This document shows, one piece after another, positions 1 through 64,000 of a DNA stretch of 64,000 nucleotides. The position numbers were made by a program, and so were the translations under genes. How positions within the stretch are numbered: the stretch's first letter is position 1; every line of letters starts with the position of its first letter. Location: NCBI RefSeq assembly GCF_003970675.1, contig NZ_CP034563.1, positions 1,307,501-1,371,500 on the forward strand, written 5' to 3'. Origin of the DNA: Flammeovirga pectinis (GTDB lineage: Bacteria > Bacteroidota > Bacteroidia > Cytophagales > Flammeovirgaceae). The notes beneath the pieces were generated by a model. The model did no database searches. It saw nothing but the letters and a program-made list of their open reading frames with translations, and had not been told where the DNA came from.

Positions 1-573
1 TATAATATAATTCCTGCATTTTTACAGGCAATATCTTCGTTTTTAAAATGGTTGAATAGTTAATAATTTCTGTAAGGCTCATTTTAAATGCCTTAATATC
101 ATTGCGTTCTTCAAAAAAGTGAAAAAAGGATGATCTATTTAAGTAATACTCACTTATTTCTAAATCGTCTATTTCTCTTAGAGTATCTTTAGAATAAAAA
201 ATATTGATATGCTTAATCAGTTGCCCTGCCTTAACATTACTATTTATAACTGTATCTTTTGTACAGGTATAAAAACCATTTGATTTAATTTCTTCGTTAC
301 TCCCCCTTCAAATATTATTTCAGAATTAAAAAAAGAAGCGATATAATCAAAATATAAAGACGAACTATAATCTACAGTAAATGGAATATCTATTTTGGCT
401 TCTATATTAAAAACCATGAAATAAATACCTGGGTGTATCTTATAAAAAAAGATAAAGCCTACTCCAGTATCACTATCAACATTTAAAAAATTAGGATGAA
501 TAAATTCTCCATTAAAAAAATCTTTTAGCCACTGCTTATGCTGATTGTAGTCTTGTATTTTACCTTTTAGCAT
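1..573 (-). pseudogene. AraC-like regulator, N-terminal part, frameshifted and cut by the window edge
   Basis: An open frame starting at 573 stops at 244 after 109 codons. A second minus-strand frame, open from about 305 to base 1, continues the protein (VINSNVKAGQLIKHINIFYS and onward). The switch falls at a run of five C on the plus strand (302-306); one extra base there would give a continuous protein of about 190 residues that runs off the window. The pattern resembles the N-terminal sensing half of Bacteroidota AraC regulators, including the helical stretch that precedes the HTH, but the HTH itself lies outside the window. Either a real inactivating frameshift or a homopolymer sequencing error is possible. 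The family call is tentative; the frame switch is directly visible. Confidence 0.5.
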
Positions 574-643
574 TCTTATCTCTTTACTAAACTATAAATA
601 ATTTAATCTGAACAACTAAAGGTACAATTTTTAAAAGACAAAC

Positions 644-685
644 GCCCCCACATTTATCAAATTCATTGATTTAAAATGTGAGGGC
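644..685 (-). terminator. Hairpin terminator downstream of the GH71/99-like gene
   Basis: An almost perfect inverted repeat pairs 644-655 with 674-685 (11 of 12 pairs, loop about 18 nt). It lies just past the stop of the leftward gene ending at 704. The minus-strand sequence after the stem is moderately T-rich. Confidence 0.6.
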
Positions 686-703
686 ATCATCTATTATTAA
701 CTA

Positions 704-2623
704 TTATTTTAACGATTGAGCTTCTTCAAGAATATTATATCCCTTCAGCACATCATTCTCTTCATCTTCTAACGACAATAAACCTTGGTTGTTTTTAGCA
801 CTTTCTTCTAATTCTAACCAAATATTATAATCCATTCCCGAAAGTATATTTTTAATTTCAAGTTTGTATTTTTTGTAGTTTTTCTCCTTAATAATCAGGT
901 ATTTATTTGCATTATGACCATACATTTGCATTGCTTCTAAATTGTTATAGAAACACTCTCCTGCTGCCAATTTCCACTCTAGTTGCTGTGTTCCTGTAAT
1001 CAAGAATCTTTTACGCATTTTTTGCATTTCTACATCTAGAATTAGATTTTGAAATAGATTTGCATAAGATCGGTCAAAGTTTGTAAATATATACGTTAAG
1101 TAATCTGTTTTATCTGCCTGAAAAACAATCTCTTTTGGCGTTTCATAAGCAATAACGGTTTCCTTATTTCTTTTAACTTGAATAGTTACTGTTCCTTTAG
1201 ATTTTTTGACATAAAATGTATGTACCCCTGCAGGAGCAAAACCTAAATACTGCTTATTGCAATACACTTCTGCCTTTTCTTTTAATAAAGTTACTACTTC
1301 AATACTATCAAGAGCTTCCCTTTTATGAAATTTATTGATTAAAAATACATCAATTCCTTTATTCTGATGAACATCTAGTATGTCGTTACTCTTGTAAGAA
1401 GTAATTACCAATTCCTCATCTACTGGATTTGGGTTTCCTTTCCAGCACTTTTTATAATATTTCAATAATAAACCTAATCCATAACCATGGTGTAATTCTG
1501 GAGCAAAATGAGACCCATCATCAAAATAATTCCATGAATCTATAAATATCATATCTGCATTATGTTCTACAGACTGGCTCATCATATTTCTGAAAGTACT
1601 GGTAAGCTTATGGTTATTTGCTTTAACAAAAGAATCTTCTGGTGCGGTTGATTTTGCTAGATTAGATCCTTCGCTCAATTTTGCTTTATCAGTTCTTCTG
1701 AACATTTGTACTCCTTGCTGATCAGCAAAAGCACTTTGAATATAAGCTCTACCTCTATTCTTACACACCTTTCTTATTGCAGCAACTCCTTTATTATAAG
1801 ATTGGATTCCTTTTAAAGTATACACTGCCGGAAAGTAATCAAGTATTAGATTTGATAAATGATTATTGGCTAATGCACTACTTTGATATACAAATGCTAA
1901 ATCTTCTGGCATGCCTTCTTTTAAGTAAGTATATTGTTCTGCCACCCTTTTCATTAGATCTGGATTGTTAACAAAGTCTCTTGAGTAATTTTTAGTTAAT
2001 CCCTCATCAATAACTTTTTGCGTTCCTTTTGTAAACACAATAATTTTGTCGTTCCCTGTTCTTAACCATTTATCTGAAAGATCTGCCGAAGTAATAATTT
2101 CTTTTAAACTATTCTTTGTTTTCAATAAAAGCTCATCTGATGAAACAGATGCTTTTCTATCCATTACTAAAGTGAGAGAAAATTTAAAGTCTATATCTCT
2201 TTCTTCTGCAACTTTAATATATGTAGTAATTATTTTCTTGAATCTACGGATATAGAAATCATTATTTAATGGTCTAAATTCAAATTTAAAACCATCAATC
2301 CCCATTAGTTTTGCTGCTTTCATTTCGTAAGCAAAAGCATCTTCTGTTTCCATAGGGTTACTCATAACAGACACTTGAGGAACTGCTGTTCTGTACTTCC
2401 CATTTAGCTCATCTACATCTGTTCCAAATGTAGTTTCGTAACGCATTCCTTTTAAATACGCAAGATCGCCGCTATAATTAAAATAAGGATGAGCTAATGC
2501 CAAAACAACTTTTTTAGGAAAGAATTGCTTACCAGTAACTTCTACATCGTTTTGTGCAGTTACTGGTAGCATTAAAATAAAATAAATAGTTGCTGTGGTA
2601 GATAGTAGTTTAAAAATGTTCAT
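704..2623 (-). CDS. Secreted GH71/GH99-like glycoside hydrolase candidate
   Basis: The protein has about 639 residues and a signal peptide ending near TAQ at residue 24. After it comes VVLALAHPYF with a distant AYEMKAAKLMGIDGFKFE segment, then an aromatic-rich FIDSWNYFDDGSHFAPE motif near residues 365-380, as in (beta/alpha)8 families such as GH71 (alpha-1,3-glucanase) and GH99-like proteins. The last 200 residues look like a beta-rich accessory region. I chose the ATG at 2623 over the in-frame TTG two codons upstream. No neighbouring SusC/D pair indicates a substrate; a divergent esterase starts at 2967. I infer export and action on a polysaccharide. The family is a pattern match and catalytic residues are not assigned. 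Confidence 0.5.
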   Translation of the reverse strand: MNIFKLLSTTATIYFILMLPVTAQNDVEVTGKQFFPKKVVLALAHPYFNYSGDLAYLKGMRYETTFGTDVDELNGKYRTAVPQVSVMSNPMETEDAFAYEMKAAKLMGIDGFKFEFRPLNNDFYIRRFKKIITTYIKVAEERDIDFKFSLTLVMDRKASVSSDELLLKTKNSLKEIITSADLSDKWLRTGNDKIIVFTKGTQKVIDEGLTKNYSRDFVNNPDLMKRVAEQYTYLKEGMPEDLAFVYQSSALANNHLSNLILDYFPAVYTLKGIQSYNKGVAAIRKVCKNRGRAYIQSAFADQQGVQMFRRTDKAKLSEGSNLAKSTAPEDSFVKANNHKLTSTFRNMMSQSVEHNADMIFIDSWNYFDDGSHFAPELHHGYGLGLLLKYYKKCWKGNPNPVDEELVITSYKSNDILDVHQNKGIDVFLINKFHKREALDSIEVVTLLKEKAEVYCNKQYLGFAPAGVHTFYVKKSKGTVTIQVKRNKETVIAYETPKEIVFQADKTDYLTYIFTNFDRSYANLFQNLILDVEMQKMRKRFLITGTQQLEWKLAAGECFYNNLEAMQMYGHNANKYLIIKEKNYKKYKLEIKNILSGMDYNIWLELEESAKNNQGLLSLEDEENDVLKGYNILEEAQSLK

Positions 2624-2966
2624 AGTCAAATAATAAGTAAGTGATAATTAAAATAGTAAATTCTCTAATTCAATTATCTTTAAAAAAATTGACAATAAAC
2701 ACTCTCAGTACCCTTTTAAGACAGTTATGAACTCACAGAAACGTATAATTTACCTACAGAATATGTTTAAGGCTCTACCCATTATTTAAATTTCTATCAC
2801 CTGAATAAAGAATAATACGACTTGTAAGAAGATAATCTTATAAAAAGATATAGACGGATAATCTATATCCAAAAAACTAATTCTACCTTTAAGGTAATAA
2901 CAAAGTTGTATTCTCTTTTGAGGAAAATGACTATATTATTATAACCAACTATTAATTTTTATACTG
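2624..2966. other. Divergent intergenic region between the GH71/99-like and esterase genes
   Basis: This 343-base AT-rich stretch should hold the promoters of both flanking genes. A near-consensus minus-7 element (TACCTTTA, 2884-2891) points toward the esterase. A perfect 8-bp hairpin pairs 2847-2854 with 2862-2869 and could be an operator. No gene is seen. Confidence 0.4.
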
Positions 2967-3848
2967 ATGAGTAGACACTGTATTTTATTATCAACTATTT
3001 TTTTAATTGTATCAAGTTTAACGGTAAATGCACAAACAGAAATTGAGCTACCATATACAACACCAGATCACATTACTTGGAAAGGTGAAGAGCGTGCTTT
3101 CTTTTATAAAGATTGGCAAACTGATGTGATTACAAATATATCTACTCCATCCATAGAGGTATATCAACCTAAAAAACCTAACGGAACTGCTGTTATTATT
3201 GCTCCCGGTGGCGGACTTATGGCTAATAGTATAGAATCTGAGGGTAGATTAGTTGCCAAGTGGTTGAACGAAAAAGGTATTACTGCATTTGTTTTAAAAT
3301 ATAGATTAGTACCAACAAATAAAGAATCTGTGGAAGAAGTTGATCAATATGCAAAAAAAGATCCTGTTCTATTTTCTGAGCTTCTTAATCAAGTCCTCCC
3401 ATATTCAATCCGAGACGCCTTTCAAGCTATTCTTTATGTAAGAGAAAATGCTGCACAATTAAAAGTTGATCCAAGTAAAATTGGTTTTATGGGTTTTTCT
3501 GCTGGTGGAGCTGTTGCAATGGGAACAAGTTATTATTATAATAAAGAGAATAGACCAGATTTTGTGGTAAATGTGTATCCTTGGACAGAGGTAATGCCAT
3601 TAAGATTTCCTCGTGAAGATGTACCACCTATGCTTGTTGTTTGTGCACAAAACGACCCTTTAAATTTAGCAATGGGTGCCAATAATTTATACAATAGCTG
3701 GGTAAATAACGGGCATAAAGCTGCTTTAATTATGTTTAGTAAGGGTGGACACGGATTTGGTATGAGAAAATCTGGACTAGCTTCTGATAATTGGATTAGT
3801 CAATTTTATGCTTGGGCAATTGATGAGAGCTTTATTATTACAAAATAA
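2967..3848 (+). CDS. Secreted alpha/beta-hydrolase, acetylxylan-esterase-like
   Basis: This 293-residue protein has a signal peptide ending at VNAQ (about residue 23). The alpha/beta-hydrolase fold is shown by the oxyanion segment IIAPGGG near residues 77-83, the nucleophile elbow GFSAGG near 175-180, an acid in CAQNDP near 226-231, and the catalytic histidine in KGGHGFG near 258-264. This is the layout of BD-FAE and related carbohydrate esterases that remove acetyl groups from sugars. It is transcribed away from the GH71/99-like gene, which suits a joint role in polysaccharide breakdown. The substrate is not shown; a lipase or peptidase of the same fold is the alternative. Confidence 0.75.
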   Translation: MSRHCILLSTIFLIVSSLTVNAQTEIELPYTTPDHITWKGEERAFFYKDWQTDVITNISTPSIEVYQPKKPNGTAVIIAPGGGLMANSIESEGRLVAKWLNEKGITAFVLKYRLVPTNKESVEEVDQYAKKDPVLFSELLNQVLPYSIRDAFQAILYVRENAAQLKVDPSKIGFMGFSAGGAVAMGTSYYYNKENRPDFVVNVYPWTEVMPLRFPREDVPPMLVVCAQNDPLNLAMGANNLYNSWVNNGHKAALIMFSKGGHGFGMRKSGLASDNWISQFYAWAIDESFIITK

Positions 3849-3858
3849 ATTTATTGGG

Positions 3859-4527
3859 CTAGTCGTTTATAAATGGCTCTAAAAACCCAATAAGTTGTTT
3901 CCCTCCATCCGACCAACGTATACCATGTCCGGATGCTATTCTAATTTCGTATACATGGCCATGTTTATAATGAAAAAACACATTCCACCATGTTTTTGTA
4001 TCTAACATCATTTTTATGAGACTTCTTACGTGTGTCTCTTTTTGGGAGGGGGAACCCTTTACCTCTCCCCAGAAATTATCTTCGTGTCTGCCCGCATGTT
4101 TTTCCCACGCACGTGTGGCGGTACTTATTTGCTCATTATAGGGCAATAAACTACTGTTTAAAACAGTCGCTTTAAGTGGTGGTATTCCTTTTTCATCTGT
4201 ACAACTTGCAGACGTACAACGTTGTCCTAAAATGATTAATAAGTATTGGAAAGGAGATTTCATTAAAGCTATTGCCCATGCTTCTTCTGAATTCTTTACT
4301 TTAGTAAGAGGGTAATTTTTTATAATTTCTGATAAAACCTGATCTAAAGGTAGCGTAACTTCTTCGCTAAAATAGGGTACTCTTAAAGAACTATTGCTCT
4401 GTGTTATTAGTAGTTGTAACTGATTAATAAAATTATTCCAATGTTCATCTTGTAAAAAATGAACGTATTTTTCTTGCCATTCTTTTGTAAGATAGTTTCT
4501 ACATTTTAAAGTTGGTAAGTCTATCAT
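3859..4527 (-). CDS. Unknown conserved-looking protein, 222 residues
   Basis: I do not recognise this protein. It has no signal peptide or membrane segment and is probably cytoplasmic. A conserved-looking C-terminal block reads HGHVYEIRIASGHGIRWSDG, and two cysteines sit in QRCTSASC near residues 103-110. It converges on the esterase gene; an 8-bp inverted repeat (3851-3858 with 3886-3893) spans the junction and may act as a weak terminator. It lies 64 bases downstream of another leftward unknown gene, so the two may share a transcript. Confidence 0.65.
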   Translation of the reverse strand: MIDLPTLKCRNYLTKEWQEKYVHFLQDEHWNNFINQLQLLITQSNSSLRVPYFSEEVTLPLDQVLSEIIKNYPLTKVKNSEEAWAIALMKSPFQYLLIILGQRCTSASCTDEKGIPPLKATVLNSSLLPYNEQISTATRAWEKHAGRHEDNFWGEVKGSPSQKETHVRSLIKMMLDTKTWWNVFFHYKHGHVYEIRIASGHGIRWSDGGKQLIGFLEPFIND

Positions 4528-4590
4528 AGTCTTTAAATAGCTGATAAAAGAGTGCCATTCATCAAATGGTATTTCTATACTTCTACCTTT

Positions 4591-4902
4591 CTAATTATCC
4601 CCTAAAGTAATTTCTATTAAATCTAAAGCCATTTGTTTTGGATCTTCTTTAGATAAATCTCTTAATTTCAATTCTCCTCTAAAATAATCTCCGCCATCTT
4701 CTAAAAAACCTTGTCCTTTTGGTGTAAAAACAGGGAAATTATCAGGTGTAGAAACTTCATATCTACCATTTTCTGCAATAGTAAAAGTAGTTGTTACCTG
4801 AAAATAAAATGCTTGAGTACGACCGTACATATTCTTTAATGCATTTGTAATATTTGTAAGTTGCTCATTTAGAACATACTCTTTCAATTCTTGCTTTGTC
4901 AT
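4591..4902 (-). CDS. Small unknown cytoplasmic protein, about 103 residues
   Basis: I place the start at the ATG at 4902 (MTKQELKEYV). The open frame extends to 4932, but the extra ten residues lie in the divergent promoter area. The N-terminal half looks helical (QLTNITNALKNMYGR) and the rest is beta-rich with several glycines. There is no signal peptide. It probably forms a transcript with the gene ending at 3859 and is divergent from the kinase-like gene at 4985. No family recognised. Confidence 0.55.
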   Translation of the reverse strand: MTKQELKEYVLNEQLTNITNALKNMYGRTQAFYFQVTTTFTIAENGRYEVSTPDNFPVFTPKGQGFLEDGGDYFRGELKLRDLSKEDPKQMALDLIEITLGDN

Positions 4903-4954
4903 AATTGTTACTTTTTTATAAAGGTACATCAAAGACCTTTTTAGAGCAAAAAAT

Positions 4955-4962
4955 GTATCTTT
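4955..4962 (+). promoter_or_regulatory. Bacteroidota minus-7 promoter element
   Basis: TATCTTTG matches the Bacteroidota sigma consensus TAnnTTTG. It lies 22 bases before the ATG at 4985 and overlaps an in-frame TTG at 4961, which argues against starting the protein there. No clear minus-33 TTTG is seen. Confidence 0.5.
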
Positions 4963-4984
4963 GCCAAAAATAAAAATAGTACAT

Positions 4985-5956
4985 ATGAATCAACATTTTA
5001 AAGATATCATTTTAGAATCTACAGCTTCTTCCTCTTTAAAAGAAGTAGAAGTTATCCAAAGTTTATGGAGTGGTTATGGTAGTATTATTCGCTATAGTTT
5101 AAAAGGTGGTTCTTATAAAAGTGTTGTGGTAAAACATGTACAATATCCTGATACTACTAAGCACCCACGTGGATGGAATACGAATTTATCTCATGAAAGA
5201 AAACTAAAATCGTATAACGTAGAAACGGCTTGGTACAAAGAATTTAGTCAACTATGTGATACTTCTTGTAGGATTCCTAAGTGTTTTGCTTTAGAAACGC
5301 ATAAGGATGAGGTTCTTATTGTACTCGAAGATTTAGATAGCAGTGGTTTTCCTGAGAGACTTCATCAGGTTGGTTGGGATGAAATTACTTGTTGCTTAGA
5401 GTGGTTGGCAAATTTCCATGCTTCGTTTATGGGTAAAAAGCCATCAAATTTATGGGAAATTGGCACCTACTGGCACTTATCTACTCGCCCAGACGAACTG
5501 ATTGCATTAGAAGATAAACCTCTTAAAAAGATAGCTCAAAAGTTAGACGATGCATTAAACAATGCAAAATACCTGACACTTGTTCATGGAGATGCTAAAT
5601 TGGCTAATTTCTGTTTTTCTACTGATGGAAAAAAAGTAGCTGCCGTAGATTTTCAATATGTCGGAGGAGGATGCGGCATGAAAGATGTTGTTTATTTTAT
5701 TGGTAGTTGCTTAAATGAAGAGGAATGTGAGCACTATGAAGATAAATTACTCACTATTTATTTTGATGCATTAAAAGAAGGACTTAAAAAGCATAATCCT
5801 ACTGTAGATTTCTTAGAAATTGAAAAAGAATGGAGAGCATTATTTCCTATTGCATGGACTGATTTTCATCGATTCCTAAAAGGTTGGAGTCCTGGGCATT
5901 GGAAAATAAATAGCTATTCAGAAAAGATGGCCCAAAGTGTTATCAAATCAGTTTAA
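4985..5956 (+). CDS. APH/ecdysteroid-kinase-like small-molecule phosphotransferase
   Basis: This protein of about 323 residues carries the protein-kinase-like phosphotransferase signature: the catalytic loop [13 protein letters not shown] (about residues 199-211) followed by the metal-binding motif AVDFQYVG (about 221-228). A VVVLEDLD-like hinge (VLIVLEDLD, about 110-118) precedes them. This set is typical of APH, choline-kinase and EcKL-type kinases that phosphorylate hydroxyls on small molecules with ATP. The protein is cytoplasmic. The ATG at 4985 is preferred because a promoter element overlaps the upstream TTG. The substrate is unknown. The gene stands alone, divergent from 4902 and closed by a strong hairpin. 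Confidence 0.75.
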
Positions 5957-5971
5957 AAAGACGTATAAACA

Positions 5972-6012
5972 CAAATAAGGTGATAATCTTTTATAGACTA
6001 TCACCTTATTTG
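5972..6012. terminator. Bidirectional terminator hairpin
   Basis: A perfect 14-bp inverted repeat pairs 5972-5985 with 5999-6012 around a 13-nt loop, between convergent genes ending at 5956 and 6066. It probably serves both. Confidence 0.8.
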
Positions 6013-6065
6013 TATTTATAAAAAAGCAAAAACTCATTCTCGTTCTTACCCAATAACTATAGCTA

Positions 6066-7358
6066 TTACATTTTATGAAAACGCACCATTTGAGTTCGTG
6101 TCTTAAAAATATAAACACCTTGTTTTAACGAAGATATATTTAAAGTAATCTCACTATTTTCTTTACTAGAGGGAGTTACTAAGTCTGTAACATCATGCCC
6201 TGTTGCACTAAAAACTTGAAATATATTTTTTGTGAAATCAATTTCCGAAGAATGTAATTGTATACTGTTATCTGCAGGTACAGGGTACGCTTTTAATACA
6301 AGTGTGTTTGTTGTTTCTCTAGTAACTGTCACTGCAGAAAAATATTCGAAATTTCTATCAAAATCTACTTGTAATAAACGGTAATAGCTTACTCCTTTTA
6401 ATGGCTTTTCATCAATGATAGAATACTTAAGATTTACATTAGAATTTCCTGCTCCTTCTACTCTAGCAATTTTATTCCAAAAATGTCCCTCCGAAGACCT
6501 TTCCATAATAAAGTGAGAATTGTTTTCTTCTGATGCTGTTACCCATTCAATAATAACTTGGCCGTCATTTTTTCTAACAGAAAAAGAATGGAGTTCTATT
6601 GGGAGTGCAACATCATTATTATTAAAACCGCACACATATACATTATCCTGATTTACGGTTACTCCTGCGGGAAGTGAATTATTAAAATCTTCGAAACTTT
6701 CTCCATTAAAAGTTACACTAGAACCAGAACATCCATCACTAGTAGTAATTACTTGGTTTGCTAAAGTAGCTCCTCTACTATCTTCATCAGACATATCAAA
6801 AGTTTCTGTTTGAATTGTTCCTCCACCTTTCACATAACCTCCATGAATTTTCATTTTTGTATCTACTTCTACCAAACCATAATTTCTTAATAAACCATCT
6901 AAATGAAATTCTCCCGAAACTTTAATCACACCTGCAGGCCAATTGGTAATTATACTCGTTTGGTCTTTACCTCCATGAATTCTTGTTGCAGAAATTTCAC
7001 CAAAATTGTAGATATCAATATTCGACACATCAGATTTAAATTCTCCAATTCCAGTAATTACTCCCCCATTTCTAAATTCAGTTCCTTCACTAGTAATCAA
7101 CAATTTATTACCATTCATAGTAATTGTCGTACCCGATTTGACTTTTAAATAACTATTTATTGTCAGATCTGCAGTAACATTAATTGTACAATTACAATCA
7201 ATAGTAATATTATCAGTACTATTGGGTACACCTCCATCCCAATTCGATGCTGTATTCCAATCTCCATCAACACCATCAGCACCTACCCAGGTTATATCAG
7301 CAGCAAGACAAAAATATGTAGAAATAAAGAACAGCAATAAAGTAAAATAAGCTTTCAT
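6066..7358 (-). CDS. Secreted beta-rich protein with T9SS sorting tail
   Basis: This 430-residue protein has a signal peptide (about residues 1-19). Residues 23-250 are beta-helix-like and rich in Gly, Asn and Thr; they open with WNTASNWDGGVPNSTDNITI, a motif seen at the head of adhesin and autotransporter-type passenger repeats. A fibronectin-like module beginning LPIELHSFSV (about 255-345) and a C-terminal T9SS sorting domain with a YPVPADN turn follow. The same LPxEL module occurs in the protein at 14164. I infer surface or extracellular location. No catalytic motif is visible; an adhesive or structural role is a guess. Confidence 0.7.
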   Translation of the reverse strand: MKAYFTLLLFFISTYFCLAADITWVGADGVDGDWNTASNWDGGVPNSTDNITIDCNCTINVTADLTINSYLKVKSGTTITMNGNKLLITSEGTEFRNGGVITGIGEFKSDVSNIDIYNFGEISATRIHGGKDQTSIITNWPAGVIKVSGEFHLDGLLRNYGLVEVDTKMKIHGGYVKGGGTIQTETFDMSDEDSRGATLANQVITTSDGCSGSSVTFNGESFEDFNNSLPAGVTVNQDNVYVCGFNNNDVALPIELHSFSVRKNDGQVIIEWVTASEENNSHFIMERSSEGHFWNKIARVEGAGNSNVNLKYSIIDEKPLKGVSYYRLLQVDFDRNFEYFSAVTVTRETTNTLVLKAYPVPADNSIQLHSSEIDFTKNIFQVFSATGHDVTDLVTPSSKENSEITLNISSLKQGVYIFKTRTQMVRFHKM

Positions 7359-7471
7359 ATAAATAGATTAGTTAGTTTCTAAAAGCATCAATATATTTAT
7401 ACTTTTAGCCTTCGAAGAACACTTTTTGATATAGCGATAGAAATTGAAATTTTAGTGTTATCAATTACTTA

Positions 7472-8320
7472 ATGAAAAAAATGAACATAGATTTGATCAA
7501 TTTGTGTTACTCTATAAAGGAGTGCACAAAAAAGGCGGCAACGTTAATACAAGAGTATCCTAAGGAGTTACTTTCTGTAGAAAATAAAGAAGCTGGAGAT
7601 AATTTAGCTTCTCAAGTTGTTACAGAGGTAGACAGGTTAAGCCAAGCACTACTACTTGATGAATTAAAAGGAGTAATTCTAAAATATGATTTGGGAGTAC
7701 TCACAGAAGAAAGTATAGATGATAAAAGCAGGTTTAAGAAAGATTATTTTTTGTGTATTGATCCAATAGATGGTACACTTCCGTTTATTGAGCAAACTTC
7801 TGGTTACAGTATTTCTATTGCTTTAGTTGATAAGAAAGGGACAGCACTCATTGGAGTAATTTATGATCTGGTAGAGAATAATCTTTATCATTCCATTAAA
7901 AATGAGGGTGTTTTTAAGAATGATATTCCTTTCAAAATCAATAGAAACAAGCATTTTACTTTAGTATTTGATAGAAGTTTTCTGAAACATCCTCGATTTG
8001 AGAACATCAAAAGTGCTTTTATAAAAAAATATGGTGATAACATAAAAGTGATTGCTCATGGTGGAGCTGTAATGAATGCCATTTGGGTTTTGGAAAATGC
8101 TCCTGCCTGTTATTTCAAATTTCCAAAAAAAGTAAATGGAGGTGGAAGTATTTGGGATTACGCTGCTTCTAGTTGTTTATTTAACACGCTTAATTTAGTA
8201 ACAACAGATAGTTTTGGCGAGCCAATTCAACTTAATCAAGAGAATACATTTATGAATGCAAAAGGAATTCATTACTCTACTGAATCAGATACTTTAGAAT
8301 TGACAAAAAAATTTATTTAA
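7472..8320 (+). CDS. Inositol-monophosphatase/CysQ family phosphatase
   Basis: This 282-residue cytoplasmic protein has the family metal-binding motifs in order: an acidic residue in LTEES (about 80-84), DPIDGTLPF (about 99-107, canonical DPIDGT) and IWDYAASS (about 227-234, the WDxAA motif). These bind the Mg ions that drive phosphate hydrolysis. CysQ (3'-phosphoadenosine 5'-phosphate phosphatase) and inositol monophosphatase share them, so the substrate stays open; the length fits CysQ. The gene stands alone with no sulfur-assimilation neighbours. Confidence 0.8.
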   Translation: MKKMNIDLINLCYSIKECTKKAATLIQEYPKELLSVENKEAGDNLASQVVTEVDRLSQALLLDELKGVILKYDLGVLTEESIDDKSRFKKDYFLCIDPIDGTLPFIEQTSGYSISIALVDKKGTALIGVIYDLVENNLYHSIKNEGVFKNDIPFKINRNKHFTLVFDRSFLKHPRFENIKSAFIKKYGDNIKVIAHGGAVMNAIWVLENAPACYFKFPKKVNGGGSIWDYAASSCLFNTLNLVTTDSFGEPIQLNQENTFMNAKGIHYSTESDTLELTKKFI

Positions 8321-8736
8321 CCTTTTCTTCTATTGTTGCAATAAAAATAAACTGATATATCTACCCAAATAAATATTAGAAGATTTTGAAACAACAAACA
8401 CTACAGATAAACGATTGTTTTTTAATGCATTATCGAATAAACATCAAAGTAGAAAAGAAAACAAAGTTACTTTAAATAATTATATTTTAATCGACTCTTA
8501 ATACTTATTAATAAGTGTACAATTTATACCTAATAATTAACATTAAATAGAGTTAAAGGTTAATTTTTTTAACTAAAAGACCCCTATAATCACTAAGGTT
8601 TCACTTAAAAGTATTAAAAAAATACAATTAAATTAAACAACTTTAAAAGGAAACAATTAGTTAACATTAGATGATTTGTTTTGTACCTGAATTACGATCA
8701 AACCTAATTAAAATTTATCAATTAATTAATAGCTTA
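8321..8736 (+). promoter_or_regulatory. Long AT-rich leader upstream of the TonB receptor, with a 14-bp palindrome
   Basis: This region of about 415 bases has no convincing gene. It contains a perfect 14-bp palindrome (ACTTATTAATAAGT, 8503-8516), a possible operator for the receptor downstream. In DNA this AT-rich a palindrome may be chance. Confidence 0.3.
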
Positions 8737-11301
8737 ATGCTTACAAAACAATTTTCATTCGTAGCGGTACTTATGTGCCTTCTAACGGGATCAACTTTTG
8801 CACAATCAATTATCAAAGGTACCTTGTTAGATGCTTCTACTGAAGAGGCTATTATTGGAGCCAATGTTTCTATTGAAGGAACAACTACTGGTGCAATAAC
8901 AGACTTTGATGGAAACTTCTCTTTTGAGTCCAAGGAAACTGGAAACAAAGTAGTTCAGATCTCATTCGTTGGAATGAAATCAATTAAAAAAAATGTCACG
9001 CTAGATGGTACTACTATTAATTTAGGCGAAGTATCTATGCAGTCTGACGCTATTGGTTTACAAGAAGTAGAAGTTATGGCTTCTATTGCTGTTGACCGTA
9101 AAACTCCTGTTGCTGCTGCAACAATTTCAGCAGAAGACATTGAAACTAAAGTAGGTAACCAAGAGTTTCCTCAAGTATTAAAGTCTACGCCTGGTATTTA
9201 TGTATCTGGTGCTGGTGGTGGATTTGGCGATTCTCGTATCTCTTTACGTGGTTTCGACTCTGAAAATGTAGCCGTTATGATTAACGGTGTACCAGTAAAC
9301 GACATGGAGAATGGTAAGGTCTACTGGTCTAACTGGGCAGGTTTAAATGATGTTACCAAAACAATGCAAGTACAAAGAGGTCTTGGTGCTTCTAAGTTAG
9401 CTGTACCTTCTGTTGGTGGTACTATTAACATTATTACTAAGGCAACTGATGCAGAAAAAGGCGGTAATGTATATATGGGTGTGGGTAACGATGGTTACTT
9501 AAAAACTGGACTTAGCTTATCTACAGGTTTAATGGATAATGGCTGGGCAGTCTCTACCTCTTTATCTAAAACAACGGGTAATGGTTATGTAGACGGAACA
9601 TCTTTTGAAGGATATTCTTACTTCCTTAACATTGCAAAACAGATAAATGATAAGCATACTTTATCATTTACAACTTTTGGAGCTCCACAAACACACGGGC
9701 AACGTAGAACATACCTTCAGCAAGAAGATTACGATAAATACGGTAAAAGATATAACGCAGATTGGGGTTATAAAAATGGACAAGAATTTAACTCAAACGA
9801 GAACTTCTACCATAAGCCTCAAATGTCGCTTAACTGGTACTGGACAATTAGCGATAGAACAGATTTAGCAACTACTGCTTATGTATCTGTCGGTAAAGGT
9901 GGCGGTACAGGTCTTACATCAAACGCTGCGTATAGCGATCGTTTAAATGTAAATGACCACAGAACTTATGAAGGCATCATTGATTATGATAGCTTTATTG
10001 GTGCAAACCAACAACAGTTTGATGCAAGTAACGGAGATAACTCTAGTGTGTATTATGCCTCTAACAACAACCACTTATGGACTGGTGCGGTATCTACATT
10101 AACACATAAAATTAACGATGCTTGGACAATAACAGGTGGTCTTGATTTACGTTATTACAAAGGGGAGCATTACCAAACGGTGGATGACTTAATGGGTAAC
10201 CCTTATTATGTAGATAACTCTAACAAATCTGTAGGTTCACAACAATTAGGTGTGGGTGACAAGATGGGTTACTATAACGATGGTATTGTACAATGGCAAG
10301 GTTTGTTCGGTCAGATTGAATACTCTAAAAACGATTTGACATGGTTCTTATCTGCTGCAGGTTCTCATCAGGCATACAAACGTATTGATTACTTTAACTA
10401 TAGCGATGGTCCTAACGAAACAGATTGGCAAAGCTTCTTTGGTGGTTCTGCAAAAACAGGTGCCAATTACAATATAGATGAACACCATAATGTATATGCA
10501 AATGCAGGGTACATTTCTCGTCAGCCATTTATGAATGCTGTTTTCCTTAACTATAAAAATGATATCAATACACAAGCAACAAATGAAAAAATTGCTTCTG
10601 GTGAAATTGGATATGGTTACAGAACAAGAGGATTTAAAGTTAACGTAAACGGATATTACACATTCTGGCAAGACAAAGCATTCACAAAAACAGTTTTTGA
10701 TGAAGATGGACAATCTTACTCAGCAAACTTATTAGGTGTAGATGCATTGCACAAAGGTGTAGAAGTTGATTTTACTTGGCAACCAACAAGAAAATTAACA
10801 ATCACAGGTATGGCTTCTGTGGGTGACTGGAAATGGTTAAATAACTTAGAGAATGTAGTTATTTACGATGATCAACAAAGACCTGTAGATGAAGTTAATG
10901 TTTATATGAAAGGTGCTGAAGTTGGTAACACTGCTCAAACTACAGCTGCTCTAGGCATTAGTTATGAAGTTTTACCTAAATTAAGATTAATGGGTGATTG
11001 GAATTACTATGGTCAGCTTTATGCAGATTATGATGTAACAAGATTAGACGATCCTGCTTACAATAATACTAGCATGTACCAATTACCAAACTACAACTTA
11101 TTTGATGTAGGCGCTTCTTATGCATTTGGAATGGGTGGATTTGATGGTTTAGTTAACTTCAAAGTAAATAATGTATTTGATACTGATTACGCTGTTCAAG
11201 GTCAGCAAGGTGGTTTAAACGAAACTGGTCAAACTACACTTAATGGTTACTACATGGGTGTTGGTAGAACATATTCTGTCGGATTAAAAATGAGCTTCTA
11301 G
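8737..11301 (+). CDS. TonB-dependent outer-membrane receptor
   Basis: The ATG at 8737 (MLTKQFSFVAVLM) gives a clean signal peptide ending at TFAQ; the open frame reaches back 22 codons further with no signal character. The mature protein begins with a carboxypeptidase-like regulatory domain (IIKGTLLDASTEEAIIGANV, about residues 24-105), then a plug (RISLRGFDSENVAVMINGVP) and a beta-barrel of about 600 residues rich in Tyr, Trp and Asn, ending in an aromatic residue (GLKMSF). It imports an unknown ligand using TonB energy. At about 854 residues it is shorter than glycan-type SusC proteins, and no SusD follows, so it may import a metal chelate or a small oligomer. A strong terminator follows. 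Confidence 0.9.
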   Translation: MLTKQFSFVAVLMCLLTGSTFAQSIIKGTLLDASTEEAIIGANVSIEGTTTGAITDFDGNFSFESKETGNKVVQISFVGMKSIKKNVTLDGTTINLGEVSMQSDAIGLQEVEVMASIAVDRKTPVAAATISAEDIETKVGNQEFPQVLKSTPGIYVSGAGGGFGDSRISLRGFDSENVAVMINGVPVNDMENGKVYWSNWAGLNDVTKTMQVQRGLGASKLAVPSVGGTINIITKATDAEKGGNVYMGVGNDGYLKTGLSLSTGLMDNGWAVSTSLSKTTGNGYVDGTSFEGYSYFLNIAKQINDKHTLSFTTFGAPQTHGQRRTYLQQEDYDKYGKRYNADWGYKNGQEFNSNENFYHKPQMSLNWYWTISDRTDLATTAYVSVGKGGGTGLTSNAAYSDRLNVNDHRTYEGIIDYDSFIGANQQQFDASNGDNSSVYYASNNNHLWTGAVSTLTHKINDAWTITGGLDLRYYKGEHYQTVDDLMGNPYYVDNSNKSVGSQQLGVGDKMGYYNDGIVQWQGLFGQIEYSKNDLTWFLSAAGSHQAYKRIDYFNYSDGPNETDWQSFFGGSAKTGANYNIDEHHNVYANAGYISRQPFMNAVFLNYKNDINTQATNEKIASGEIGYGYRTRGFKVNVNGYYTFWQDKAFTKTVFDEDGQSYSANLLGVDALHKGVEVDFTWQPTRKLTITGMASVGDWKWLNNLENVVIYDDQQRPVDEVNVYMKGAEVGNTAQTTAALGISYEVLPKLRLMGDWNYYGQLYADYDVTRLDDPAYNNTSMYQLPNYNLFDVGASYAFGMGGFDGLVNFKVNNVFDTDYAVQGQQGGLNETGQTTLNGYYMGVGRTYSVGLKMSF

Positions 11302-11321
11302 TTCGTATAATCCTATAAATC

Positions 11322-11362
11322 AGCGGTGTACTATTCTAAGAATGGTACACCGCTTTTTTTTT
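11322..11362 (+). terminator. Rho-independent terminator after the TonB receptor
   Basis: A perfect 10-bp stem (11322-11331 with 11345-11354) is followed at once by a run of nine T. Confidence 0.9.
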
Positions 11363-11529
11363 GGTTTTAATAAAGTACACTTGAATTTATCTAATTAAAG
11401 CATAGCACTTTTTTAATATTGTACAGTATTGAATAGATTTAAACACATTATTTTTTGAATTAATCTAATTACAACATATATTGAGAAACCATTCAATTTA
11501 CCAACAATATCCATATTTAAAATTGTGCT

Positions 11530-11892
11530 ATGAAGATATTAACGCCCCTTTTTGTGTTCTCTATAGTTGCTGTGATTGCCTTAACAATGCAATTTTCTCC
11601 TTTATCTGCTGATACAAATACAACAGAAATTATGTTGAATACTGGCTCGCCAGAAGAAACTGTAATTAAGATTAATAGAAGACTTAAAGACAACCACCAA
11701 CGTGAATTAAAATGCGTTTTTAAAAACGGTGATATTCTTATAGAAAATAAAAATGAAATTCTGTACGCGGTTACTTACAACAAAGATTACCGTTATGTAA
11801 CAGGTTTCGACAAAAACAACAAATTAAAATATCTTTATGTTGTTACTAAAGATAGTGGAAGCAAAATAATGGAGTACCATAAATTTATCTAA
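11530..11892 (+). CDS. Small exported protein of unknown function
   Basis: The protein has 120 residues with an N-terminal hydrophobic segment (about residues 5-22), which is a signal peptide or membrane anchor. The rest is a compact alpha/beta domain with repeated Tyr and Asn/Lys (YNKDYRYVTGFDKNNKLKYL). No family is recognised. The gene has its own downstream terminator, which supports it as a real transcription unit. Confidence 0.6.
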   Translation: MKILTPLFVFSIVAVIALTMQFSPLSADTNTTEIMLNTGSPEETVIKINRRLKDNHQRELKCVFKNGDILIENKNEILYAVTYNKDYRYVTGFDKNNKLKYLYVVTKDSGSKIMEYHKFI

Positions 11893-11964
11893 AAAAAGAG
11901 ACCTGCTGTAATACAACAAGTCTCTAGTATTAATATTCGTATTCCTTTATTACAATAATAGACG

Positions 11965-11999
11965 AGTAGAACGTAATCTAAATACGTTCTACTTTTTTT
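11965..11999 (+). terminator. Rho-independent terminator
   Basis: A perfect 10-bp stem (11965-11974 with 11984-11993) is followed by a T run that touches the stop codon of the convergent peptidase gene. Confidence 0.85.
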
Positions 12000-13647
12000 A
12001 TTGCATTTTCATCAACCCCATATAATAATTAGGGTTAATTTTTATGTCTTTAACTTCTTCTTGAATATCTATTGATTTCCAATTAGTAGTTACCTCAATT
12101 CTTTCTTTCTTCTCTCCTAACAGTATATCTACAGACATTTTAAAAGTAGGCAGTGCACTAGTAAAGCGATACGACAACCTGTTTTCATAAATTCTATATT
12201 CTAAAATTGGTATTTGATTAGTCCTTAAATACTGATCAAAAATAGGTTTTGCATCAAATTCTAAATGATTGCTTAAATAATTTTCTATCTGTTTAGTCTC
12301 AACTGTTTGGTGATAAAAATCTTTATTAAGCCCTCTCAAAGTAGCTAACCATTTTTCATCATCATTGGTAATTTGTCTAATCATGTTAAGCATATTAGAC
12401 CCTTTATAATACATATCTCCAGAACCTTCAGCATTTACACCGTATATCCCAATAATTGGCTTATCATTTTGAATACTTGCACGCGTACCTCTTACATACT
12501 CTTGCCCGGCTTCTTTACCATAAAAATACTCTACAAATAGACATTCAGAATAAGATGTAAAACTTTCATGAATCCACATATCTGCAATATCTTTATCTGT
12601 AATATTGTTTGCAAACCACTCATGCCCTGCCTCATGTACAATAATAAAGTCGAATTTAAGTCCCCATCCTGTACCACTTAAATCTCTGCCTAAGTAACCA
12701 TTTTGAAATTGATTCCCGTAGGTAACAGAACTCTGATGTTCCATTCCTAAATAAGGTACTTCTACTAACTTAAAACCATCTTCGTAAAAAGGGTATGGAC
12801 CAAACCAATGTTCAAAAGCTTCTAACATTTGCTTAGTTTGCTGAAACTGCTTTTTAGCTTTCTCTAAGTTTGGTTTTAAAACATAATAATCTAGTGAGAG
12901 TTCTCCTTTTTCTCCATCATATTTATCAGAAAAATGAGCATAGTCTCCTATGTTTACATTTACACCATAATTATTGATAGGATTATCAACAAACCAATGA
13001 TAGGTCTTTGTTTTTTTTCTTCTATTTTTTTCAACTTTGATTAACTGACCATTAGAAACGTCCATCAATAAATTTGATACTTCTACAGAAATTCTCATAG
13101 AGTCTGGTTCATCATACATATGGTCTTTTACTGGCCACCAAACACTTGCTCCTAAACCTTGACAAGATGTAGCTATAAAATCATTCCCATTTGTATCTTT
13201 ATTCCATGTAAAACCACCATCCCAAGGTGCATTAACGGCTTCTCTTGGCTGACCATTATAATAAATAACGACATTGTTTATATCTCCTATATTTTGTTGT
13301 TTTTCTAAAGTGATGAAAAAAGCATTACCATTTCTAAAAAACTTTAGTTCTTTATCCTCTTGCAATACTTTAGTGATTTCCATTGGTTTTTGTAAATCAA
13401 TTTGCATCACTTGAAATGGAGATAACACAGTATATTCTACCTTATTTGTACCTAGTATACTTTTTGATTCAGGAAGAACCTCAATAGATAAATGGTAATA
13501 CTTTAAATCCCACCACTCTCTTTCTGGAGTAATAGAACCTCTTAAAGTATCTTGTTCAGTAAAAATTGCTTTATCACCTTGTAATAATTGTCCAAAAGAA
13601 TTGAAAGACAATACGGATAAGAAAAGAATAAATAGTGGTTTAAACAT
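11998..13647 (-). CDS. Exported M1-family zinc metallopeptidase
   Basis: From the ATG at 13647 the protein has about 549 residues and a signal peptide ending near SFGQ. The gluzincin site is complete: HEAGHEWFANN near residues 336-346 (HExxH) followed by the third zinc ligand in WIHESFTSY about 19 residues on. An N-terminal beta-domain and the aminopeptidase-like GMEHQSSV motif (a GxMEN variant) precede it. M1 enzymes remove N-terminal residues from peptides. The protein is probably periplasmic or surface-bound. A TAnnTTTG element at 13675-13682 overlaps the alternative upstream start and supports the shorter one. Confidence 0.88.
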   Translation of the reverse strand: MFKPLFILFLSVLSFNSFGQLLQGDKAIFTEQDTLRGSITPEREWWDLKYYHLSIEVLPESKSILGTNKVEYTVLSPFQVMQIDLQKPMEITKVLQEDKELKFFRNGNAFFITLEKQQNIGDINNVVIYYNGQPREAVNAPWDGGFTWNKDTNGNDFIATSCQGLGASVWWPVKDHMYDEPDSMRISVEVSNLLMDVSNGQLIKVEKNRRKKTKTYHWFVDNPINNYGVNVNIGDYAHFSDKYDGEKGELSLDYYVLKPNLEKAKKQFQQTKQMLEAFEHWFGPYPFYEDGFKLVEVPYLGMEHQSSVTYGNQFQNGYLGRDLSGTGWGLKFDFIIVHEAGHEWFANNITDKDIADMWIHESFTSYSECLFVEYFYGKEAGQEYVRGTRASIQNDKPIIGIYGVNAEGSGDMYYKGSNMLNMIRQITNDDEKWLATLRGLNKDFYHQTVETKQIENYLSNHLEFDAKPIFDQYLRTNQIPILEYRIYENRLSYRFTSALPTFKMSVDILLGEKKERIEVTTNWKSIDIQEEVKDIKINPNYYMGLMKMQ

Positions 13648-13674
13648 TGCTTGATTGTTAAAATTAAGTGCTAA

Positions 13675-13682
13675 CAAAAATA
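13675..13682 (-). promoter_or_regulatory. Minus-7 promoter element of the M1 peptidase
   Basis: The minus strand reads TATTTTTG, matching TAnnTTTG, 28 bases upstream of the ATG at 13647. No clear minus-33 partner is seen. Confidence 0.45.
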
Positions 13683-13981
13683 CACAATCTTACTTTTATA
13701 AAAACCCCTTTTTAGAGAAAAACGAAGAATCACATTCGTTAACATCATAAAAATGTCAACCCACCGATGCTAATGGTCTCTATATTGAATACGAATTAAC
13801 GCTCTCATTAAATGAAAAATTAATAATAATAGAACTAGGTATTTCGATTTCAAAAATAAATAGTCACCCATTATCCTTTAATAAAAAGGTTAAAAATATA
13901 TAGACTGTCTTGCCTATAATAAAGTAAGATTAGTCAAAAAAATAAGTAAAAAAAGTAGTAGTAGCATATCATAAAGTGTAG

Positions 13982-14150
13982 TAAACCTCATTACTCTTTA
14001 GAGTATTTCTGAGTGAAGAATTTGCATTGCTAAAACTTCACTGTCAAGAGGTTTAATGAACAGATAACTATCAACCCGAATGAAAGAAACTGAAGGTTCT
14101 TTCTTCAACTATTCTCATGTGACTGCCTAATTTTTAGGCAGTCACTTTCA
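13982..14150 (+). ncRNA. Candidate structured RNA: three-way junction plus hairpins
   Basis: In a 486-base gene-free gap (13678-14163), three perfect stems nest as a three-way junction. The closing stem pairs 13982-13989 with 14048-14055 (8 bp). Inside it are a 5-bp hairpin (13992-13996/14001-14005) and a 7-bp hairpin (14012-14018/14036-14042). Another hairpin follows near 14082-14107, then a 12-bp terminator-like stem at 14119-14145 with a T-rich tail on the plus strand. The order suggests a plus-strand transcript of about 170 nt or more. I know no named family with this layout, and chance pairing in AT-rich DNA cannot be excluded. The bases from 13678 to 13980 show no feature I can support. 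Confidence 0.35.
14119..14145. terminator. Terminator hairpin
   Basis: A 12-bp perfect stem (14119-14130 with 14134-14145) with a 3-nt loop lies past the stop of the leftward gene at 14164. The plus-strand side carries the T-rich tail, so it may serve a plus-strand RNA as well. Confidence 0.7.
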
Positions 14151-14163
14151 TTTTAAAGAAGTT

Positions 14164-15120
14164 TTATCTTACAATTACTTTTTCTGTAGTAGTTGCAGCC
14201 CCACTTTTCACTTCAATAAATAATACTCCTTGTCCGTATATCATTGGTAACTCTATATGATTGTATTCTGTTTCAAATTCAGCATACGTTCTACCAGAGG
14301 CATCAAATATTCTAATGTCCATATTATTATAAGTTGATACTACATGAATATTCTCGCCATAATTGACGGGGTTTGGATAAATACTAACTGTATTTTGAGT
14401 TTGCTCTAAATAAATAGCATTAGGACCAAACGTTTGAGATAAACCGTCTAAATCAGTTTCTACTAAACGATAATAGACTACAGATGCTACAGGTAAATTT
14501 GTATCTATAAATTGATAATCTAATTTTGTGCTTGAGTTACCAGCTGCTTTAACATTACCAATTACTGCCCAATTTCTTGTGTCAATTGAGCGTTGAATTT
14601 CAAAGTTATCAGAATTAATTTCCGTTGCTGTACTCCAATCTAACACTACCTGGTTATTTACTAATTTACTATCAAAAGATATTAATTCGACAGGTAAGTC
14701 TTCTTCGCTATATTCTTGTTCATTTTCAGTCGTAATTAAAGGGTCATTATCATTTAATATAAGTGAAGAATTAGGCTTTACAATAACTCGATAATTCTTA
14801 TTATTTCTAATAAATTCCGTTTTAATAAAAATAACATCTCCATTAATATATAAATTTATGGGTCCTGTTCCCATAAAAGTTATTTTTGCATCAGAAACTG
14901 TCAAACTATCAAATGATATTTCTAATATGTCATCACTATTATTATAATACTCATATTCTCCTCCATTTATATCATCTATGTAAATAGTATTTTCATCTAC
15001 AAAAAAAGCATTCTCAGTATAATTAATTTCACTTGCTTTAAAAGCAAGAGGCTCACTATCTAAAGTAGTGCATGATGCAATAAGAAAAGGTGCAAAAATT
15101 AGAAGTATATATTTTTTCAT
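14164..15120 (-). CDS. Lipoprotein with fibronectin-like module and T9SS tail
   Basis: The 318-residue protein starts with a lipoprotein signal peptide whose lipobox IASC places the lipidated Cys at residue 17. Residues 20-135 are an unknown beta-rich domain. A LPVELISFDS module (about 142-230), very like the one in the protein at 6066, follows. The C-terminal 80 residues form a T9SS sorting domain (SIYPNPVNYGE at its head, ending KVIVR). A lipobox together with a T9SS tail is an unusual pairing. I infer a surface protein of unknown role. Confidence 0.7.
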   Translation of the reverse strand: MKKYILLIFAPFLIASCTTLDSEPLAFKASEINYTENAFFVDENTIYIDDINGGEYEYYNNSDDILEISFDSLTVSDAKITFMGTGPINLYINGDVIFIKTEFIRNNKNYRVIVKPNSSLILNDNDPLITTENEQEYSEEDLPVELISFDSKLVNNQVVLDWSTATEINSDNFEIQRSIDTRNWAVIGNVKAAGNSSTKLDYQFIDTNLPVASVVYYRLVETDLDGLSQTFGPNAIYLEQTQNTVSIYPNPVNYGENIHVVSTYNNMDIRIFDASGRTYAEFETEYNHIELPMIYGQGVLFIEVKSGAATTTEKVIVR

Positions 15121-15292
15121 AACGAAGGTAATTTATTTAGCGATAAGATTAATTTGTATAATCTGCAACGAAAAATATTCACCTTTGAATAAAAAATTTC
15201 TTCTAATTTAAAGTTGTTAAAATAATAAAAAGAATTGTTTAGAATTCCTATCATTAGGTGACTGTAAACTATAAAAAAGCAGTAGTACTTAT

Positions 15293-16126
15293 TTAAACTC
15301 CTATTACCGACCCTACTGAAATTGATGCTTTTGGGTCTATAGTTATCACCGTTTTAAGAATTGATTGGGTATCCTTTTTCTTTACTAATAGCATTAAGGT
15401 TTCCATATTTTTTTGTGATAAACTATCTTTAGATTGAAGTTCTGTCATTCCTTGGTCAAAATTTAGAATAAGTTTGTTTCTTATCTTATCAAACTCCTTA
15501 GAGAAAATAAATATTTGAACAGACTGCTTACTCCCCTCAATTACTTTATCAACACAATATGCACTTACACCCATTGCAACACAGCCATAAACAACTTGCT
15601 CAATAGAGTTAGTTAAAAGGTATGAAGATAAGATAACCATTACATCTAATGTTAGAATAAGCTGACCGGGACTATAATTTTTATATTTATTAATAAGCAT
15701 GGCAACTATATCTGTACCTCCTGTACTTCCACCTTGTTGTAAAATAAGGCCTGCACTTGTACCCGCCATCAATCCTCCAATTATTGCACACATAAACCTA
15801 TCAGTTACCAAAGGTGCAGTTATAATTGATTGTAGTAACCATAAAAAGAAAGATAGCACAAATGTGGCAAATATAGTTTTTACCCCAAAGCCAAAGCCTA
15901 GGACTCTCATAGCAATGATTATTAAAAACGCATTTATAATAAAAACAGAGTACCCTACTTTAAAACCTGTCATAAAGTAAATAATAGTTCCTACTCCGCT
16001 TACTCCACCACCAACAATTTCGGAGGGTATTAAAAATCCAGTCCAACCTAAGGCATTTAAGAAAAGTCCAAGTGCAATTATGTAATAAGACTTAAATTGT
16101 TTAATGAAATTTATACTATTTGACAT
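15293..16126 (-). CDS. YitT-family (DUF161/DUF2179) membrane protein
   Basis: This protein of about 277 residues has five to six N-terminal membrane helices with the family signatures FLIPSEIVGGGVSGVGTII and LILQQGGSTGGTDIVA, then a soluble DUF2179 domain of about 80 residues (VQIFIFSKEFDKIRNKL to the end). The family is widespread and its transport role is not settled. The ATG at 16126 is chosen because a promoter element at 16175-16182 would put the transcript start downstream of the longer frame's first codon. The divergent Lrp-type regulator gene at 16254 may control it. Confidence 0.85.
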   Translation of the reverse strand: MSNSINFIKQFKSYYIIALGLFLNALGWTGFLIPSEIVGGGVSGVGTIIYFMTGFKVGYSVFIINAFLIIIAMRVLGFGFGVKTIFATFVLSFFLWLLQSIITAPLVTDRFMCAIIGGLMAGTSAGLILQQGGSTGGTDIVAMLINKYKNYSPGQLILTLDVMVILSSYLLTNSIEQVVYGCVAMGVSAYCVDKVIEGSKQSVQIFIFSKEFDKIRNKLILNFDQGMTELQSKDSLSQKNMETLMLLVKKKDTQSILKTVITIDPKASISVGSVIGV

Positions 16127-16174
16127 ATAATAAATATTAATATACTTTATTCCTTTTTTTGATTTATTTTCACA

Positions 16175-16182
16175 CAAAATTA
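16175..16182 (-). promoter_or_regulatory. Minus-7 promoter element of the YitT gene
   Basis: The minus strand reads TAATTTTG (TAnnTTTG), about 49 bases upstream of the ATG at 16126. Confidence 0.5.
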
Positions 16183-16253
16183 TGTTATAATACAATTTAA
16201 CACAATTATATTAGACACTATATCATTTTAAACGAAATAAATTCTACATCACT

Positions 16254-16712
16254 ATGAAGGATGAACTAGACTCGAAAGATATTCAGATTTTAAACTTATT
16301 ACTGAATAATGCTCGGCTATCAAATAAAGAAATTGCTGCAAAAATTGAGATTGCTCAATCTAGTACTCATGATAGAATAAAGAAATTAACACAAAAAGGA
16401 TACTTAAAGGGTGCAATTGCTCAGATTGACCACAAAATGCTTGGCCTTAACATCGAAGTCATATTAGAAATAAAACTAAATAAACAACATCGTTCAATAA
16501 TTGAAGATTTCAGATTACAGGTTTCTCAATTGACAGGCGTCCTTCAATTATTTCATATGGCAGGTGATAATGATTTTATTCTACATGTTGCTGTAAAAGA
16601 CTCAGATGAATTAAGAAGCTTTATTCTTGATAAATTATCTACTCTAGAGTATATACATAGTACCCAAACAACAATGGTTTTACAAAATGAAAAGGTAAAT
16701 AATATCTTATAA
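16254..16712 (+). CDS. Lrp/AsnC-family transcription regulator
   Basis: The 152-residue protein has an N-terminal winged HTH (LDSKDIQILNLLLNNARLSN with the recognition part SSTHDRIKKL, about residues 5-50) and a C-terminal RAM/AsnC ligand-binding domain (about 65-150, with HMAGDNDFILHVAVKD). These proteins bind amino acids or related effectors and control nearby genes. It is divergent from the YitT gene, with about 127 bases between the two starts, so that gene is the likely target. Confidence 0.9.
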   Translation: MKDELDSKDIQILNLLLNNARLSNKEIAAKIEIAQSSTHDRIKKLTQKGYLKGAIAQIDHKMLGLNIEVILEIKLNKQHRSIIEDFRLQVSQLTGVLQLFHMAGDNDFILHVAVKDSDELRSFILDKLSTLEYIHSTQTTMVLQNEKVNNIL

Positions 16713-16792
16713 GATTTAGAATCTCTAAAAGAACACAAAAATCCTCATATAAAGTAATTAGGAATAACTCATACTATCTATAGTAATTGGTG

Positions 16793-17701
16793 CTACTTGT
16801 TAAGTAACTCCTTTTTATATTTCATTGGAGTAAACCCTGTTTTACTTTTAAAGTATTTAATAAAATTAGAATCATCTATAAAGCCTAACCTAGACGCTAT
16901 CTGTGAAGAATTTAAATTAGATTGTGCTACTAATGATTTTGCTTCAATCATTATGTAATCATCAAGAATTTGTTTTGCGGTTAAATTTGTCACTGTTTTT
17001 ACGCACTCAGATAAATAGACAGTACTTATCTCTAATTTATCTGCATAAAATTTTATTGGATGAAATTTTTCTGATGTTGATTTAATCAGATTTTCAAACT
17101 TTAAAGTTATCTCCTCTTTCTTAGTTTTTATAGAGTTTACTTCATTTACAAAAACCAATTCTTCTTTCATTTTAAATAGCAATAATGTAAGATAGGCCCT
17201 AATGATTTCGAGATTATCCTTTGTTAGATCTTTGTAATGAAAGATCATTAAATCAAAATAATAAATAAACTTATTGATTTGTCCTCTATCTAATTTATAT
17301 CCCGGAATAGTGAAGTGATTAAAAAATGGAAAGTTCTCAAATACATCAAATATGTTTTTAGTAAATGGCAAAAATTCTGGAGAGAAAAGAACGATGTAAC
17401 TCATATAAGTAGCATCTGATTGCTTTACTTCCCAAGTAGCTTTCTGACCAGAAGAGATAAAATTCAAATTAAAATCAATTGGATTTATTTCATAATCGTC
17501 GATACTAATTTTCGCATCTAAGCCAATACATAAATTAATTTCAAAATAATCATGCTTATAAGACATTGCAGGTACTTCAGAAATATTCACGCCTTCAAAA
17601 CTAGAAATATAGAATAATGGGTTATTGGTATCTTCTAAACCTAATGTTTTAAGAAAATCATTAATGTTACTTGAATTGTATTGCTCTAACTTTGTTTTCA
17701 T
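16793..17701 (-). CDS. AraC-family transcription regulator
   Basis: The protein has 302 residues. The N-terminal 180 form a cupin-like sensing domain. The C-terminal AraC DNA-binding region (about 205-300) contains ISTVYLSECVKTVTNLT and the second HTH SSQIASRLGFIDDSNFIKYF ending in KSKTGFTPMKYK, the classic AraC signature. It is divergent from the amidinotransferase gene at 17915, which makes that gene a possible target. The second amidinotransferase copy at 30128 has no such neighbour. The effector is unknown. Confidence 0.88.
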   Translation of the reverse strand: MKTKLEQYNSSNINDFLKTLGLEDTNNPLFYISSFEGVNISEVPAMSYKHDYFEINLCIGLDAKISIDDYEINPIDFNLNFISSGQKATWEVKQSDATYMSYIVLFSPEFLPFTKNIFDVFENFPFFNHFTIPGYKLDRGQINKFIYYFDLMIFHYKDLTKDNLEIIRAYLTLLLFKMKEELVFVNEVNSIKTKKEEITLKFENLIKSTSEKFHPIKFYADKLEISTVYLSECVKTVTNLTAKQILDDYIMIEAKSLVAQSNLNSSQIASRLGFIDDSNFIKYFKSKTGFTPMKYKKELLNK

Positions 17702-17807
17702 TTTTTTTATTATGTATCACTTATTAAACAATTAAATAGACTTTAACATAGAAATATACCATTAATAACATCTATATATACCGTTTGTGATTTTATTTTG
17801 TAATTTA

Positions 17808-18882
17808 TTACATATTGTTCACATTTATATTTTGAAAAAACATGTACTTACAAAATATATTTGCCTGACAACGAAATAAGTTTCAATTTATAACCTATTA
17901 AATAACAACAAGTTATGTCAGTAAAAGAAATAATGGTCAATCACGAATGGGGTGCTTTAAAAGAAGTAATTGTAGGTAGTGCATACTTTTATATTCCTGG
18001 TGAATTTCCTGAATATATGAGACCTTGGTTAAGTGATTTAGCTGTAGAAAGATTTACTAAAACGTGTGGAGGTAGTATTGAAGAAAAACTTCCTGAATTA
18101 TGGAAAGAACAAGTAGATCAGATTCAAACGGCAATTGATCTTTTAGAAGAAAGAGGCATTAAAGTGCATCAATGTGAAAAACCAAATGAAGAAGAACTAA
18201 CATTCTTTGGGGAAGGTGAATTTCTTCGTTTATCGATGTACCCTAGAGATGAGATTGTTGTTATTGGTAATAACTACATAGAAACGAGTTTACAAAACCA
18301 AGGTAGACGTAGTACTAAATGGGCAATTAGACGTACGCTTAATGATCGTCTTGAAAATAGCGATGCACAAATTGTTGCTATGCCAGAACCGTTCCCGTAT
18401 AGTGGTGGATCGTACCTTGAATCTGGTGATGTTTTTCTTTTAGGTAAGGATATACTTGTTGGACATTCTGGTAATGGTAGTAATGCTGCTGGTATTGCTT
18501 GGTTAAAAAGATATTTAGGTGATGAATACAGAATTCATGAAGTTAAACTTTCTAGTAATTTCTTGCACTTAGACTGTGTTTTATGTACACCAAGAGAAGG
18601 GCTGGCTATTATCTGTAAAGAAGCATTTGTTGATGGTATACCTCCGTTATTAGAAGATTGGAAACTAATTGAAGTTTCTGTGGAAGATGCTGAAACAAAA
18701 CAAGCGTGTAATAACCTTGTAATTGATGAAAAAACTATCATGGTTCCTTCTGAATTACCTGAATTAATTAAAGATTTAGAAGATGCTGGACAAGAAGTAA
18801 TTGCTACTCCTTTTAGCTCTATGATATGGCAAGGCGGTTCTTTCCGTTGTTGGCACCACCCTCTTGTAAGAGAGAGTGCTAT
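17808..18882 (+). repeat. Left copy of a long direct repeat (amidinotransferase unit)
   Basis: About 1.07 kb recurs at 30021-31095 in the same orientation, offset by 12,213 bases. It covers about 100 bases of promoter region with several differences, then almost the whole coding sequence, where I count three silent substitutions before the ends diverge. Similarity falls off sharply after the coding sequence. Confidence 0.9.
17831..17863 (+). promoter_or_regulatory. Promoter of amidinotransferase copy 1
   Basis: A minus-33 TTTG at 17831-17834 and a minus-7 TATATTTG at 17856-17863 are separated by 21 bases, matching the Bacteroidota consensus. The 5' leader would be about 45 nt. The same elements are kept in copy 2. 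Confidence 0.7.
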
Positions 18883-18886
18883 ATAA
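17915..18886 (+). CDS. Amidinotransferase-family (GATM/StrB-like) enzyme, copy 1
   Basis: The 323-residue cytoplasmic protein belongs to the guanidine-modifying pentein fold. It opens with the family motif EWGALKEVIVGS (residues 11-22). It has YPRDEIVVIG (109-118), SYLESGDVFLLG (166-177, acidic residues E169 and D172), HLDCVLCTP (catalytic His218) and GGSFRCWHHP (nucleophile Cys312). Members move an amidino group from arginine to an amine, or hydrolyse guanidines. The residues do not decide which; length and motifs favour the amidinotransferase branch over arginine deiminase. It has its own promoter and a strong terminator. It is divergent from an AraC gene and followed by a Tsx-like outer-membrane protein gene. 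A nearly identical copy lies at 30128. Confidence 0.8.
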   Translation: MSVKEIMVNHEWGALKEVIVGSAYFYIPGEFPEYMRPWLSDLAVERFTKTCGGSIEEKLPELWKEQVDQIQTAIDLLEERGIKVHQCEKPNEEELTFFGEGEFLRLSMYPRDEIVVIGNNYIETSLQNQGRRSTKWAIRRTLNDRLENSDAQIVAMPEPFPYSGGSYLESGDVFLLGKDILVGHSGNGSNAAGIAWLKRYLGDEYRIHEVKLSSNFLHLDCVLCTPREGLAIICKEAFVDGIPPLLEDWKLIEVSVEDAETKQACNNLVIDEKTIMVPSELPELIKDLEDAGQEVIATPFSSMIWQGGSFRCWHHPLVRESAI

Positions 18887-18949
18887 AAATACATCAAAAT
18901 TAATTTATACTAGTAATAAATTGATTTTACTAAGTTCTTAATTCTAAGC

Positions 18950-18994
18950 GTGATTACGTCTATATAATATTCTATTGTATATAGACGTAATCAC
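18950..18994 (+). terminator. Strong 17-bp terminator hairpin
   Basis: A perfect 17-bp stem (18950-18966 with 18978-18994) around an 11-nt loop is followed by a short T run. It separates the amidinotransferase from the outer-membrane protein gene and covers the false upstream extension of the latter. Confidence 0.9.
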
Positions 18995-19055
18995 CACTTT
19001 TTACCCTAAGCACTACAACAAAAAAACACTTTCAACTTCAATACAAAAAACAATA

Positions 19056-19907
19056 ATGTATTCAAAAATACTCTCTAAGAAAATATTTTTTTTACTATTT
19101 TCATTTCTAATTTCTATACATCTTTACGCTCAAGATACAGAAATGAATACGCCTGGTAAACTATCAACCACTTTTATAGAATACCAATATGGTTGGAATA
19201 ATACTGACTTTATGAATGGTCAAAATCCAAAAAATGGTGGTATGGGAATGTTTACCTTTGACCATACAACCATTACAAAATGGGGTGGTGTTTATGGATT
19301 TGTCAACTTTTTATTTGCTCCTGATGGTTTTTATGAAGCAGGCTACGAAAATGAAACCTTAGACAAAACATCTGGTCAATATAGATTGTATTCAGAGGTA
19401 TACCCTTGGATTAGTTTAGGAGGCGTTACAGGTAAAGACTTTTCTTTTGGCCCTATTGCAGATGTCTCTTTAGATTTTCAAATAAACATGACAAATGGTA
19501 GTGCCGCAGGTTTAGCTGGTATGGGTTTTACGTTTAAAGGTCCTCTTAAAAAAGATTTCATTAAGCTTTCTACTTATTGGAGAACGGATAATGTTAAAGA
19601 AAATTCTATGCAGATAACAGGTGCTTTTAACATACATGTTTGGGAAAGAATTGGCTTTAGAATTCACGGATTTTTTGATTTAATTCCTCAAGTACAAAAT
19701 AGAGCAGAATTTGGCGGTGCAGACTTAGGTACAGATTTTCTATCACAAGTACGCTTTCTTTTTGATGTAGGAAGAGATAATATCTTTAAAAGTCATACCT
19801 CTAAATTAGAAGTCGGTTGTGGCATTGGTATGCACTTTAATAAAGAATTAGCTAAATATAAAGCGGGTCATTTTGTACCTCAACCTTGTGTTAGATTATC
19901 ATTTTAA
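19056..19907 (+). CDS. Tsx/DUF5020-like outer-membrane protein, copy 1
   Basis: From the ATG at 19056 this protein of about 283 residues has a signal peptide ending at LYAQ. The mature part looks like a small beta-barrel: alternating aromatic strands (TTFIEYQYGWNNTD, GGVYGFVNFLFAPDGFYEAG) and a C-terminal strand ending in Phe (VRLSF). The pattern recalls Tsx-type nucleoside channels and the DUF5020 family; the family call is from memory of sequence style. A paralogue (visibly above two-thirds identical in protein) lies at 31391, again right after an amidinotransferase gene. The repeated pairing suggests the channel handles a compound linked to the enzyme; the substrate is unknown. Confidence 0.65.
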   Translation: MYSKILSKKIFFLLFSFLISIHLYAQDTEMNTPGKLSTTFIEYQYGWNNTDFMNGQNPKNGGMGMFTFDHTTITKWGGVYGFVNFLFAPDGFYEAGYENETLDKTSGQYRLYSEVYPWISLGGVTGKDFSFGPIADVSLDFQINMTNGSAAGLAGMGFTFKGPLKKDFIKLSTYWRTDNVKENSMQITGAFNIHVWERIGFRIHGFFDLIPQVQNRAEFGGADLGTDFLSQVRFLFDVGRDNIFKSHTSKLEVGCGIGMHFNKELAKYKAGHFVPQPCVRLSF

Positions 19908-19958
19908 TAAGGATACTAACAAGTATATTTTTACTGTATAACTAATTTACTAAAAGAA

Positions 19959-20510
19959 ATGGAGTTTAGTGTTAAACATTGGTATCTACCGTTAATTAGT
20001 GGTTTTCTATTTATTGCCTTAGGAATATGGGCTTTTATGAATCCATTATACATTTGGTTATCCTTATCTTACATATTTAGTTTAATTTTTCTAGTTTCTG
20101 GAGCTGCAAAAATCATATCAGCTATTATAAATAGAAATAGTATTCTTGGTTGGGGTTGGACATTAACTGATGGCATTTTCACAACATTGTTTGGTTCTAT
20201 CTTACTTTCAGCACCTTTCCTATCAGTCAGTACTTTACCACTCTATCTTGGCTTTTATGTTACGTTTAAAGGTTTTGATACTGTAGCAAAAGCAATTGAA
20301 TACAAAGATTTTTCTAGCTATTGGAGTTGGATCCTATTTTCTGGAATTATAAGTATAGTTTTTGGTTTTTGTTTACTTGGCAACATTTTATTGGCAGGAA
20401 TGACTGTAGCACTCATCACAAGTTTATCATTAATTAACACTGGACTATCAGAATTTTTTATCGCTCTAAAATTGAAAAAATTGAACATGAAATTCCCTTC
20501 AAAAGGATAA
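19959..20510 (+). CDS. HdeD/DUF308-family membrane protein
   Basis: The 183-residue protein has six hydrophobic helices in three pairs, with the repeated pattern SGFLFIALGIWAFMNPL and DGIFTTLFGSILLSAP typical of HdeD-like proteins. In enterobacteria HdeD is tied to acid resistance; the mechanism is not known. It lies 51 bases after the Tsx-like gene and may be cotranscribed with it. The neighbour of the second Tsx-like copy is different, so the link is local. Confidence 0.8.
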   Translation: MEFSVKHWYLPLISGFLFIALGIWAFMNPLYIWLSLSYIFSLIFLVSGAAKIISAIINRNSILGWGWTLTDGIFTTLFGSILLSAPFLSVSTLPLYLGFYVTFKGFDTVAKAIEYKDFSSYWSWILFSGIISIVFGFCLLGNILLAGMTVALITSLSLINTGLSEFFIALKLKKLNMKFPSKG

Positions 20511-20544
20511 ATTTCCATGAATCATAAACCAAAGACTAGAGGTG

Positions 20545-20680
20545 AAAAATCGCTACTGGTTTAGACAAATTTAAAGTAGAATACGGAAATTTAAAATCAA
20601 AGATTGATTCTTCATTATCTGATGATAAAGAGAATATAAAATAAGGTTTATAAACCTCAAAGAATTACTTAATAATTAAA
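20545..20680 (+). pseudogene. C-terminal fragment of the small charged-protein family (copy A)
   Basis: One frame reads GLDKFKVEYGNLKSKIDSSL and stops at 20642-20644. It matches the C-terminal half of the intact gene at 20688 and continues what is missing from the broken copy at 23239. It has no N-terminal half. Past the stop, the DNA still resembles the intact gene's tail but carries a palindrome AGGTTTATAAACCT (20644-20657), which recurs exactly in copy C at 22625-22638. Confidence 0.75.
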
Positions 20681-20687
20681 ATAAAGA

Positions 20688-21065
20688 ATGGAAAATAATT
20701 CAAAAGAAAAAGAAGCTTTAAAAGCTACGGAAACTACAATAGAGACTCCTAATTGTTCGGAAGGTATTGAAAACTTAAAAGATGAAGTATCTTCTGAGTT
20801 AAATAGTTTTGATGTATTTATATCTGAAATTGATACTAAGGGTTCTAAAGCTCTTCAAGAAATCAAAGAGAGTATCGCTTCTGATTTAAGTAAAATTAAA
20901 GAAGAATATGAAAACGTAAAATGTAAAATTGACGCGTCATTATCTGAAGATAAAGAAAATGTCAAACAAGATTTTCATAAACTAAAAGAATTACTGAATA
21001 AGTTAGACGATAAGTCTAATAATTCTTTTTCTAAGGATAATGAAAAGGATCAAGTAGTTTCTTAA
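20688..21065 (+). CDS. Small charged coiled-coil-like protein, intact family copy B
   Basis: The 125-residue cytoplasmic protein begins MENNSKEKEALKATETTIET. It is rich in Lys, Glu, Asp and Ser with no hydrophobic core segment. Residues 40-115 are strongly helical with heptad-like Leu/Ile spacing (FDVFISEIDTKGSKALQEIK, then DFHKLKELLNKLDDK), which suggests a coiled coil. No family is recognised; the size recalls phasin-like or apolipoprotein-like helical proteins, but that is speculation. Three related fragments lie within 3 kb (20545, 22508, 23239). This is the only copy that looks complete; a terminator follows. Confidence 0.6.
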   Translation: MENNSKEKEALKATETTIETPNCSEGIENLKDEVSSELNSFDVFISEIDTKGSKALQEIKESIASDLSKIKEEYENVKCKIDASLSEDKENVKQDFHKLKELLNKLDDKSNNSFSKDNEKDQVVS

Positions 21066-21176
21066 ATAGAGATCATTGAAAAAGTGACAACTCTATAATC
21101 TACTAACTTGACTATAAAGAATTATATCAAGTACATAATGGCACTTTTGCCAAAAAGTGGGTAAATTTTTAAATAA

Positions 21177-21217
21177 AGAGGCAGTCTCATAATTTATTAG
21201 TTATGGTGACTGCCTCT
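21177..21217 (+). terminator. Terminator after copy B
   Basis: A 10-bp outer stem (21177-21186 with 21208-21217) encloses a 5-bp inner stem (21188-21192 with 21201-21205). A T-rich stretch follows. Confidence 0.75.
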
Positions 21218-21237
21218 ATATTTTTTAAATATATCTC

Positions 21238-21552
21238 GTCCTGAATTAGTGTTACACAAAACGTAACATTATGAATGATCATCAAGAATATCAGTATACT
21301 AAGCGCACACAAAAAGATTACAGCTACTCTTTTAAATTACAAGTTGTAGATGAAGTGGGACGAGGAGAAATAGGAATAACAGCTGCAAGACTTAAATATG
21401 GAATCCAAGGTAATGCTACGGTCCATACTTGGATAAGAAAGTATGGTAATTTAGATTGGGATAATAAATCTGATTTAAAAATGGGAAAGACACCAGAACA
21501 AAAATTATTGGAGCTAGAACAAAAGGTTCTATTATTAGAGAAGCAAAAATAG
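21238..21552 (+). mobile_element. IS3-type insertion sequence remnant (truncated orfA)
   Basis: The frame 21271-21552 encodes 93 residues of an IS3-family orfA: an HTH (YSFKLQVVDEVGRGEIGITA, then VHTWIRKYGNL) and the start of the leucine-zipper region (PEQKLLELEQKVLLLEKQK). It stops early; the +1 frame continues for a few similar residues (NRYLEKTV) before decaying. No orfB with a DDE domain follows. The bases CGTCCTGAATTAGTGTTACA just upstream look like an IS end. It is a dead remnant. Confidence 0.75.
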
Positions 21553-21628
21553 ATATCTTGAAAAGACAGTAAACTTGTTCATGAATTTTCTCTACCCTCT
21601 TTAATAAGTGAATACGTTTTAAAATTAG

Positions 21629-21658
21629 AGGATTAGACTAAATATATAGTCTAATCCT
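21629..21658 (+). terminator. Hairpin, 12-bp perfect stem
   Basis: Bases 21629-21640 pair with 21647-21658 around a 6-nt loop, downstream of the IS3 remnant. The stretch 21659-21836 holds nothing else I can support. Confidence 0.7.
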
Positions 21659-21836
21659 TTCTCTATAAAAAAGAAAAAATTGATTTAACATAATTCTCGG
21701 GAGTGTAATCTGAACGCTGTCTCGATTTGATTCACAGTTTATTTTTCTCAGTTCATAATTAAGTCATAATTTCAATCTAATTCATAGCGATATAGATTTA
21801 GTATATATGGAAATGGGAACCTAAGGAGTAGTTTGT

Positions 21837-22394
21837 TTAGAATTCGTAAACTACAGCAATAGTAGTTTGATTAGCAGAATTTACAGCTTTGTTATTATGA
21901 TTTAAGAAAATCTCCATATCTGAGGTGTCTCTACGAAGTTCAGGAATTACTCTTAAAGGTCCTAGATTAATATTACCTGATAATGTGAATGCATTAATTG
22001 TATTATAATCAGATATTCTAAAATTATTTGAACTAGCTGCTTTTTCTTTCTTTTTTTAAAAAAAAAAACGAAGTCCTAAAGAGAAAATGTTTAAGGTGCC
22101 TTAATTATTTGTCCAACTTTTTATTGCAAATCCAGACTGAGATAAAATTACATTAGCCATACCTATTGCAATAGAATTTTGTGTTTCAGTAAAATACGTT
22201 TTTATATTAGGTATATCTTGTCCTGAAAAATTATAGTTATAATATAAATCAACTGAACCTGAAATAGAAAGTTTATTGGATTCCTTTTTTAATTCTTTCT
22301 GCTCATTAATAGTTACTTCCGTACCCTCTTGTGCAAATGCTATAGAAACTGTAATTAATAAAAAGGTATTTAATGAGAATATTTTAAATTTCAT
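21837..22394 (-). pseudogene. Internally deleted outer-membrane porin (beta-barrel porin-2-like)
   Basis: The frame at 22394-22101 encodes a signal peptide (ending AFAQ) and the first strands of a barrel (LSISGSVDLYYNYNF, then NSIAIGMANVILSQSGF), then stops. Further along, in another frame, 22020 to 21837 encodes a barrel C-terminus: NTINAFTLSGNINLGPLRVI, PELRRDTSD and a final AVVYEF. Poly-A/T tracts lie between at about 22040-22075. Head and tail fit one porin that has lost its middle, about 250 or more residues if full-length members are around 400. Confidence 0.7.
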
Positions 22395-22507
22395 ATTAAT
22401 TTATTCAAACTGTTGTTATTAGATTTTGAAAGTTTGGGTCTTTAATTAAGTCATATATAATAAATAAGCTGTGATAACCCTTTCCTTAATAGGTCATCAC
22501 AGCGATA

Positions 22508-22668
22508 TCCTCTTTGATTTATTGAAGAGCTTTAGAACCCTTAGTATCAATTTCAGATATAAATACATCAAAATTATTTAACTCAGAAAATACTTCATCG
22601 TTTAACTTGTTAAGTGATTCTTTTAGGTTTATAAACCTTATTTGATATTTTCTTTATCTTCAGGTATT
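22508..22668 (-). pseudogene. Degenerate copy C of the small charged-protein family
   Basis: On the minus strand the piece starts with a gene tail (GAAGATAAAGAAAATATC, then an in-frame TAA), passes the palindrome AGGTTTATAAACCT, and runs directly into mid-gene sequence (FDVFISEIDTKGSKALQ followed by TAA). The N-terminal coding part is deleted and at least two in-frame stops are present. It is adjacent to the IS200-type element and probably holds the far half of copy D. Confidence 0.7.
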
Positions 22669-22675
22669 GAAGACT

Positions 22676-23250
22676 AAACCACTCTGCACTGAAAGTGCAG
22701 AGGTTTGGGGGTAGGACTGAAAGTCCTACGCTCACTTCCTCTTATTCCAACATGAAGTTGGAATTATCGTCCATATCGCTCCTATGATGTTCTAAATAGT
22801 CGTTGACCATTTCGTCTGTAATGTTACCTGTACTCCAAGCGCCGTAACCTCCTGCCCAAAAATGCTTACCCCAATACCTTTTTCCTAAACTAGGATATTC
22901 TTGTTGAAGTAACCTTGAAGTTCGACCTTTCATACGTTTCAAAATATCACTAAGACTTTTAGTCGGAGGGTACTCTATATGGATATGAACATGATCTTTA
23001 CTTACAACTCCTTTTAGGATCTCAATACCTTCTGCTTCACAAATTTGAATGAGAAGAGATCTACATCGTTTTTGAATATCTCCTTCTAGAACTTGATAAC
23101 GATATTTAGTCGCAAAAACTATATGGACGGTCAACCTAGTCACTGTATGATGACCTTTTCTATACTCATGTGTCATAATACTCAGAATGTAGTAGATTTT
23201 TTCGAAATACTAAAGTTCTGCACTGAAAGTGCAGGGTTTTAAACCCATTT
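22676..23250 (-). mobile_element. IS200/IS605-family element
   Basis: A single tnpA gene is flanked by hairpins sharing the core CACTGAAAGTG: 22682-22702 (8-bp stem) on one side and 23218-23234 (6-bp stem) on the other. A further hairpin with the same TGAAA loop is at 22711-22729. Subterminal hairpins rather than terminal inverted repeats are typical of this family. Exact ends are approximate. The element splits a copy of the small charged-protein gene. Confidence 0.85.
22742..23176 (-). CDS. tnpA: IS200/IS605 transposase TnpA (Y1 HUH)
   Basis: The 144-residue protein has the HUH metal site HVHIHIEYPP (about residues 63-72), the family's basic KRMKGRTSRLLQQEYP stretch (about 83-98) and the catalytic tyrosine helix in ITDEMVNDYLEHH (about 119-131, the Tyr in NDYLEHH). 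It cuts and rejoins single-stranded DNA at the element's hairpin ends. Length and motifs are complete, so it may be active. No tnpB (IscB/TnpB nuclease) accompanies it. Confidence 0.92.
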   Translation of the reverse strand: MTHEYRKGHHTVTRLTVHIVFATKYRYQVLEGDIQKRCRSLLIQICEAEGIEILKGVVSKDHVHIHIEYPPTKSLSDILKRMKGRTSRLLQQEYPSLGKRYWGKHFWAGGYGAWSTGNITDEMVNDYLEHHRSDMDDNSNFMLE

Positions 23251-23502
23251 ATGAGACCAATAAATGTTTGATTTTAAATTTCCGTATTCTACTTTAAATT
23301 TAATTAAACCAGAAGCGATACCCTCTTTGATTTCTTTAAGAGTTTTAGAACCCTTAGTATCAATTTCAGATATAAATACATCAAATTTATTTAGCTCAGT
23401 AGGTACTTCATCTTTTGAGTTTTCAATACCTTCCGAACATTTAGGAGTTCCTGTTTGAGATTCAACTTTTAAAGCTTCTTTTTCTTTTGAGTTATTTTCC
23501 AT
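23239..23502 (-). pseudogene. Copy D of the small charged-protein family, cut by the IS200-type element
   Basis: Residues 1-76 are close to the intact copy B (both begin MENNSKEKEAL; FDVFISEIDTKGSK is shared). After GNLKSN the frame runs into element DNA and ends with foreign residues (IYWSHKWV). The missing C-terminal half appears beyond the element in copy C. Upstream, 23528-23548 resembles the tail of another copy (AGTGATTCTTTTAGGTTTA), so the unit was once in tandem. Confidence 0.75.
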
Positions 23503-23626
23503 AATTTATTTAAATTATCATGTAACTTATTAGTGATTCTTTTAGGTTTAAATGCTCTAATAACAAATAATCAAAGAGCATACTTTTTAATACACCTTAA
23601 ATTTTATAGTTCAACTTTATAACCTA

Positions 23627-25030
23627 TTACATTTTACCTCCACCAACAGATTCAAAAATATATGTTGTTGATTGTAATTTCTGAGACATCGATTCAATAT
23701 GCATTAACTGAATAGTAAGTAGGTTCTCTTGAGCATTTAAGATATCTAGATAATTTGCAAAACCACCAATTAATAAATAATGAGCATCATCTAATGATTT
23801 CTTTAATAAATCTTCTTGATTTTTTAATGCTAAATTATTTTTAGTTAATGTTTTATAGTCATTGAGGTAATTACTAACTTCAATACTAGCTTCTAAAACT
23901 TTCTGTTGAAAACTATAAAGTTTAATCTCTTGATCTAGTTTTTTTAATTCTTTCTCGGTTTTTAATTTTCTCCCATTCAAAAGAGGCTGTGTAAGTCCTC
24001 CTGTGAAATTATAGAAGAAAGAATTTGCAGAAAATAAATCTCCAGCATTGAGACTATTCAAACCTATATTTGCAGATAATACTAAACTTGGGTATAAACT
24101 CGCTTTTGCAACATTATATTCTTCAAAAGCTATTTTAAAGTCTAATTCTGCTTCTTTCACATCTGGTCTATTACTAATAGCGGCTAAAGGTATACCTACA
24201 TTTAATGAAGCCGGTATTACCTGACTTTCTAGAGAAGTCCTTTTTAAATTAATACTTTTATTACCAATTAAAATTATTAAAGCATTCTCTAAATTGAATA
24301 TTTTATTTTCAATATTTGTCAATAATATATTAACATTTTCCAATTGAGCTTTTGCTTGACTTACTGCTAAAGTATTACTTCTACCTGCCTCTTTTAAACT
24401 TATAATAGCAGATAAACTTCTCTCTCTAACATCTAGCGTTTTTAATAATAACTCCTTACTTTGTTCGGCCTCAAGTAATTGATAATATGTCCTAGCTAGA
24501 TTAGCAATCAACTGAACTTGAATAGTTTTTTGGGCTGTTATTGATTTTTCAAATTGTGCAAAACTCGTTAACTTTTTACTCTTAATTTTCCCCCAAATAT
24601 CAGCCTCCCAACCTATTGAACTTTCTAAAGTAAAATCATTATATGATGTAGTTGGTGAAAAACTACCTTGAAAAGAATTATTAGAGACATTATTTCTCAT
24701 ATAATTAGCATTAACTCCTATTGTGGGAAGATAAGACATCTTCCCTTTTTTCATTGTAGCTCTGAATTTTTCTATATTCTTAAAAGCAACCTTATTGTTA
24801 ATATTGTAAATTAATGCAGTGTCAATATAGTTTTTCAAAATTGAATCACTAAAGAATTCACCCCAACTAATTTCTCCAATATTTTCACCAGTAGAACAAA
24901 GGCTATCTAATCTAAATAAAGATAAATTTTCAGTACTTGGAGCTATGTATTTCTTTGTGGCTAAACAGCCTATTAAATTAATTAATATAAGAAATAATGA
25001 AATTTTCTTAAGATATAATATTTTTTTCAT
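23627..25030 (-). CDS. RND efflux outer-membrane factor (TolC/OprM/CusC-like lipoprotein)
   Basis: The 467-residue protein has a lipoprotein signal (LIGCLATKK, lipidated Cys about residue 22). Two OEP repeats follow (about 60-250 and 265-455), with long coiled-coil helices such as TIQVQLIANLARTYYQLLEA and LAISNRPDVKEAELDFKIA, the latter carrying the NRPDV signature of the NodT/OprM group. It forms the outer-membrane channel of the pump encoded just upstream (13 bases apart). It is last in the leftward operon of adaptor, pump and channel. Confidence 0.9.
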   Translation of the reverse strand: MKKILYLKKISLFLILINLIGCLATKKYIAPSTENLSLFRLDSLCSTGENIGEISWGEFFSDSILKNYIDTALIYNINNKVAFKNIEKFRATMKKGKMSYLPTIGVNANYMRNNVSNNSFQGSFSPTTSYNDFTLESSIGWEADIWGKIKSKKLTSFAQFEKSITAQKTIQVQLIANLARTYYQLLEAEQSKELLLKTLDVRERSLSAIISLKEAGRSNTLAVSQAKAQLENVNILLTNIENKIFNLENALIILIGNKSINLKRTSLESQVIPASLNVGIPLAAISNRPDVKEAELDFKIAFEEYNVAKASLYPSLVLSANIGLNSLNAGDLFSANSFFYNFTGGLTQPLLNGRKLKTEKELKKLDQEIKLYSFQQKVLEASIEVSNYLNDYKTLTKNNLALKNQEDLLKKSLDDAHYLLIGGFANYLDILNAQENLLTIQLMHIESMSQKLQSTTYIFESVGGGKM

Positions 25031-25043
25031 GTCGGAAATATTT

Positions 25044-28000
25044 TTAATTTTTTATTTTCTCATCTAGTTTTTGGAAAATTATGTACAATACTGGAATCGC
25101 TAATACCCCGAATAAAGTACCAATAAGTAATCCTCCTGCAGCTCCAGTTCCAATAGATCTACTTCCTGCGGCACCAACACCGTTTGAGAAGACTAATGGA
25201 AGAAGCCCTAAAATAAAAGCAAAAGATGTCATTAAAATCGGTCTTAATCTATCAAGAGCTCCTTCTAAAGCAGCTTGTTGTATTGATAAACCATTTTCTC
25301 TTTTTTGCTTAGAAAATTCAACAATTAATATAGCATTCTTGGCTAATAGACCTATTAACATTACCAATGCTATTTGGAAATAAATATTATTATCTAGCCC
25401 AAAAGCAAACGATGAAAAATAAGCACCAGCAATTCCTATTGGTAAAGAAAGAATTATAACGAATGGTAACAGTAAGCTTTCATATTGTGCAGCCAATAAT
25501 AAAAACACAAATAAAATACTTATTGATAGAATAATAGGTGCCTGACCAGAACTCTCAATCTCTTCCCTAGTTAATCCACTAAATTCAATTTTATAATTTC
25601 CACCCAATTTCTTAGCTTCTTGTTTAATTGCTTCAATTGTTTGACCAGAACTGAAACCTGGATTAATAGAACCATTTATAGTAACTGAATTATAAAGGTT
25701 AAATCTATTTAATGATTGAGCTCCATTTATGTATTTTAAAGAAATGAAGTTTTTAATTGGAGCCATCTGACCTTTATTATTCTTCACAAAAATTGAAGAT
25801 AAATCATTTTTGTTTTTTCTAAATTCTGGTGAGGACTGAATATAAACTTTATATGGTTTACCAAATTTATTAAAATCAGTTACATAAAGACTACCAACGT
25901 AACCTTGTAAAACATCTAATATTGATGAAACTTCAAGATCAAACCTTTTTGCTTTCGCAAAATCAACGTCAATTTCATATTGAGGAAAGTTAGTATTTAA
26001 TGAATTAGAGGCGAAACCAATTTCATTTCTGTTATTTAAATTTTCAACAAAAGCTGTAGCTTCTTTATTTAAATTTGATAATTTACCTGATTTTTTATCA
26101 ATAAAACGAACTTCAAAACCACCTGTATCACCATAGCCAGGAATACTTGCTGGCTGGAAGAATATTATATTAGCATCTTTAATTTCAGATACTCGTGAAA
26201 ATAATTTTTGAATTATTGCATCAGAACTTGATCCTGGATCTTTTCTTTCCTCTAGGTTTTTAAGTAAAATAAAACCTTGTGCATTACTACTAGCTGCTCC
26301 AGAAAAGAAGTTAGTCCCAACAGAATAATTAAAATCCACAATTTCGTCAAAATCTCTTGTAATGTCATTTAACTGTTCTAATACTGCTAATGTTCTTCCT
26401 AAAGAAGCTCCCGCAGGCAACTCTATATTAGACATTATGACACTTCTATCTTCTGAAGGTACAAAACCTTGTGGCGTTACTTTATTAAGCCAAAGAATGC
26501 TAATAACTGATATGATTAATCCTACAATTGTAATCCATTTGAATTTAAATAATTTTTTTAAAATTGATAAATATTGATTTTTCAATAATTCAAATGCTGT
26601 GTTAAATGAATCATAAAACCTTTGTAATTTAGTTTTCTTAATATCATTTAAATTATTTTGATGAGGCTTTAAAAATAGAGCACATAATGCAGGAGATAAT
26701 GTTAAAGCATTAATAGCAGAAATTAGAATAGCTGTAGCTAGTGTTATACCAAATTGCTTATAAAACATTCCTGAAGGACCATTCAAAAATGTTACAGGAA
26801 CGAAAACTGCACCCATAATAAGTGTAATAGAAATAAGCGATCCTGTTATTTCTCTCATTGCAGTTTTTGAAGCTTCTAACGCATTGTCAATACCACTTTC
26901 TAGTTTAGCATGAATCGCTTCCACGACTACAATTGCATCATCTACAACAATCCCAATTCCTAAAATTAATGCAAAAAGTGTCAAAAGGTTCATAGAGAAA
27001 CCTATGATATTAAGTATAAAGAATGTTCCAATAATTGAAACAGGAACAGCGATCGCAGGAATTAAAGTTGATCTAAAATCTTGTAAAAAAATAAAAACAA
27101 CTAAAAATACCAGTATAAATGCTTCCACTAAAGTATGAGATACTTTATCAATTGATGCTACTAGGAAATCATTTGTATTATAGACAATTGAATATTTTAT
27201 TCCATTTGGAAAACTTAATTTTAAATTTTCTAAACTATTTATTAAAGCTTCATTAATTTTTTGAGCATTAGTATTTGGTAATTGAAACACACCAAATGTA
27301 ACTGCACTTTTTCCATTTTCTTGAGATGCTAATGAATAAGATAAGGCTCCTAATTCAACTTTAGCAACATCTTTTAAATAAATATTATTCCCTTTTTTAT
27401 CAACAAAAACAATAACATTTTCATATTGCCTTTCATCTTTAAATCGACCTTTATACCTCAAAACATATTCAAACGATTGACCTGTGTTTTGCCCTAATGA
27501 TCCCGGAGCTGCTTCTCTACTTTGTTCTGTAACGGCTCTTCTAATATCTTCGGGAATTAAACCATAAATAGCCATTTTCGAAGGGTTTAACCAGATTCTC
27601 ATAGTGTAACTCTTACTACCATAGACATCTATCTTACTTACCCCACTAATACGTTTTAATTCTGGAATTACATTTATATTAGCGTAATTTTGAAGAAAGG
27701 TTTCATCATAATCATCAGAAGTTGCAACAATAGACAAATACATCAATGCTGAGTTTTGTGTTTTTTGTGTTGTAACACCATATCTAATAACTTCTTGAGG
27801 CAATATTGCATTTGCTCTAGAAGCTCTGTTTTGGACATTTACTGCTGCAATATCTGGATCGATACCTTGATTAAATATTACTGTTATTTTTGCTGAACCA
27901 TCACTATTGGCAGTAGAAGTCATGTATTTCATTCCTTCTACACCATTGATTTGTTCTTCGATAGGTGCTATAACACTTTCAATAATTGTTTGTGCATTTG

Positions 28001-28154
28001 CTCCTGGATAACTTGTCGTTATTTCTACTGTCGGTGGTGCAATTTCAGGATATTGTGAAACTGGAATCGTTTTTAAACCTATAACACCTAAGATTACAGT
28101 GATAACTGAAATAACACCCGATAATATAGGCCTACTAATAAATTTTTGTAACAT
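25044..28154 (-). CDS. RND (HAE1-type) efflux pump, inner-membrane subunit
   Basis: The 1036-residue length matches AcrB/MexB. It starts MLQKFISRPILSGVISVITV (first membrane helix), has a large periplasmic loop, the proton-relay motif GIVVDDAIVVVEA in TM4 (two adjacent Asp), and a second-half repeat with GLLAKNAILIVEFSKQ. It exports amphipathic compounds using proton entry. The gene overlaps no neighbour (7 and 13 bases either side) and forms an operon with the adaptor and channel genes. No regulator gene is adjacent. The substrate is unknown. Confidence 0.95.
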   Translation of the reverse strand: MLQKFISRPILSGVISVITVILGVIGLKTIPVSQYPEIAPPTVEITTSYPGANAQTIIESVIAPIEEQINGVEGMKYMTSTANSDGSAKITVIFNQGIDPDIAAVNVQNRASRANAILPQEVIRYGVTTQKTQNSALMYLSIVATSDDYDETFLQNYANINVIPELKRISGVSKIDVYGSKSYTMRIWLNPSKMAIYGLIPEDIRRAVTEQSREAAPGSLGQNTGQSFEYVLRYKGRFKDERQYENVIVFVDKKGNNIYLKDVAKVELGALSYSLASQENGKSAVTFGVFQLPNTNAQKINEALINSLENLKLSFPNGIKYSIVYNTNDFLVASIDKVSHTLVEAFILVFLVVFIFLQDFRSTLIPAIAVPVSIIGTFFILNIIGFSMNLLTLFALILGIGIVVDDAIVVVEAIHAKLESGIDNALEASKTAMREITGSLISITLIMGAVFVPVTFLNGPSGMFYKQFGITLATAILISAINALTLSPALCALFLKPHQNNLNDIKKTKLQRFYDSFNTAFELLKNQYLSILKKLFKFKWITIVGLIISVISILWLNKVTPQGFVPSEDRSVIMSNIELPAGASLGRTLAVLEQLNDITRDFDEIVDFNYSVGTNFFSGAASSNAQGFILLKNLEERKDPGSSSDAIIQKLFSRVSEIKDANIIFFQPASIPGYGDTGGFEVRFIDKKSGKLSNLNKEATAFVENLNNRNEIGFASNSLNTNFPQYEIDVDFAKAKRFDLEVSSILDVLQGYVGSLYVTDFNKFGKPYKVYIQSSPEFRKNKNDLSSIFVKNNKGQMAPIKNFISLKYINGAQSLNRFNLYNSVTINGSINPGFSSGQTIEAIKQEAKKLGGNYKIEFSGLTREEIESSGQAPIILSISILFVFLLLAAQYESLLLPFVIILSLPIGIAGAYFSSFAFGLDNNIYFQIALVMLIGLLAKNAILIVEFSKQKRENGLSIQQAALEGALDRLRPILMTSFAFILGLLPLVFSNGVGAAGSRSIGTGAAGGLLIGTLFGVLAIPVLYIIFQKLDEKIKN

Positions 28155-28161
28155 TATATTA

Positions 28162-29355
28162 TTATTTAAATACTGTATTAAAAGATAGGATAATGTTGCT
28201 CATATCAACATAGTTAGGTTTAATTACCATATTCGGACGTACTTTATTTACCCCTTCGGCAAGAATTATTTCACCACTATTTAAACCTTCCCCTATAATG
28301 TATTGTCTTTCTACTTGATCTAATACCTCGACTGATTTTGCAATTAAAATATTATCTTTTGATAAAACATATACGCATTTCTGTCCTTGTAAATCAAAAG
28401 TTGAAGACATTGGTATGGTAATAACATTAGAATAATAAACTGGTATTCTAATTTTCCCACTACTCCCACTTAATAAACTATACTCAGAATTATCAAATAA
28501 TGCTCTCAATTGAATAGCTCCAGTTTTTGATTCAATTTTTCCTGACGTAGCGTTTAATGCTCCCTGTTTATTATAAATTTCACCATTAGAAGCCTCAAAA
28601 TAGACTTTTGGTAAAAAATTAATCTTATCATCTAAAGTATTCCCATTCAGCCCCTTTATTAAATCATAAAGATTATCTTCATTCATTGAAAAATAAGCAT
28701 GAATATTTTTTGTGTCTGAAATAGTTGACAACGGGTTTGCATCATTTGGACTAACTAATGCTCCTACTTTTAAGTTAAGTCTACCTATAAATCCACTTGT
28801 TGGACTTTTAATATAAGTATAATCTTTATTAACAACTATACTTTTATACGTACTTTTTGCTTGATTTAATTGTGCTTTTAGAGATGCTAAATTAGCTTTA
28901 GCAGTTCTCAATTCAACATTGCTAATAATATCTCTTTCAACCAAAGGTTCTAATTTTTCAATTTCAATTTCTGCTTGATTTACTTTTGCTTCAGCTGTTT
29001 TTATTGCTGCTTCTGCAGCAAAAGCATCTTGTTCTAAAGTATTAGCTTCAATTTTAAATAATAATTGGTTCTTTTTTACATAATCACCTTCGTCAATAAA
29101 AACTTTAGAAATATACCCTGATATTTTAGATCTGATTTCAACCTCTTCAGTTCCTTGAATTTGTGTAGGGTAACTTACATAACTACTAATATTAGTAGTT
29201 GTAGTCTTAAAAACAGGGTATGTTTCAATATGATCCTCTCTATCAACTTTATTATCCGAACATGACGGGAGATAAAATAAAATAATTAGAAAGAAGAAGA
29301 ATATAAAAAGTTGATTAACTTTTCTCTTTAATGATGACATTTCTAAATTAAACAT
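28162..29355 (-). CDS. RND efflux periplasmic adaptor (membrane fusion protein)
   Basis: The 397-residue lipoprotein has a basic N-terminus, a Phe-rich hydrophobic stretch and a lipobox ending LPSC (Cys about 32). The biotinyl-lipoyl half-motifs (VEIRSKISGYISKVFIDEGD, about 68-87, and SPTSGFIGRLNLKVGALV, about 184-201) flank a coiled-coil hairpin (about 105-170). A beta-barrel and membrane-proximal domain follow. It bridges the pump and the outer-membrane channel. An ATG five codons in (29340) is an equally possible start. A good promoter lies about 110 bases upstream. Confidence 0.9.
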   Translation of the reverse strand: MFNLEMSSLKRKVNQLFIFFFFLIILFYLPSCSDNKVDREDHIETYPVFKTTTTNISSYVSYPTQIQGTEEVEIRSKISGYISKVFIDEGDYVKKNQLLFKIEANTLEQDAFAAEAAIKTAEAKVNQAEIEIEKLEPLVERDIISNVELRTAKANLASLKAQLNQAKSTYKSIVVNKDYTYIKSPTSGFIGRLNLKVGALVSPNDANPLSTISDTKNIHAYFSMNEDNLYDLIKGLNGNTLDDKINFLPKVYFEASNGEIYNKQGALNATSGKIESKTGAIQLRALFDNSEYSLLSGSSGKIRIPVYYSNVITIPMSSTFDLQGQKCVYVLSKDNILIAKSVEVLDQVERQYIIGEGLNSGEIILAEGVNKVRPNMVIKPNYVDMSNIILSFNTVFK

Positions 29356-29463
29356 GAATAAGTGCTATTTTAAATTTTATGAATTGAGTGTTATTTTAAT
29401 ATTCAGTTAAAAAAATCACTAGAAATCTATTTTTTTCATCGAAATAACTTTTACTGAACTGAG

Positions 29464-29495
29464 CAAACTTATATTTTTAAAAAACTCTTTTCAAA
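29464..29495 (-). promoter_or_regulatory. Promoter of the RND efflux operon
   Basis: On the minus strand, TTTG (29495-29492) and TAAGTTTG (29471-29464) are separated by 20 bases, a full match to the Bacteroidota promoter layout. The leader would be about 100 nt. Confidence 0.65.
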
Positions 29496-30020
29496 CACTA
29501 TAAGTGAACAAACATTAATTTTACATCAAAAAAATATAAATTAGGTATATTTAAACTATAAAAATGGTGTATTTCTATGTTATTATTTTAATACTTGGAT
29601 TTGTTAACACTTTTCGATCTTAATGGGTCAGTAGTAAAAACTAGACTTATCTTGCCTAAGAAGCATGGAGGTTTTATACATGAAAAAATTTTAATTAGCT
29701 ACATCTCTTTGTTTTTGTGATTTAGTCTATTTAATAGGTTGATTATAAAATGTAGTCTTCATTCGATTTAAAATTATCCTTACAGTATTGAGGAGTCTAT
29801 ATATAACATCTTTTATAGAAAAAAATATGCAACCATTTAATTATTGAATTTTATCTAAAAACTTGAATTCTAATAAAAATTGTAACCTTAAGCTCTATAG
29901 ATTTTAATATTCATTAGTTTCACTTTCCAAAGAAAATGAAGTGTAGAAATAAACAAATACATAGAAATTCACCATTTTAGCATTAATTTTAAACCATATT
30001 TAATTTTATTTCATGTTTAA
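29496..30020. other. Gene-free stretch between the efflux operon and amidinotransferase copy 2
   Basis: About 525 AT-rich bases have stop codons in all frames and no ORF I can support. No strong hairpin or repeat was seen. It ends where similarity to the left amidinotransferase unit begins. Confidence 0.5.
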
Positions 30021-31095
30021 TTACATTCTATTCACATTTATATTTTGAAAAAACATGTACTTACCCAATATATTTGTCCCATAACGAAATAAGTTTCAAT
30101 TTATAACACATTAAATAACAACAAGTTATGTCAGTAAAAGAAATAATGGTCAATCACGAATGGGGTGCTTTAAAAGAAGTAATTGTAGGTAGTGCATACT
30201 TTTATATTCCTGGTGAATTTCCTGAATATATGAGACCTTGGTTAAGTGATTTAGCTGTAGAAAGATTTACTAAAACGTGTGGAGGTAGTATTGAAGAAAA
30301 ACTTCCTGAATTATGGAAAGAACAAGTAGATCAGATTCAAACGGCAATTGATCTTTTAGAAGAAAGAGGCATTAAAGTGCATCAATGTGAAAAACCAAAT
30401 GAAGAAGAACTAACATTCTTTGGGGAAGGTGAATTTCTTCGTTTATCGATGTACCCTAGAGATGAGATTGTTGTTATTGGTAATAACTACATAGAAACGA
30501 GTTTACAAAACCAAGGTAGACGTAGTACTAAATGGGCAATTAGACGTACGCTTAATGATCGTCTTGAAAATAGCGATGCTCAAATTGTTGCTATGCCAGA
30601 ACCCTTCCCGTATAGTGGTGGATCGTACCTTGAATCTGGTGATGTTTTTCTTTTAGGTAAGGATATACTTGTTGGACATTCTGGTAATGGTAGTAATGCT
30701 GCTGGTATTGCTTGGTTAAAAAGATATTTAGGTGATGAATACAGAATTCATGAAGTTAAACTTTCTAGTAATTTCTTGCACTTAGACTGTGTTTTATGTA
30801 CACCAAGAGAAGGACTGGCTATTATCTGTAAAGAAGCATTTGTTGATGGTATACCTCCGTTATTAGAAGATTGGAAACTAATTGAAGTTTCTGTGGAAGA
30901 TGCTGAAACAAAACAAGCGTGTAATAACCTTGTAATTGATGAAAAAACTATCATGGTTCCTTCTGAATTACCTGAATTAATTAAAGATTTAGAAGATGCT
31001 GGACAAGAAGTAATTGCTACTCCTTTTAGCTCTATGATATGGCAAGGCGGTTCTTTCCGTTGTTGGCACCACCCTCTTGTAAGAGAGAGCGCTAC
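30021..31095 (+). repeat. Right copy of the long direct repeat (amidinotransferase unit)
   Basis: This is the partner of 17808-18882, in the same orientation. The promoter region has scattered differences, the coding sequence is nearly identical, and the end diverges at the last few codons. Confidence 0.9.
30044..30076 (+). promoter_or_regulatory. Promoter of amidinotransferase copy 2
   Basis: TTTG at 30044-30047 and TATATTTG at 30069-30076 have the same spacing as in copy 1. The bases between and just after differ slightly between copies. Confidence 0.7.
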
Positions 31096-31105
31096 TTTAG
31101 CTTAA
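30128..31105 (+). CDS. Amidinotransferase-family (GATM/StrB-like) enzyme, copy 2
   Basis: This 325-residue protein is identical to copy 1 (17915) over residues 1-322 and differs only at the end (ESATLA against ESAI). The catalytic set is the same: E169/D172, His218 and Cys312. At DNA level I count only three silent changes before the ends part, while flanking genes have diverged much more, which points to recent duplication or gene conversion. It has its own promoter and terminator, and a Tsx-like gene follows at 31391. No regulator gene is adjacent, unlike copy 1. Confidence 0.8.
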   Translation: MSVKEIMVNHEWGALKEVIVGSAYFYIPGEFPEYMRPWLSDLAVERFTKTCGGSIEEKLPELWKEQVDQIQTAIDLLEERGIKVHQCEKPNEEELTFFGEGEFLRLSMYPRDEIVVIGNNYIETSLQNQGRRSTKWAIRRTLNDRLENSDAQIVAMPEPFPYSGGSYLESGDVFLLGKDILVGHSGNGSNAAGIAWLKRYLGDEYRIHEVKLSSNFLHLDCVLCTPREGLAIICKEAFVDGIPPLLEDWKLIEVSVEDAETKQACNNLVIDEKTIMVPSELPELIKDLEDAGQEVIATPFSSMIWQGGSFRCWHHPLVRESATLA

Positions 31106-31117
31106 TTTATGCATTTA

Positions 31118-31152
31118 GTGGTTGCATCTTTTTATTAAATTGATGTAACCAC
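31118..31152 (+). terminator. Terminator of amidinotransferase copy 2
   Basis: An 11-bp stem (31118-31128 with 31142-31152, one G-T wobble) starts 13 bases after the stop. Its sequence differs from the terminator of copy 1. Confidence 0.7.
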
Positions 31153-31390
31153 ATTTAAAAATTATTTAATAACTGCGCAAGTGTGATTCATAATATAGAA
31201 ATCATTTCGATATCTATATAATTATTAACAGTGATGATACTTATATATGAAATACATATATCTTATAGAAAATAACACTGTATTGTTCTTATCTCTTTAA
31301 ATAAAGAAAACCTACATCACTTTCTCTAAAATCAAGTGGTCTTTTCTACTTGAAATTTCTAGTAGGGATTCATATAATTTTAATAATATC

Positions 31391-32221
31391 ATGTTTTTAA
31401 GAAACCTTTCTATTTTTATCATTGTGATTGCTGGCTTTTTTATGCCTAAAAGTTCATATGCTCAAGAGAGAAAATCAACCACCTTTCTAGAATATGTATA
31501 TGGCTGGAATAACACCGATTATTATTGCGGACAAAATCCTAAAAATGGAGGTATGGGAATGTTTACATTAGACCATACTACAATTACTAAATGGGGTGGT
31601 GTTTATGGTTTTGTTAACTTTTTATTTGCTCCAGATGGTTTTTATGAAGCAGGTTATAGTAACGAAAAATTAGATAAAACATCTGGGAAATATAGATTGT
31701 ATTCAGAGGTGTATCCTTGGGTAAGTTTATCAGGTGTAACAGGTAGAGATTTCTCTTTCGGACCTGTTGCAGATGTATCTTTAGATGCACAAATAAACCT
31801 TACTAATGGAAGTGCTGCTGGTTTAGTAGGCGTAGGCTTTACTTTTAAAGCACCTCTAAAAAAAGATTTCTTAAAAGTATCTGCCTATTGGAGGAAGGAT
31901 AATATCAAAGAAAATTCTATGCAAATTACAGCTGCTTTTAACTTACATGTTTGGCCAAAAGCTGGATTTAGAATTCAAGGATTTGTTGACTTAATTCCTC
32001 AAGTAAAAAATAGAGCAGAATTTGGTGGTGCAGATTTAGGAACGGATTTCTTATCTCAAGTACGCTTCTTGTTTGATGTTGGCAGAAATAGCATTTTCAA
32101 AAACGATTCATTTTCTAAATTAGAAATTGGATGTGGTATTGGTATGCACTTCAATAAAGATTTAAAGAAACATAAAGCAAGCTCTTTTGTACCTCAACCT
32201 TGTATTAGGTTGTCATTTTAA
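31391..32221 (+). CDS. Tsx/DUF5020-like outer-membrane protein, copy 2
   Basis: This 276-residue protein has a signal peptide ending SYAQ (about residue 25). The mature barrel-like part is collinear with the protein at 19056; shared blocks include GGMGMFT, DHTTITKWGGVYGFVNFLF and AEFGGADLGTDFLSQVRFLF. It ends in the same CxRLSF strand. Differences are spread along the length, unlike the nearly identical enzyme genes before each copy. It is probably an outer-membrane channel of unknown substrate. A terminator follows. Confidence 0.65.
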   Translation: MFLRNLSIFIIVIAGFFMPKSSYAQERKSTTFLEYVYGWNNTDYYCGQNPKNGGMGMFTLDHTTITKWGGVYGFVNFLFAPDGFYEAGYSNEKLDKTSGKYRLYSEVYPWVSLSGVTGRDFSFGPVADVSLDAQINLTNGSAAGLVGVGFTFKAPLKKDFLKVSAYWRKDNIKENSMQITAAFNLHVWPKAGFRIQGFVDLIPQVKNRAEFGGADLGTDFLSQVRFLFDVGRNSIFKNDSFSKLEIGCGIGMHFNKDLKKHKASSFVPQPCIRLSF

Positions 32222-32271
32222 TAATGTAACTCGTAATTATCTGTTTTGAAATAGCAATCTATTTAAATAGA

Positions 32272-32300
32272 AACTCCTGACTTATTTTAAATCAGGAGTT
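32272..32300. terminator. Terminator between convergent genes
   Basis: A 9-bp stem (32272-32280 with 32292-32300) is followed by a T run on the plus strand. Confidence 0.8.
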
Positions 32301-32333
32301 CTTTTTATATCTATATTTTTATTAATAAATCAA

Positions 32334-33416
32334 TTACCAATCATCGTCCTCATCAGACCCAAAATCATCAGCATCAGACCATGTGTCATTGTCCGACAAA
32401 TCAAACCAACCTGTAGCCTTGTTTTCTTCTGTTTCTGTTTCTACTTCTTCAATACCATAATCATCAATTATAACATCATCGGATGGGTGAGAATCTTCTG
32501 TATTGAAATCATCAAAATTAGAAGCTACTTCGTCGTTAAAATAATCTGAACTAGCATCTACGGATTCCATATATCCCATATCATCACCTAAGTCTGTTTC
32601 GAAAAAAGAATCTTCTATTGTGATATTGTTATTGTGTGACATGCTCGACCACATCATGCTATAAAATAGGTAATCGTCGAAGCCGTAATAACCGTAATGT
32701 ATGCCATAGTCTCCATACTCTCTTTTATAACGTATATCTTTAGTAGATGCTATTTTTTGAGCAGGAACAATAATTTTTGATTTTATTTCTAATTTTACAT
32801 CATCAACTTTCATTAATGATTTAATGTTTACTTTCAGTTCTTGTAAGAAAGCTTCGAAAAGCTGTTGTTTTTCTAATTTAAAAGCATTGTATTTTTCTTG
32901 ATCTTGAAAAATACCCTTCATATCATTTTCTAATGTAGCTCGTTCTTTATTTTTACTATTAAACTGCTTTAGTAAACCATTTATTTTTATTGCAATGGGG
33001 TACTCTCCTACATCATGTGTTCTGTTGATATCAATTTCTAAAAGGTATTTAAAATTATGGTCTTCATGTTCCATAATCATTACAAGCTTTTTAAAGTACA
33101 CAGACATAGATGTGTCAACTTCTAAATCGTAAACATCAAAGGCTTCTTTTAAATCTCCTTCTTTTCCTTGCGTATCTAAGTAAAAATCTATTCCATCATG
33201 AGATAAGCGTACTATGTTATCAATTTTTGAATGGAAGAGAACTGTATTTAATTGTTGTAGTATTGATAATGCAGAAAATGTTTCTCGTTCTACTTTATCT
33301 GAAACATTACCCATAGTTAGGTAATGCAACATCCTTTTGAATGCTTTAGTAGGTTTAACTTTTTCTATTTGCGTTAACTGACTAGGATCAATTGTTATAT
33401 TTCCTTCAAAATACAT
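32334..33416 (-). CDS. Unknown protein with a strongly acidic C-terminal tail
   Basis: The 360-residue protein has no signal peptide or membrane segment. Residues 1-230 look like a folded alpha/beta domain (FSALSILQQLNTVLFHSKID and KFKYLLEIDI-like strands). A Tyr/Gly-rich stretch follows (YGDYGIHYGYYGFDDYLFYS, about 239-258). The last 90 residues are dominated by Asp and Glu and end DDDW. No family is recognised. The acidic tail may bind basic partners or metal, but this is not shown. Confidence 0.6.
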   Translation of the reverse strand: MYFEGNITIDPSQLTQIEKVKPTKAFKRMLHYLTMGNVSDKVERETFSALSILQQLNTVLFHSKIDNIVRLSHDGIDFYLDTQGKEGDLKEAFDVYDLEVDTSMSVYFKKLVMIMEHEDHNFKYLLEIDINRTHDVGEYPIAIKINGLLKQFNSKNKERATLENDMKGIFQDQEKYNAFKLEKQQLFEAFLQELKVNIKSLMKVDDVKLEIKSKIIVPAQKIASTKDIRYKREYGDYGIHYGYYGFDDYLFYSMMWSSMSHNNNITIEDSFFETDLGDDMGYMESVDASSDYFNDEVASNFDDFNTEDSHPSDDVIIDDYGIEEVETETEENKATGWFDLSDNDTWSDADDFGSDEDDDW

Positions 33417-33474
33417 AATGCGCTATTTATTGGTAGTAATACTGTGCTTGTCTATAATTCTAGAGGAGATAAAT

Positions 33475-33858
33475 TTAGTCTATGACAAACTTATTTCCGT
33501 GCCATTCAAATATTAAATTATTATCAATTTCTTTTACTTTTACAAAAGGTGTAGATCCTTTTTCTTTACTCCAAATAATAGTAGGTTCTCCGCTAACAAC
33601 ATAAGCAGATAAGCCACTAAGTTCTTCTTGATGATTTTTAAAATCGTCGTCGACAAAATCAACTGTAAAAGTATTACTACTTTTAGTATAGTTTAATCGT
33701 GCTTGGTCTGTGTGTTCTTCTTCGTCACTATCTTGCATCTGTACCATACATTCTGTTACAGAAAATTCTCCTCCGTTAAAATAGAATTCCATTACTTTCT
33801 GTTGTGCAAAAAGTGATGATGAAAGTAGTGTGAAGAAAAGTATGAAAAGGTTTTTCAT
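33475..33858 (-). CDS. Small exported protein of unknown function
   Basis: The protein has 127 residues with a signal peptide ending LFAQ (about 18). The mature domain is beta-rich and acidic (QDSDEEEHTDQARLNY). Its start codon shares one base with the stop codon of the outer-membrane protein gene upstream (TAATG at 33858), so the two are translationally coupled and probably act together. No family recognised. Confidence 0.65.
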   Translation of the reverse strand: MKNLFILFFTLLSSSLFAQQKVMEFYFNGGEFSVTECMVQMQDSDEEEHTDQARLNYTKSSNTFTVDFVDDDFKNHQEELSGLSAYVVSGEPTIIWSKEKGSTPFVKVKEIDNNLIFEWHGNKFVID

Positions 33859-34868
33859 TATAATCCGAATCTATAATTTACACCTGTAAGTAAGAATTTA
33901 CTATACTGAGAAACTCCATATTCACCTCTAATCATTACCCTTTTAGAAACTTGGAATTGCCCTCCAAATTGGAAAGTGAATTTTTGAATAAGGTCTTTCT
34001 TGATTTCATATTGAATTGACATATTTTCGATATTACCAGAACCTACATCAATCCCAATTTGTTCATTAACACCATCAATTATTTTCTTTTGAACAGGAGA
34101 TAATTGGCCATACCACTGTCTTACTGCATCTCCAATTCCTGGTATTGCAGTTGCCAAAGTAATATCTCCAGCATTTCCTTCTGCATTAGTAAAATTACGG
34201 TACATAGCACCTACATAAAAAGCTAAGTAACGTTGTTTTTTAAAGTTAAACCTTCTACCAAATCGTGCAGAAGAAGTAACTACACCAACATTGTTTTTAA
34301 GCAACTCCGTTCTTGTTGCTGAATAATTAATATCCCATGAGATAAAATATTTACCTATACCGTAATTAAATGTAGCTCCACCACCAAAAGCAATTGCGGT
34401 AAATTCTACTTTAGAACTAAATTCGGGAAATTTTTCGTTACCAAAATTGGGTTGTAAACTAACTTCTGTACTACCTCCTACTTGAGAAAATAGGCCATAA
34501 ACATCTAAAAATGGAAGTGCAAAAAGATCTGCTCTTACATTATACCCATGTGAAACTGCTCTAGTTTTTTTAAATCCTAAGGTGTTTTTATTAAAAATTG
34601 GGTTGTAACCCATATTATTAAAACCTAGTTTAAAATCTGTAATATCTAGAAACATTTCATTATAAACATAATGCAATGCTACACCTCCTGGTAATGGAAA
34701 ATCATAACCTCTATCTATCACTTTTTGTCCCCATATAGGAAATTTATAAGGATAAATACTATCGGTATTTGCAATTATCGTCTGGTCAGTTGGTTCTTTT
34801 AACGTTTCTTCTTGAGCATATGTACTTAAAGAAAGTAATAAAGAGAGAGAGAGTAATATGTATTTCAT
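33858..34868 (-). CDS. Outer-membrane beta-barrel protein of unknown function
   Basis: This 336-residue protein has a signal peptide ending TYAQ (about 18). The rest shows alternating polar and aromatic strands separated by turns, ends in YRFGL, and looks like an outer-membrane barrel. Resemblance to Bacteroidota DUF6588-type proteins is a guess. It is coupled to the small exported protein at 33475. Confidence 0.65.
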   Translation of the reverse strand: MKYILLSLSLLLSLSTYAQEETLKEPTDQTIIANTDSIYPYKFPIWGQKVIDRGYDFPLPGGVALHYVYNEMFLDITDFKLGFNNMGYNPIFNKNTLGFKKTRAVSHGYNVRADLFALPFLDVYGLFSQVGGSTEVSLQPNFGNEKFPEFSSKVEFTAIAFGGGATFNYGIGKYFISWDINYSATRTELLKNNVGVVTSSARFGRRFNFKKQRYLAFYVGAMYRNFTNAEGNAGDITLATAIPGIGDAVRQWYGQLSPVQKKIIDGVNEQIGIDVGSGNIENMSIQYEIKKDLIQKFTFQFGGQFQVSKRVMIRGEYGVSQYSKFLLTGVNYRFGL

Positions 34869-34946
34869 TTTTAATGGATTATTAAAAGATCGTAGTATAA
34901 ATATATACTAATATGATTTAATCTGCTAAAAAATGTTATTATTATT

Positions 34947-35681
34947 CTAATTACTCTGATAATTTTTCAACCCATCCATTAAATTTCTTAGATCATCTAC
35001 GGATTTTTGGAGATTATCTATTATTTGTAATATTTGAGGATCATCAATTCTGTAAAGACTTAATAAGTTTGCTAGACTCTCAATAGAATTCATTGGCCCG
35101 AGAATATCCTCTGACGATTGGAATATAAATTTCTCAAGAACTACATTATGACTATTTAAATTATTATTCAACTCTTCTAGAATATAGTTCTTCTTTCTTA
35201 ACTCAAACAACCGCATTACTTGACTAGATAATGCCATTAAAGTTTCTTGTTGCTGTATGGTAAGTTTATTTGGTTTATTATCAATTACACAAATTGTACC
35301 TAGAGGATTCCCTTTATTTGTTACCAGTGGTACACCTGCATAAAATAAAACATGAGGATCTTCTACAACAAAAGGGTTATCATAGAATCTTTCGTCTAAA
35401 CGAGCATCTTCTACAATCATTATTTCTCCGGGATTATTTAATGCGTGTCCGCAAAATGACATTTCTCTTAGTCCTTCTGTTGCCTCAATTCCATACGTTC
35501 CTTTAAACCATTGTTTTTCACTTTCAATTACACTAATCATAGAGATTGATGTATTGCATATCTGAGCGGCTATTTTTGCAATATTCTGATAATCTATTTT
35601 ATCAATACTATTAATTAAGTCGTAGGATGCTAGATCTTCTAACCTTACTTTTTCTGTTTGTGGTGTTTCTGGCTTTATCAT
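34947..35681 (-). CDS. GAF-domain protein with degenerate histidine-kinase dimerisation segment
   Basis: The 244-residue cytoplasmic protein has a GAF domain (about residues 30-162) with FCGHALNNPGEIMIVEDA and GVPLVTNKGNPLGTICVID, the pattern of bacterial GAF sensors. A helical region follows (about 165-243). Its segment LEKFIFQSSEDILGPMNSIE aligns with the HisKA motif FxxxxSHDLKxPL, but the phospho-accepting His is replaced by Glu191 and no ATPase domain follows. It may be a sensor that no longer autophosphorylates. The gene ends the leftward group next to the LacI regulator but has no obvious link to it. Confidence 0.8.
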   Translation of the reverse strand: MIKPETPQTEKVRLEDLASYDLINSIDKIDYQNIAKIAAQICNTSISMISVIESEKQWFKGTYGIEATEGLREMSFCGHALNNPGEIMIVEDARLDERFYDNPFVVEDPHVLFYAGVPLVTNKGNPLGTICVIDNKPNKLTIQQQETLMALSSQVMRLFELRKKNYILEELNNNLNSHNVVLEKFIFQSSEDILGPMNSIESLANLLSLYRIDDPQILQIIDNLQKSVDDLRNLMDGLKNYQSN

Positions 35682-35736
35682 ATATACATGTCTTTACAGT
35701 AATTTACATAAAAAAATCTAAGATCTTACTTTAAAA

Positions 35737-36780
35737 TCAAGTACTTTCTCTTTCAATTAATTGTACAGGTAATTTTCTAATTATAGACATTGGAATAAAT
35801 ACTCTACCGTTATCTTTGGCTTTTTTCATTTCATTAATCCTATCTTGTAATAACCCTGCCGCTATGTACCCCATTTCTTTTGCTGGTTGGTTTATTGTTG
35901 ATAAGGACGGGTAAAATAACTCTCCCATAGCATCACCAGAAATACCCATTACTGCAATTCTATCTGGAATTTTTATTCCTCTTTTATGCAATAAACTGAT
36001 TAATTTGAAAGCAATTGGATCGTTAAATGCAATAATCGCATCTGGACGTTCTTTTAAGACCATCAATTTATCTAAAGCAGTACCTACACTCCTTCTTAAA
36101 TCTATTGTAGGAACTATTAAATCTGCAGATGTACCTCTGCCGTTCCTCTCCATAGCTGTTTTATAGCCTAGTAATCGTTCCTGAGAAATGTGCATATCTG
36201 TAGGGCCAGTTATAAATGCTATACGTTTATATCCTTTATTAATTAGATGAGTTGTTGCCTGGTAACCTGCATCAAAATCATCTACAATAACTCTTGGTAT
36301 GGGCAATACACTATTGGGCAAAATTCTATCAAATACTACAATTGGAATCTCCTCTTCCATTGCTCTGCGTAAATGATCATCTTTTCTTGTATTAAATGAT
36401 AAAGAAATAAGTATTCCGTCTACTTGCCTATCAATTAACAAGTCAATACAATCACTTTCTTTATTTTCATTCTCATCGCTATAAACTATAATAAGGTCGT
36501 ACCCTAATGGTTTAAGAAATTCATCGATACCCATTATCACAGTACCAAAGAATGTTACGGTTAATTCTGGTATTATTACACCGATAAGAAATGACTTCTT
36601 ACTTGCTAACCCTGCAGCTAAAACACTTTTTTTATAGCCAATTTTATCTGCTAACTCTACAACTTTTCTTTTTGTAATAGGGTTAATATCCTGTGCATCT
36701 CTTAATGCTCTTGATACCGTAGAGACAGAAATATCTAATTTTCTGGCAATATCTTTTATGGTTGGTCTTTTCTTTTTCAT
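35737..36780 (-). CDS. LacI/GalR-family transcription regulator
   Basis: The 347-residue protein opens with a LacI HTH (TIKDIARKLDISVSTVSRAL, about residues 6-25). The periplasmic-binding-protein-like sensor domain (about 60-335) contains GVIIPELTVTFFG, DGILISLSF and AVMGISGDAMGELFYP. It is divergent from galK with a perfect palindrome between them, so it most likely controls the gal genes and itself in response to galactose or a derivative. Whether it also controls the agar genes further right is not visible. Confidence 0.92.
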   Translation of the reverse strand: MKKKRPTIKDIARKLDISVSTVSRALRDAQDINPITKRKVVELADKIGYKKSVLAAGLASKKSFLIGVIIPELTVTFFGTVIMGIDEFLKPLGYDLIIVYSDENENKESDCIDLLIDRQVDGILISLSFNTRKDDHLRRAMEEEIPIVVFDRILPNSVLPIPRVIVDDFDAGYQATTHLINKGYKRIAFITGPTDMHISQERLLGYKTAMERNGRGTSADLIVPTIDLRRSVGTALDKLMVLKERPDAIIAFNDPIAFKLISLLHKRGIKIPDRIAVMGISGDAMGELFYPSLSTINQPAKEMGYIAAGLLQDRINEMKKAKDNGRVFIPMSIIRKLPVQLIEREST

Positions 36781-36834
36781 CTGTTAAAAATATACAAAAC
36801 GATAGATATTGGTAAGTTACAAAATTTCCGAGAA

Positions 36835-36848
36835 CGTTACCGGTAACG
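36835..36848. promoter_or_regulatory. Palindromic LacI-type operator
   Basis: The 14-bp perfect palindrome CGTTACCGGTAACG has a central CG and the half-site spacing usual for LacI-family operators. It lies 55 bases from the regulator start and 107 from galK. Confidence 0.8.
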
Positions 36849-36954
36849 CTATTTTAAAATTTTAGGAAGTGTTATTTTGGCGATTTAAAATTTAACGCTC
36901 AGATTTGAAGCATCGAAATGAAATAAAGTATTTAAAACTTAAACATAAAATACC

Positions 36955-38115
36955 ATGCAAGCTAAAGCAATCGTAGAAAAATTTGAAGCATTATTCAGCA
37001 AAGATCCATTGATCTCTAGAGCTCCAGGTCGTGTAAACATCATCGGTGAACACACTGATTACAACGACGGGTTTGTGCTTCCTGCATCTATCGACAAAGA
37101 AATGGTTTTTGCATTGGCATTAAACGGTACTAACACTGTAAATGCTTACGCTCTTGATTTAGAAGAAGAAGGTTCTTTTGATCTAAGCAACATTGTTCCT
37201 ACTGAAGGTTGGATTAACTACATTAAAGGTGTAGTTGCAGAAACAGCTATTAAAGGTTTAGAACCAAAAGGTTTTGACGTAGTATTTGCTGGCGACGTTC
37301 CTTTAGGAGCTGGTATGTCTTCTTCTGCTGCTTTGGAATGTGCTTTAGCAACAGGTTTAAATAAATTATTTGAGGGTAACTTATCAAAAATTGATATCGT
37401 ATTGGCATCACAAATGTCTGAGCATAACTTTGCTGGCGTTAAATGTGGTATCATGGATCAGTTTGCTTCTACTTTCGGTCAAACTAACAAAGTAATCAAG
37501 TTAGATTGTCGTACTAAAGAGTATGAGTACCATAACTTAGACATTACAGGACACAAACTTGTTCTTTGTAATACAAATGTAACACACTCATTAGCTTCTT
37601 CGGAGTACAATACACGTAGAGAGCAGTGTGAGGCGGGTGTTGAGATCATCAAAGAAACTTATCCTAACATTATCAACTTACGTGATGTATCTGTTGAGCA
37701 AATGCATGAGTTTGAAGGTAAAATGGACGAAACTATCTACAACAGATGTTCTTATGTTGTTGAAGAAAACGACCGTTTAACTAAAGCATGTGCATACATG
37801 GATAAAGGTGACTTAGTGAACTTAGGTAAAATGATTTACGGTTCTCATGAAGGTCTTTCTAAAAAATATGCAGTTTCTTGCCCAGAATTAGACTTCTTGG
37901 TAGAGCAAACATTAGAAGATGACAACGTTCTTGGTGCAAGAATGATGGGTGGCGGCTTTGGTGGCTGTACTATCAACCTTGTTAAAGAAGAAGCAGTAGA
38001 CGCATTTATTGAGCGTATGACTAAAGCTTACAAAGAAGGCATGAACAAAGATATGTCTGCTTATGCTGTTGTTATCGGTGAAGGTGCAAGAGTTGAAGAA
38101 TCAGTAGAAGCTTAA
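36955..38115 (+). CDS. galK: Galactokinase
   Basis: The 386-residue length is typical. The galactokinase signature RAPGRVNIIGEHTDYND sits at residues 22-38, the GHMP ATP-binding motif PLGAGMSSSAAL at 116-127, and the third GHMP motif ARMMGGGFGGCTI near 325-337. It phosphorylates alpha-D-galactose at C1 with ATP in the cytoplasm, the first committed Leloir step. It is the first gene of the gal cluster, behind the LacI operator. Codon use looks optimised compared with many neighbours, suggesting high expression. Confidence 0.97.
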   Translation: MQAKAIVEKFEALFSKDPLISRAPGRVNIIGEHTDYNDGFVLPASIDKEMVFALALNGTNTVNAYALDLEEEGSFDLSNIVPTEGWINYIKGVVAETAIKGLEPKGFDVVFAGDVPLGAGMSSSAALECALATGLNKLFEGNLSKIDIVLASQMSEHNFAGVKCGIMDQFASTFGQTNKVIKLDCRTKEYEYHNLDITGHKLVLCNTNVTHSLASSEYNTRREQCEAGVEIIKETYPNIINLRDVSVEQMHEFEGKMDETIYNRCSYVVEENDRLTKACAYMDKGDLVNLGKMIYGSHEGLSKKYAVSCPELDFLVEQTLEDDNVLGARMMGGGFGGCTINLVKEEAVDAFIERMTKAYKEGMNKDMSAYAVVIGEGARVEESVEA

Positions 38116-38136
38116 TTTAAGCTCTAAATTATATTA

Positions 38137-38181
38137 GAACGTAAATTAAGATTGGCTAAATATCAGTTTTAATTTACGTTC
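38137..38181 (+). terminator. Intercistronic hairpin between galK and galT
   Basis: A perfect 13-bp stem pairs 38137-38149 with 38169-38181. No strong T run follows, so it may act as a partial terminator or an mRNA-stabilising stem. Confidence 0.6.
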
Positions 38182-38238
38182 ACTTCTATGCTAACTAGCA
38201 TTTAGAACAAACTATACAGACTTAAAAGATTTAAGAAA

Positions 38239-39306
38239 ATGGAATTTAATTTCGAAGATCATCCACATAGAAGATACAATCCGTTAACGAACGAATGGGT
38301 ACAAGTATCTCCACATAGAGCTAAAAGACCTTGGCAAGGACAGGTAGAAAAAGTTGATGAAGAGCAACGTCCTGAACATGATCCTAATTGTTATTTATGT
38401 GCTGGGAACACTCGTATTAATGGCGAAGTGAACCCTGATTATAAGGATACTTTTGCGTTCCAAAACGACTTTGCTGCTCTTTTAGAAGAAATACCTTCTG
38501 GTGAAGTAAACGAAGGAAATGGTTTGTTTAAAGCCAAAAGTGAAAGAGGTCTTTGTAAGGTAATTTGCTTCTCGCCACGTCACGATTTAACTATTCCAGA
38601 AATGGATGTTGATGGTATCCGTAAGGTAGTTGATTTATGGTGTAAGGAGTATGCTGAACTTGGTGCAAGAGATTACATCAATTATGTTCAGATTTTCGAA
38701 AACAAAGGTGCTGTAATGGGATGTTCAAACCCGCACCCACACGGGCAGGTTTGGGCACAAGAATCGCTACCACTAGAACCAGAAAAGAAACAAGCTAATC
38801 AGTTGGCGTATTTTGATAAGAATGGTAAAACTATGCTATCAGATTATATTGCCGATGAGTTGAAACAAGGTACACGTGTAGTTTACGAAAACGAGCATTT
38901 TGTTGCACTAGTTCCGTATTGGGCTGTTTGGCCTTTCGAAACTATGATCGTTCCTAAACGTGCTGTTGCAAGAGTAACAGATTTAACTGAAGAAGAACGT
39001 GATGCTTTGGCAGATGCGTACAAATCATTAACTGTAAAGTATGATAATATCTTCCAAGTTTCATTCCCTTATTCAGCAGGTATCCACCAAGCTCCTACAG
39101 ATGGAGAGGATCACCCTGAATGGCATATGCACATGACATTCTATCCTCCATTACTTCGTTCTGCAACAGTAAAGAAGTTTATGGTAGGCTACGAGATGTT
39201 AGCAAACGCACAAAGAGATATTACAGCAGAAACTGCTGCTGCAAGAATAAGAGAACAATCGCTTACACATTATAAAAGCACTGTTCTTGAAGAAGAAAAT
39301 CGTTAG
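38239..39306 (+). CDS. galT: Galactose-1-phosphate uridylyltransferase
   Basis: The 355-residue protein has the active-site motif NPHPHGQVW with HPH at residues 166-168; the second His is the covalent uridylyl acceptor. The structural metal site is also kept: C51 and C54 in CYLC, and H115. It swaps UMP between UDP-glucose and galactose-1-phosphate, giving UDP-galactose and glucose-1-phosphate. It lies downstream of galK, with a hairpin before it and another after it. Confidence 0.97.
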
Positions 39307-39320
39307 TTAGTAGTTTAATT

Positions 39321-39353
39321 AAGCAAACCATAGTTACTTACTATGGTTTGCTT
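39321..39353 (+). terminator. Hairpin after galT
   Basis: A perfect 13-bp stem (39321-39333 with 39341-39353) around a 7-nt loop starts 14 bases past the stop. Confidence 0.75.
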
Positions 39354-39498
39354 CTTAGCTTATGTTTATAAAGTTCTTATCACTTTAAATCATATAAATT
39401 AGACTGTAATTATAGAGTTTCTTCTATACAGTTTAGATTTTTTGACTTAATATTGTTCTTTCAAACAAATTAATAGTTTTAAGAAAATCAAAAGAGTT

Positions 39499-40536
39499 AT
39501 GAAAAAGAAGATTTTAGTAACCGGAGGGTTAGGATATATTGGTTCTCATACGTGTGTAGAACTTATTAATAAAGGTTTTGAAGTAGTTATTGTAGATAAC
39601 TTGTCTAATTCTGAGGCTTCTGCTTTAGATGGTATTGCAAAAATTGCAGGCGAGCGTCCTACTTTTTATGAGTTTGATTTATTAGATGCTGAAGCATTAG
39701 ATAAGTTATTCAAATTCGAAAAATTAGATGGCATTATTCATTTTGCTGCTTCTAAAGCTGTAGGTGAATCTGTAGAAAAACCTCGTTTATACTATAGAAA
39801 TAATCTTCAAACATTATTGAACTTATTAGACAATATGGTAAAATATGATGTACAAAACATTGTATTCTCATCATCTTGTACTGTTTATGGTCAGCCAGAT
39901 ATTTTGCCTGTAACAGAACAAACTCCTGTTCAAGCAGCTTTATCGCCTTATGGTAACACAAAACAAATTTGCGAAGAAATTCTACGCGATACTGTAAAGG
40001 CTGAAGATAATGTAAAAGCAATTGCTTTACGTTACTTTAACCCTGTAGGAGCGCATGATTCTGCATTAATTGGTGAATTACCATTGGGTGTTCCTCAAAA
40101 TTTAATGCCTTTTATTACGCAAACTGGTATTGGAATGCGTAAAGAGTTAAGCGTATTTGGTAGCGATTATGATACAAAAGATGGAACGTGTATTCGTGAC
40201 TATATCCATGTTGTGGATTTGGCGAACGCTCACATTGTTGCGCTTAACAGAATGATTGGCAAAAAACAAAAAGCTAAATACGAATTCTTTAATGTAGGTA
40301 CTGGTACGGGGTCTACAGTTCTAGAAGTAATCAATTCTTTTGAAAAAACTTCTGGAGAGAAATTAAACTACAAAATTGTAGATCGTAGAGAAGGAGATAT
40401 CGAAAAGATTTATGCTGATACAACTTTCAGTAATAAAGAATTAGGATGGTCTTCTGAAAAGAATTTAGATGATATGACCTCTTCTGCTTGGAAATGGCAA
40501 GTGGCATTAAGAGAAAAACAAGCTACAGAAGCTTAA
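39499..40536 (+). CDS. galE: UDP-glucose 4-epimerase
   Basis: The 345-residue extended SDR has the NAD-binding motif GGLGYIGSHT (residues 9-18), the catalytic Tyr-x-x-x-Lys as YGNTK (Y151, K155) with upstream serines (SSSCTVYG, 124-131), and the GalE-typical ALRYFNPVGAH. It interconverts UDP-galactose and UDP-glucose, closing the Leloir cycle. About 190 bases separate it from galT, so it may have its own promoter, although I do not see a clear TAnnTTTG. Confidence 0.97.
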   Translation: MKKKILVTGGLGYIGSHTCVELINKGFEVVIVDNLSNSEASALDGIAKIAGERPTFYEFDLLDAEALDKLFKFEKLDGIIHFAASKAVGESVEKPRLYYRNNLQTLLNLLDNMVKYDVQNIVFSSSCTVYGQPDILPVTEQTPVQAALSPYGNTKQICEEILRDTVKAEDNVKAIALRYFNPVGAHDSALIGELPLGVPQNLMPFITQTGIGMRKELSVFGSDYDTKDGTCIRDYIHVVDLANAHIVALNRMIGKKQKAKYEFFNVGTGTGSTVLEVINSFEKTSGEKLNYKIVDRREGDIEKIYADTTFSNKELGWSSEKNLDDMTSSAWKWQVALREKQATEA

Positions 40537-40558
40537 TTTTCTTTTAAAAGAGATTCTT

Positions 40559-40597
40559 AGCATCACAAATCAATCGTTATGATAGGTTTGTGATGCT
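40559..40597 (+). terminator. Hairpin between galE and galM
   Basis: An 11-bp perfect stem pairs 40559-40569 with 40587-40597. It covers an in-frame GTG at 40590 that would lengthen galM and argues against that start. Confidence 0.7.
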
Positions 40598-40643
40598 ATT
40601 CTATATAGCAAATGCAACTATCGTATTTAAAATTTGTAATGAA

Positions 40644-41705
40644 ATGATTGAAACAACACAAATTGAAAAGACATCTTGGGGAACAAATCAAGGTAAAGAA
40701 GTATTCTTATATACTTTAACAAATGCATTGGGTTCTCAATTGCAAGTAGCTACTTATGGTGGCATACTTGTGAGCTTTAAAACTGCAGATAAAGCAGGTA
40801 ATTTTGGCGAGGTATTGTTAGGAAAAGACAACTTAGAAGATTACTTAGATAACACATGTTATTTAGGGGTTATTGCTGGTCGTTTTGCTAACCGTATTGC
40901 CAAAGGTAAAGTAACTATTGATGGTACAGACTATACTTTAGCTACCAACAATGGAGAAAACTTTTTACACGGTGGTGCTAAAGGTTTTGATCAAAAAGTT
41001 TGGGACGTTGTAGAAGAAAAATCTGAAAACGGAACTACTTCTTTGGTACTCTCTTATGTAAGTGCAGATGGGGAAGAAAACCTACCTGGTACCATGACAA
41101 CTCAGGTTAAATATTCTTTAACTGACGATAATGAGATTGTTTTAGAGTATACCGCAACTACAGATAAAAAGACTGTAATTAACCTTACTTCTCACCCTTA
41201 TTTTAACCTTAAAGGTGAAGGTGATATTGCTGATGTTGATCTAAAATTAAACTGTGAGTTCTTCACTCCTATTGATGAAACTTGTATTCCTACAGGTGAA
41301 ATTATTTCGGTAAAAGGTACTCCTTTCGATTTTACAGAAACAAAGAAAATCGGTCTTGAAATAGATGCAGATTACGAGCAAAATAGAATTGGAGTGGGTT
41401 ATGATCATAACTTGGTAATCAATAAGCCTTACGGTGAATTTGGTTTTGTAGGTGAAGCATACGATGCAACAACAGGTAGAGCAATGTCTGTTTATACTAC
41501 AGAGCCTGGTATTCAGTTCTATACAGGCAACTGGTTAGAAGGTGAAAAAGGAAGAAACCAAACTGCTTTAATTAAGCGTGAAGGTTTCTGTTTAGAAGCT
41601 CAACACTACCCAGATACACCAAACCAACCACATTTCCCATCTGCGGAATTAAACCCTGGTGAAACATATACTCAAAAAACTGTTTACAAGTTCTTTGTAA
41701 AGTAA
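40644..41705 (+). CDS. galM: Aldose 1-epimerase (galactose mutarotase)
   Basis: From the ATG at 40644 (MIETTQIEKTSWG) the protein has 353 residues. Family motifs are present: GRFANRIAKGK, NFLHGGAKGFDQKVW (with the substrate His), the catalytic-His region LTSHPYFNLKGEG, GYDHNLVINK and EPGIQFYTGNW, and the C-terminal catalytic-Glu segment REGFCLEAQHYPD. It interconverts beta- and alpha-galactose to feed GalK. The 18 residues upstream in the same frame lie in a hairpin and lack signal character. It is last in the gal cluster and followed by a very strong terminator. Confidence 0.95.
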   Translation: MIETTQIEKTSWGTNQGKEVFLYTLTNALGSQLQVATYGGILVSFKTADKAGNFGEVLLGKDNLEDYLDNTCYLGVIAGRFANRIAKGKVTIDGTDYTLATNNGENFLHGGAKGFDQKVWDVVEEKSENGTTSLVLSYVSADGEENLPGTMTTQVKYSLTDDNEIVLEYTATTDKKTVINLTSHPYFNLKGEGDIADVDLKLNCEFFTPIDETCIPTGEIISVKGTPFDFTETKKIGLEIDADYEQNRIGVGYDHNLVINKPYGEFGFVGEAYDATTGRAMSVYTTEPGIQFYTGNWLEGEKGRNQTALIKREGFCLEAQHYPDTPNQPHFPSAELNPGETYTQKTVYKFFVK

Positions 41706-41720
41706 TTTTTGAGTTTATAA

Positions 41721-41760
41721 AATAAAGCCAATACCTATTGAAACAGGTATTGGCTTTATT
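41721..41760. terminator. Strong 16-bp terminator after galM
   Basis: Bases 41721-41736 pair perfectly with 41745-41760 around an 8-nt loop. A-rich and T-rich flanks on both sides make it bidirectional, serving galM and the convergent gene ending at 41762. Confidence 0.92.
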
Positions 41761-41761
41761 T

Positions 41762-42559
41762 TTAATGCAATATTTCTAAAACATTTAAGTCCTTTTCTTC
41801 ATCAATATATTCTTGAAGTTCCGTAAACTCCTTTTCCTTTTGAGGGTCAGTACAAATAAGCAGTAATTTATTTAATGTATTCCAAAACTGATCATTTACT
41901 TCAAAACCTTCCGTTTGCATTAATTTCTCTATAGTCTTTGCTAAATAATAATTATGCTCTCCCACTTCTTCTTGAGCTAAGATATTCGGAAGTAAAAAGC
42001 TTATTGGCCATAAGTTATTCTGAGCTATAGCCCTTGTTATTTGAGATAAATAAAGCTGATTAATACGTTCAAAGCGTTCTTCTTCTGTAACTTCCTTTAT
42101 TTCTTTATCTTTAAAATGATCAAAATCTATATCTGAAGAGTAAAAGAAAAAACGTTCCTCTATTACATTTTTTGATGTATCTAACTTACTTTGCTCTTCA
42201 TAAAATTCTAGTACCTGTTCTTTATTCTTCACTAAACTAAAAGACGCAAACACCTCTTTTACTTTAGGCCAGAAATTATCACTTTTGGTCAATTCATAAT
42301 CTTCTGTTAGTGTTTCAAGCTTCTTTACAAGGCCTTCAATATTAACGGGAAGTTCGTGCAGATTATGGTTTATTTGTGCATTAAAATTAAAACCAATCAA
42401 TTTCATTAAGTGCTCTTCTTTGATAGCAGAATAAATACGTTCCTGAATTCTATGGTACTGTTGTACTATTTCTGGAGCATCATCCATTGGATTTTTTACC
42501 ACTATTTTCTTTTCTTCTTTTGGTGCAGAAGAAAACATCTGCTTTAATTTATTGAACAT
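41762..42559 (-). CDS. Unknown cytoplasmic protein, mostly helical
   Basis: The 265-residue protein has no signal peptide. It is Lys/Glu-rich and largely helical, starting with a short amphipathic segment (MFNKLKQMFSS). No motif is recognised. It lies between the gal cluster and the agar locus and points toward the former, sharing its bidirectional terminator. A link to either is not supported. Confidence 0.6.
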   Translation of the reverse strand: MFNKLKQMFSSAPKEEKKIVVKNPMDDAPEIVQQYHRIQERIYSAIKEEHLMKLIGFNFNAQINHNLHELPVNIEGLVKKLETLTEDYELTKSDNFWPKVKEVFASFSLVKNKEQVLEFYEEQSKLDTSKNVIEERFFFYSSDIDFDHFKDKEIKEVTEEERFERINQLYLSQITRAIAQNNLWPISFLLPNILAQEEVGEHNYYLAKTIEKLMQTEGFEVNDQFWNTLNKLLLICTDPQKEKEFTELQEYIDEEKDLNVLEILH

Positions 42560-43121
42560 ACTTATAAAAATATTTGTATTGATATTAATTCTATCTAAAA
42601 TTAATCAAGTTTTTGGAGAATTCAAGGTGTGCTTAACTTTAGACTTTAAAATTGAGATGTTGTACTCCAACCTCATAGAATAAGAGGAATGAACCTGCTA
42701 TATAGGACGTTGCATTTAATGGTTAGAAAATGGCGTGTGATTTTAAAATATATTTTTCAGAAACTAAATATCAAATAAAAAACCTCATCGGCATTACCAA
42801 TGAGGTTTCATAACTTAACTCTCTCAATTTTTTTATCACTTATCTACTAAGCGCATTCATCTAACTTCTGATTATATAAACTGCTTTAATCATTATTTTG
42901 TTTCAATTTAAACAATAAATAATATCAATAAAAGTTAACTAAAAAGGCATCTCTCAATCGAAAGATGCTTTTGTATGTATGTCAATAATAAATGTTCGTC
43001 CTTGTAATCAGTTTAGTATTTAGTTGAATACTATTTTAATTTTCTAAATGTAGAATTAAGTAGTTCATTAATCTAATAAAAGACAATGATTCACATCTAA
43101 CAATCTCCCCAAATCAAATAG
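42560..43121. other. Gene-free stretch with two terminator hairpins
   Basis: Two hairpins close the agar locus on its left side: 42780-42788 with 42800-42808 (9-bp stem, T run on the minus strand), and 42941-42952 with 42963-42972 (one bulge). No ORF in the region is supportable. Confidence 0.65.
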
Positions 43122-44222
43122 CTAATTTAATGTTTGATTATCTTCTTTTAATGGTATAAATAGTGTGTAAGAATCTTGCTCTTTTGTTTTAATGCTTACT
43201 GTAAAAACAGTTGGTTTTCCATCTTCTAAAAAGACAAATGGACGCTCCATTCTATGCACCTTTATGGTCTTTCCTTCTTTAGTTTTATAATTAAGTTCTG
43301 ACACTTTATAATTCTTTGCTTTATGCCACGATAAACCATCTATTGAAGTTATCATACCTAGGTAACCAAAAGCATGATATATTGCATAATATCTTTCTCT
43401 AGATTTATCGTACCAAACACATGGATCTTCAGCATTAAGGTCTCCTACAGCCGCTTCTTTTTGAATTACCCATGGACCTTCTGGCTTATCTGCTAACGCA
43501 ATTGCCTGACTTCTTATAAGTTCTTTTTTATTTGGTTTGTCTCCTCTTACAAACATTAAATAGCCGCCATCTGGACGTTCTGTAACAGCGGGGTTACAAG
43601 TAATATTGGCAATTGGTCCAGCTGGTGTAACGATTGGCTTATCTAAACGCTCCCAGGGTCCATTTAAATTATCCGAAACAGCTACACCAATTCTTTGGTT
43701 TATTCTTACTAATGCCCTGTTTTCATTTTCCATCCATTTAGTTCTTGCCTCAATAAATTGAGTTGTAGATAGTTTCTTATCTCCAGTATTTGTAGATATG
43801 TAATACAAATAATATTTACCATTATATTTTTTAATTCTGGGATTATGTACAGAATAAGCATCCCAATTTCCATACCCCCTAGATTCTAAAACTACTTCTT
43901 TAAACGTATAAGGGCCTGCAGGACTATCAGCAATTGCATGAGCAACAACTCCGTCGGTTAACCAGCATAAAAAACCAAACTTTCTTGGCATTTGTGCATA
44001 GAAACAATGGTATTTATTATCGTCTCCTTTTATTATAGATGCACCCCAATTAAAATTAAGAGAATCATAGAAAATATTATCGTCAGTAACTCCTAAAAAA
44101 GTATCTTGAAAAGATAAATCATCGGTATCTTTAGCAACTGTATAAGTTGCTAAAGTTTGTTTAGTTGTACTACTACAAGAAAAGAAAGTAAGAAGTAATA
44201 TTAGTTGTAAAAAGTTCTTCAT
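43122..44222 (-). CDS. GH43/GH117-like beta-propeller lipoprotein, specificity unknown
   Basis: The 366-residue protein has a lipobox FFSC (Cys16). The mature part shows the repeated blades of five-bladed propeller glycosidases: GVVAHAIADSPAGPYTF, VHNPRIKKYNGKYYLYYIS, RIGVAVSDNLNGPW, LNAEDPCVWYDKSRERYYAI and MITSIDGLSWHKAKN. Acidic residues in DAYSVHNPR and AEDPC are candidates for catalysis, but I cannot assign the triad. It sits at the end of the agar locus, behind a hairpin, and is less like GH117 than the protein at 48759. It may trim a modified agar or porphyran oligosaccharide; this is inference from position. Confidence 0.65.
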   Translation of the reverse strand: MKNFLQLILLLTFFSCSSTTKQTLATYTVAKDTDDLSFQDTFLGVTDDNIFYDSLNFNWGASIIKGDDNKYHCFYAQMPRKFGFLCWLTDGVVAHAIADSPAGPYTFKEVVLESRGYGNWDAYSVHNPRIKKYNGKYYLYYISTNTGDKKLSTTQFIEARTKWMENENRALVRINQRIGVAVSDNLNGPWERLDKPIVTPAGPIANITCNPAVTERPDGGYLMFVRGDKPNKKELIRSQAIALADKPEGPWVIQKEAAVGDLNAEDPCVWYDKSRERYYAIYHAFGYLGMITSIDGLSWHKAKNYKVSELNYKTKEGKTIKVHRMERPFVFLEDGKPTVFTVSIKTKEQDSYTLFIPLKEDNQTLN

Positions 44223-44320
44223 TTTTTAAGTTTAGTTTCGTAAAAAGTTTGCTTGCTAGTTTGCTTATTATCCACTAATTGTTTGAAATTAATAGTTGTC
44301 TTGTTAGTTTAATTTGCTTA

Positions 44321-44354
44321 ACATGGTGCATCAAAAAACTTATCAGCACCATGT
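44321..44354 (-). terminator. Hairpin after the KDPG aldolase gene
   Basis: A 9-bp perfect stem pairs 44321-44329 with 44346-44354, between the aldolase stop and the GH43-like start. Without a strong T run it may be a partial terminator. Confidence 0.55.
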
Positions 44355-44393
44355 ATCAGCAGAATTATTTATTAAAATTAATACGCTTTAGCT

Positions 44394-45080
44394 TTACACT
44401 ATTTCAACTTCCTGTACTCTAATCTGATGAATCATTTCGATTACATAAGCCACTTTATTTTCAATCTGTTCTAAATTAAAATCTCCATTGGTATCTTTTA
44501 CAAACAATTGAGAACCAATACCTACACAATGCACACCAGCATCTATCCAACTTCTTAAATTCTCTTCTGTGGGTTTTACGCCACCAGTTGGCATAATACT
44601 AGACCAAGGTTGAGGACCTTTTACTGCTTTAACAAATTCTGGCCCACCAACTTGTGCTCCAGGGAATATCTTAACTACCTCAGCTCCAAGTTCTTCTGCA
44701 TAAGAAATTTCTGTTAGTGTACCACAACCTGGACTCCAAGAAACTTTTCTTCTATTACATATTTTAGCCATTTCTGCATTTAAGATTGGAGATACAATAA
44801 AATCTGCACCTAATTGTAAATACAAAGCTGTTGTTGGTGCATCGTAAATAGTACCAATTCCCAATGCCAATTCAGGCAGTTCTTTATTTCTAAAGTGCAC
44901 TAATTCTGCAAAAACTTCATGGGCAAAATCTCCTCTATTTGTAAATTCAAATACTCTTGCTCCACCTTTATAACAAGCTTTTAAAACTTGTTTGCATACC
45001 TCAATGTCTTTGTGATAAAATACAGGAACCATTCCTACAGATTTCATCATTAAAGCAATATCAATTCTAGAAAATTTCAT
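44394..45080 (-). CDS. eda: KDPG aldolase (2-keto-3-deoxy-6-phosphogluconate aldolase)
   Basis: The 228-residue class I aldolase has the Schiff-base lysine in VVKIFPG (K137), the catalytic Glu in FEFTNRG (E45) and the phosphate-binding IMPTGGVKPTEENL. It splits KDPG into pyruvate and glyceraldehyde-3-phosphate. Its start lies 1 base after the KDG kinase stop, so both are coupled. Within this locus it ends the L-3,6-anhydrogalactose route; it would also serve uronate or Entner-Doudoroff flux. Confidence 0.93.
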   Translation of the reverse strand: MKFSRIDIALMMKSVGMVPVFYHKDIEVCKQVLKACYKGGARVFEFTNRGDFAHEVFAELVHFRNKELPELALGIGTIYDAPTTALYLQLGADFIVSPILNAEMAKICNRRKVSWSPGCGTLTEISYAEELGAEVVKIFPGAQVGGPEFVKAVKGPQPWSSIMPTGGVKPTEENLRSWIDAGVHCVGIGSQLFVKDTNGDFNLEQIENKVAYVIEMIHQIRVQEVEIV

Positions 45081-45081
45081 T

Positions 45082-46080
45082 TTATCTTATAATTTTTCCT
45101 AACCCGTTTGTTTTAATAAAATCAAGTACTTCTTGCTTAGAACAGATATTCTGATCTCCTTCAATAGTATGTTTTATTGCCGATGCTGCCACTGCAAATT
45201 CTATGGTTTCTTGGTGATTTTTTAAATTTCTTAAGCCATAGATTAATGCCGCCATAAAAGAGTCTCCGCCACCTACTCTATCAACAATATGCGTTAAATC
45301 ATATTGCTGAGATCTGTATACTTTTTCACCATCATACAATGCACCGCTCCATGTATTATGACTTGCTGAAATTGTACCTCTTGATGTAAATACTACAATC
45401 TTACAGTTCGGGTTTTCTTTTATAATTTTCTGTCCTTCTTCTTCAAACAAATAGTCATCAATTTTACCCGCAAGTACATCTACGTCTGGGTGAGTTCCTG
45501 ACATTACATGATTGAATTTCATTAATTCGGGCATTACTTCATCAGCACTTTTTCCCCATTTCCAAAGATTACCTCTAAAGTTGTAATCCATAGAAATAGT
45601 AAGTCCTTTTTTAGTTGCAATTTCTAACCCTTCTTTTAATGCTAAAGTTGCACTTTCAGACACAGCAGGAGTAATTCCAGACCAATGAAACCAATCTGCA
45701 CCATCAAAAACGGTATCCCAATCTATCATTCCTTTTTCTAAAGTAACTAAAGAGGAATAATTTCTATCATAAACTACTTTACTAGATCTGCCAATTGCCC
45801 CATTTTCATAATAGTATAAACCTATTCGATCTCCGCCAAAAAGGACATCGGAAGTTGCTATTCCAAAGCCTTTTAAATGATGTAAAGCACTTGCTACCAT
45901 ATCATTTTGGGGTACTCTAGTTACATAAGAAACAGAATCACCAAACTGTGCTAAAGACACTGCTACATTTGCTTCTGCTCCTCCAAAATCAATAGTTAAT
46001 TGTTTTGCTTGTGATAACCTTTGGTAGCCCGGTGATGATAATCTAATTAAAAGTTCACCAAAACTGACAATTTTTTTCAT
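45082..46080 (-). CDS. kdgK: 2-keto-3-deoxygluconate kinase (PfkB family)
   Basis: The 332-residue ribokinase-fold protein has the N-terminal signature FGGAEANVAVSLAQFG (about residues 32-47) and the C-terminal motif DRVGGGDSFMAALIYG with the catalytic base Asp273 (GGGD in place of the usual GAGD). It phosphorylates KDG with ATP to give KDPG. It is packed between the GH86 agarase gene (1 base) and the aldolase gene (1 base). The substrate call rests on the KDPG aldolase partner and family resemblance. Confidence 0.9.
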   Translation of the reverse strand: MKKIVSFGELLIRLSSPGYQRLSQAKQLTIDFGGAEANVAVSLAQFGDSVSYVTRVPQNDMVASALHHLKGFGIATSDVLFGGDRIGLYYYENGAIGRSSKVVYDRNYSSLVTLEKGMIDWDTVFDGADWFHWSGITPAVSESATLALKEGLEIATKKGLTISMDYNFRGNLWKWGKSADEVMPELMKFNHVMSGTHPDVDVLAGKIDDYLFEEEGQKIIKENPNCKIVVFTSRGTISASHNTWSGALYDGEKVYRSQQYDLTHIVDRVGGGDSFMAALIYGLRNLKNHQETIEFAVAASAIKHTIEGDQNICSKQEVLDFIKTNGLGKIIR

Positions 46081-46081
46081 A

Positions 46082-48292
46082 CTATTTAATAATTAATTTC
46101 TGTGTAAGAACTTGCTTATCTAAGTGAACTCTAACAATGTAAATTCCATTTTTGAGACTTTTAACCTCTATTTTTTTGGTATTTACACCCATTTTTTCTG
46201 TTAGAACTACTTTACCAGATAAATCTACAAATTCAATATACTCAGGAATTTTATTACCTTTTACAATTACAGAAACTTGCTCTTGCTGACTAGGGTTTGG
46301 AAGTAATACTAAATTATTGTTAGACAACTGTGTACCTTCTATTGCTGTGGGAGGCATTTGTAAGTCGAATGTTCTTTCTACAGGAAGGCTAAAATTAAAT
46401 ACGCGCATTGCTAAACTACTTACATGACCCGAATTATCTGGGAATGTAATTGTGATTGTATTTGTTTCTGCTAGTAATTCATAATCTACTGGTATTTCAA
46501 GAACTCCAAAGAAACGTTCTTTTTCTAGCTGATTGTCACCTCTAATATTTGTAGGAACAACAACTTCTTCGCCATTTACTTTAACCGTTGGTTTTAAAGA
46601 TAAACCATGATCTCTTCCTAAGCCTAAACGAAGAACAACTTCCCCTTGTTTTTCTTTTATTACATTATTAATTGTAAATGAAAGTGGAGTATTAGATTTA
46701 ATTTCTTGATAATAGTCTGTTGCGTAATATTTAGTTTCTTTAGATGTTTCTACTATTTCTAAAGTTTCTGTTAAATCAATTTCTAAGATAATTGTACCTT
46801 CTGCTCCAATAGATAACTCTTCTGGTATTGATGTAAATTCATTAACAGCCAAAATAGGTTCATTGTTGTTTGCGTAAAGATGTTTAACCTCTACTGATGT
46901 AACTTTATCATTATCAACACCAAAAGTATTTAATGAAATAGTTGATTCAGTTTGATTTAAATTACTTAGTATGATATATACTTTTTTATCGTCTACAAAG
47001 GCATCTGTTTGTATATCTAAATTTTCTGATAAAATATCTACTCTTGTTCCCTTAACATTTTTCCAAAGATCAAAAAACTTGATAATATCTGTATAAACCC
47101 ACTCCTCTCCAGTTTCTCCGGCAGCTTCTTTTTTCTGACGTAATAACCTTGGGTTATAAGGCACTCCATTGTGTCTACCCCATTCTGCTTTTAATACTAC
47201 AAAAGGGATTACTTTAGCAATTAAATCTGGTCTATCCATAAAAGACAGTAGCATTGAGTTTAACGACTTCATGATTATCCAATCACGTTCTGGCGTCCAT
47301 GGGTCATTAAAATGAGCATGTGCTTGTGCACCGTATTCAGAAATTACAAATGGCTTTGCTACATTAAATTTATTAAAACTAGCGTGTTCCATCATGTCTA
47401 AAGTAGCTTCTACATTACTACCTTTTCTATACTGTTCTGTATTTCTAAATTCAGGAAAATCGTAAAGATGAATAGACCAAAAATCCATTTTCTCCCCACA
47501 CATATCCATAAAAGTATTCCAACGTTCTTCCCAACGATTAAAGTTATTCAACTCAAAATCTGGAAATGCTGTTGTATAACCTCCAATTAAAACATCAGGG
47601 TTTTCTTTTTTAACTTCTGTAGCTATAGTGTTATGGAACTCAAAGATTTTATTTATGTCTGTTGCTCCATAATCAACTAAATGCCAAACAGGTTCATTAA
47701 TAACCTCAAAATATTTTGGCATTACCTCACTTGTCTCGTTATCGTGAAACTCTTTTATGTAATGTGCAATATACTCCCCTGTTGCTGTTCCTAAAGGTTC
47801 ATTTTCGGTGTCTGTTTCAGAAAAAGCCCAACCTGTTTTAGTTTCCTGACCGTCTGGCCAAAATGGATGTAATTGAGCTGCTAATATTGTAGAATTGTTT
47901 CTTTTAGCATATTTATTATAATTTACATTACTGTTATACTGTGCTTTATAAGGTAGAGATAACTCTTTAAGATGTTCTAAATCGGCATACCCTGGTCTAT
48001 TTGCATCTTCTTTTACTTGTGCATTTAATATGTAACTAATATGCCCTGTGTTTCTACCAAAATAAACATCATGACCATTCATTAGGTCATCTTTCATATC
48101 CAGATGTTCGTTTACTCCTAAAGTAAAATCATTCTCACGTAAACCAGCATGAACAGTAATAAATTTATCTCTATCAAACTCAGAGATATTACCCACACTA
48201 TGTTTTATATTTAAATTCACATCTACATCAATATTTTGTGCTAAAGCCCATATTGGTAGAAGAAAAATTACTATTGATAAACTTAATTTCAT
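46082..48292 (-). CDS. GH86 beta-agarase/beta-porphyranase with T9SS tail
   Basis: This 736-residue secreted protein has a signal peptide ending ALAQ (residue 19). The clan GH-A catalytic barrel carries the acid/base in KYFEVINEP (E200) and the nucleophile in FVISEYGA (E319), with the GH86-style WSIHLYDFPEF between them. Beta-sandwich modules follow (about 420-655), then a T9SS sorting domain of about 75 residues starting at LLPNPSQQEQ. GH86 enzymes cut beta-1,4 bonds in agarose or porphyran; which of the two is not decidable here. The T9SS tail places it outside the cell or on its surface. It is the first gene of a tight group with kdgK and eda. Confidence 0.88.
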   Translation of the reverse strand: MKLSLSIVIFLLPIWALAQNIDVDVNLNIKHSVGNISEFDRDKFITVHAGLRENDFTLGVNEHLDMKDDLMNGHDVYFGRNTGHISYILNAQVKEDANRPGYADLEHLKELSLPYKAQYNSNVNYNKYAKRNNSTILAAQLHPFWPDGQETKTGWAFSETDTENEPLGTATGEYIAHYIKEFHDNETSEVMPKYFEVINEPVWHLVDYGATDINKIFEFHNTIATEVKKENPDVLIGGYTTAFPDFELNNFNRWEERWNTFMDMCGEKMDFWSIHLYDFPEFRNTEQYRKGSNVEATLDMMEHASFNKFNVAKPFVISEYGAQAHAHFNDPWTPERDWIIMKSLNSMLLSFMDRPDLIAKVIPFVVLKAEWGRHNGVPYNPRLLRQKKEAAGETGEEWVYTDIIKFFDLWKNVKGTRVDILSENLDIQTDAFVDDKKVYIILSNLNQTESTISLNTFGVDNDKVTSVEVKHLYANNNEPILAVNEFTSIPEELSIGAEGTIILEIDLTETLEIVETSKETKYYATDYYQEIKSNTPLSFTINNVIKEKQGEVVLRLGLGRDHGLSLKPTVKVNGEEVVVPTNIRGDNQLEKERFFGVLEIPVDYELLAETNTITITFPDNSGHVSSLAMRVFNFSLPVERTFDLQMPPTAIEGTQLSNNNLVLLPNPSQQEQVSVIVKGNKIPEYIEFVDLSGKVVLTEKMGVNTKKIEVKSLKNGIYIVRVHLDKQVLTQKLIIK

Positions 48293-48698
48293 TCCGATAT
48301 TATTTTTGTTGGTGTGATGAATTCTAAAAAATGAAGTTGTTCTATAATTTGCTTGTTGACATTGTAAATGTATAAAAATATTGGTGTGATTCAGAAGATT
48401 ATCACTCGATTTATACTGTACAAAGCAAACGCAAGTACTATCTAGTTACTGTCTAGTAAAAAACAACCTTTAAAGCCCTATATAGGGTATAAACACTAAA
48501 AATATCAGTTGATAAAAAAGAGAATAAAGTGAAGATAGATCTAATAATTAAGCTAAATTAAGTCTGTAAACTCATTATTTTTTATAATCAATTGGTCTGC
48601 TTTTAAACTTTTATCACGCATTAAGAAATAATGCACAGTTACTCTGCAAAATCATTAATTATAGCTAAACTTATTGTTTATTTCTTCTAATCATATTT
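48293..48698 (-). promoter_or_regulatory. Upstream region of the GH86 gene with repeat and palindrome
   Basis: The region between the GH117 terminator and the GH86 start has no gene. It holds the direct repeat TCTAGT at 48441-48446 and 48452-48457 (11-base period, one helical turn) and a 12-bp palindrome CCCTATATAGGG at 48476-48487. These could be regulator sites for the agarase group; no TAnnTTTG was found. Confidence 0.4.
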
Positions 48699-48740
48699 AT
48701 AAAAAAAATAGGATAGCTATCCTTAAATAACTATCCTATT
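48699..48740 (-). terminator. Rho-independent terminator after the GH117 gene
   Basis: A 10-bp stem (48707-48716 with 48731-48740) is followed on the minus strand by eight T (48706-48699). Confidence 0.88.
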
Positions 48741-48758
48741 CTTCTATTTAAAAAAAAT

Positions 48759-49988
48759 CTATCTACTCGATTTAGTCTTCTTTGCAGTTCTTTCGTTCTT
48801 AGCAGTATGTACTACTTTTCTTTTCCCTGCAAATCTTCGAATATATTGGTAATTATAACTTTGATACTTATGTGTTAAGCCCCATTCAAAAATACCAAAT
48901 GGTTCGCCTGTATTTTTAGATCTATTTAAGCCCATTGCATGCGGTGCACCAGGAATAATAGCTTGAATATTGAAGTTAACACCATCGTTTGCAAATTGAA
49001 CAGTATTTTTTTCCGGTCCATCTGTAGTAATTAACGACATAATACCGTCTTTATGTTTCCATACACAAATTTCGTGACCACTATTAGAAATTGGATTGTA
49101 TAAAGATTTCACATACGGCCCAAGAGGGTTATCTGCAATTGCAACACCATGTCTAATCTGGCGTCCGCCAAATGTTACAGCTTCACCCATTTGTTCTCCT
49201 TTATAATAAAGATAGAACTTGTCATTATATGGAATAATACATGGATCGTGTACTTTATGGCTATCAAAATCTCCTTTTTTCTCTACTGCAAATCTATCTT
49301 GTTCAGTTCCTTTCCAAACACCATTATTGGCTGGTTTTAAAATTGGAGCAGCACTTTTAATCCAAGGCCCGTAAGGAGAATCTGACCAAGCAATACCTAC
49401 TTCATTTTTTGTTCTTACGTTATAAGGAGATTTAATGGTTTGGTAGCATAAATAATATTTACCGTTGTGTTCCATTACTTCTGGAGTAAATACAGAACGG
49501 TCATCGTAGGTACCTTTTTCACCTCGGCTAACAGCTAACCCCTCTTCTTTCCACGTCCATCCATCTGTAGACGATGCCATCCAAATATCACATCTATCCC
49601 AAGGAAAAACTTTATCTTTGTCTATATTACCACCAAAACCGTCTGTTTTGCCAATAGATTTAGAATAATACACAAAATATTTACCATCAATTTCTAGTAA
49701 CGCAGAAGGATCTCTTCTTACTACACCTTCTTCATACGCAAGGTCTCCTTTTAAATCTTGAACAGAAAATTCACCAAACCAATCATTATTTAATGAGTCA
49801 GGCCACTCTAATGCTCTTTTAGAAGCCGCACTTAAATGGTTTTTATCAGTAATGCCTAAAAAGTCTAATTTTTCTTCAGAAATATTCGAGAACTCTTCTC
49901 CTTTTGTTACAGTTTGTGTTGTACAAGAAGAAAATAATGAAGCTCCTAACAACCCTGCCGCTAGTAGTCCTTTAAGTTGATTTTTCAT
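48759..49988 (-). CDS. GH117 alpha-1,3-L-neoagarooligosaccharide hydrolase (3,6-anhydro-L-galactosidase)
   Basis: The 409-residue lipoprotein has the lipidated Cys at residue 22 (LFSSC). The GH117 signature is clear: [20 protein letters not shown] with D93, [20 protein letters not shown] with D248, and NSGHEICVW with H305 and E306. The spacing of D93, D248 and E306 equals what I recall for characterised GH117 enzymes. It removes terminal L-3,6-anhydrogalactose from neoagaro-oligosaccharides. The last 25 residues are basic (KKTKSSR end). It lies 31 bases downstream of the transporter gene and is closed by a strong terminator, ending the catabolic operon. The lipobox suggests periplasmic-side action. 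Confidence 0.93.
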
Positions 49989-50019
49989 AGTTTATTATAT
50001 CAAAAAATTTAATTAGAAA

Positions 50020-51030
50020 TTAAATCAAGCTATTACCAAATGCAATAACAGAAATTCCGATCACCATACAAGAAATTCCTACATAAAGTGATCGTTTTGC
50101 ATTAGTTGGTGCCGCAACCCACTCCTTTGTTATCAGGCCACCAATAATTGCTACACCTACAGAAACTGTATTAAAAATTGCATAGCCTACAGTTCCTCCG
50201 TTTTTACCTAACTTAAATGCTGCAAAAGCAAACAAAGCAGAAGCGGAAAAATTAAAGATGCCCATTAAAGTAGTTAAAAGTGAGTTTCTAGCAAATTGTG
50301 TAGTTACAAAATTACTCCATAAACCTTTAGCCGTTAATTGATAACCAAAATAAGTGGCTATAGAAATACCTCCAGCTATGTATATAATATACATTACAAC
50401 AATTGCACTTACCCATTCTGGATTACCATTGGCAACACAAGCGTTTCTTATAATCTCACCTCCAACAGTATTGGCATAGTTAAACCCTGTTGCTAAAAGA
50501 CCACCAATAACGGCAATCATAATTCCTGTCAGCATAGAATCTGACTTTAGTGCAGAAGTTGCTTCGTCTGAGGTTTGTTGCTTTAAAATACCTGCTCTTC
50601 CGTTACTCATAACACCTATAAGTACAATACCTATTCCTAGCATAATTGTTAAGAAAACGTGATCATCAGGTATTCCATCTATCATAAATGGAATTAATGA
50701 GCCTACCAAAATAATAGTACCTATAAAAATTGAAAAGCCTAACGATAAGCCTATGTAATTAATTGCTTTGCCCCACATCATTACACCAATACCCCATAAA
50801 AAACTGGCAATACCCATTCCTACAATCACTTTTGTAGGTAAAGATGCTATAATATCTCCAAAGTTATCTACCATAAAAAATACGGCAATATTTGGGATAA
50901 TAAATGTATTGATCATGAAGAATAACCCCCATGTATTTTCAAACTCAAATTCTTTTGTAAACTTCTCTGGAAGAGCGTATAAGCCGAGCATTAGCCCAGC
51001 AAATATCGACCATAAAATACCTTCAATCAT
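50020..51030 (-). CDS. RhaT-family sugar/H+ symporter, likely for L-3,6-anhydrogalactose
   Basis: The 336-residue inner-membrane protein has about ten hydrophobic helices. SFLWGIGVMMWGKAINYIGL followed by SLGFSIFIGTIILVGSLIPF matches the core of RhaT (L-rhamnose symporter; WGIGNINYG and IAIGITLIVGTL in E. coli). It sits between an aldose epimerase (12 bases) and GH117 (31 bases) genes, so the sugar released by GH117, L-3,6-anhydrogalactose, is the likely cargo; that part is inference. Galactose or oligomer uptake is less likely for this family. Confidence 0.85.
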   Translation of the reverse strand: MIEGILWSIFAGLMLGLYALPEKFTKEFEFENTWGLFFMINTFIIPNIAVFFMVDNFGDIIASLPTKVIVGMGIASFLWGIGVMMWGKAINYIGLSLGFSIFIGTIILVGSLIPFMIDGIPDDHVFLTIMLGIGIVLIGVMSNGRAGILKQQTSDEATSALKSDSMLTGIMIAVIGGLLATGFNYANTVGGEIIRNACVANGNPEWVSAIVVMYIIYIAGGISIATYFGYQLTAKGLWSNFVTTQFARNSLLTTLMGIFNFSASALFAFAAFKLGKNGGTVGYAIFNTVSVGVAIIGGLITKEWVAAPTNAKRSLYVGISCMVIGISVIAFGNSLI

Positions 51031-51042
51031 GATTTTAGATTT

Positions 51043-52089
51043 TTATTTAGTTGAAAATTGATAAACTGTAGTGCTATTAAAAGGCTCGTTTGGAGTAGCG
51101 AAAGCTCTTGGTGCATTATCTATATTTGGACCGTTAGGATAACGATGTGTTTCGCAACAAAATGCTCTATATCTACCAAATTGATCTCCAGATTCTCTTT
51201 TTAAATCATTTGATGTGAAATAGCCAGTATAAAATAACATTCCTGGTTCTGTAGTTTGTATTTGGAGTGCGATACCTGTTTTTGAATGATCGAATGTGGC
51301 AACTTCCTTCAATTCATCCATCTGATTAAAAAGATAATAGTGCTCACACCCTGTTGGTAATTCTGCAAATACTTCAGAAAGTAAACGACCTTGATTTAAG
51401 TCTAAAACTGTATTTTTAACTTCTTCTATTTCTCCTACAGGAACATTTGTATGATCGGCTTTTAAGAAAGCATCTGCTAAAATTTTAGCAGTATGATTAC
51501 CTACTGTTTCGGTAAACCCTGAAAGATTAAAATACGTGTGATTTGTAAGAGAAATAGGTGTTTTATGATCTGTAACAGCATTATATTTAATTTGCAATGC
51601 ATTACTCCCTTTTAAAGTAAAGGTAACCTGTATTTGTACATTTCCTGGAAATCCCTCTTCTAAATGTAAACTACTTTTTTGAAAAGTAATGCTTTCATCC
51701 TTCGCAGTTGATACCTGATTAACACACTTCCAAATTTGTTTATCAAAACCTTTTAACCCACCATGAAGATGATTTGATCCATCATTAGTAGCCAAAGCAT
51801 ATTCAGCACCATCAATTTTAAATTTCCCATCTTTTATACGGGATGCAAAACGCCCTACAGTACACCCAAAATAAGGTGCATTAGCCGTATAAGCAGCAGA
51901 GAAATAACCCTCCAATTGATCAAAACCACAGGCTACTTCTGTTATTTCATTATTTTTATCTGGAACTTGAATTGATGTAATTGTTGCTCCTAAGGTCATG
52001 ATTTTCACAGTCATGCCGTTCGTATTTTGCAATGTATATAAATGTATTTTATGGTCTTCATATACACCAAATAGTTGTTGCTTGATCAT
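51043..52089 (-). CDS. Aldose 1-epimerase paralogue in the agar locus
   Basis: The 348-residue protein has the GalM motifs: GRFASRIKDGKF, NHLHGGLKGFDKQIWK, SLTNHTYFNLSGF (catalytic His region), EPGMLFYTGYF and CCETHRYPNGPN with the catalytic Glu region varied (FCCETHRYP against FCLEAQHYP in the gal-cluster copy). It has no signal peptide and is cytoplasmic. Lying directly upstream of the RhaT-type transporter gene, it may handle galactose released by agar breakdown or another aldose of the route. It is clearly divergent from the copy at 40644. Confidence 0.9.
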   Translation of the reverse strand: MIKQQLFGVYEDHKIHLYTLQNTNGMTVKIMTLGATITSIQVPDKNNEITEVACGFDQLEGYFSAAYTANAPYFGCTVGRFASRIKDGKFKIDGAEYALATNDGSNHLHGGLKGFDKQIWKCVNQVSTAKDESITFQKSSLHLEEGFPGNVQIQVTFTLKGSNALQIKYNAVTDHKTPISLTNHTYFNLSGFTETVGNHTAKILADAFLKADHTNVPVGEIEEVKNTVLDLNQGRLLSEVFAELPTGCEHYYLFNQMDELKEVATFDHSKTGIALQIQTTEPGMLFYTGYFTSNDLKRESGDQFGRYRAFCCETHRYPNGPNIDNAPRAFATPNEPFNSTTVYQFSTK

Positions 52090-52176
52090 TGTGCTGTTAA
52101 TTCTAAATTCATTTCATTTAAAGAAAGAGGAGTTAGAAAAGTGCTTTAAAAAAGTCTTTTAACTCCTCTCTATTAT

Positions 52177-53289
52177 TTATACTAACTCTTTATTCTTTAC
52201 TTCGAAAGGAGCTAATTTTTCCCAATTAAAAACAACCCCTGTCCCTGCTATATTAGGGGCAACTGCTCTAAAATTTTCTACCACTAATGGGCGTGTTGTA
52301 TATTCATCTATTGGAAAACTGTGTACTTCTAACCAACCTGAATTTACTTGTGAAGAAACTAAACTTACGTGCAACTCTTGCATACCATGAGAACACACTG
52401 GAATATTATTTTCCTTTGCTAGGTTTGCTGCTTTTAACCATCCTGTAACACCACCACAATTAGAAGCATCTGGCTGAACAAATGAAAGTTGAGATTGTTC
52501 CATAGCATATTCAAACTCATGTATTGTGTGCAAGTTTTCGCCCATGGCTACAGGAACTCCAGTTACTTTAGTTATTTCTGCATAACCTTTATAATTATCT
52601 GGAATGATAGGTTCTTCAAACCAAGTAATGTTATACTGCTTAAATAGATTTGCCGCTTTAATTGCTTTTTCTAATGACATAGAATAGTTGGCATCTACCA
52701 TAAAAGTGATATCATCGCCAATGTATTCTCTTACTGCTTTAATACGTGCAATATCTTCTTGTAAATTTTCTCTACCAATTTTTATTTTAACGGCATTAAA
52801 ACCACGATCAAGATATGATTGCATATTGCCTAGTAACTTCTCTATCGGAAACATTAAATCAATACCTCCACAATACGCCTTGCACGTATTGTCTTCTCCA
52901 CCTGCCATTTTCCATAAAGGTAGGTTTGCCATTTTACACTTGATATCCCATAAGGCAATATCAATTGCAGAAATAGCAAAAGAAGCAACACCACCCCGAC
53001 CAACATAATGAATGTGCCATTCCATGAAATCATAAAGGTGGTCTATATCTTCACCATCTTGCCCTATTAATGCAGGAGCAAAATCATGATCTAACATTGC
53101 CTTTATGGCTTTACCTCCTTTACCACCTGTGTAGGTATAACCGGTACCTTCATAACCATTTGCTAAAGTTATAGTTGTAGTTACCAACTCAAAATGCGTA
53201 TGATCGCCATGTTTAGCATCTGATAATACTTCTGGTAGAGGTACTTCAAATAACCTATTTTCTATATGTTTGATCGTTGTTTTTTTCAT
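52177..53289 (-). CDS. Enolase-superfamily 3,6-anhydro-L-galactonate cycloisomerase
   Basis: The 370-residue protein belongs to the mandelate racemase/muconate cycloisomerase group. It has the lysine pair AVKIKIG (K168, K170), metal ligands D199 in FMVDANY, E225 in WFEEP and E251 in MGENLH, and a C-terminal CSHGMQELH with His301 as the second base. Within an agar locus and beside an aldehyde dehydrogenase, the expected reaction is conversion of 3,6-anhydro-L-galactonate to 2-keto-3-deoxy-L-galactonate. A different sugar-acid dehydratase activity is possible from sequence alone. Confidence 0.88.
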
Positions 53290-53337
53290 TGTTAATCCAA
53301 TTATTTCGACAAAAATTAATAAGTAATCACAGTGTTA

Positions 53338-54804
53338 TTAGTACTTTACATAGAATGTTTTCTTCTCCATGTATTGCTCAAACCCATATTTTCCATCTTC
53401 TCCACCAGTACCACTTAATTTGTAGCCATTATGGAATCCTTGATGTTGTTCACCATGCCCTCTATTTACATAAATCTCCCCAAATTCTAACTCATCATTA
53501 CACTTCATAATTGTATTGATGTCTTTGGTATAAACCATTGCTGCTAAACCAAACTCACAATCATTCGCATAAGTAATTACCTCGTCAAAAGATTTAAATT
53601 TTAAGACAGGAAGAATAGGTCCAAATGCTTCTTCATGTACTACAGTCATGTCTTGAGTTACATCTGTAATTACCGTTGGTTCAAACCAAAAACCTTTTTC
53701 AAAACCTAATCCTTGAGGTTTCCCTCCACCAAAAGCAATTGTAGCTCCTTCTTCTCTACTTTTAGCAACAAGGTGTTCCATATTCTTAATTTCAGAAGCA
53801 TTTACCTTTGGTCCCATAGTAGTAGAAGCTTCCATAGGGTTACCTACTTTTATTGCCTTCACTTTGGCCATGAAACGCTCCATAAATTCCTCGTAAATAT
53901 CTTCATGCACGTACATTCTTTCATTACATGTACATACCTGACCGCAATTATCAAATCTAGAATGAAAAGTACTTTCTACTGCTAAATCAATATCTGCATC
54001 TGCAAATACAATAGAAGGTGCTTTTCCGCCCAATTCTAATTGTACATGTGCAAGATGTTCAGAGGCTGTTTTAAAGATTTGTTGTCCCGCAGGTGTAGAA
54101 CCTGTCATTGTTACCATCTTTGTAATAGGCGATGCAACTAACGCATTCCCTAACACTCTACCTTTACCAGTTACAATATTAATAAGGCCAGCAGGTATAC
54201 CTACTTTTTCCGCAATGTAGCCTAGTTCTAAAGTTGCAAGAGGTGTTTCTTGCGTTGGCTTAACAACAATGGCGTTCCCCGCTACTAAAGCCGGTCCAAT
54301 TTTTCGACCTGCTAAAGCAAGAGGGAAATTCCATGCTGTTATCGCTACTATCACACCACGTGGAATCTTATTGATCCATATTTGTTCGTTTGCATTTTGA
54401 GAAGGCATAATATCTCCCTCAATGTGTCTTGCCCAATCGCATGCATACTCAATAAAAGTTGCTGTAACTTCTACTTCCATTTCTGCAACAGACAATAATT
54501 TCCCTTGTTCTCTAGTTAACAACTTTGATAAATAAGGCTTGTTAGCTCTTATTTCAGCAGCAAACTTTCGCATAATATTTGCACGCTCAATAGAAGGTAA
54601 TTTTTTCCAACTTTTTTGTGCTTTTTCGGCTGCAGACAAAGCTAAATTAGCTTCGTGCTCATCACCCATTTGTACTATACCAACAATATCTTCGTCGATA
54701 GGACTAATTACATTTTCTGTTTTTCCAGAAGATGCCTTAACCCATTCTCCATTTATGTATAAATCGTATTCTTTTACTTGGGGTGTTATAATTAGTTCTT
54801 CCAT
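53338..54804 (-). CDS. Aldehyde dehydrogenase, likely 3,6-anhydro-L-galactose dehydrogenase
   Basis: The 488-residue ALDH has the general-base Glu in QLELGGKAP (E257), the catalytic Cys in DNCGQVCTC (C291) and the Rossmann-side motifs ITAWNFPLA and MTGSTPAG. The family oxidises aldehydes to acids with NAD(P). Placed just before the cycloisomerase gene, the natural substrate is the open aldehyde of L-3,6-anhydrogalactose, giving 3,6-anhydro-L-galactonate. About 180 bases of non-coding DNA before its start may hold an internal promoter. Confidence 0.9.
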   Translation of the reverse strand: MEELIITPQVKEYDLYINGEWVKASSGKTENVISPIDEDIVGIVQMGDEHEANLALSAAEKAQKSWKKLPSIERANIMRKFAAEIRANKPYLSKLLTREQGKLLSVAEMEVEVTATFIEYACDWARHIEGDIMPSQNANEQIWINKIPRGVIVAITAWNFPLALAGRKIGPALVAGNAIVVKPTQETPLATLELGYIAEKVGIPAGLINIVTGKGRVLGNALVASPITKMVTMTGSTPAGQQIFKTASEHLAHVQLELGGKAPSIVFADADIDLAVESTFHSRFDNCGQVCTCNERMYVHEDIYEEFMERFMAKVKAIKVGNPMEASTTMGPKVNASEIKNMEHLVAKSREEGATIAFGGGKPQGLGFEKGFWFEPTVITDVTQDMTVVHEEAFGPILPVLKFKSFDEVITYANDCEFGLAAMVYTKDINTIMKCNDELEFGEIYVNRGHGEQHQGFHNGYKLSGTGGEDGKYGFEQYMEKKTFYVKY

Positions 54805-54986
54805 TTTTATGATTTTAATGTGTTTGAAAAAAGAGGACTGTATGAATAATTATTAAGATTATTATAGAGAAATTATCATCTAGATTCAGCCCCCTTTTTG
54901 ATCATTCAAAATATATATTCATTACGTTATTAAGTATCCATAAATCAAAGTATAAAGTATACTTCTATGCACACTGATGAATTGGC

Positions 54987-55757
54987 TTATCTACCCATCC
55001 ATCCACCGTCAACAAGCATAATACTACCGTGCATGTAAGACGCTGCTTCTGATGATAAGAATACTACCGGACCTGCAAAATCTTCTGCTTCTCCCCATCT
55101 TCCTGCAGGAATTCTTGATAAAATTGACGTAGAACGTTCTGCATCATTTCTTAATGCTTCTGTATTATCTGTGCTGATGTAACCAGGAGCTACAGCATTT
55201 ACATTTACCCCTTTGCTTGCCCATTCGTTAGCAAATGCCATTGTTAATTGCCCAATTGCACCTTTACTAGCCGCATAACCAGGTACAGTTATCCCTCCTT
55301 GGAATGTAAGTAAAGAAGCTGTGAAAATAACTTTACCACTACCTCTTGCTACCATCTCTTTACCAATCTCTCTCGTTAAAATAAACTGAGCATTTTGGTT
55401 TACCTCAACTACTTTATCCCACATTTCGTCTGGATGTTCTGCTGCAGGAGCGCGTAAAATTGTACCCGCATTATTAATTAATATATCTATCTGTGGGTGG
55501 TTACCTTTTACTGTCAAGATAAAGTCATATAATGATTTTCTATCAGAAAAATCACATTGATATGCCTTAAATTTACGTCCTCTTTTTTCTACTTCTTTTT
55601 GTACATCACTACCCTCTAATTCTAGAGTAGCAGATACACCAATTATATCAGCTCCAGCTTCTGCTAAGCCAATAGCCATAGCTTTACCAATACCTCTTTT
55701 ACAGCCTGTTACTAATGCTACTTTTGAGTTGAGTTGAAATTTATCTAAAATACCCAT
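54987..55757 (-). CDS. Short-chain dehydrogenase, likely 2,5-diketo-3-deoxy-L-galactonate reductase
   Basis: The 256-residue classical SDR has the cofactor motif TGCKRGIGKAMA (residues 17-28), NNAG (95-98) and the catalytic Ser148, Tyr161 and Lys165 (PGYAASKGA). It resembles KduD/2-deoxy-D-gluconate 3-dehydrogenase. In the known agar sugar route a reductase of this kind turns 2,5-diketo-3-deoxy-L-galactonate into 2-keto-3-deoxy-D-gluconate. It lies 63 bases downstream of the zinc dehydrogenase gene, which fits a paired oxidation and reduction. The step assignment is by context. Confidence 0.85.
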   Translation of the reverse strand: MGILDKFQLNSKVALVTGCKRGIGKAMAIGLAEAGADIIGVSATLELEGSDVQKEVEKRGRKFKAYQCDFSDRKSLYDFILTVKGNHPQIDILINNAGTILRAPAAEHPDEMWDKVVEVNQNAQFILTREIGKEMVARGSGKVIFTASLLTFQGGITVPGYAASKGAIGQLTMAFANEWASKGVNVNAVAPGYISTDNTEALRNDAERSTSILSRIPAGRWGEAEDFAGPVVFLSSEAASYMHGSIMLVDGGWMGR

Positions 55758-55820
55758 GTCTATAATTTTTTAGTTGTTTGAATTGTTTGTTGCTTAGCTT
55801 TTTATTAAGTCGTACAATAA

Positions 55821-56843
55821 TTAATTATCGTTACACTTAATAAGATATTTCATACCTTCAGGATTTTTATCAATCTCATCAAAAACAGATTGTATATTCT
55901 CTAAATCATCTACTTTAGTAATCAGATCTTCGAAAGGAACATTACCAGAACTTGCAATTTTAATTGCTTCTTCATAATCATCTTCCTCATATAAACGAGC
56001 TCCAAGTAACTCTATTTCAGACCAGAAAAACTTAAATAAATCAACTTTCTTTTGTTCGCCTCCATGTATGGCTACCATCACAATTCTACCTCTTACATTT
56101 ACTACTTCGGTCATAGTTTGTACACCAGGTGCAGAACCAGAAACTTCAAATGCACAGTCGATCATCGCTTCTTCTGTTAAGTCAGAAATACGCTCTGTTA
56201 GATTTTCTTTAGCAGGATTAATTGTTGTAAAACCTAAATCATCCAACATTTTTAATCTTGTTTCATTTACTTCTGAAATGATTACATTCGCACCTTTTTC
56301 CTTTATCACATAACCAATTAATGTACCTATTGGTCCACCACCAATTACTAAGCAATTTTCACCTGCTTTTACTCTACCAATTTTTACATCATGACAAGCA
56401 ACAGATAATGGCTCTATAAAAGCACCATGCATTAAGTTTACTTGTTCTGGTAATTTATGCAGTGTGTAAGAAGGTACAGTCCAACTATTTTGGAATGCTC
56501 CACTAGAATCTATTCCAATAAACTTTAGGTTTTTACCTACATGTTTAAATCCTTTATCAAATGGATGTTCATCTCCAAAATGCAAAGGTCTAACAGCTAC
56601 TTTATCACCTACTTTTACATTTGTAACACCCTCTCCAACTTCGGCAACAACTGCAGAAGCTTCATGCCCTACAGTTTGCGGAGGACTAACACGCTGATCC
56701 ATCACACCATGGAAAATGTGTACATCTGTACCACATACTCCACAGTACGCAACGTCTAATCTTACTTCACCAGCTTCAGGTTTAATTTGTTCCCCTTTAC
56801 CAACAGTAAATTTTCCTTTCGATTCATAGAATGCTGCTTTCAT
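55821..56843 (-). CDS. Zinc-type alcohol dehydrogenase, likely 2-keto-3-deoxy-L-galactonate 5-dehydrogenase
   Basis: The 340-residue MDR protein has catalytic zinc ligands C37 (CGVCGTD) and H60-E61 (TVGHEASAVV), and the cofactor motif VIGGGPIGTLIG. The structural-zinc loop with four Cys is missing: the segment PLHFGDEHPFDKGFKHVGKN has none. The C-terminus ends KCNDN. In the agar pathway an enzyme of this type oxidises C5 of 2-keto-3-deoxy-L-galactonate to the diketo acid, which the neighbouring SDR then reduces. This order is inferred from context. Confidence 0.85.
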   Translation of the reverse strand: MKAAFYESKGKFTVGKGEQIKPEAGEVRLDVAYCGVCGTDVHIFHGVMDQRVSPPQTVGHEASAVVAEVGEGVTNVKVGDKVAVRPLHFGDEHPFDKGFKHVGKNLKFIGIDSSGAFQNSWTVPSYTLHKLPEQVNLMHGAFIEPLSVACHDVKIGRVKAGENCLVIGGGPIGTLIGYVIKEKGANVIISEVNETRLKMLDDLGFTTINPAKENLTERISDLTEEAMIDCAFEVSGSAPGVQTMTEVVNVRGRIVMVAIHGGEQKKVDLFKFFWSEIELLGARLYEEDDYEEAIKIASSGNVPFEDLITKVDDLENIQSVFDEIDKNPEGMKYLIKCNDN

Positions 56844-56856
56844 CTTTTATTTCGTT

Positions 56857-59445
56857 TTAGTTTAACTCTGCATAGACATCTTGTGTCTTTGTGCCTTTTT
56901 CTTTAATTGTGAGAAGTATTTTATCTTCCAATAAACCCTCTACTTTAGCTTTTACTTCGACTTTACCCTTACCTTCTTTCGATTGAAGAATGATAAGTGC
57001 TCGCCCATTTGACGTCAATAATTTTCTTGCATTATGTGTCTGCACGTTATTAATAGCTCCATTATCTACCCCAAGTACTCTTAAGTTCTCTGGAATTTCA
57101 AAATTGATTATCCTCTCTTGATTTTTGATTGGAAAACCTTTTGCATCTACTAATTGAGCTACAACATGTGCTACTTCGTACTCATCATTATCAATAGTAG
57201 ATTTATCTATAGATAATTTCACTCCTGCTGCCTTACCTGCTGTATGTAAAGTAGTTTCTATTATCTGACCATTTTTCACACCTACTGCTGTTAGTTTCCC
57301 TTTCTCGAAAGGAACTGCCCATTTATAGATATGATCTTCAAATTCTGATAAGTTTCTTTGGCCTAAACTCTTCTCGTTTAAGAACAATTCTATTGATTCG
57401 CAATTAGAGTACATTTCTACACTAATCATTTGTTTTTCAGCATAATTCCAATGATTATTAACATCATGCCATTCCCATAATGCATGCTTCCAAGCATTCG
57501 GATTTTTTGCTACTAGTAAACCAGAATTTGGGTCTATTTTATTAATAGATTTTTCAATTTCTTGAGTAGCTATGTACGTATGAGGATCATCAGACCATAA
57601 CGTTTTAATCATATGATAAGAGGGTTTTGTAAAACCTGCAAAATCTATCATACCCGCATTATTACCTTTAATAGGCCAAGGTCCTCTAATTTCACCCAAA
57701 TAATCTATACCTGTCCAAAAGAATGTTCCTGCAATAAATGGTCTGTCCATTACAGCTTTCCATTCGTGGTATTGAGCTAAATTTTCAGTACCCATTATTA
57801 CTTTATTTGGATACATTTCGTGTCCATAATCATACAGCACTCTTCTATAACTGTAGCCTACAATATCTAATGACTTTCCGTATAATGTTTCATGCGATGC
57901 AGATGGTAAAATACAATTTGCTACAACAGGTCTAGAGTTATCCATCTCTTTTGTCCAATCTACTAACTGCTTAGCTGTCATGCCAATATCATATTTTTGA
58001 TGAGGTAAAGTAGTTAACTTCTCCTTAATTTTAGTGGTAGAATAAGGTGGTTTAGACCAGAAATAATTGCCGTTCCAATTCATGTTCCCAAAAAATCCTG
58101 TTGCCTTAGCAACTCTTGGATAAGTCCATTCTATCTCGTTACCGATACTCCACTGAAAAATTGAAGGATGGTTACGGTGAGATTTCATTACAGACTTTAA
58201 ATCTTCTTCTCCGTAATTTTGGAAATAATTTGCATAGCCTTCCGTTTCTTTATTCTGAGATTGTTCTTTCTGGTTAAAACGCTTGTCTTTTGGGTAATCC
58301 CATTCGTCAAAAAATTCGTCTTGAACTAGAAATCCTAACTCGTCACATAAATCAAGAAATTCTGATGAAGCTGGGTTGTGCGCTACTCTAATGGCATTAC
58401 AACCACCATCTTTCAACGTTTGCAAGCGGCGTCTCCAAACATCTTTTGGCACTGCAGTACCTACAAGGCCAGCATCATGATGTAGACAAACACCTTTAAT
58501 TTTCATGTTTTCATTGTTTAAGAAAAAACCTGAGTCTGCATCAAACTTTATATTTCGTATACCAAAATTGCTTGACAATACATCTACTTGTTCATTATCA
58601 ATAATAAGTTTTGTAACTGCTGTATATAAATGCGGGTTCTCTACACCCCACAATATTGGATTAGTTACATTTATTTGTTGAACAACTTCTAATTGTTCGT
58701 TCTCATTAATTGAAATTACTTTTATTGCTTCACCAACTTTTTCATTACTCTTATTGAATAATTCTGTCAACAAATCAAAAGATTTATTGCCTTTGTAGTC
58801 GTTCTTAATTGTAGTAGTAATATTTACTAATGCATTGTTATCTTCTATTTCTGGAGTAGAAATAAATGTACCCCATATTGGAACATACAGTTTATTTGTA
58901 ACTACTAATTTTACGTTTCTATAGATTCCTGCTCCTGTATACCATCTACTATCTGCAAACCTTGTATGATCTACTTTTACTGCAATGGTATTTTTTGAAT
59001 TCTTATTGATATATGGTGTTAAGTCGTAGTAAAAAGGAGAATACCCATAAGGATGAAAGCCTAATTTTTTACCGTTGATATATACTTCTGAATTATTATA
59101 TACGCCATCAAAATGGATAAACGCCTTTTGATTATTGTTTAATGCTATATCAAATTCTTTTCGGTACCAACCTGTTCCTCCACCATAAATGTATCCGGTT
59201 GCAGGAGCAAATTCAGCATTAGCAGAATCGTAATGATTACCAATTACCCAATCATGCGGTAATTTGATACTTTCCCAGTCCTTCACACTTACATCTTCAC
59301 TGCTAAAATTGCTATGATTATTGTCTGTTAAATGGAATTTCCAGTTAAAATTAAAGTCGTGTTCACGAGCTGTTTTATTTGAGTTTTGGGTGTTACATCC
59401 ACTACTCAAAACAAACAGAGTGAGTAAATAAATTACATTCTTCAT
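56857..59445 (-). CDS. GH2 beta-galactosidase lipoprotein
   Basis: The 862-residue protein has a lipobox (LSSGC, Cys17). GH2 domains follow in order: sugar-binding jelly-roll (about 25-190), Ig-like sandwich (195-300) and the TIM barrel (300-620). The acid/base is in WSIGNEIEW (E437) and the likely nucleophile in VIMGTENL (E554). A C-terminal Ig-like part completes it. It would release D-galactose from the non-reducing end of agaro-oligosaccharides, alternating with GH117. It starts the catabolic run, 13 bases before the dehydrogenase gene, and after a terminator that separates it from the Sus genes. Confidence 0.9.
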   Translation of the reverse strand: MKNVIYLLTLFVLSSGCNTQNSNKTAREHDFNFNWKFHLTDNNHSNFSSEDVSVKDWESIKLPHDWVIGNHYDSANAEFAPATGYIYGGGTGWYRKEFDIALNNNQKAFIHFDGVYNNSEVYINGKKLGFHPYGYSPFYYDLTPYINKNSKNTIAVKVDHTRFADSRWYTGAGIYRNVKLVVTNKLYVPIWGTFISTPEIEDNNALVNITTTIKNDYKGNKSFDLLTELFNKSNEKVGEAIKVISINENEQLEVVQQINVTNPILWGVENPHLYTAVTKLIIDNEQVDVLSSNFGIRNIKFDADSGFFLNNENMKIKGVCLHHDAGLVGTAVPKDVWRRRLQTLKDGGCNAIRVAHNPASSEFLDLCDELGFLVQDEFFDEWDYPKDKRFNQKEQSQNKETEGYANYFQNYGEEDLKSVMKSHRNHPSIFQWSIGNEIEWTYPRVAKATGFFGNMNWNGNYFWSKPPYSTTKIKEKLTTLPHQKYDIGMTAKQLVDWTKEMDNSRPVVANCILPSASHETLYGKSLDIVGYSYRRVLYDYGHEMYPNKVIMGTENLAQYHEWKAVMDRPFIAGTFFWTGIDYLGEIRGPWPIKGNNAGMIDFAGFTKPSYHMIKTLWSDDPHTYIATQEIEKSINKIDPNSGLLVAKNPNAWKHALWEWHDVNNHWNYAEKQMISVEMYSNCESIELFLNEKSLGQRNLSEFEDHIYKWAVPFEKGKLTAVGVKNGQIIETTLHTAGKAAGVKLSIDKSTIDNDEYEVAHVVAQLVDAKGFPIKNQERIINFEIPENLRVLGVDNGAINNVQTHNARKLLTSNGRALIILQSKEGKGKVEVKAKVEGLLEDKILLTIKEKGTKTQDVYAELN

Positions 59446-59528
59446 TTGTCATTTAGAGTTATCAACCTCCCTATTTTCTACCCCTGAGTATTTGACATGA
59501 TAGAATTAATAAAAAACAAGGAAGTTAA

Positions 59529-59560
59529 ATGGAGTACTTCAGTGTACCGAAGTACTCCAT
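59529..59560 (-). terminator. Hairpin terminator after the Sus-type genes
   Basis: A 12-bp perfect stem (59529-59540 with 59549-59560) has an 8-nt loop. The minus strand continues into a T-rich stretch. It lies 15 bases past the stop of the glycan-binding protein gene. Confidence 0.85.
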
Positions 59561-59575
59561 ATATTTTGGTTTTAA

Positions 59576-61168
59576 TTATGGTCTTAAATTCACTTCAGAA
59601 ATTGTAAAATCATCCATGTAGAAGTTCAGAATAGAAGTGTTTGCAGGGTTATTACCTCTTAACATCATCTGGTATTCTCCTGTATCTGGGAAACTTTGGA
59701 ATGTTATACGAGCATACACCCACTTACCTACAGGTGTTTCTGTAGTAAAGTTAAACCTACCTGTTCCCCAATCAGTACCTGGACCAAAGAAGAAGACAAT
59801 ATTAGGAACCTCTCCGGCAGCATCATCAATAGTACTTGTACCACTAATTACTTTTACCCAAACACCGATTTCATAATTTTTCCCAGCTTCTGCTTTAAAT
59901 GTTATGTGTTCGTTGTTTCCATCTTTATGGCCTATGATTGCACCTTGACTTGGATTTAGCGCTAATTTTGCACTTTTAGCACCAGATCTAGCATCTTCTT
60001 CTACTACATCTAAAGTATATCCATCCCAAGGAGCACCCCACCATAAATATGGCCAATTTGCAGCTGTTGAAGCTTCGAAACTTTGATCGAAAGATACTGC
60101 TTCTAATATGTTTGTTGACGGCTTAAATACTAATAAATTATCAGTAAAGGCTGTTGCTTTTACAAAGTCTGTTGTCTGTAAAGTACCTGGTGTGTAAGAA
60201 ACATAAATTAAATCATCATTATATAAAGTTTCATTTTCTAATGCAATCAATACAACGTTTCCTTCTTCAGAGTCAATCATAACAGTTTGAATAGTTGGTA
60301 TCCATTCTGTTTCGTTATTCATCATCTTAACAGAGAAGTTATCTGAATTAATAGAAGCCGGATCCATTTCTCTTGAGAAGTCGAGTGCAATATATCCACC
60401 TTTCTCGTAGATATCAGTTAACCTAACTGGCTGATCTGATGGAACAACTTTAATTAGATTATCAAAAGACAAAGTATCAGCACCATAAGGTCTTGATCTG
60501 TCTGCTATTACAGCAACAGAATATGTTCCTAAACGCTTGTATAAAACGTCTGTTTCGTCTGCAGTTCCGTCAGTAATTAGTGCCTGTTCATAAATAACTT
60601 CACTTGGTGTACCTCCTTCAAAAGTATATTCTAAACGAGCAGGTTCACCTTTAGAACTATAGAAGAATCTAACAGAATTTCCTGCCATTAATTCATTCTC
60701 TGTAGTAAAGTCAAGATTTGCACCTAAAGAACCGTCTGTATTTACATACTTTGCAGTTAAAGTTAATTCTACAGGGTCTAAAACGGTAACTGTATATGTT
60801 GTGTCTAATTGAGTTCCTACTTGTGTAGAATCTACAAAAGCACTTGTTGAGAAAGTTTGACTTAACTTCACATCATACTGACCAACTGAATTAAACACAA
60901 CATGAATTACATCTTTATCTGATGTTGTTACATTGTCTGTTCCTTCTATTGTTGCCCCCGATGGTAAAGTCCATGTTCTAGAAGTTACACCTCTAGATAC
61001 ATCACCAAAAGAGATATTTCCACCAATTTCTACTCTGTTGTCAAAATCTCCTTCAGAAGAATAAACAACGTGGTGACTTGGTTCTGCTCCTGGAGCTTCC
61101 CATTCCGTCTGACAGCCAAAAAGTATTGCTACCAGAGAAAATAATAATATATGATTAAATCTTTTCAT
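59576..61168 (-). CDS. Surface glycan-binding lipoprotein (SusE/F-position, PKD and CBM-like)
   Basis: The 530-residue protein has a lipobox LFGC (Cys19) followed by acidic residues. Residues 40-130 form a PKD-like domain, a second Ig-like domain spans about 135-250, and an SbsA/bacterial Ig-type segment (LDFSREMDPASINSDNFSVK) follows. The last 180 residues look like a CBM4/9-type carbohydrate-binding jelly-roll (WPYLWWGAPWDGYTLDVVEE, then YMDDFTISE). It follows susD by 31 bases, the usual place for a surface glycan-binding protein. It likely captures agar chains; there is no catalytic motif. Confidence 0.82.
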   Translation of the reverse strand: MKRFNHILLFSLVAILFGCQTEWEAPGAEPSHHVVYSSEGDFDNRVEIGGNISFGDVSRGVTSRTWTLPSGATIEGTDNVTTSDKDVIHVVFNSVGQYDVKLSQTFSTSAFVDSTQVGTQLDTTYTVTVLDPVELTLTAKYVNTDGSLGANLDFTTENELMAGNSVRFFYSSKGEPARLEYTFEGGTPSEVIYEQALITDGTADETDVLYKRLGTYSVAVIADRSRPYGADTLSFDNLIKVVPSDQPVRLTDIYEKGGYIALDFSREMDPASINSDNFSVKMMNNETEWIPTIQTVMIDSEEGNVVLIALENETLYNDDLIYVSYTPGTLQTTDFVKATAFTDNLLVFKPSTNILEAVSFDQSFEASTAANWPYLWWGAPWDGYTLDVVEEDARSGAKSAKLALNPSQGAIIGHKDGNNEHITFKAEAGKNYEIGVWVKVISGTSTIDDAAGEVPNIVFFFGPGTDWGTGRFNFTTETPVGKWVYARITFQSFPDTGEYQMMLRGNNPANTSILNFYMDDFTISEVNLRP

Positions 61169-61199
61169 TTCGATTTCTTCTTCTAGTTTAAAATACTTA

Positions 61200-62918
61200 T
61201 TAGTTGCTAGTTAACCCAGTGTTAATTTGCTTCTCACTTGTAGGAATTGGATAGAAATCATGCACTTCTGAATCATAAATTTCAGAAGAAACTGCATAAT
61301 CTGGTCTAATTCTTTCTACAATAAATAGAGGTGGTTGATTTTGAATAGATTCAAAGTTTTTAAGTCTCCATTCTTCATCTTGACGATTCTTTTTAAGTAC
61401 TTCGCCAGTAATTCCCCATCTAATAAGATCTCTCCATCTATGTCCTTCAAAACATAATTCTAAAGGTCTTTCTACCATTCTTAAGTGCGTTCTTACTGTT
61501 TCTGCAGAAGGAACTACTTGAGCATGAGGAGTACCAGTTACTTGAACACTCTCGTGAAGTGCTGGAAAAGTACCTCCATTTTCTGCTATATAAAGAGCTA
61601 ATGTTTTCACACCTGCTCTTGCTCTAACCATATCAATGTAAGTCATGGCTGTAGTAAAATCATTTGATCCTTCAAGCACTGCTTCAGCATACATTAATAG
61701 TACATCTGCATAACGGATATGTCTCCAATTAATTCCTGATCTACCTTGAGCATCTTCGTATTGTTTTTTGTACCAGTTAGAGAACTTTTTAATGTAAGCC
61801 GATTGACCATATGCCCAACCTGTTTTCTCTCCTGTCAACTCTTCAAAATACAATCCATCATATTCTCTTGGTACTATAGAAGTATACATTCTTTGAGATG
61901 TAGTAAAACCTTCATTAATAGTATTGGTAGGATCCATTTCATCATACACCATAAGCTCATGCATATAGTAAGATGCTATTACGGTATTATACCCACCTGC
62001 ACTTAATGGAGCAGTTTGCGTACACATATTTGTTGCTTCACCCGATGTTTCAAAAGGGTTATCATCAATTGTTTCACCCGAAGCACCTGGTTTCAACACA
62101 TCAGAATAAGCTACCTCAAAGACTGACTCAGCATTGTATTCGTTTTCATCAGAGAAATTATCACCAATATTTGCTACTAAACTGTAAACTCTACTATCAA
62201 TTACTTCTTTAAAATAAGTAGCGGCTTTTGTATAATCCTTGTCATATAATGCCACTTTACCTAATAGAGAAGTAGCTGCTCCCCATGTTACACGACCAAT
62301 GTTTCCGTTTCCACCCCACTCTAAAGGAAGGTGTTTTTTAGCAAACTCTAAATCTGGTATAATTACTTCACTTGTAACAGTTGCTTTATCAGAAATGTCT
62401 TTATTTAACTGATCTGGATCAGTAACAATATCTAAATGCACTACTGCACCATTGTAAGAATTTACAAGTTCGAAGTAGAAGAATGCTCTTAAAAACTTAG
62501 CTTGAGCCTCAATTTCAGTTTTCTCATCAGCAGTTAAATTAGCATCTTCATTTGCTAAGTTTACAATTACTTGATTAGCTCTGAAAATACCCACATATGC
62601 TTCGTTCCATTTATTTTGAACATGCTCTGAAGCATCATTCACCGTTAATTCTGAGAATGGATATTGAGGGTACCAGTTTTCTGTACCTGCCATATCTGCT
62701 CTTACCATTTCGTAACTTATTTTAGCTCCACTTAAAGAACTAAATTGTAAAGCACCATAAACAGTATTTAAAGCTTTATTAAAATCCTCGTTAGATTTCC
62801 AGAAACTTGCTGGTGTAATACTGTTAGGATTTTCTTGAGTTAAGAATTTATCTTCGCTACAGCCGATCATTACCACAGCAGAGATCAATCCTAATATTAA
62901 ATTATTAATCTTTTTCAT
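61200..62918 (-). CDS. susD: SusD/RagB-family nutrient-binding lipoprotein
   Basis: The 572-residue protein has a lipobox (VMIGC, Cys20) and the SusD N-terminal signature ENPNSITPASFWKSNEDFNK. TPR-like helices (RANQVIVNLANE, EAQAKFLRAFFYFELVN) and the C-terminal signature RTHLRMVERPLELCFEGHRW then DLIRWG and HDFYPIPTSEKQIN are complete. It forms the lid over the SusC channel and binds the oligosaccharide. It lies 21 bases after susC. The gene symbol is generic. Confidence 0.96.
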   Translation of the reverse strand: MKKINNLILGLISAVVMIGCSEDKFLTQENPNSITPASFWKSNEDFNKALNTVYGALQFSSLSGAKISYEMVRADMAGTENWYPQYPFSELTVNDASEHVQNKWNEAYVGIFRANQVIVNLANEDANLTADEKTEIEAQAKFLRAFFYFELVNSYNGAVVHLDIVTDPDQLNKDISDKATVTSEVIIPDLEFAKKHLPLEWGGNGNIGRVTWGAATSLLGKVALYDKDYTKAATYFKEVIDSRVYSLVANIGDNFSDENEYNAESVFEVAYSDVLKPGASGETIDDNPFETSGEATNMCTQTAPLSAGGYNTVIASYYMHELMVYDEMDPTNTINEGFTTSQRMYTSIVPREYDGLYFEELTGEKTGWAYGQSAYIKKFSNWYKKQYEDAQGRSGINWRHIRYADVLLMYAEAVLEGSNDFTTAMTYIDMVRARAGVKTLALYIAENGGTFPALHESVQVTGTPHAQVVPSAETVRTHLRMVERPLELCFEGHRWRDLIRWGITGEVLKKNRQDEEWRLKNFESIQNQPPLFIVERIRPDYAVSSEIYDSEVHDFYPIPTSEKQINTGLTSN

Positions 62919-62939
62919 ATAAAAAATCTTTTGTAGTTT

Positions 62940-64000
62940 CTAGAAGTTTAATTTCACACCGCCTAAGAATCTTCTTGATACTGGATAGTTACCAGCATCA
63001 ACACCTCTCATGTAAAGACCATCACCACCAACTTCTGGGTCATAACCTTTGTAGTTTGTAAATGTGAAAGGGTTTTGAGCAGTTACATAGAATCTTAATG
63101 AATTTATCTTGTCATTAAAAATCTTGTTAGGAATAGTATATCCTAAAGTCATGTTTCTGATTCTCAAATAAGTACCATCTTCTAAGAAGTAATCTGATCT
63201 TGCTCTTGTGTTTTCGTGCTCTTGGTTATTTCTTGCTGTTGGAATGTTAGAATCTGCATTCTGAGGAGTCCACATATAAAGTTGGTCTTTATGGCGCGAG
63301 TTACCGTAAGCATATAATTGAGAACCGTTGTAAATTTTCGATCCTTGAGAGTAGTACAATTGCATGTAGAAATCAAAACCTTTATAAGATGCATTAATAC
63401 CCATACCCATGTTGAACTTTGCTTGTCCTGAACCCGAATATACTCTATCGTTATCATCAATTACACCATCACCGTTTTGATCTTTGTACATCATGTCACC
63501 AATCAAAGCACTACCGTTCAATTCTTTATAAGCTTCAAGTTGTTCAGAAGTTTTAATTACACCTTGATTCTCTAACAAGAAGAATGCTCCTGCTTCGTAC
63601 CCTTTAATTAAGAATGTTGTTGGATCTGTTCTTTCACCTCTTGAAGTAACTGGAACACCACCACTTAATGCAAAGCCTTCTAAACCATTTAAGTCTGTAA
63701 CTTTATTTTGATTTTTGGCAAATGTACCTGTAACACTCCATTGGAACCCATTCTCGTAAGCTTGCTTGTATGATAATGATAATTCAAGACCTTGGTTATA
63801 CATATCACCTGCATTCACTACAATATTATTGTAAAAATTTACAGCTCTTGTTGCCCAAGTACCAGAAGAAGGTGCTAAACGTTGGTTTAGTAACATATCT
63901 TCCTTATCATTTCTATACACATCTGCAGTGAATTGTAAACGGTCGTTGAACATACTAATATCAAGACCAATGTTTTTAGATACTGTTGTTTCCCATTTAA
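62940..64000 (-). CDS. susC: SusC-type TonB-dependent receptor, C-terminal part
   Basis: The last 350 or so residues of a SusC/RagA receptor run to the window edge; the frame is open through 64000 (reading KWETTVSKNIGLDISMFNDR across the apparent start at 63953). Barrel motifs are typical: LQFTADVYRNDKEDMLLNQ, YNQGLELSLSYK, GDMMYKDQNGDGVIDDNDR, YLRIRNMTLGYTIP and LRFYVTAQNPFTFTNYKGYD. It ends in KLNF. It imports oligosaccharides of the agar locus across the outer membrane. The N-terminal plug lies outside the window. Confidence 0.95.
   Translation of the reverse strand, partial: KWETTVSKNIGLDISMFNDRLQFTADVYRNDKEDMLLNQRLAPSSGTWATRAVNFYNNIVVNAGDMYNQGLELSLSYKQAYENGFQWSVTGTFAKNQNKVTDLNGLEGFALSGGVPVTSRGERTDPTTFLIKGYEAGAFFLLENQGVIKTSEQLEAYKELNGSALIGDMMYKDQNGDGVIDDNDRVYSGSGQAKFNMGMGINASYKGFDFYMQLYYSQGSKIYNGSQLYAYGNSRHKDQLYMWTPQNADSNIPTARNNQEHENTRARSDYFLEDGTYLRIRNMTLGYTIPNKIFNDKINSLRFYVTAQNPFTFTNYKGYDPEVGGDGLYMRGVDAGNYPVSRRFLGGVKLNF

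Follow-up and report, generated by a model that had tools for sequence, protein, structure and literature searches.

A possible lineage-specific cassette of a guanidino-modifying enzyme and a Tsx-like channel, present in two copies in Flammeovirga pectinis

We examined a 64,000-nucleotide stretch of the Flammeovirga pectinis genome (hereafter the window), in which a gene for an enzyme of guanidino-modifying fold is twice followed by a gene for a Tsx-like outer-membrane channel. The recurrence of the two gene pairs, reported in an earlier note on this DNA, is borne out by the list of open reading frames (ORFs), order and strand being equal in both copies. The relevant features are listed below in window coordinates, with the evidence in brackets.

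16793..17701, minus strand: AraC-type regulator, divergent from enzyme a (PF12833 match)
17832..17863, plus strand: putative promoter of Bacteroidota type for enzyme a, TTG-N21-TATATTTG (script motif scan)
17915..18886, plus strand: enzyme a, guanidino-modifying fold, 323 aa (ORF list, Pfam, alignments; the structure model is that of the near-identical enzyme b)
18950..18994, plus strand: strong hairpin in the gap between the genes of copy a, with CACTTTTTACC after it (RNA fold)
19056..19907, plus strand: channel a, an outer-membrane barrel of Tsx-like type whose N-terminus resembles a signal sequence (ORF and sequence comparison)
19908..30127, no strand assigned: stretch between the copies (ORFs, Pfam, comparison with G006, the genome of the nearest species)
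30045..30076, plus strand: candidate promoter of enzyme b, motif as in copy a (motif scan)
30128..31105, plus strand: enzyme b, guanidino-modifying fold, 325 aa (ORF, alignment, structure model)
about 31118..31152, plus strand: hairpin 3' of enzyme b (RNA fold)
31391..32221, plus strand: channel b, Tsx-like outer-membrane barrel (Pfam, identity to G006, structure model)

No leader peptide is apparent in enzyme a. Channel a probably starts at the ATG at 19056, directly upstream of the signal-like sequence, although a longer ORF of 310 aa, with a TTG start at 18975, is available. The stretch between the copies holds a DUF308 gene, an unknown ORF, an IS200/IS605 transposase and the leader of enzyme b, together with RND efflux genes on the minus strand. 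A role shared with these efflux genes was considered and set aside; their permease is without a close counterpart in the 8 other genomes of the genus, and they are treated as passengers.

The same promoter motif precedes both enzyme genes and is also visible in the G006 leader. Because the motif has 20 matches in the whole window, counting both strands, it is weak when taken alone. The hairpins between the genes make co-transcription of enzyme and channel hypothetical; a common substrate of the two is likewise hypothetical. An Rfam scan of positions 14000-36000 returned two sub-threshold matches, neither of them in a leader, and a guanidine riboswitch or other known RNA in the leaders was rejected.

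The two enzyme genes are nearly identical, as the earlier note had observed, although its count of three silent differences has to be raised to four (18367, 18391, 18601 and 18877), and the last residues also differ (..SAI in a, ..SATLA in b). Exact runs of more than 100 bases cover 17897-18366, 18392-18600 and 18602-18876. The synonymous distance (dS) between the copies is 0.025, and either copy lies at 0.27-0.28 from the G006 enzyme. The channel genes are clearly diverged, in agreement with the note (protein identity 77-78%, dS 0.86), and the two hairpins do indeed share no relation. The locus is a clear case of one gene of a duplicated pair staying constant while its neighbour diverges.

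G006 carries a single copy of the cassette (locus L037). The flanks of this copy are mixed: its AraC neighbour (86.8% identical to the window regulator) is that of copy a, its intergenic stretch and channel are those of copy b, and the genes of 19908..30127 are absent from the locus. Channel b and its G006 counterpart share 95% identity, and their distances (dN 0.022, dS 0.61) indicate strong purifying selection; dS is 1.02 between channel a and the G006 channel. Species dS is uneven across five flanking genes (0.34-0.97), and therefore the a-b value for the channels is not outside the species range. In the channel tree the cassette channels, three in all, group together (support 100/100), and within this group channel a branches outside channel b and G006, with support of 93/94 only. 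The divergence of channels a and b seems to be older than the split from G006, so that the enzyme ORFs were probably homogenised later, most simply by gene conversion. Beyond position -130, with the AraC coding part excluded, the G006 leader matches that of copy a in 49/79 columns and that of copy b in 42/79, which is weak support for a deletion in G006.

The succession of events could then be as follows. A guanidino-modifying enzyme, from a clade of patchy distribution, would have landed 5' of a second copy of the Tsx-like channel native to the genus, and the resulting pair would have been duplicated before the G006 split. The channels would have diverged, the enzyme ORFs would recently have been made identical again by conversion, and one G006 copy would have been lost through recombination between the enzyme genes.

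The earlier note had described the channels as Tsx/DUF5020-like. The Tsx part is weak in Pfam, where channel b scores 22.1 bits against Channel_Tsx (PF03502; cut-off 27.2), and has some support from structure: the first structure match of the moderate model of channel b (pLDDT 72, pTM 0.68) is E. coli Tsx (1tlw; E 3.2e-6, TM 0.54/0.60). Channel a, scanned as the 310-aa ORF, gave no Channel_Tsx match, and the DUF5020 part found no Pfam match in either channel. The non-cassette Tsx-like channels of the genus fall into a nearest class, 62-71% identical to the cassette channels, and a second class at 36-39%. All 13 of them adjoin an NCS2-type permease (PF00860 in the three scanned), and a DUF6150-type gene is also near in 7/13 of these loci. 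These neighbours support a tie of the channel family to nucleobase-type transport; the note had hinted at a guanidino compound or a nucleoside-like substrate. The cassette channels are an offshoot of the genus channel, apparently borrowed from the lineage's own purine-type uptake genes, and would admit a small nucleobase-like or guanidino compound.

The amidinotransferase fold claimed for the enzyme is supported by model and profiles alike. The model of enzyme b (pLDDT 88) has HsvA, SxtG, AGAT and StrB1 as its first PDB matches. The profiles of HsvA (E 3e-40), SxtG (5e-32) and StrB1 (4e-23) are matched over nearly their whole length and that of AGAT (5e-32) in several stretches; the DDAH and ADI matches are partial (about 1e-7). 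The nearest solved relatives are thus amidinotransferases, and in overall sequence and structure the enzyme is closer to them than to any deiminase. The residues E169, D172, H218 and C312 are as the note had given them, and D112 and D220 belong in the same signature set. Across the superfamily, Glu at the place of residue 169 would mark hydrolases and Asp transferases. Position 169 is Glu in 66/66 aligned rows of the clade, some of which are near-identical to each other, and in the genome's own ADI-like protein; it is Asp in 4/4 annotated amidinotransferases and in the HsvA, SxtG and AGAT alignments. The catalytic Cys is preceded by Arg in 65/65 clade rows (Arg311 in the window enzyme) and by His in 4/4 annotated amidinotransferases. 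The amidinotransferase signature of Asp at the 169 place and His before the catalytic Cys is therefore absent from the window enzyme.

We read the enzyme as a deiminase-like hydrolase. Cys312 would attack the guanidino carbon, His218 would serve as acid/base, and Asp112 and Asp220 would hold the guanidinium. Water would then release a ureido product and ammonia, as in deiminases, with no amine accepting the amidino group. Neither the inner-membrane transporter nor the substrate is part of the cassette, nor is what later becomes of the product. An ordinary arginine deiminase is disfavoured, as the score against TIGR01078 is 15.8 bits (cut-off 489.1) and the genome has a separate ADI-like gene (L001), although the enzyme shares the deiminase Glu. 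The equivalog scores for arginine dihydrolase (33.9 bits, cut-off 450) and dimethylargininase (34.3 bits, cut-off 340) are similarly low, and the agmatine deiminase family is not among the enzyme's Pfam and NCBIfam matches.

We divided the relatives of the enzyme into our own groups A-D by identity and taxonomy. The enzyme tree omits four rows (WINa, L070, L095, L100); the program cautions about long branches joining, and several of the deep forks stay open. A carbamoylase-type gene lies within 4.5 kb of the enzyme in 12/22 group-B loci (170 kb scanned) and none lies farther out (107 kb), with the queries chosen after the neighbours had been seen and 2 of the 12 positive loci being query sources. 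This link is confined to group B (35-39% identity to the window enzyme) and does not extend to the relatives of 40-73% identity that surround the window enzyme. In the window genome, carbamoylase (TIGR01879) and AguB are matched only below cut-off and PF02633 creatininase not at all, and a creatinine/carbamoylase pathway was rejected for it; G006, which also carries the cassette, has an AguB above cut-off. Enzyme matches occur in 48 plasmid records, all below 60% identity. Of the 20 hits listed, six were examined: two, the first in the list, for their neighbours, and four for signature residues. The first two carry no annotation beyond "hypothetical protein" and "arginine deiminase family protein".

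Besides carbamoylase-type genes, the surroundings of the enzyme in Roseovarius, Aquibium and a Roseobacter bin include a creatininase (3 loci), a gene of 8-oxoguanine-deaminase type (2 loci) and an ABC binding protein of PnrA/Bmp type (3 loci). Together with the NCS2 kin of the channel, these neighbours suggest that the clade could comprise unrecognised guanidino deiminases on an amidinotransferase scaffold, which would break down guanidino-bearing ring compounds derived from creatinine or guanine (for example guanidinohydantoin to ureidohydantoin), this lineage having added a second-hand purine-type channel. This specific proposal is very doubtful, and it is weakened by the names that NCBIfam places nearest to the PnrA/Bmp-type transporter, those of putative vitamin B6 systems with scores under the cut-off, and by the amino-acid-type ABC genes beside the enzyme at other group-B loci.

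The enzyme could instead be a true amidinotransferase that passes the amidino group of arginine to an amine, which could be a polyamine, lysine or one of natural-product type; the channel would then handle the product or be irrelevant. We consider this somewhat unlikely: the near-full profile matches to HsvA, SxtG and StrB1 and the structure ranking speak for it, whereas the uniform Glu169 and Arg-Cys of the clade argue against it, as do the carbamoylase, creatininase and arginase-family neighbours in group B; moreover, for those relatives that carry export leaders, donor arginine would be scarce outside the cytoplasm. It is quite unlikely that the two copies arose only after the G006 split, by gain of the intervening stretch, so that the single state of G006 would be ancestral. 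Such a late gain would suit the intervening RND permease and DUF308 protein, whose nearest matches in the 8 other genus genomes are distant (57% and 64% at best), and the channel a-b dS, which falls inside the range of the flanking orthologues. It fits less well with the position of channel a in the tree, even at its limited support, and with the leader of enzyme b, which beyond -130 is equally far from copy a (43/84) and from G006 (42/79).

The pairing is not widespread, and its being a general two-gene system is not supported; at the loci covered, the families are not neighbours outside this lineage, which by the earlier note's own terms speaks against such a system there. Enzyme and channel are adjacent in 2/9 genus genomes (F. 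pectinis and G006), and a genus-built channel profile found no channel beside the enzyme relative at any of 57 named loci (including five of the genus), where some flanks were short and a divergent channel could escape. The cassette would thus seem to be an invention of this lineage. Such rarity, the intergenic hairpins, the tie of the channel's kin to NCS2-type permeases and a sigma-70-like match immediately 5' of channel b would also suit chance neighbours, made adjacent once in the lineage and with no joint function, the conversion reflecting two long near-identical repeats. We regard this as rather unlikely, since the pair is kept in two species, channel b is under strong purifying selection, gene order is kept in both copies, and the motif scan found no Bacteroidota-type promoter 5' of either channel.

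Taken together, the fold prediction, signature residues, neighborhoods, dS contrasts and G006 flanks lead us to favor, tentatively and with less than even confidence, a lineage-specific cassette in which a cytoplasmic guanidino-modifying enzyme, presumably of deiminase type, is joined to a duplicate of the genus Tsx-like channel; the cassette would have been duplicated before the species split, undergone enzyme gene conversion, and lost one copy in G006. Our literature search found no paper joining an amidinotransferase with DUF5020, with Flammeovirga or with Tsx, and none on creatine deiminase. The clade occurs in several bacterial phyla and joins a Glu of deiminase type to a sequence otherwise like that of amidinotransferases; the reaction of one member would indicate that of the clade and would help to tell which residues part transfer from hydrolysis.

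Among known systems, HsvA (5wpi), SxtG (6u1r), AGAT (1jdw) and StrB1 (1bwd) align with the window enzyme at the catalytic Cys, His and Asp places, but the window protein is shorter, has Glu for Asp at 169, and carries Arg-Cys where the four annotated amidinotransferases have His-Cys. ADI/DDAH (PF02274) is matched by residues 106-223 (28.7 bits, cut-off 22.8), and the LExGD, RD and HxD motifs are aligned between the enzyme and the ADI-like protein of the same genome; however, the ADI and DDAH profile matches are partial, and the NCBIfam scores reach 34 bits at most, with cut-offs of 300 or more. The 2-nitroimidazole nitrohydrolase NnhA (9azg) matches over profile positions 247-318 only (E 5.6e-6); it is a member of the same superfamily and shows the fold acting on a ring compound (PMC11659421). 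The cassette channels resemble the Tsx nucleoside channel in their predicted barrel, with Tsx as first structural match, but channel b shares only about 10% identity with it in the structural alignment and Pfam matches are below cut-off or lacking. A further parallel to the channel is the genus locus of channel and NCS2-type permease, which holds its nearest kin; there the partner is a permease, whereas in the cassette it is an enzyme.

Two enzyme-channel pairs, both on the plus strand, recur in the window at a spacing of about 12.2 kb. The cassettes, each an enzyme of guanidino-modifying (amidinotransferase-type) fold with a Tsx-like outer-membrane barrel, and the features beside and between them are:

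16793-17701, minus strand, AraC regulator, divergent from enzyme a
17915-18886, plus strand, enzyme a
19056-19907, plus strand, channel a
22501-22613 and 23314-23426, direct repeats of 113 nt, 88% alike, flanking the transposase
22742-23176, IS200/IS605-type transposase, between the two cassettes
23627-29355, RND efflux genes pointing away from enzyme b: NodT-type outer-membrane protein, permease and adaptor
30128-31105, plus strand, enzyme b
31391-32221, plus strand, channel b

The near-identity of the enzyme copies described in the earlier note holds, with its three silent differences corrected to four silent sites plus the last residues. Exact-match runs begin at 17897, 18 bases upstream of the start codon, and stop at 18876, and the near-identical tract is therefore almost precisely the open reading frame. 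Upstream of it the copies grade into older yet recognisable similarity; downstream they are unrelated as far as the channel genes. A promoter-like motif precedes both enzymes and is absent before channels a and b, and hairpins lie between enzyme and channel. Directly upstream of channel b there is a sigma-70-like match (31350-31378), from a scan whose total of 76 was not higher than the shuffle mean of 79.

We compared both cassettes with the single one of the nearest species (G006, locus L037), where the order is AraC regulator, one enzyme, a b-type intergenic stretch and a b-type channel. A haloalkane-dehalogenase-like gene also lies there (L037 11415-12413), under NCBIfam cut-offs and with no match among the window ORFs. 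Synonymous divergence between enzymes a and b is 0.025, far under all five flanking orthologues of the two genomes (0.34-0.97), and the G006 enzyme stands at 0.27-0.28 from each of them. The corresponding channel values are 0.86 (a-b), 0.61 (b-G006) and 1.02 (a-G006), and the a-b value does not exceed all five orthologues. The three cassette channels form one clade (support 100/100), in which a falls outside b plus G006 (93/94). In leader columns beyond -130, with the AraC gene excluded, identities are 43/84 (a-b), 49/79 (a-G006) and 42/79 (b-G006); by these counts the leader of b is about equally distant from the other two, and that of G006 is slightly nearer a.

A less favoured, rival explanation is a later gain in the window's lineage, as suggested by the RND permease and a DUF308 protein between the copies, whose best matches in the other eight genus genomes are 57% and 64%, none close. 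The simplest account, which we hold with modest confidence, is that the cassette was duplicated long ago, that the enzyme reading frame would then have been converted in the window's lineage, and that G006 would have lost one copy through recombination inside the enzyme gene.

The channel family matches 16 places in nine genus genomes (pieces of a single broken gene counted once), three being the cassette copies. All 13 non-cassette places have an NCS2-type permease no more than about 110 bases away, and a DUF6150-type gene is also near seven of these places; all three NCS2-type permeases scanned match PF00860. In the window's own genome the copy adjoining one such permease is broken by a frame change, matching in two frames with stops (L012, G000:C2:1027015-1027814), which might have raised the importance of the cassette channels, unless it reflects a sequencing error. 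The matching setting in G006 carries an open NCS2-linked Tsx-like channel gene. Few genomes beyond the genus carry the family (low-scoring matches in 13 further genomes of 395 in a phylum draw). The first match of the predicted channel b structure is Tsx, with moderate model confidence.

In the phylum draw, only one of the 395 genomes besides the window's own matches the enzyme with an E value of 1e-20 or better. Its closest relatives outside the genus, on a Nitrospirales contig and a gammaproteobacterial fragment, share 73% identity each, and the former joins the window enzyme in the tree (100/100). The gene is patchy and may have travelled between genomes. About 0.9 kb downstream of the gammaproteobacterial enzyme lies a 457-aa ORF that resembles a NodT-type outer-membrane efflux protein by eye (L070, 1522-2895).

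We grouped 59 relative loci (57 named and two plasmids, some with short flanks) into A (20 loci, 40-73% identity), B (22 Pseudomonadota, 35-39%), C (12 Bacteroidota including five Flammeovirga) and D (five Actinomycetota). In 12 of the 22 group-B loci the enzyme has a hydantoinase/carbamoylase-type gene no farther than 4.5 kb away, and none was found beyond that distance; one representative each from L085 and L083 exceeded the TIGR01879 and allantoate amidohydrolase subfamily cut-offs. Comparison with L085 and L091 genes, used as queries picked after the neighborhoods had been seen and with the source locus included in each count, added creatininase (three loci), 8-oxoguanine deaminase (two), a PnrA/Bmp-type binding protein (three) and an arginase-family match (seven, three of them adjacent). 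In group A we found a carbon-nitrogen hydrolase at 4/20 loci and a CBAH-type hydrolase at 2/20; the two 73% loci showed none of the tested neighbor genes. Tat-type export leader patterns occur at seven group-A loci by script plus two by eye, and a hydrophobic leader at all 12 group-C loci. At four of the latter (L098, L101, L103, L107) the adjoining gene encodes a similar secreted-looking protein. The window enzyme nearly fills its frame (323 of 326 residues) and has neither type of leader.

Profile and structure comparison groups the enzyme with HsvA, SxtG, AGAT and StrB1. Two sources (PMC8826395, PMC6447857) describe Cys, His and acidic residues as common to the superfamily. In a clade alignment of 66 rows, part of them nearly identical to one another, Glu169 and His218 are found in all, Asp172 in 65, and Arg311-Cys312 in 65 of the 65 rows with letters there. 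The guanidine-binding Asp112 is present in 61 of 65; the other four rows, all cyanobacterial (L065, L066, L071, L072), carry Gly in its place (PRG for PRD) and have a nitrilase-type carbon-nitrogen hydrolase nearby.

The gene neighborhoods in group B are consistent with a route in which a guanidino group is hydrolysed to a ureido group and the carbamoyl is then removed. The window enzyme shares the Glu with these relatives but lacks their neighborhood; none of the tested next-step enzymes scored above cut-off in the window genome, although G006 carries AguB. In this superfamily Glu is generally a mark of hydrolases and Asp of transferases. We predict, with at most moderate confidence, that the window enzyme would hydrolyse a guanidino group. 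Asp takes the place of Glu169, and His-Cys that of Arg311-Cys312, in the four annotated amidinotransferases compared. The genome's own ADI-like protein, compared over a stretch short of the Cys region, carries Glu at the position of Glu169, like the window enzyme.
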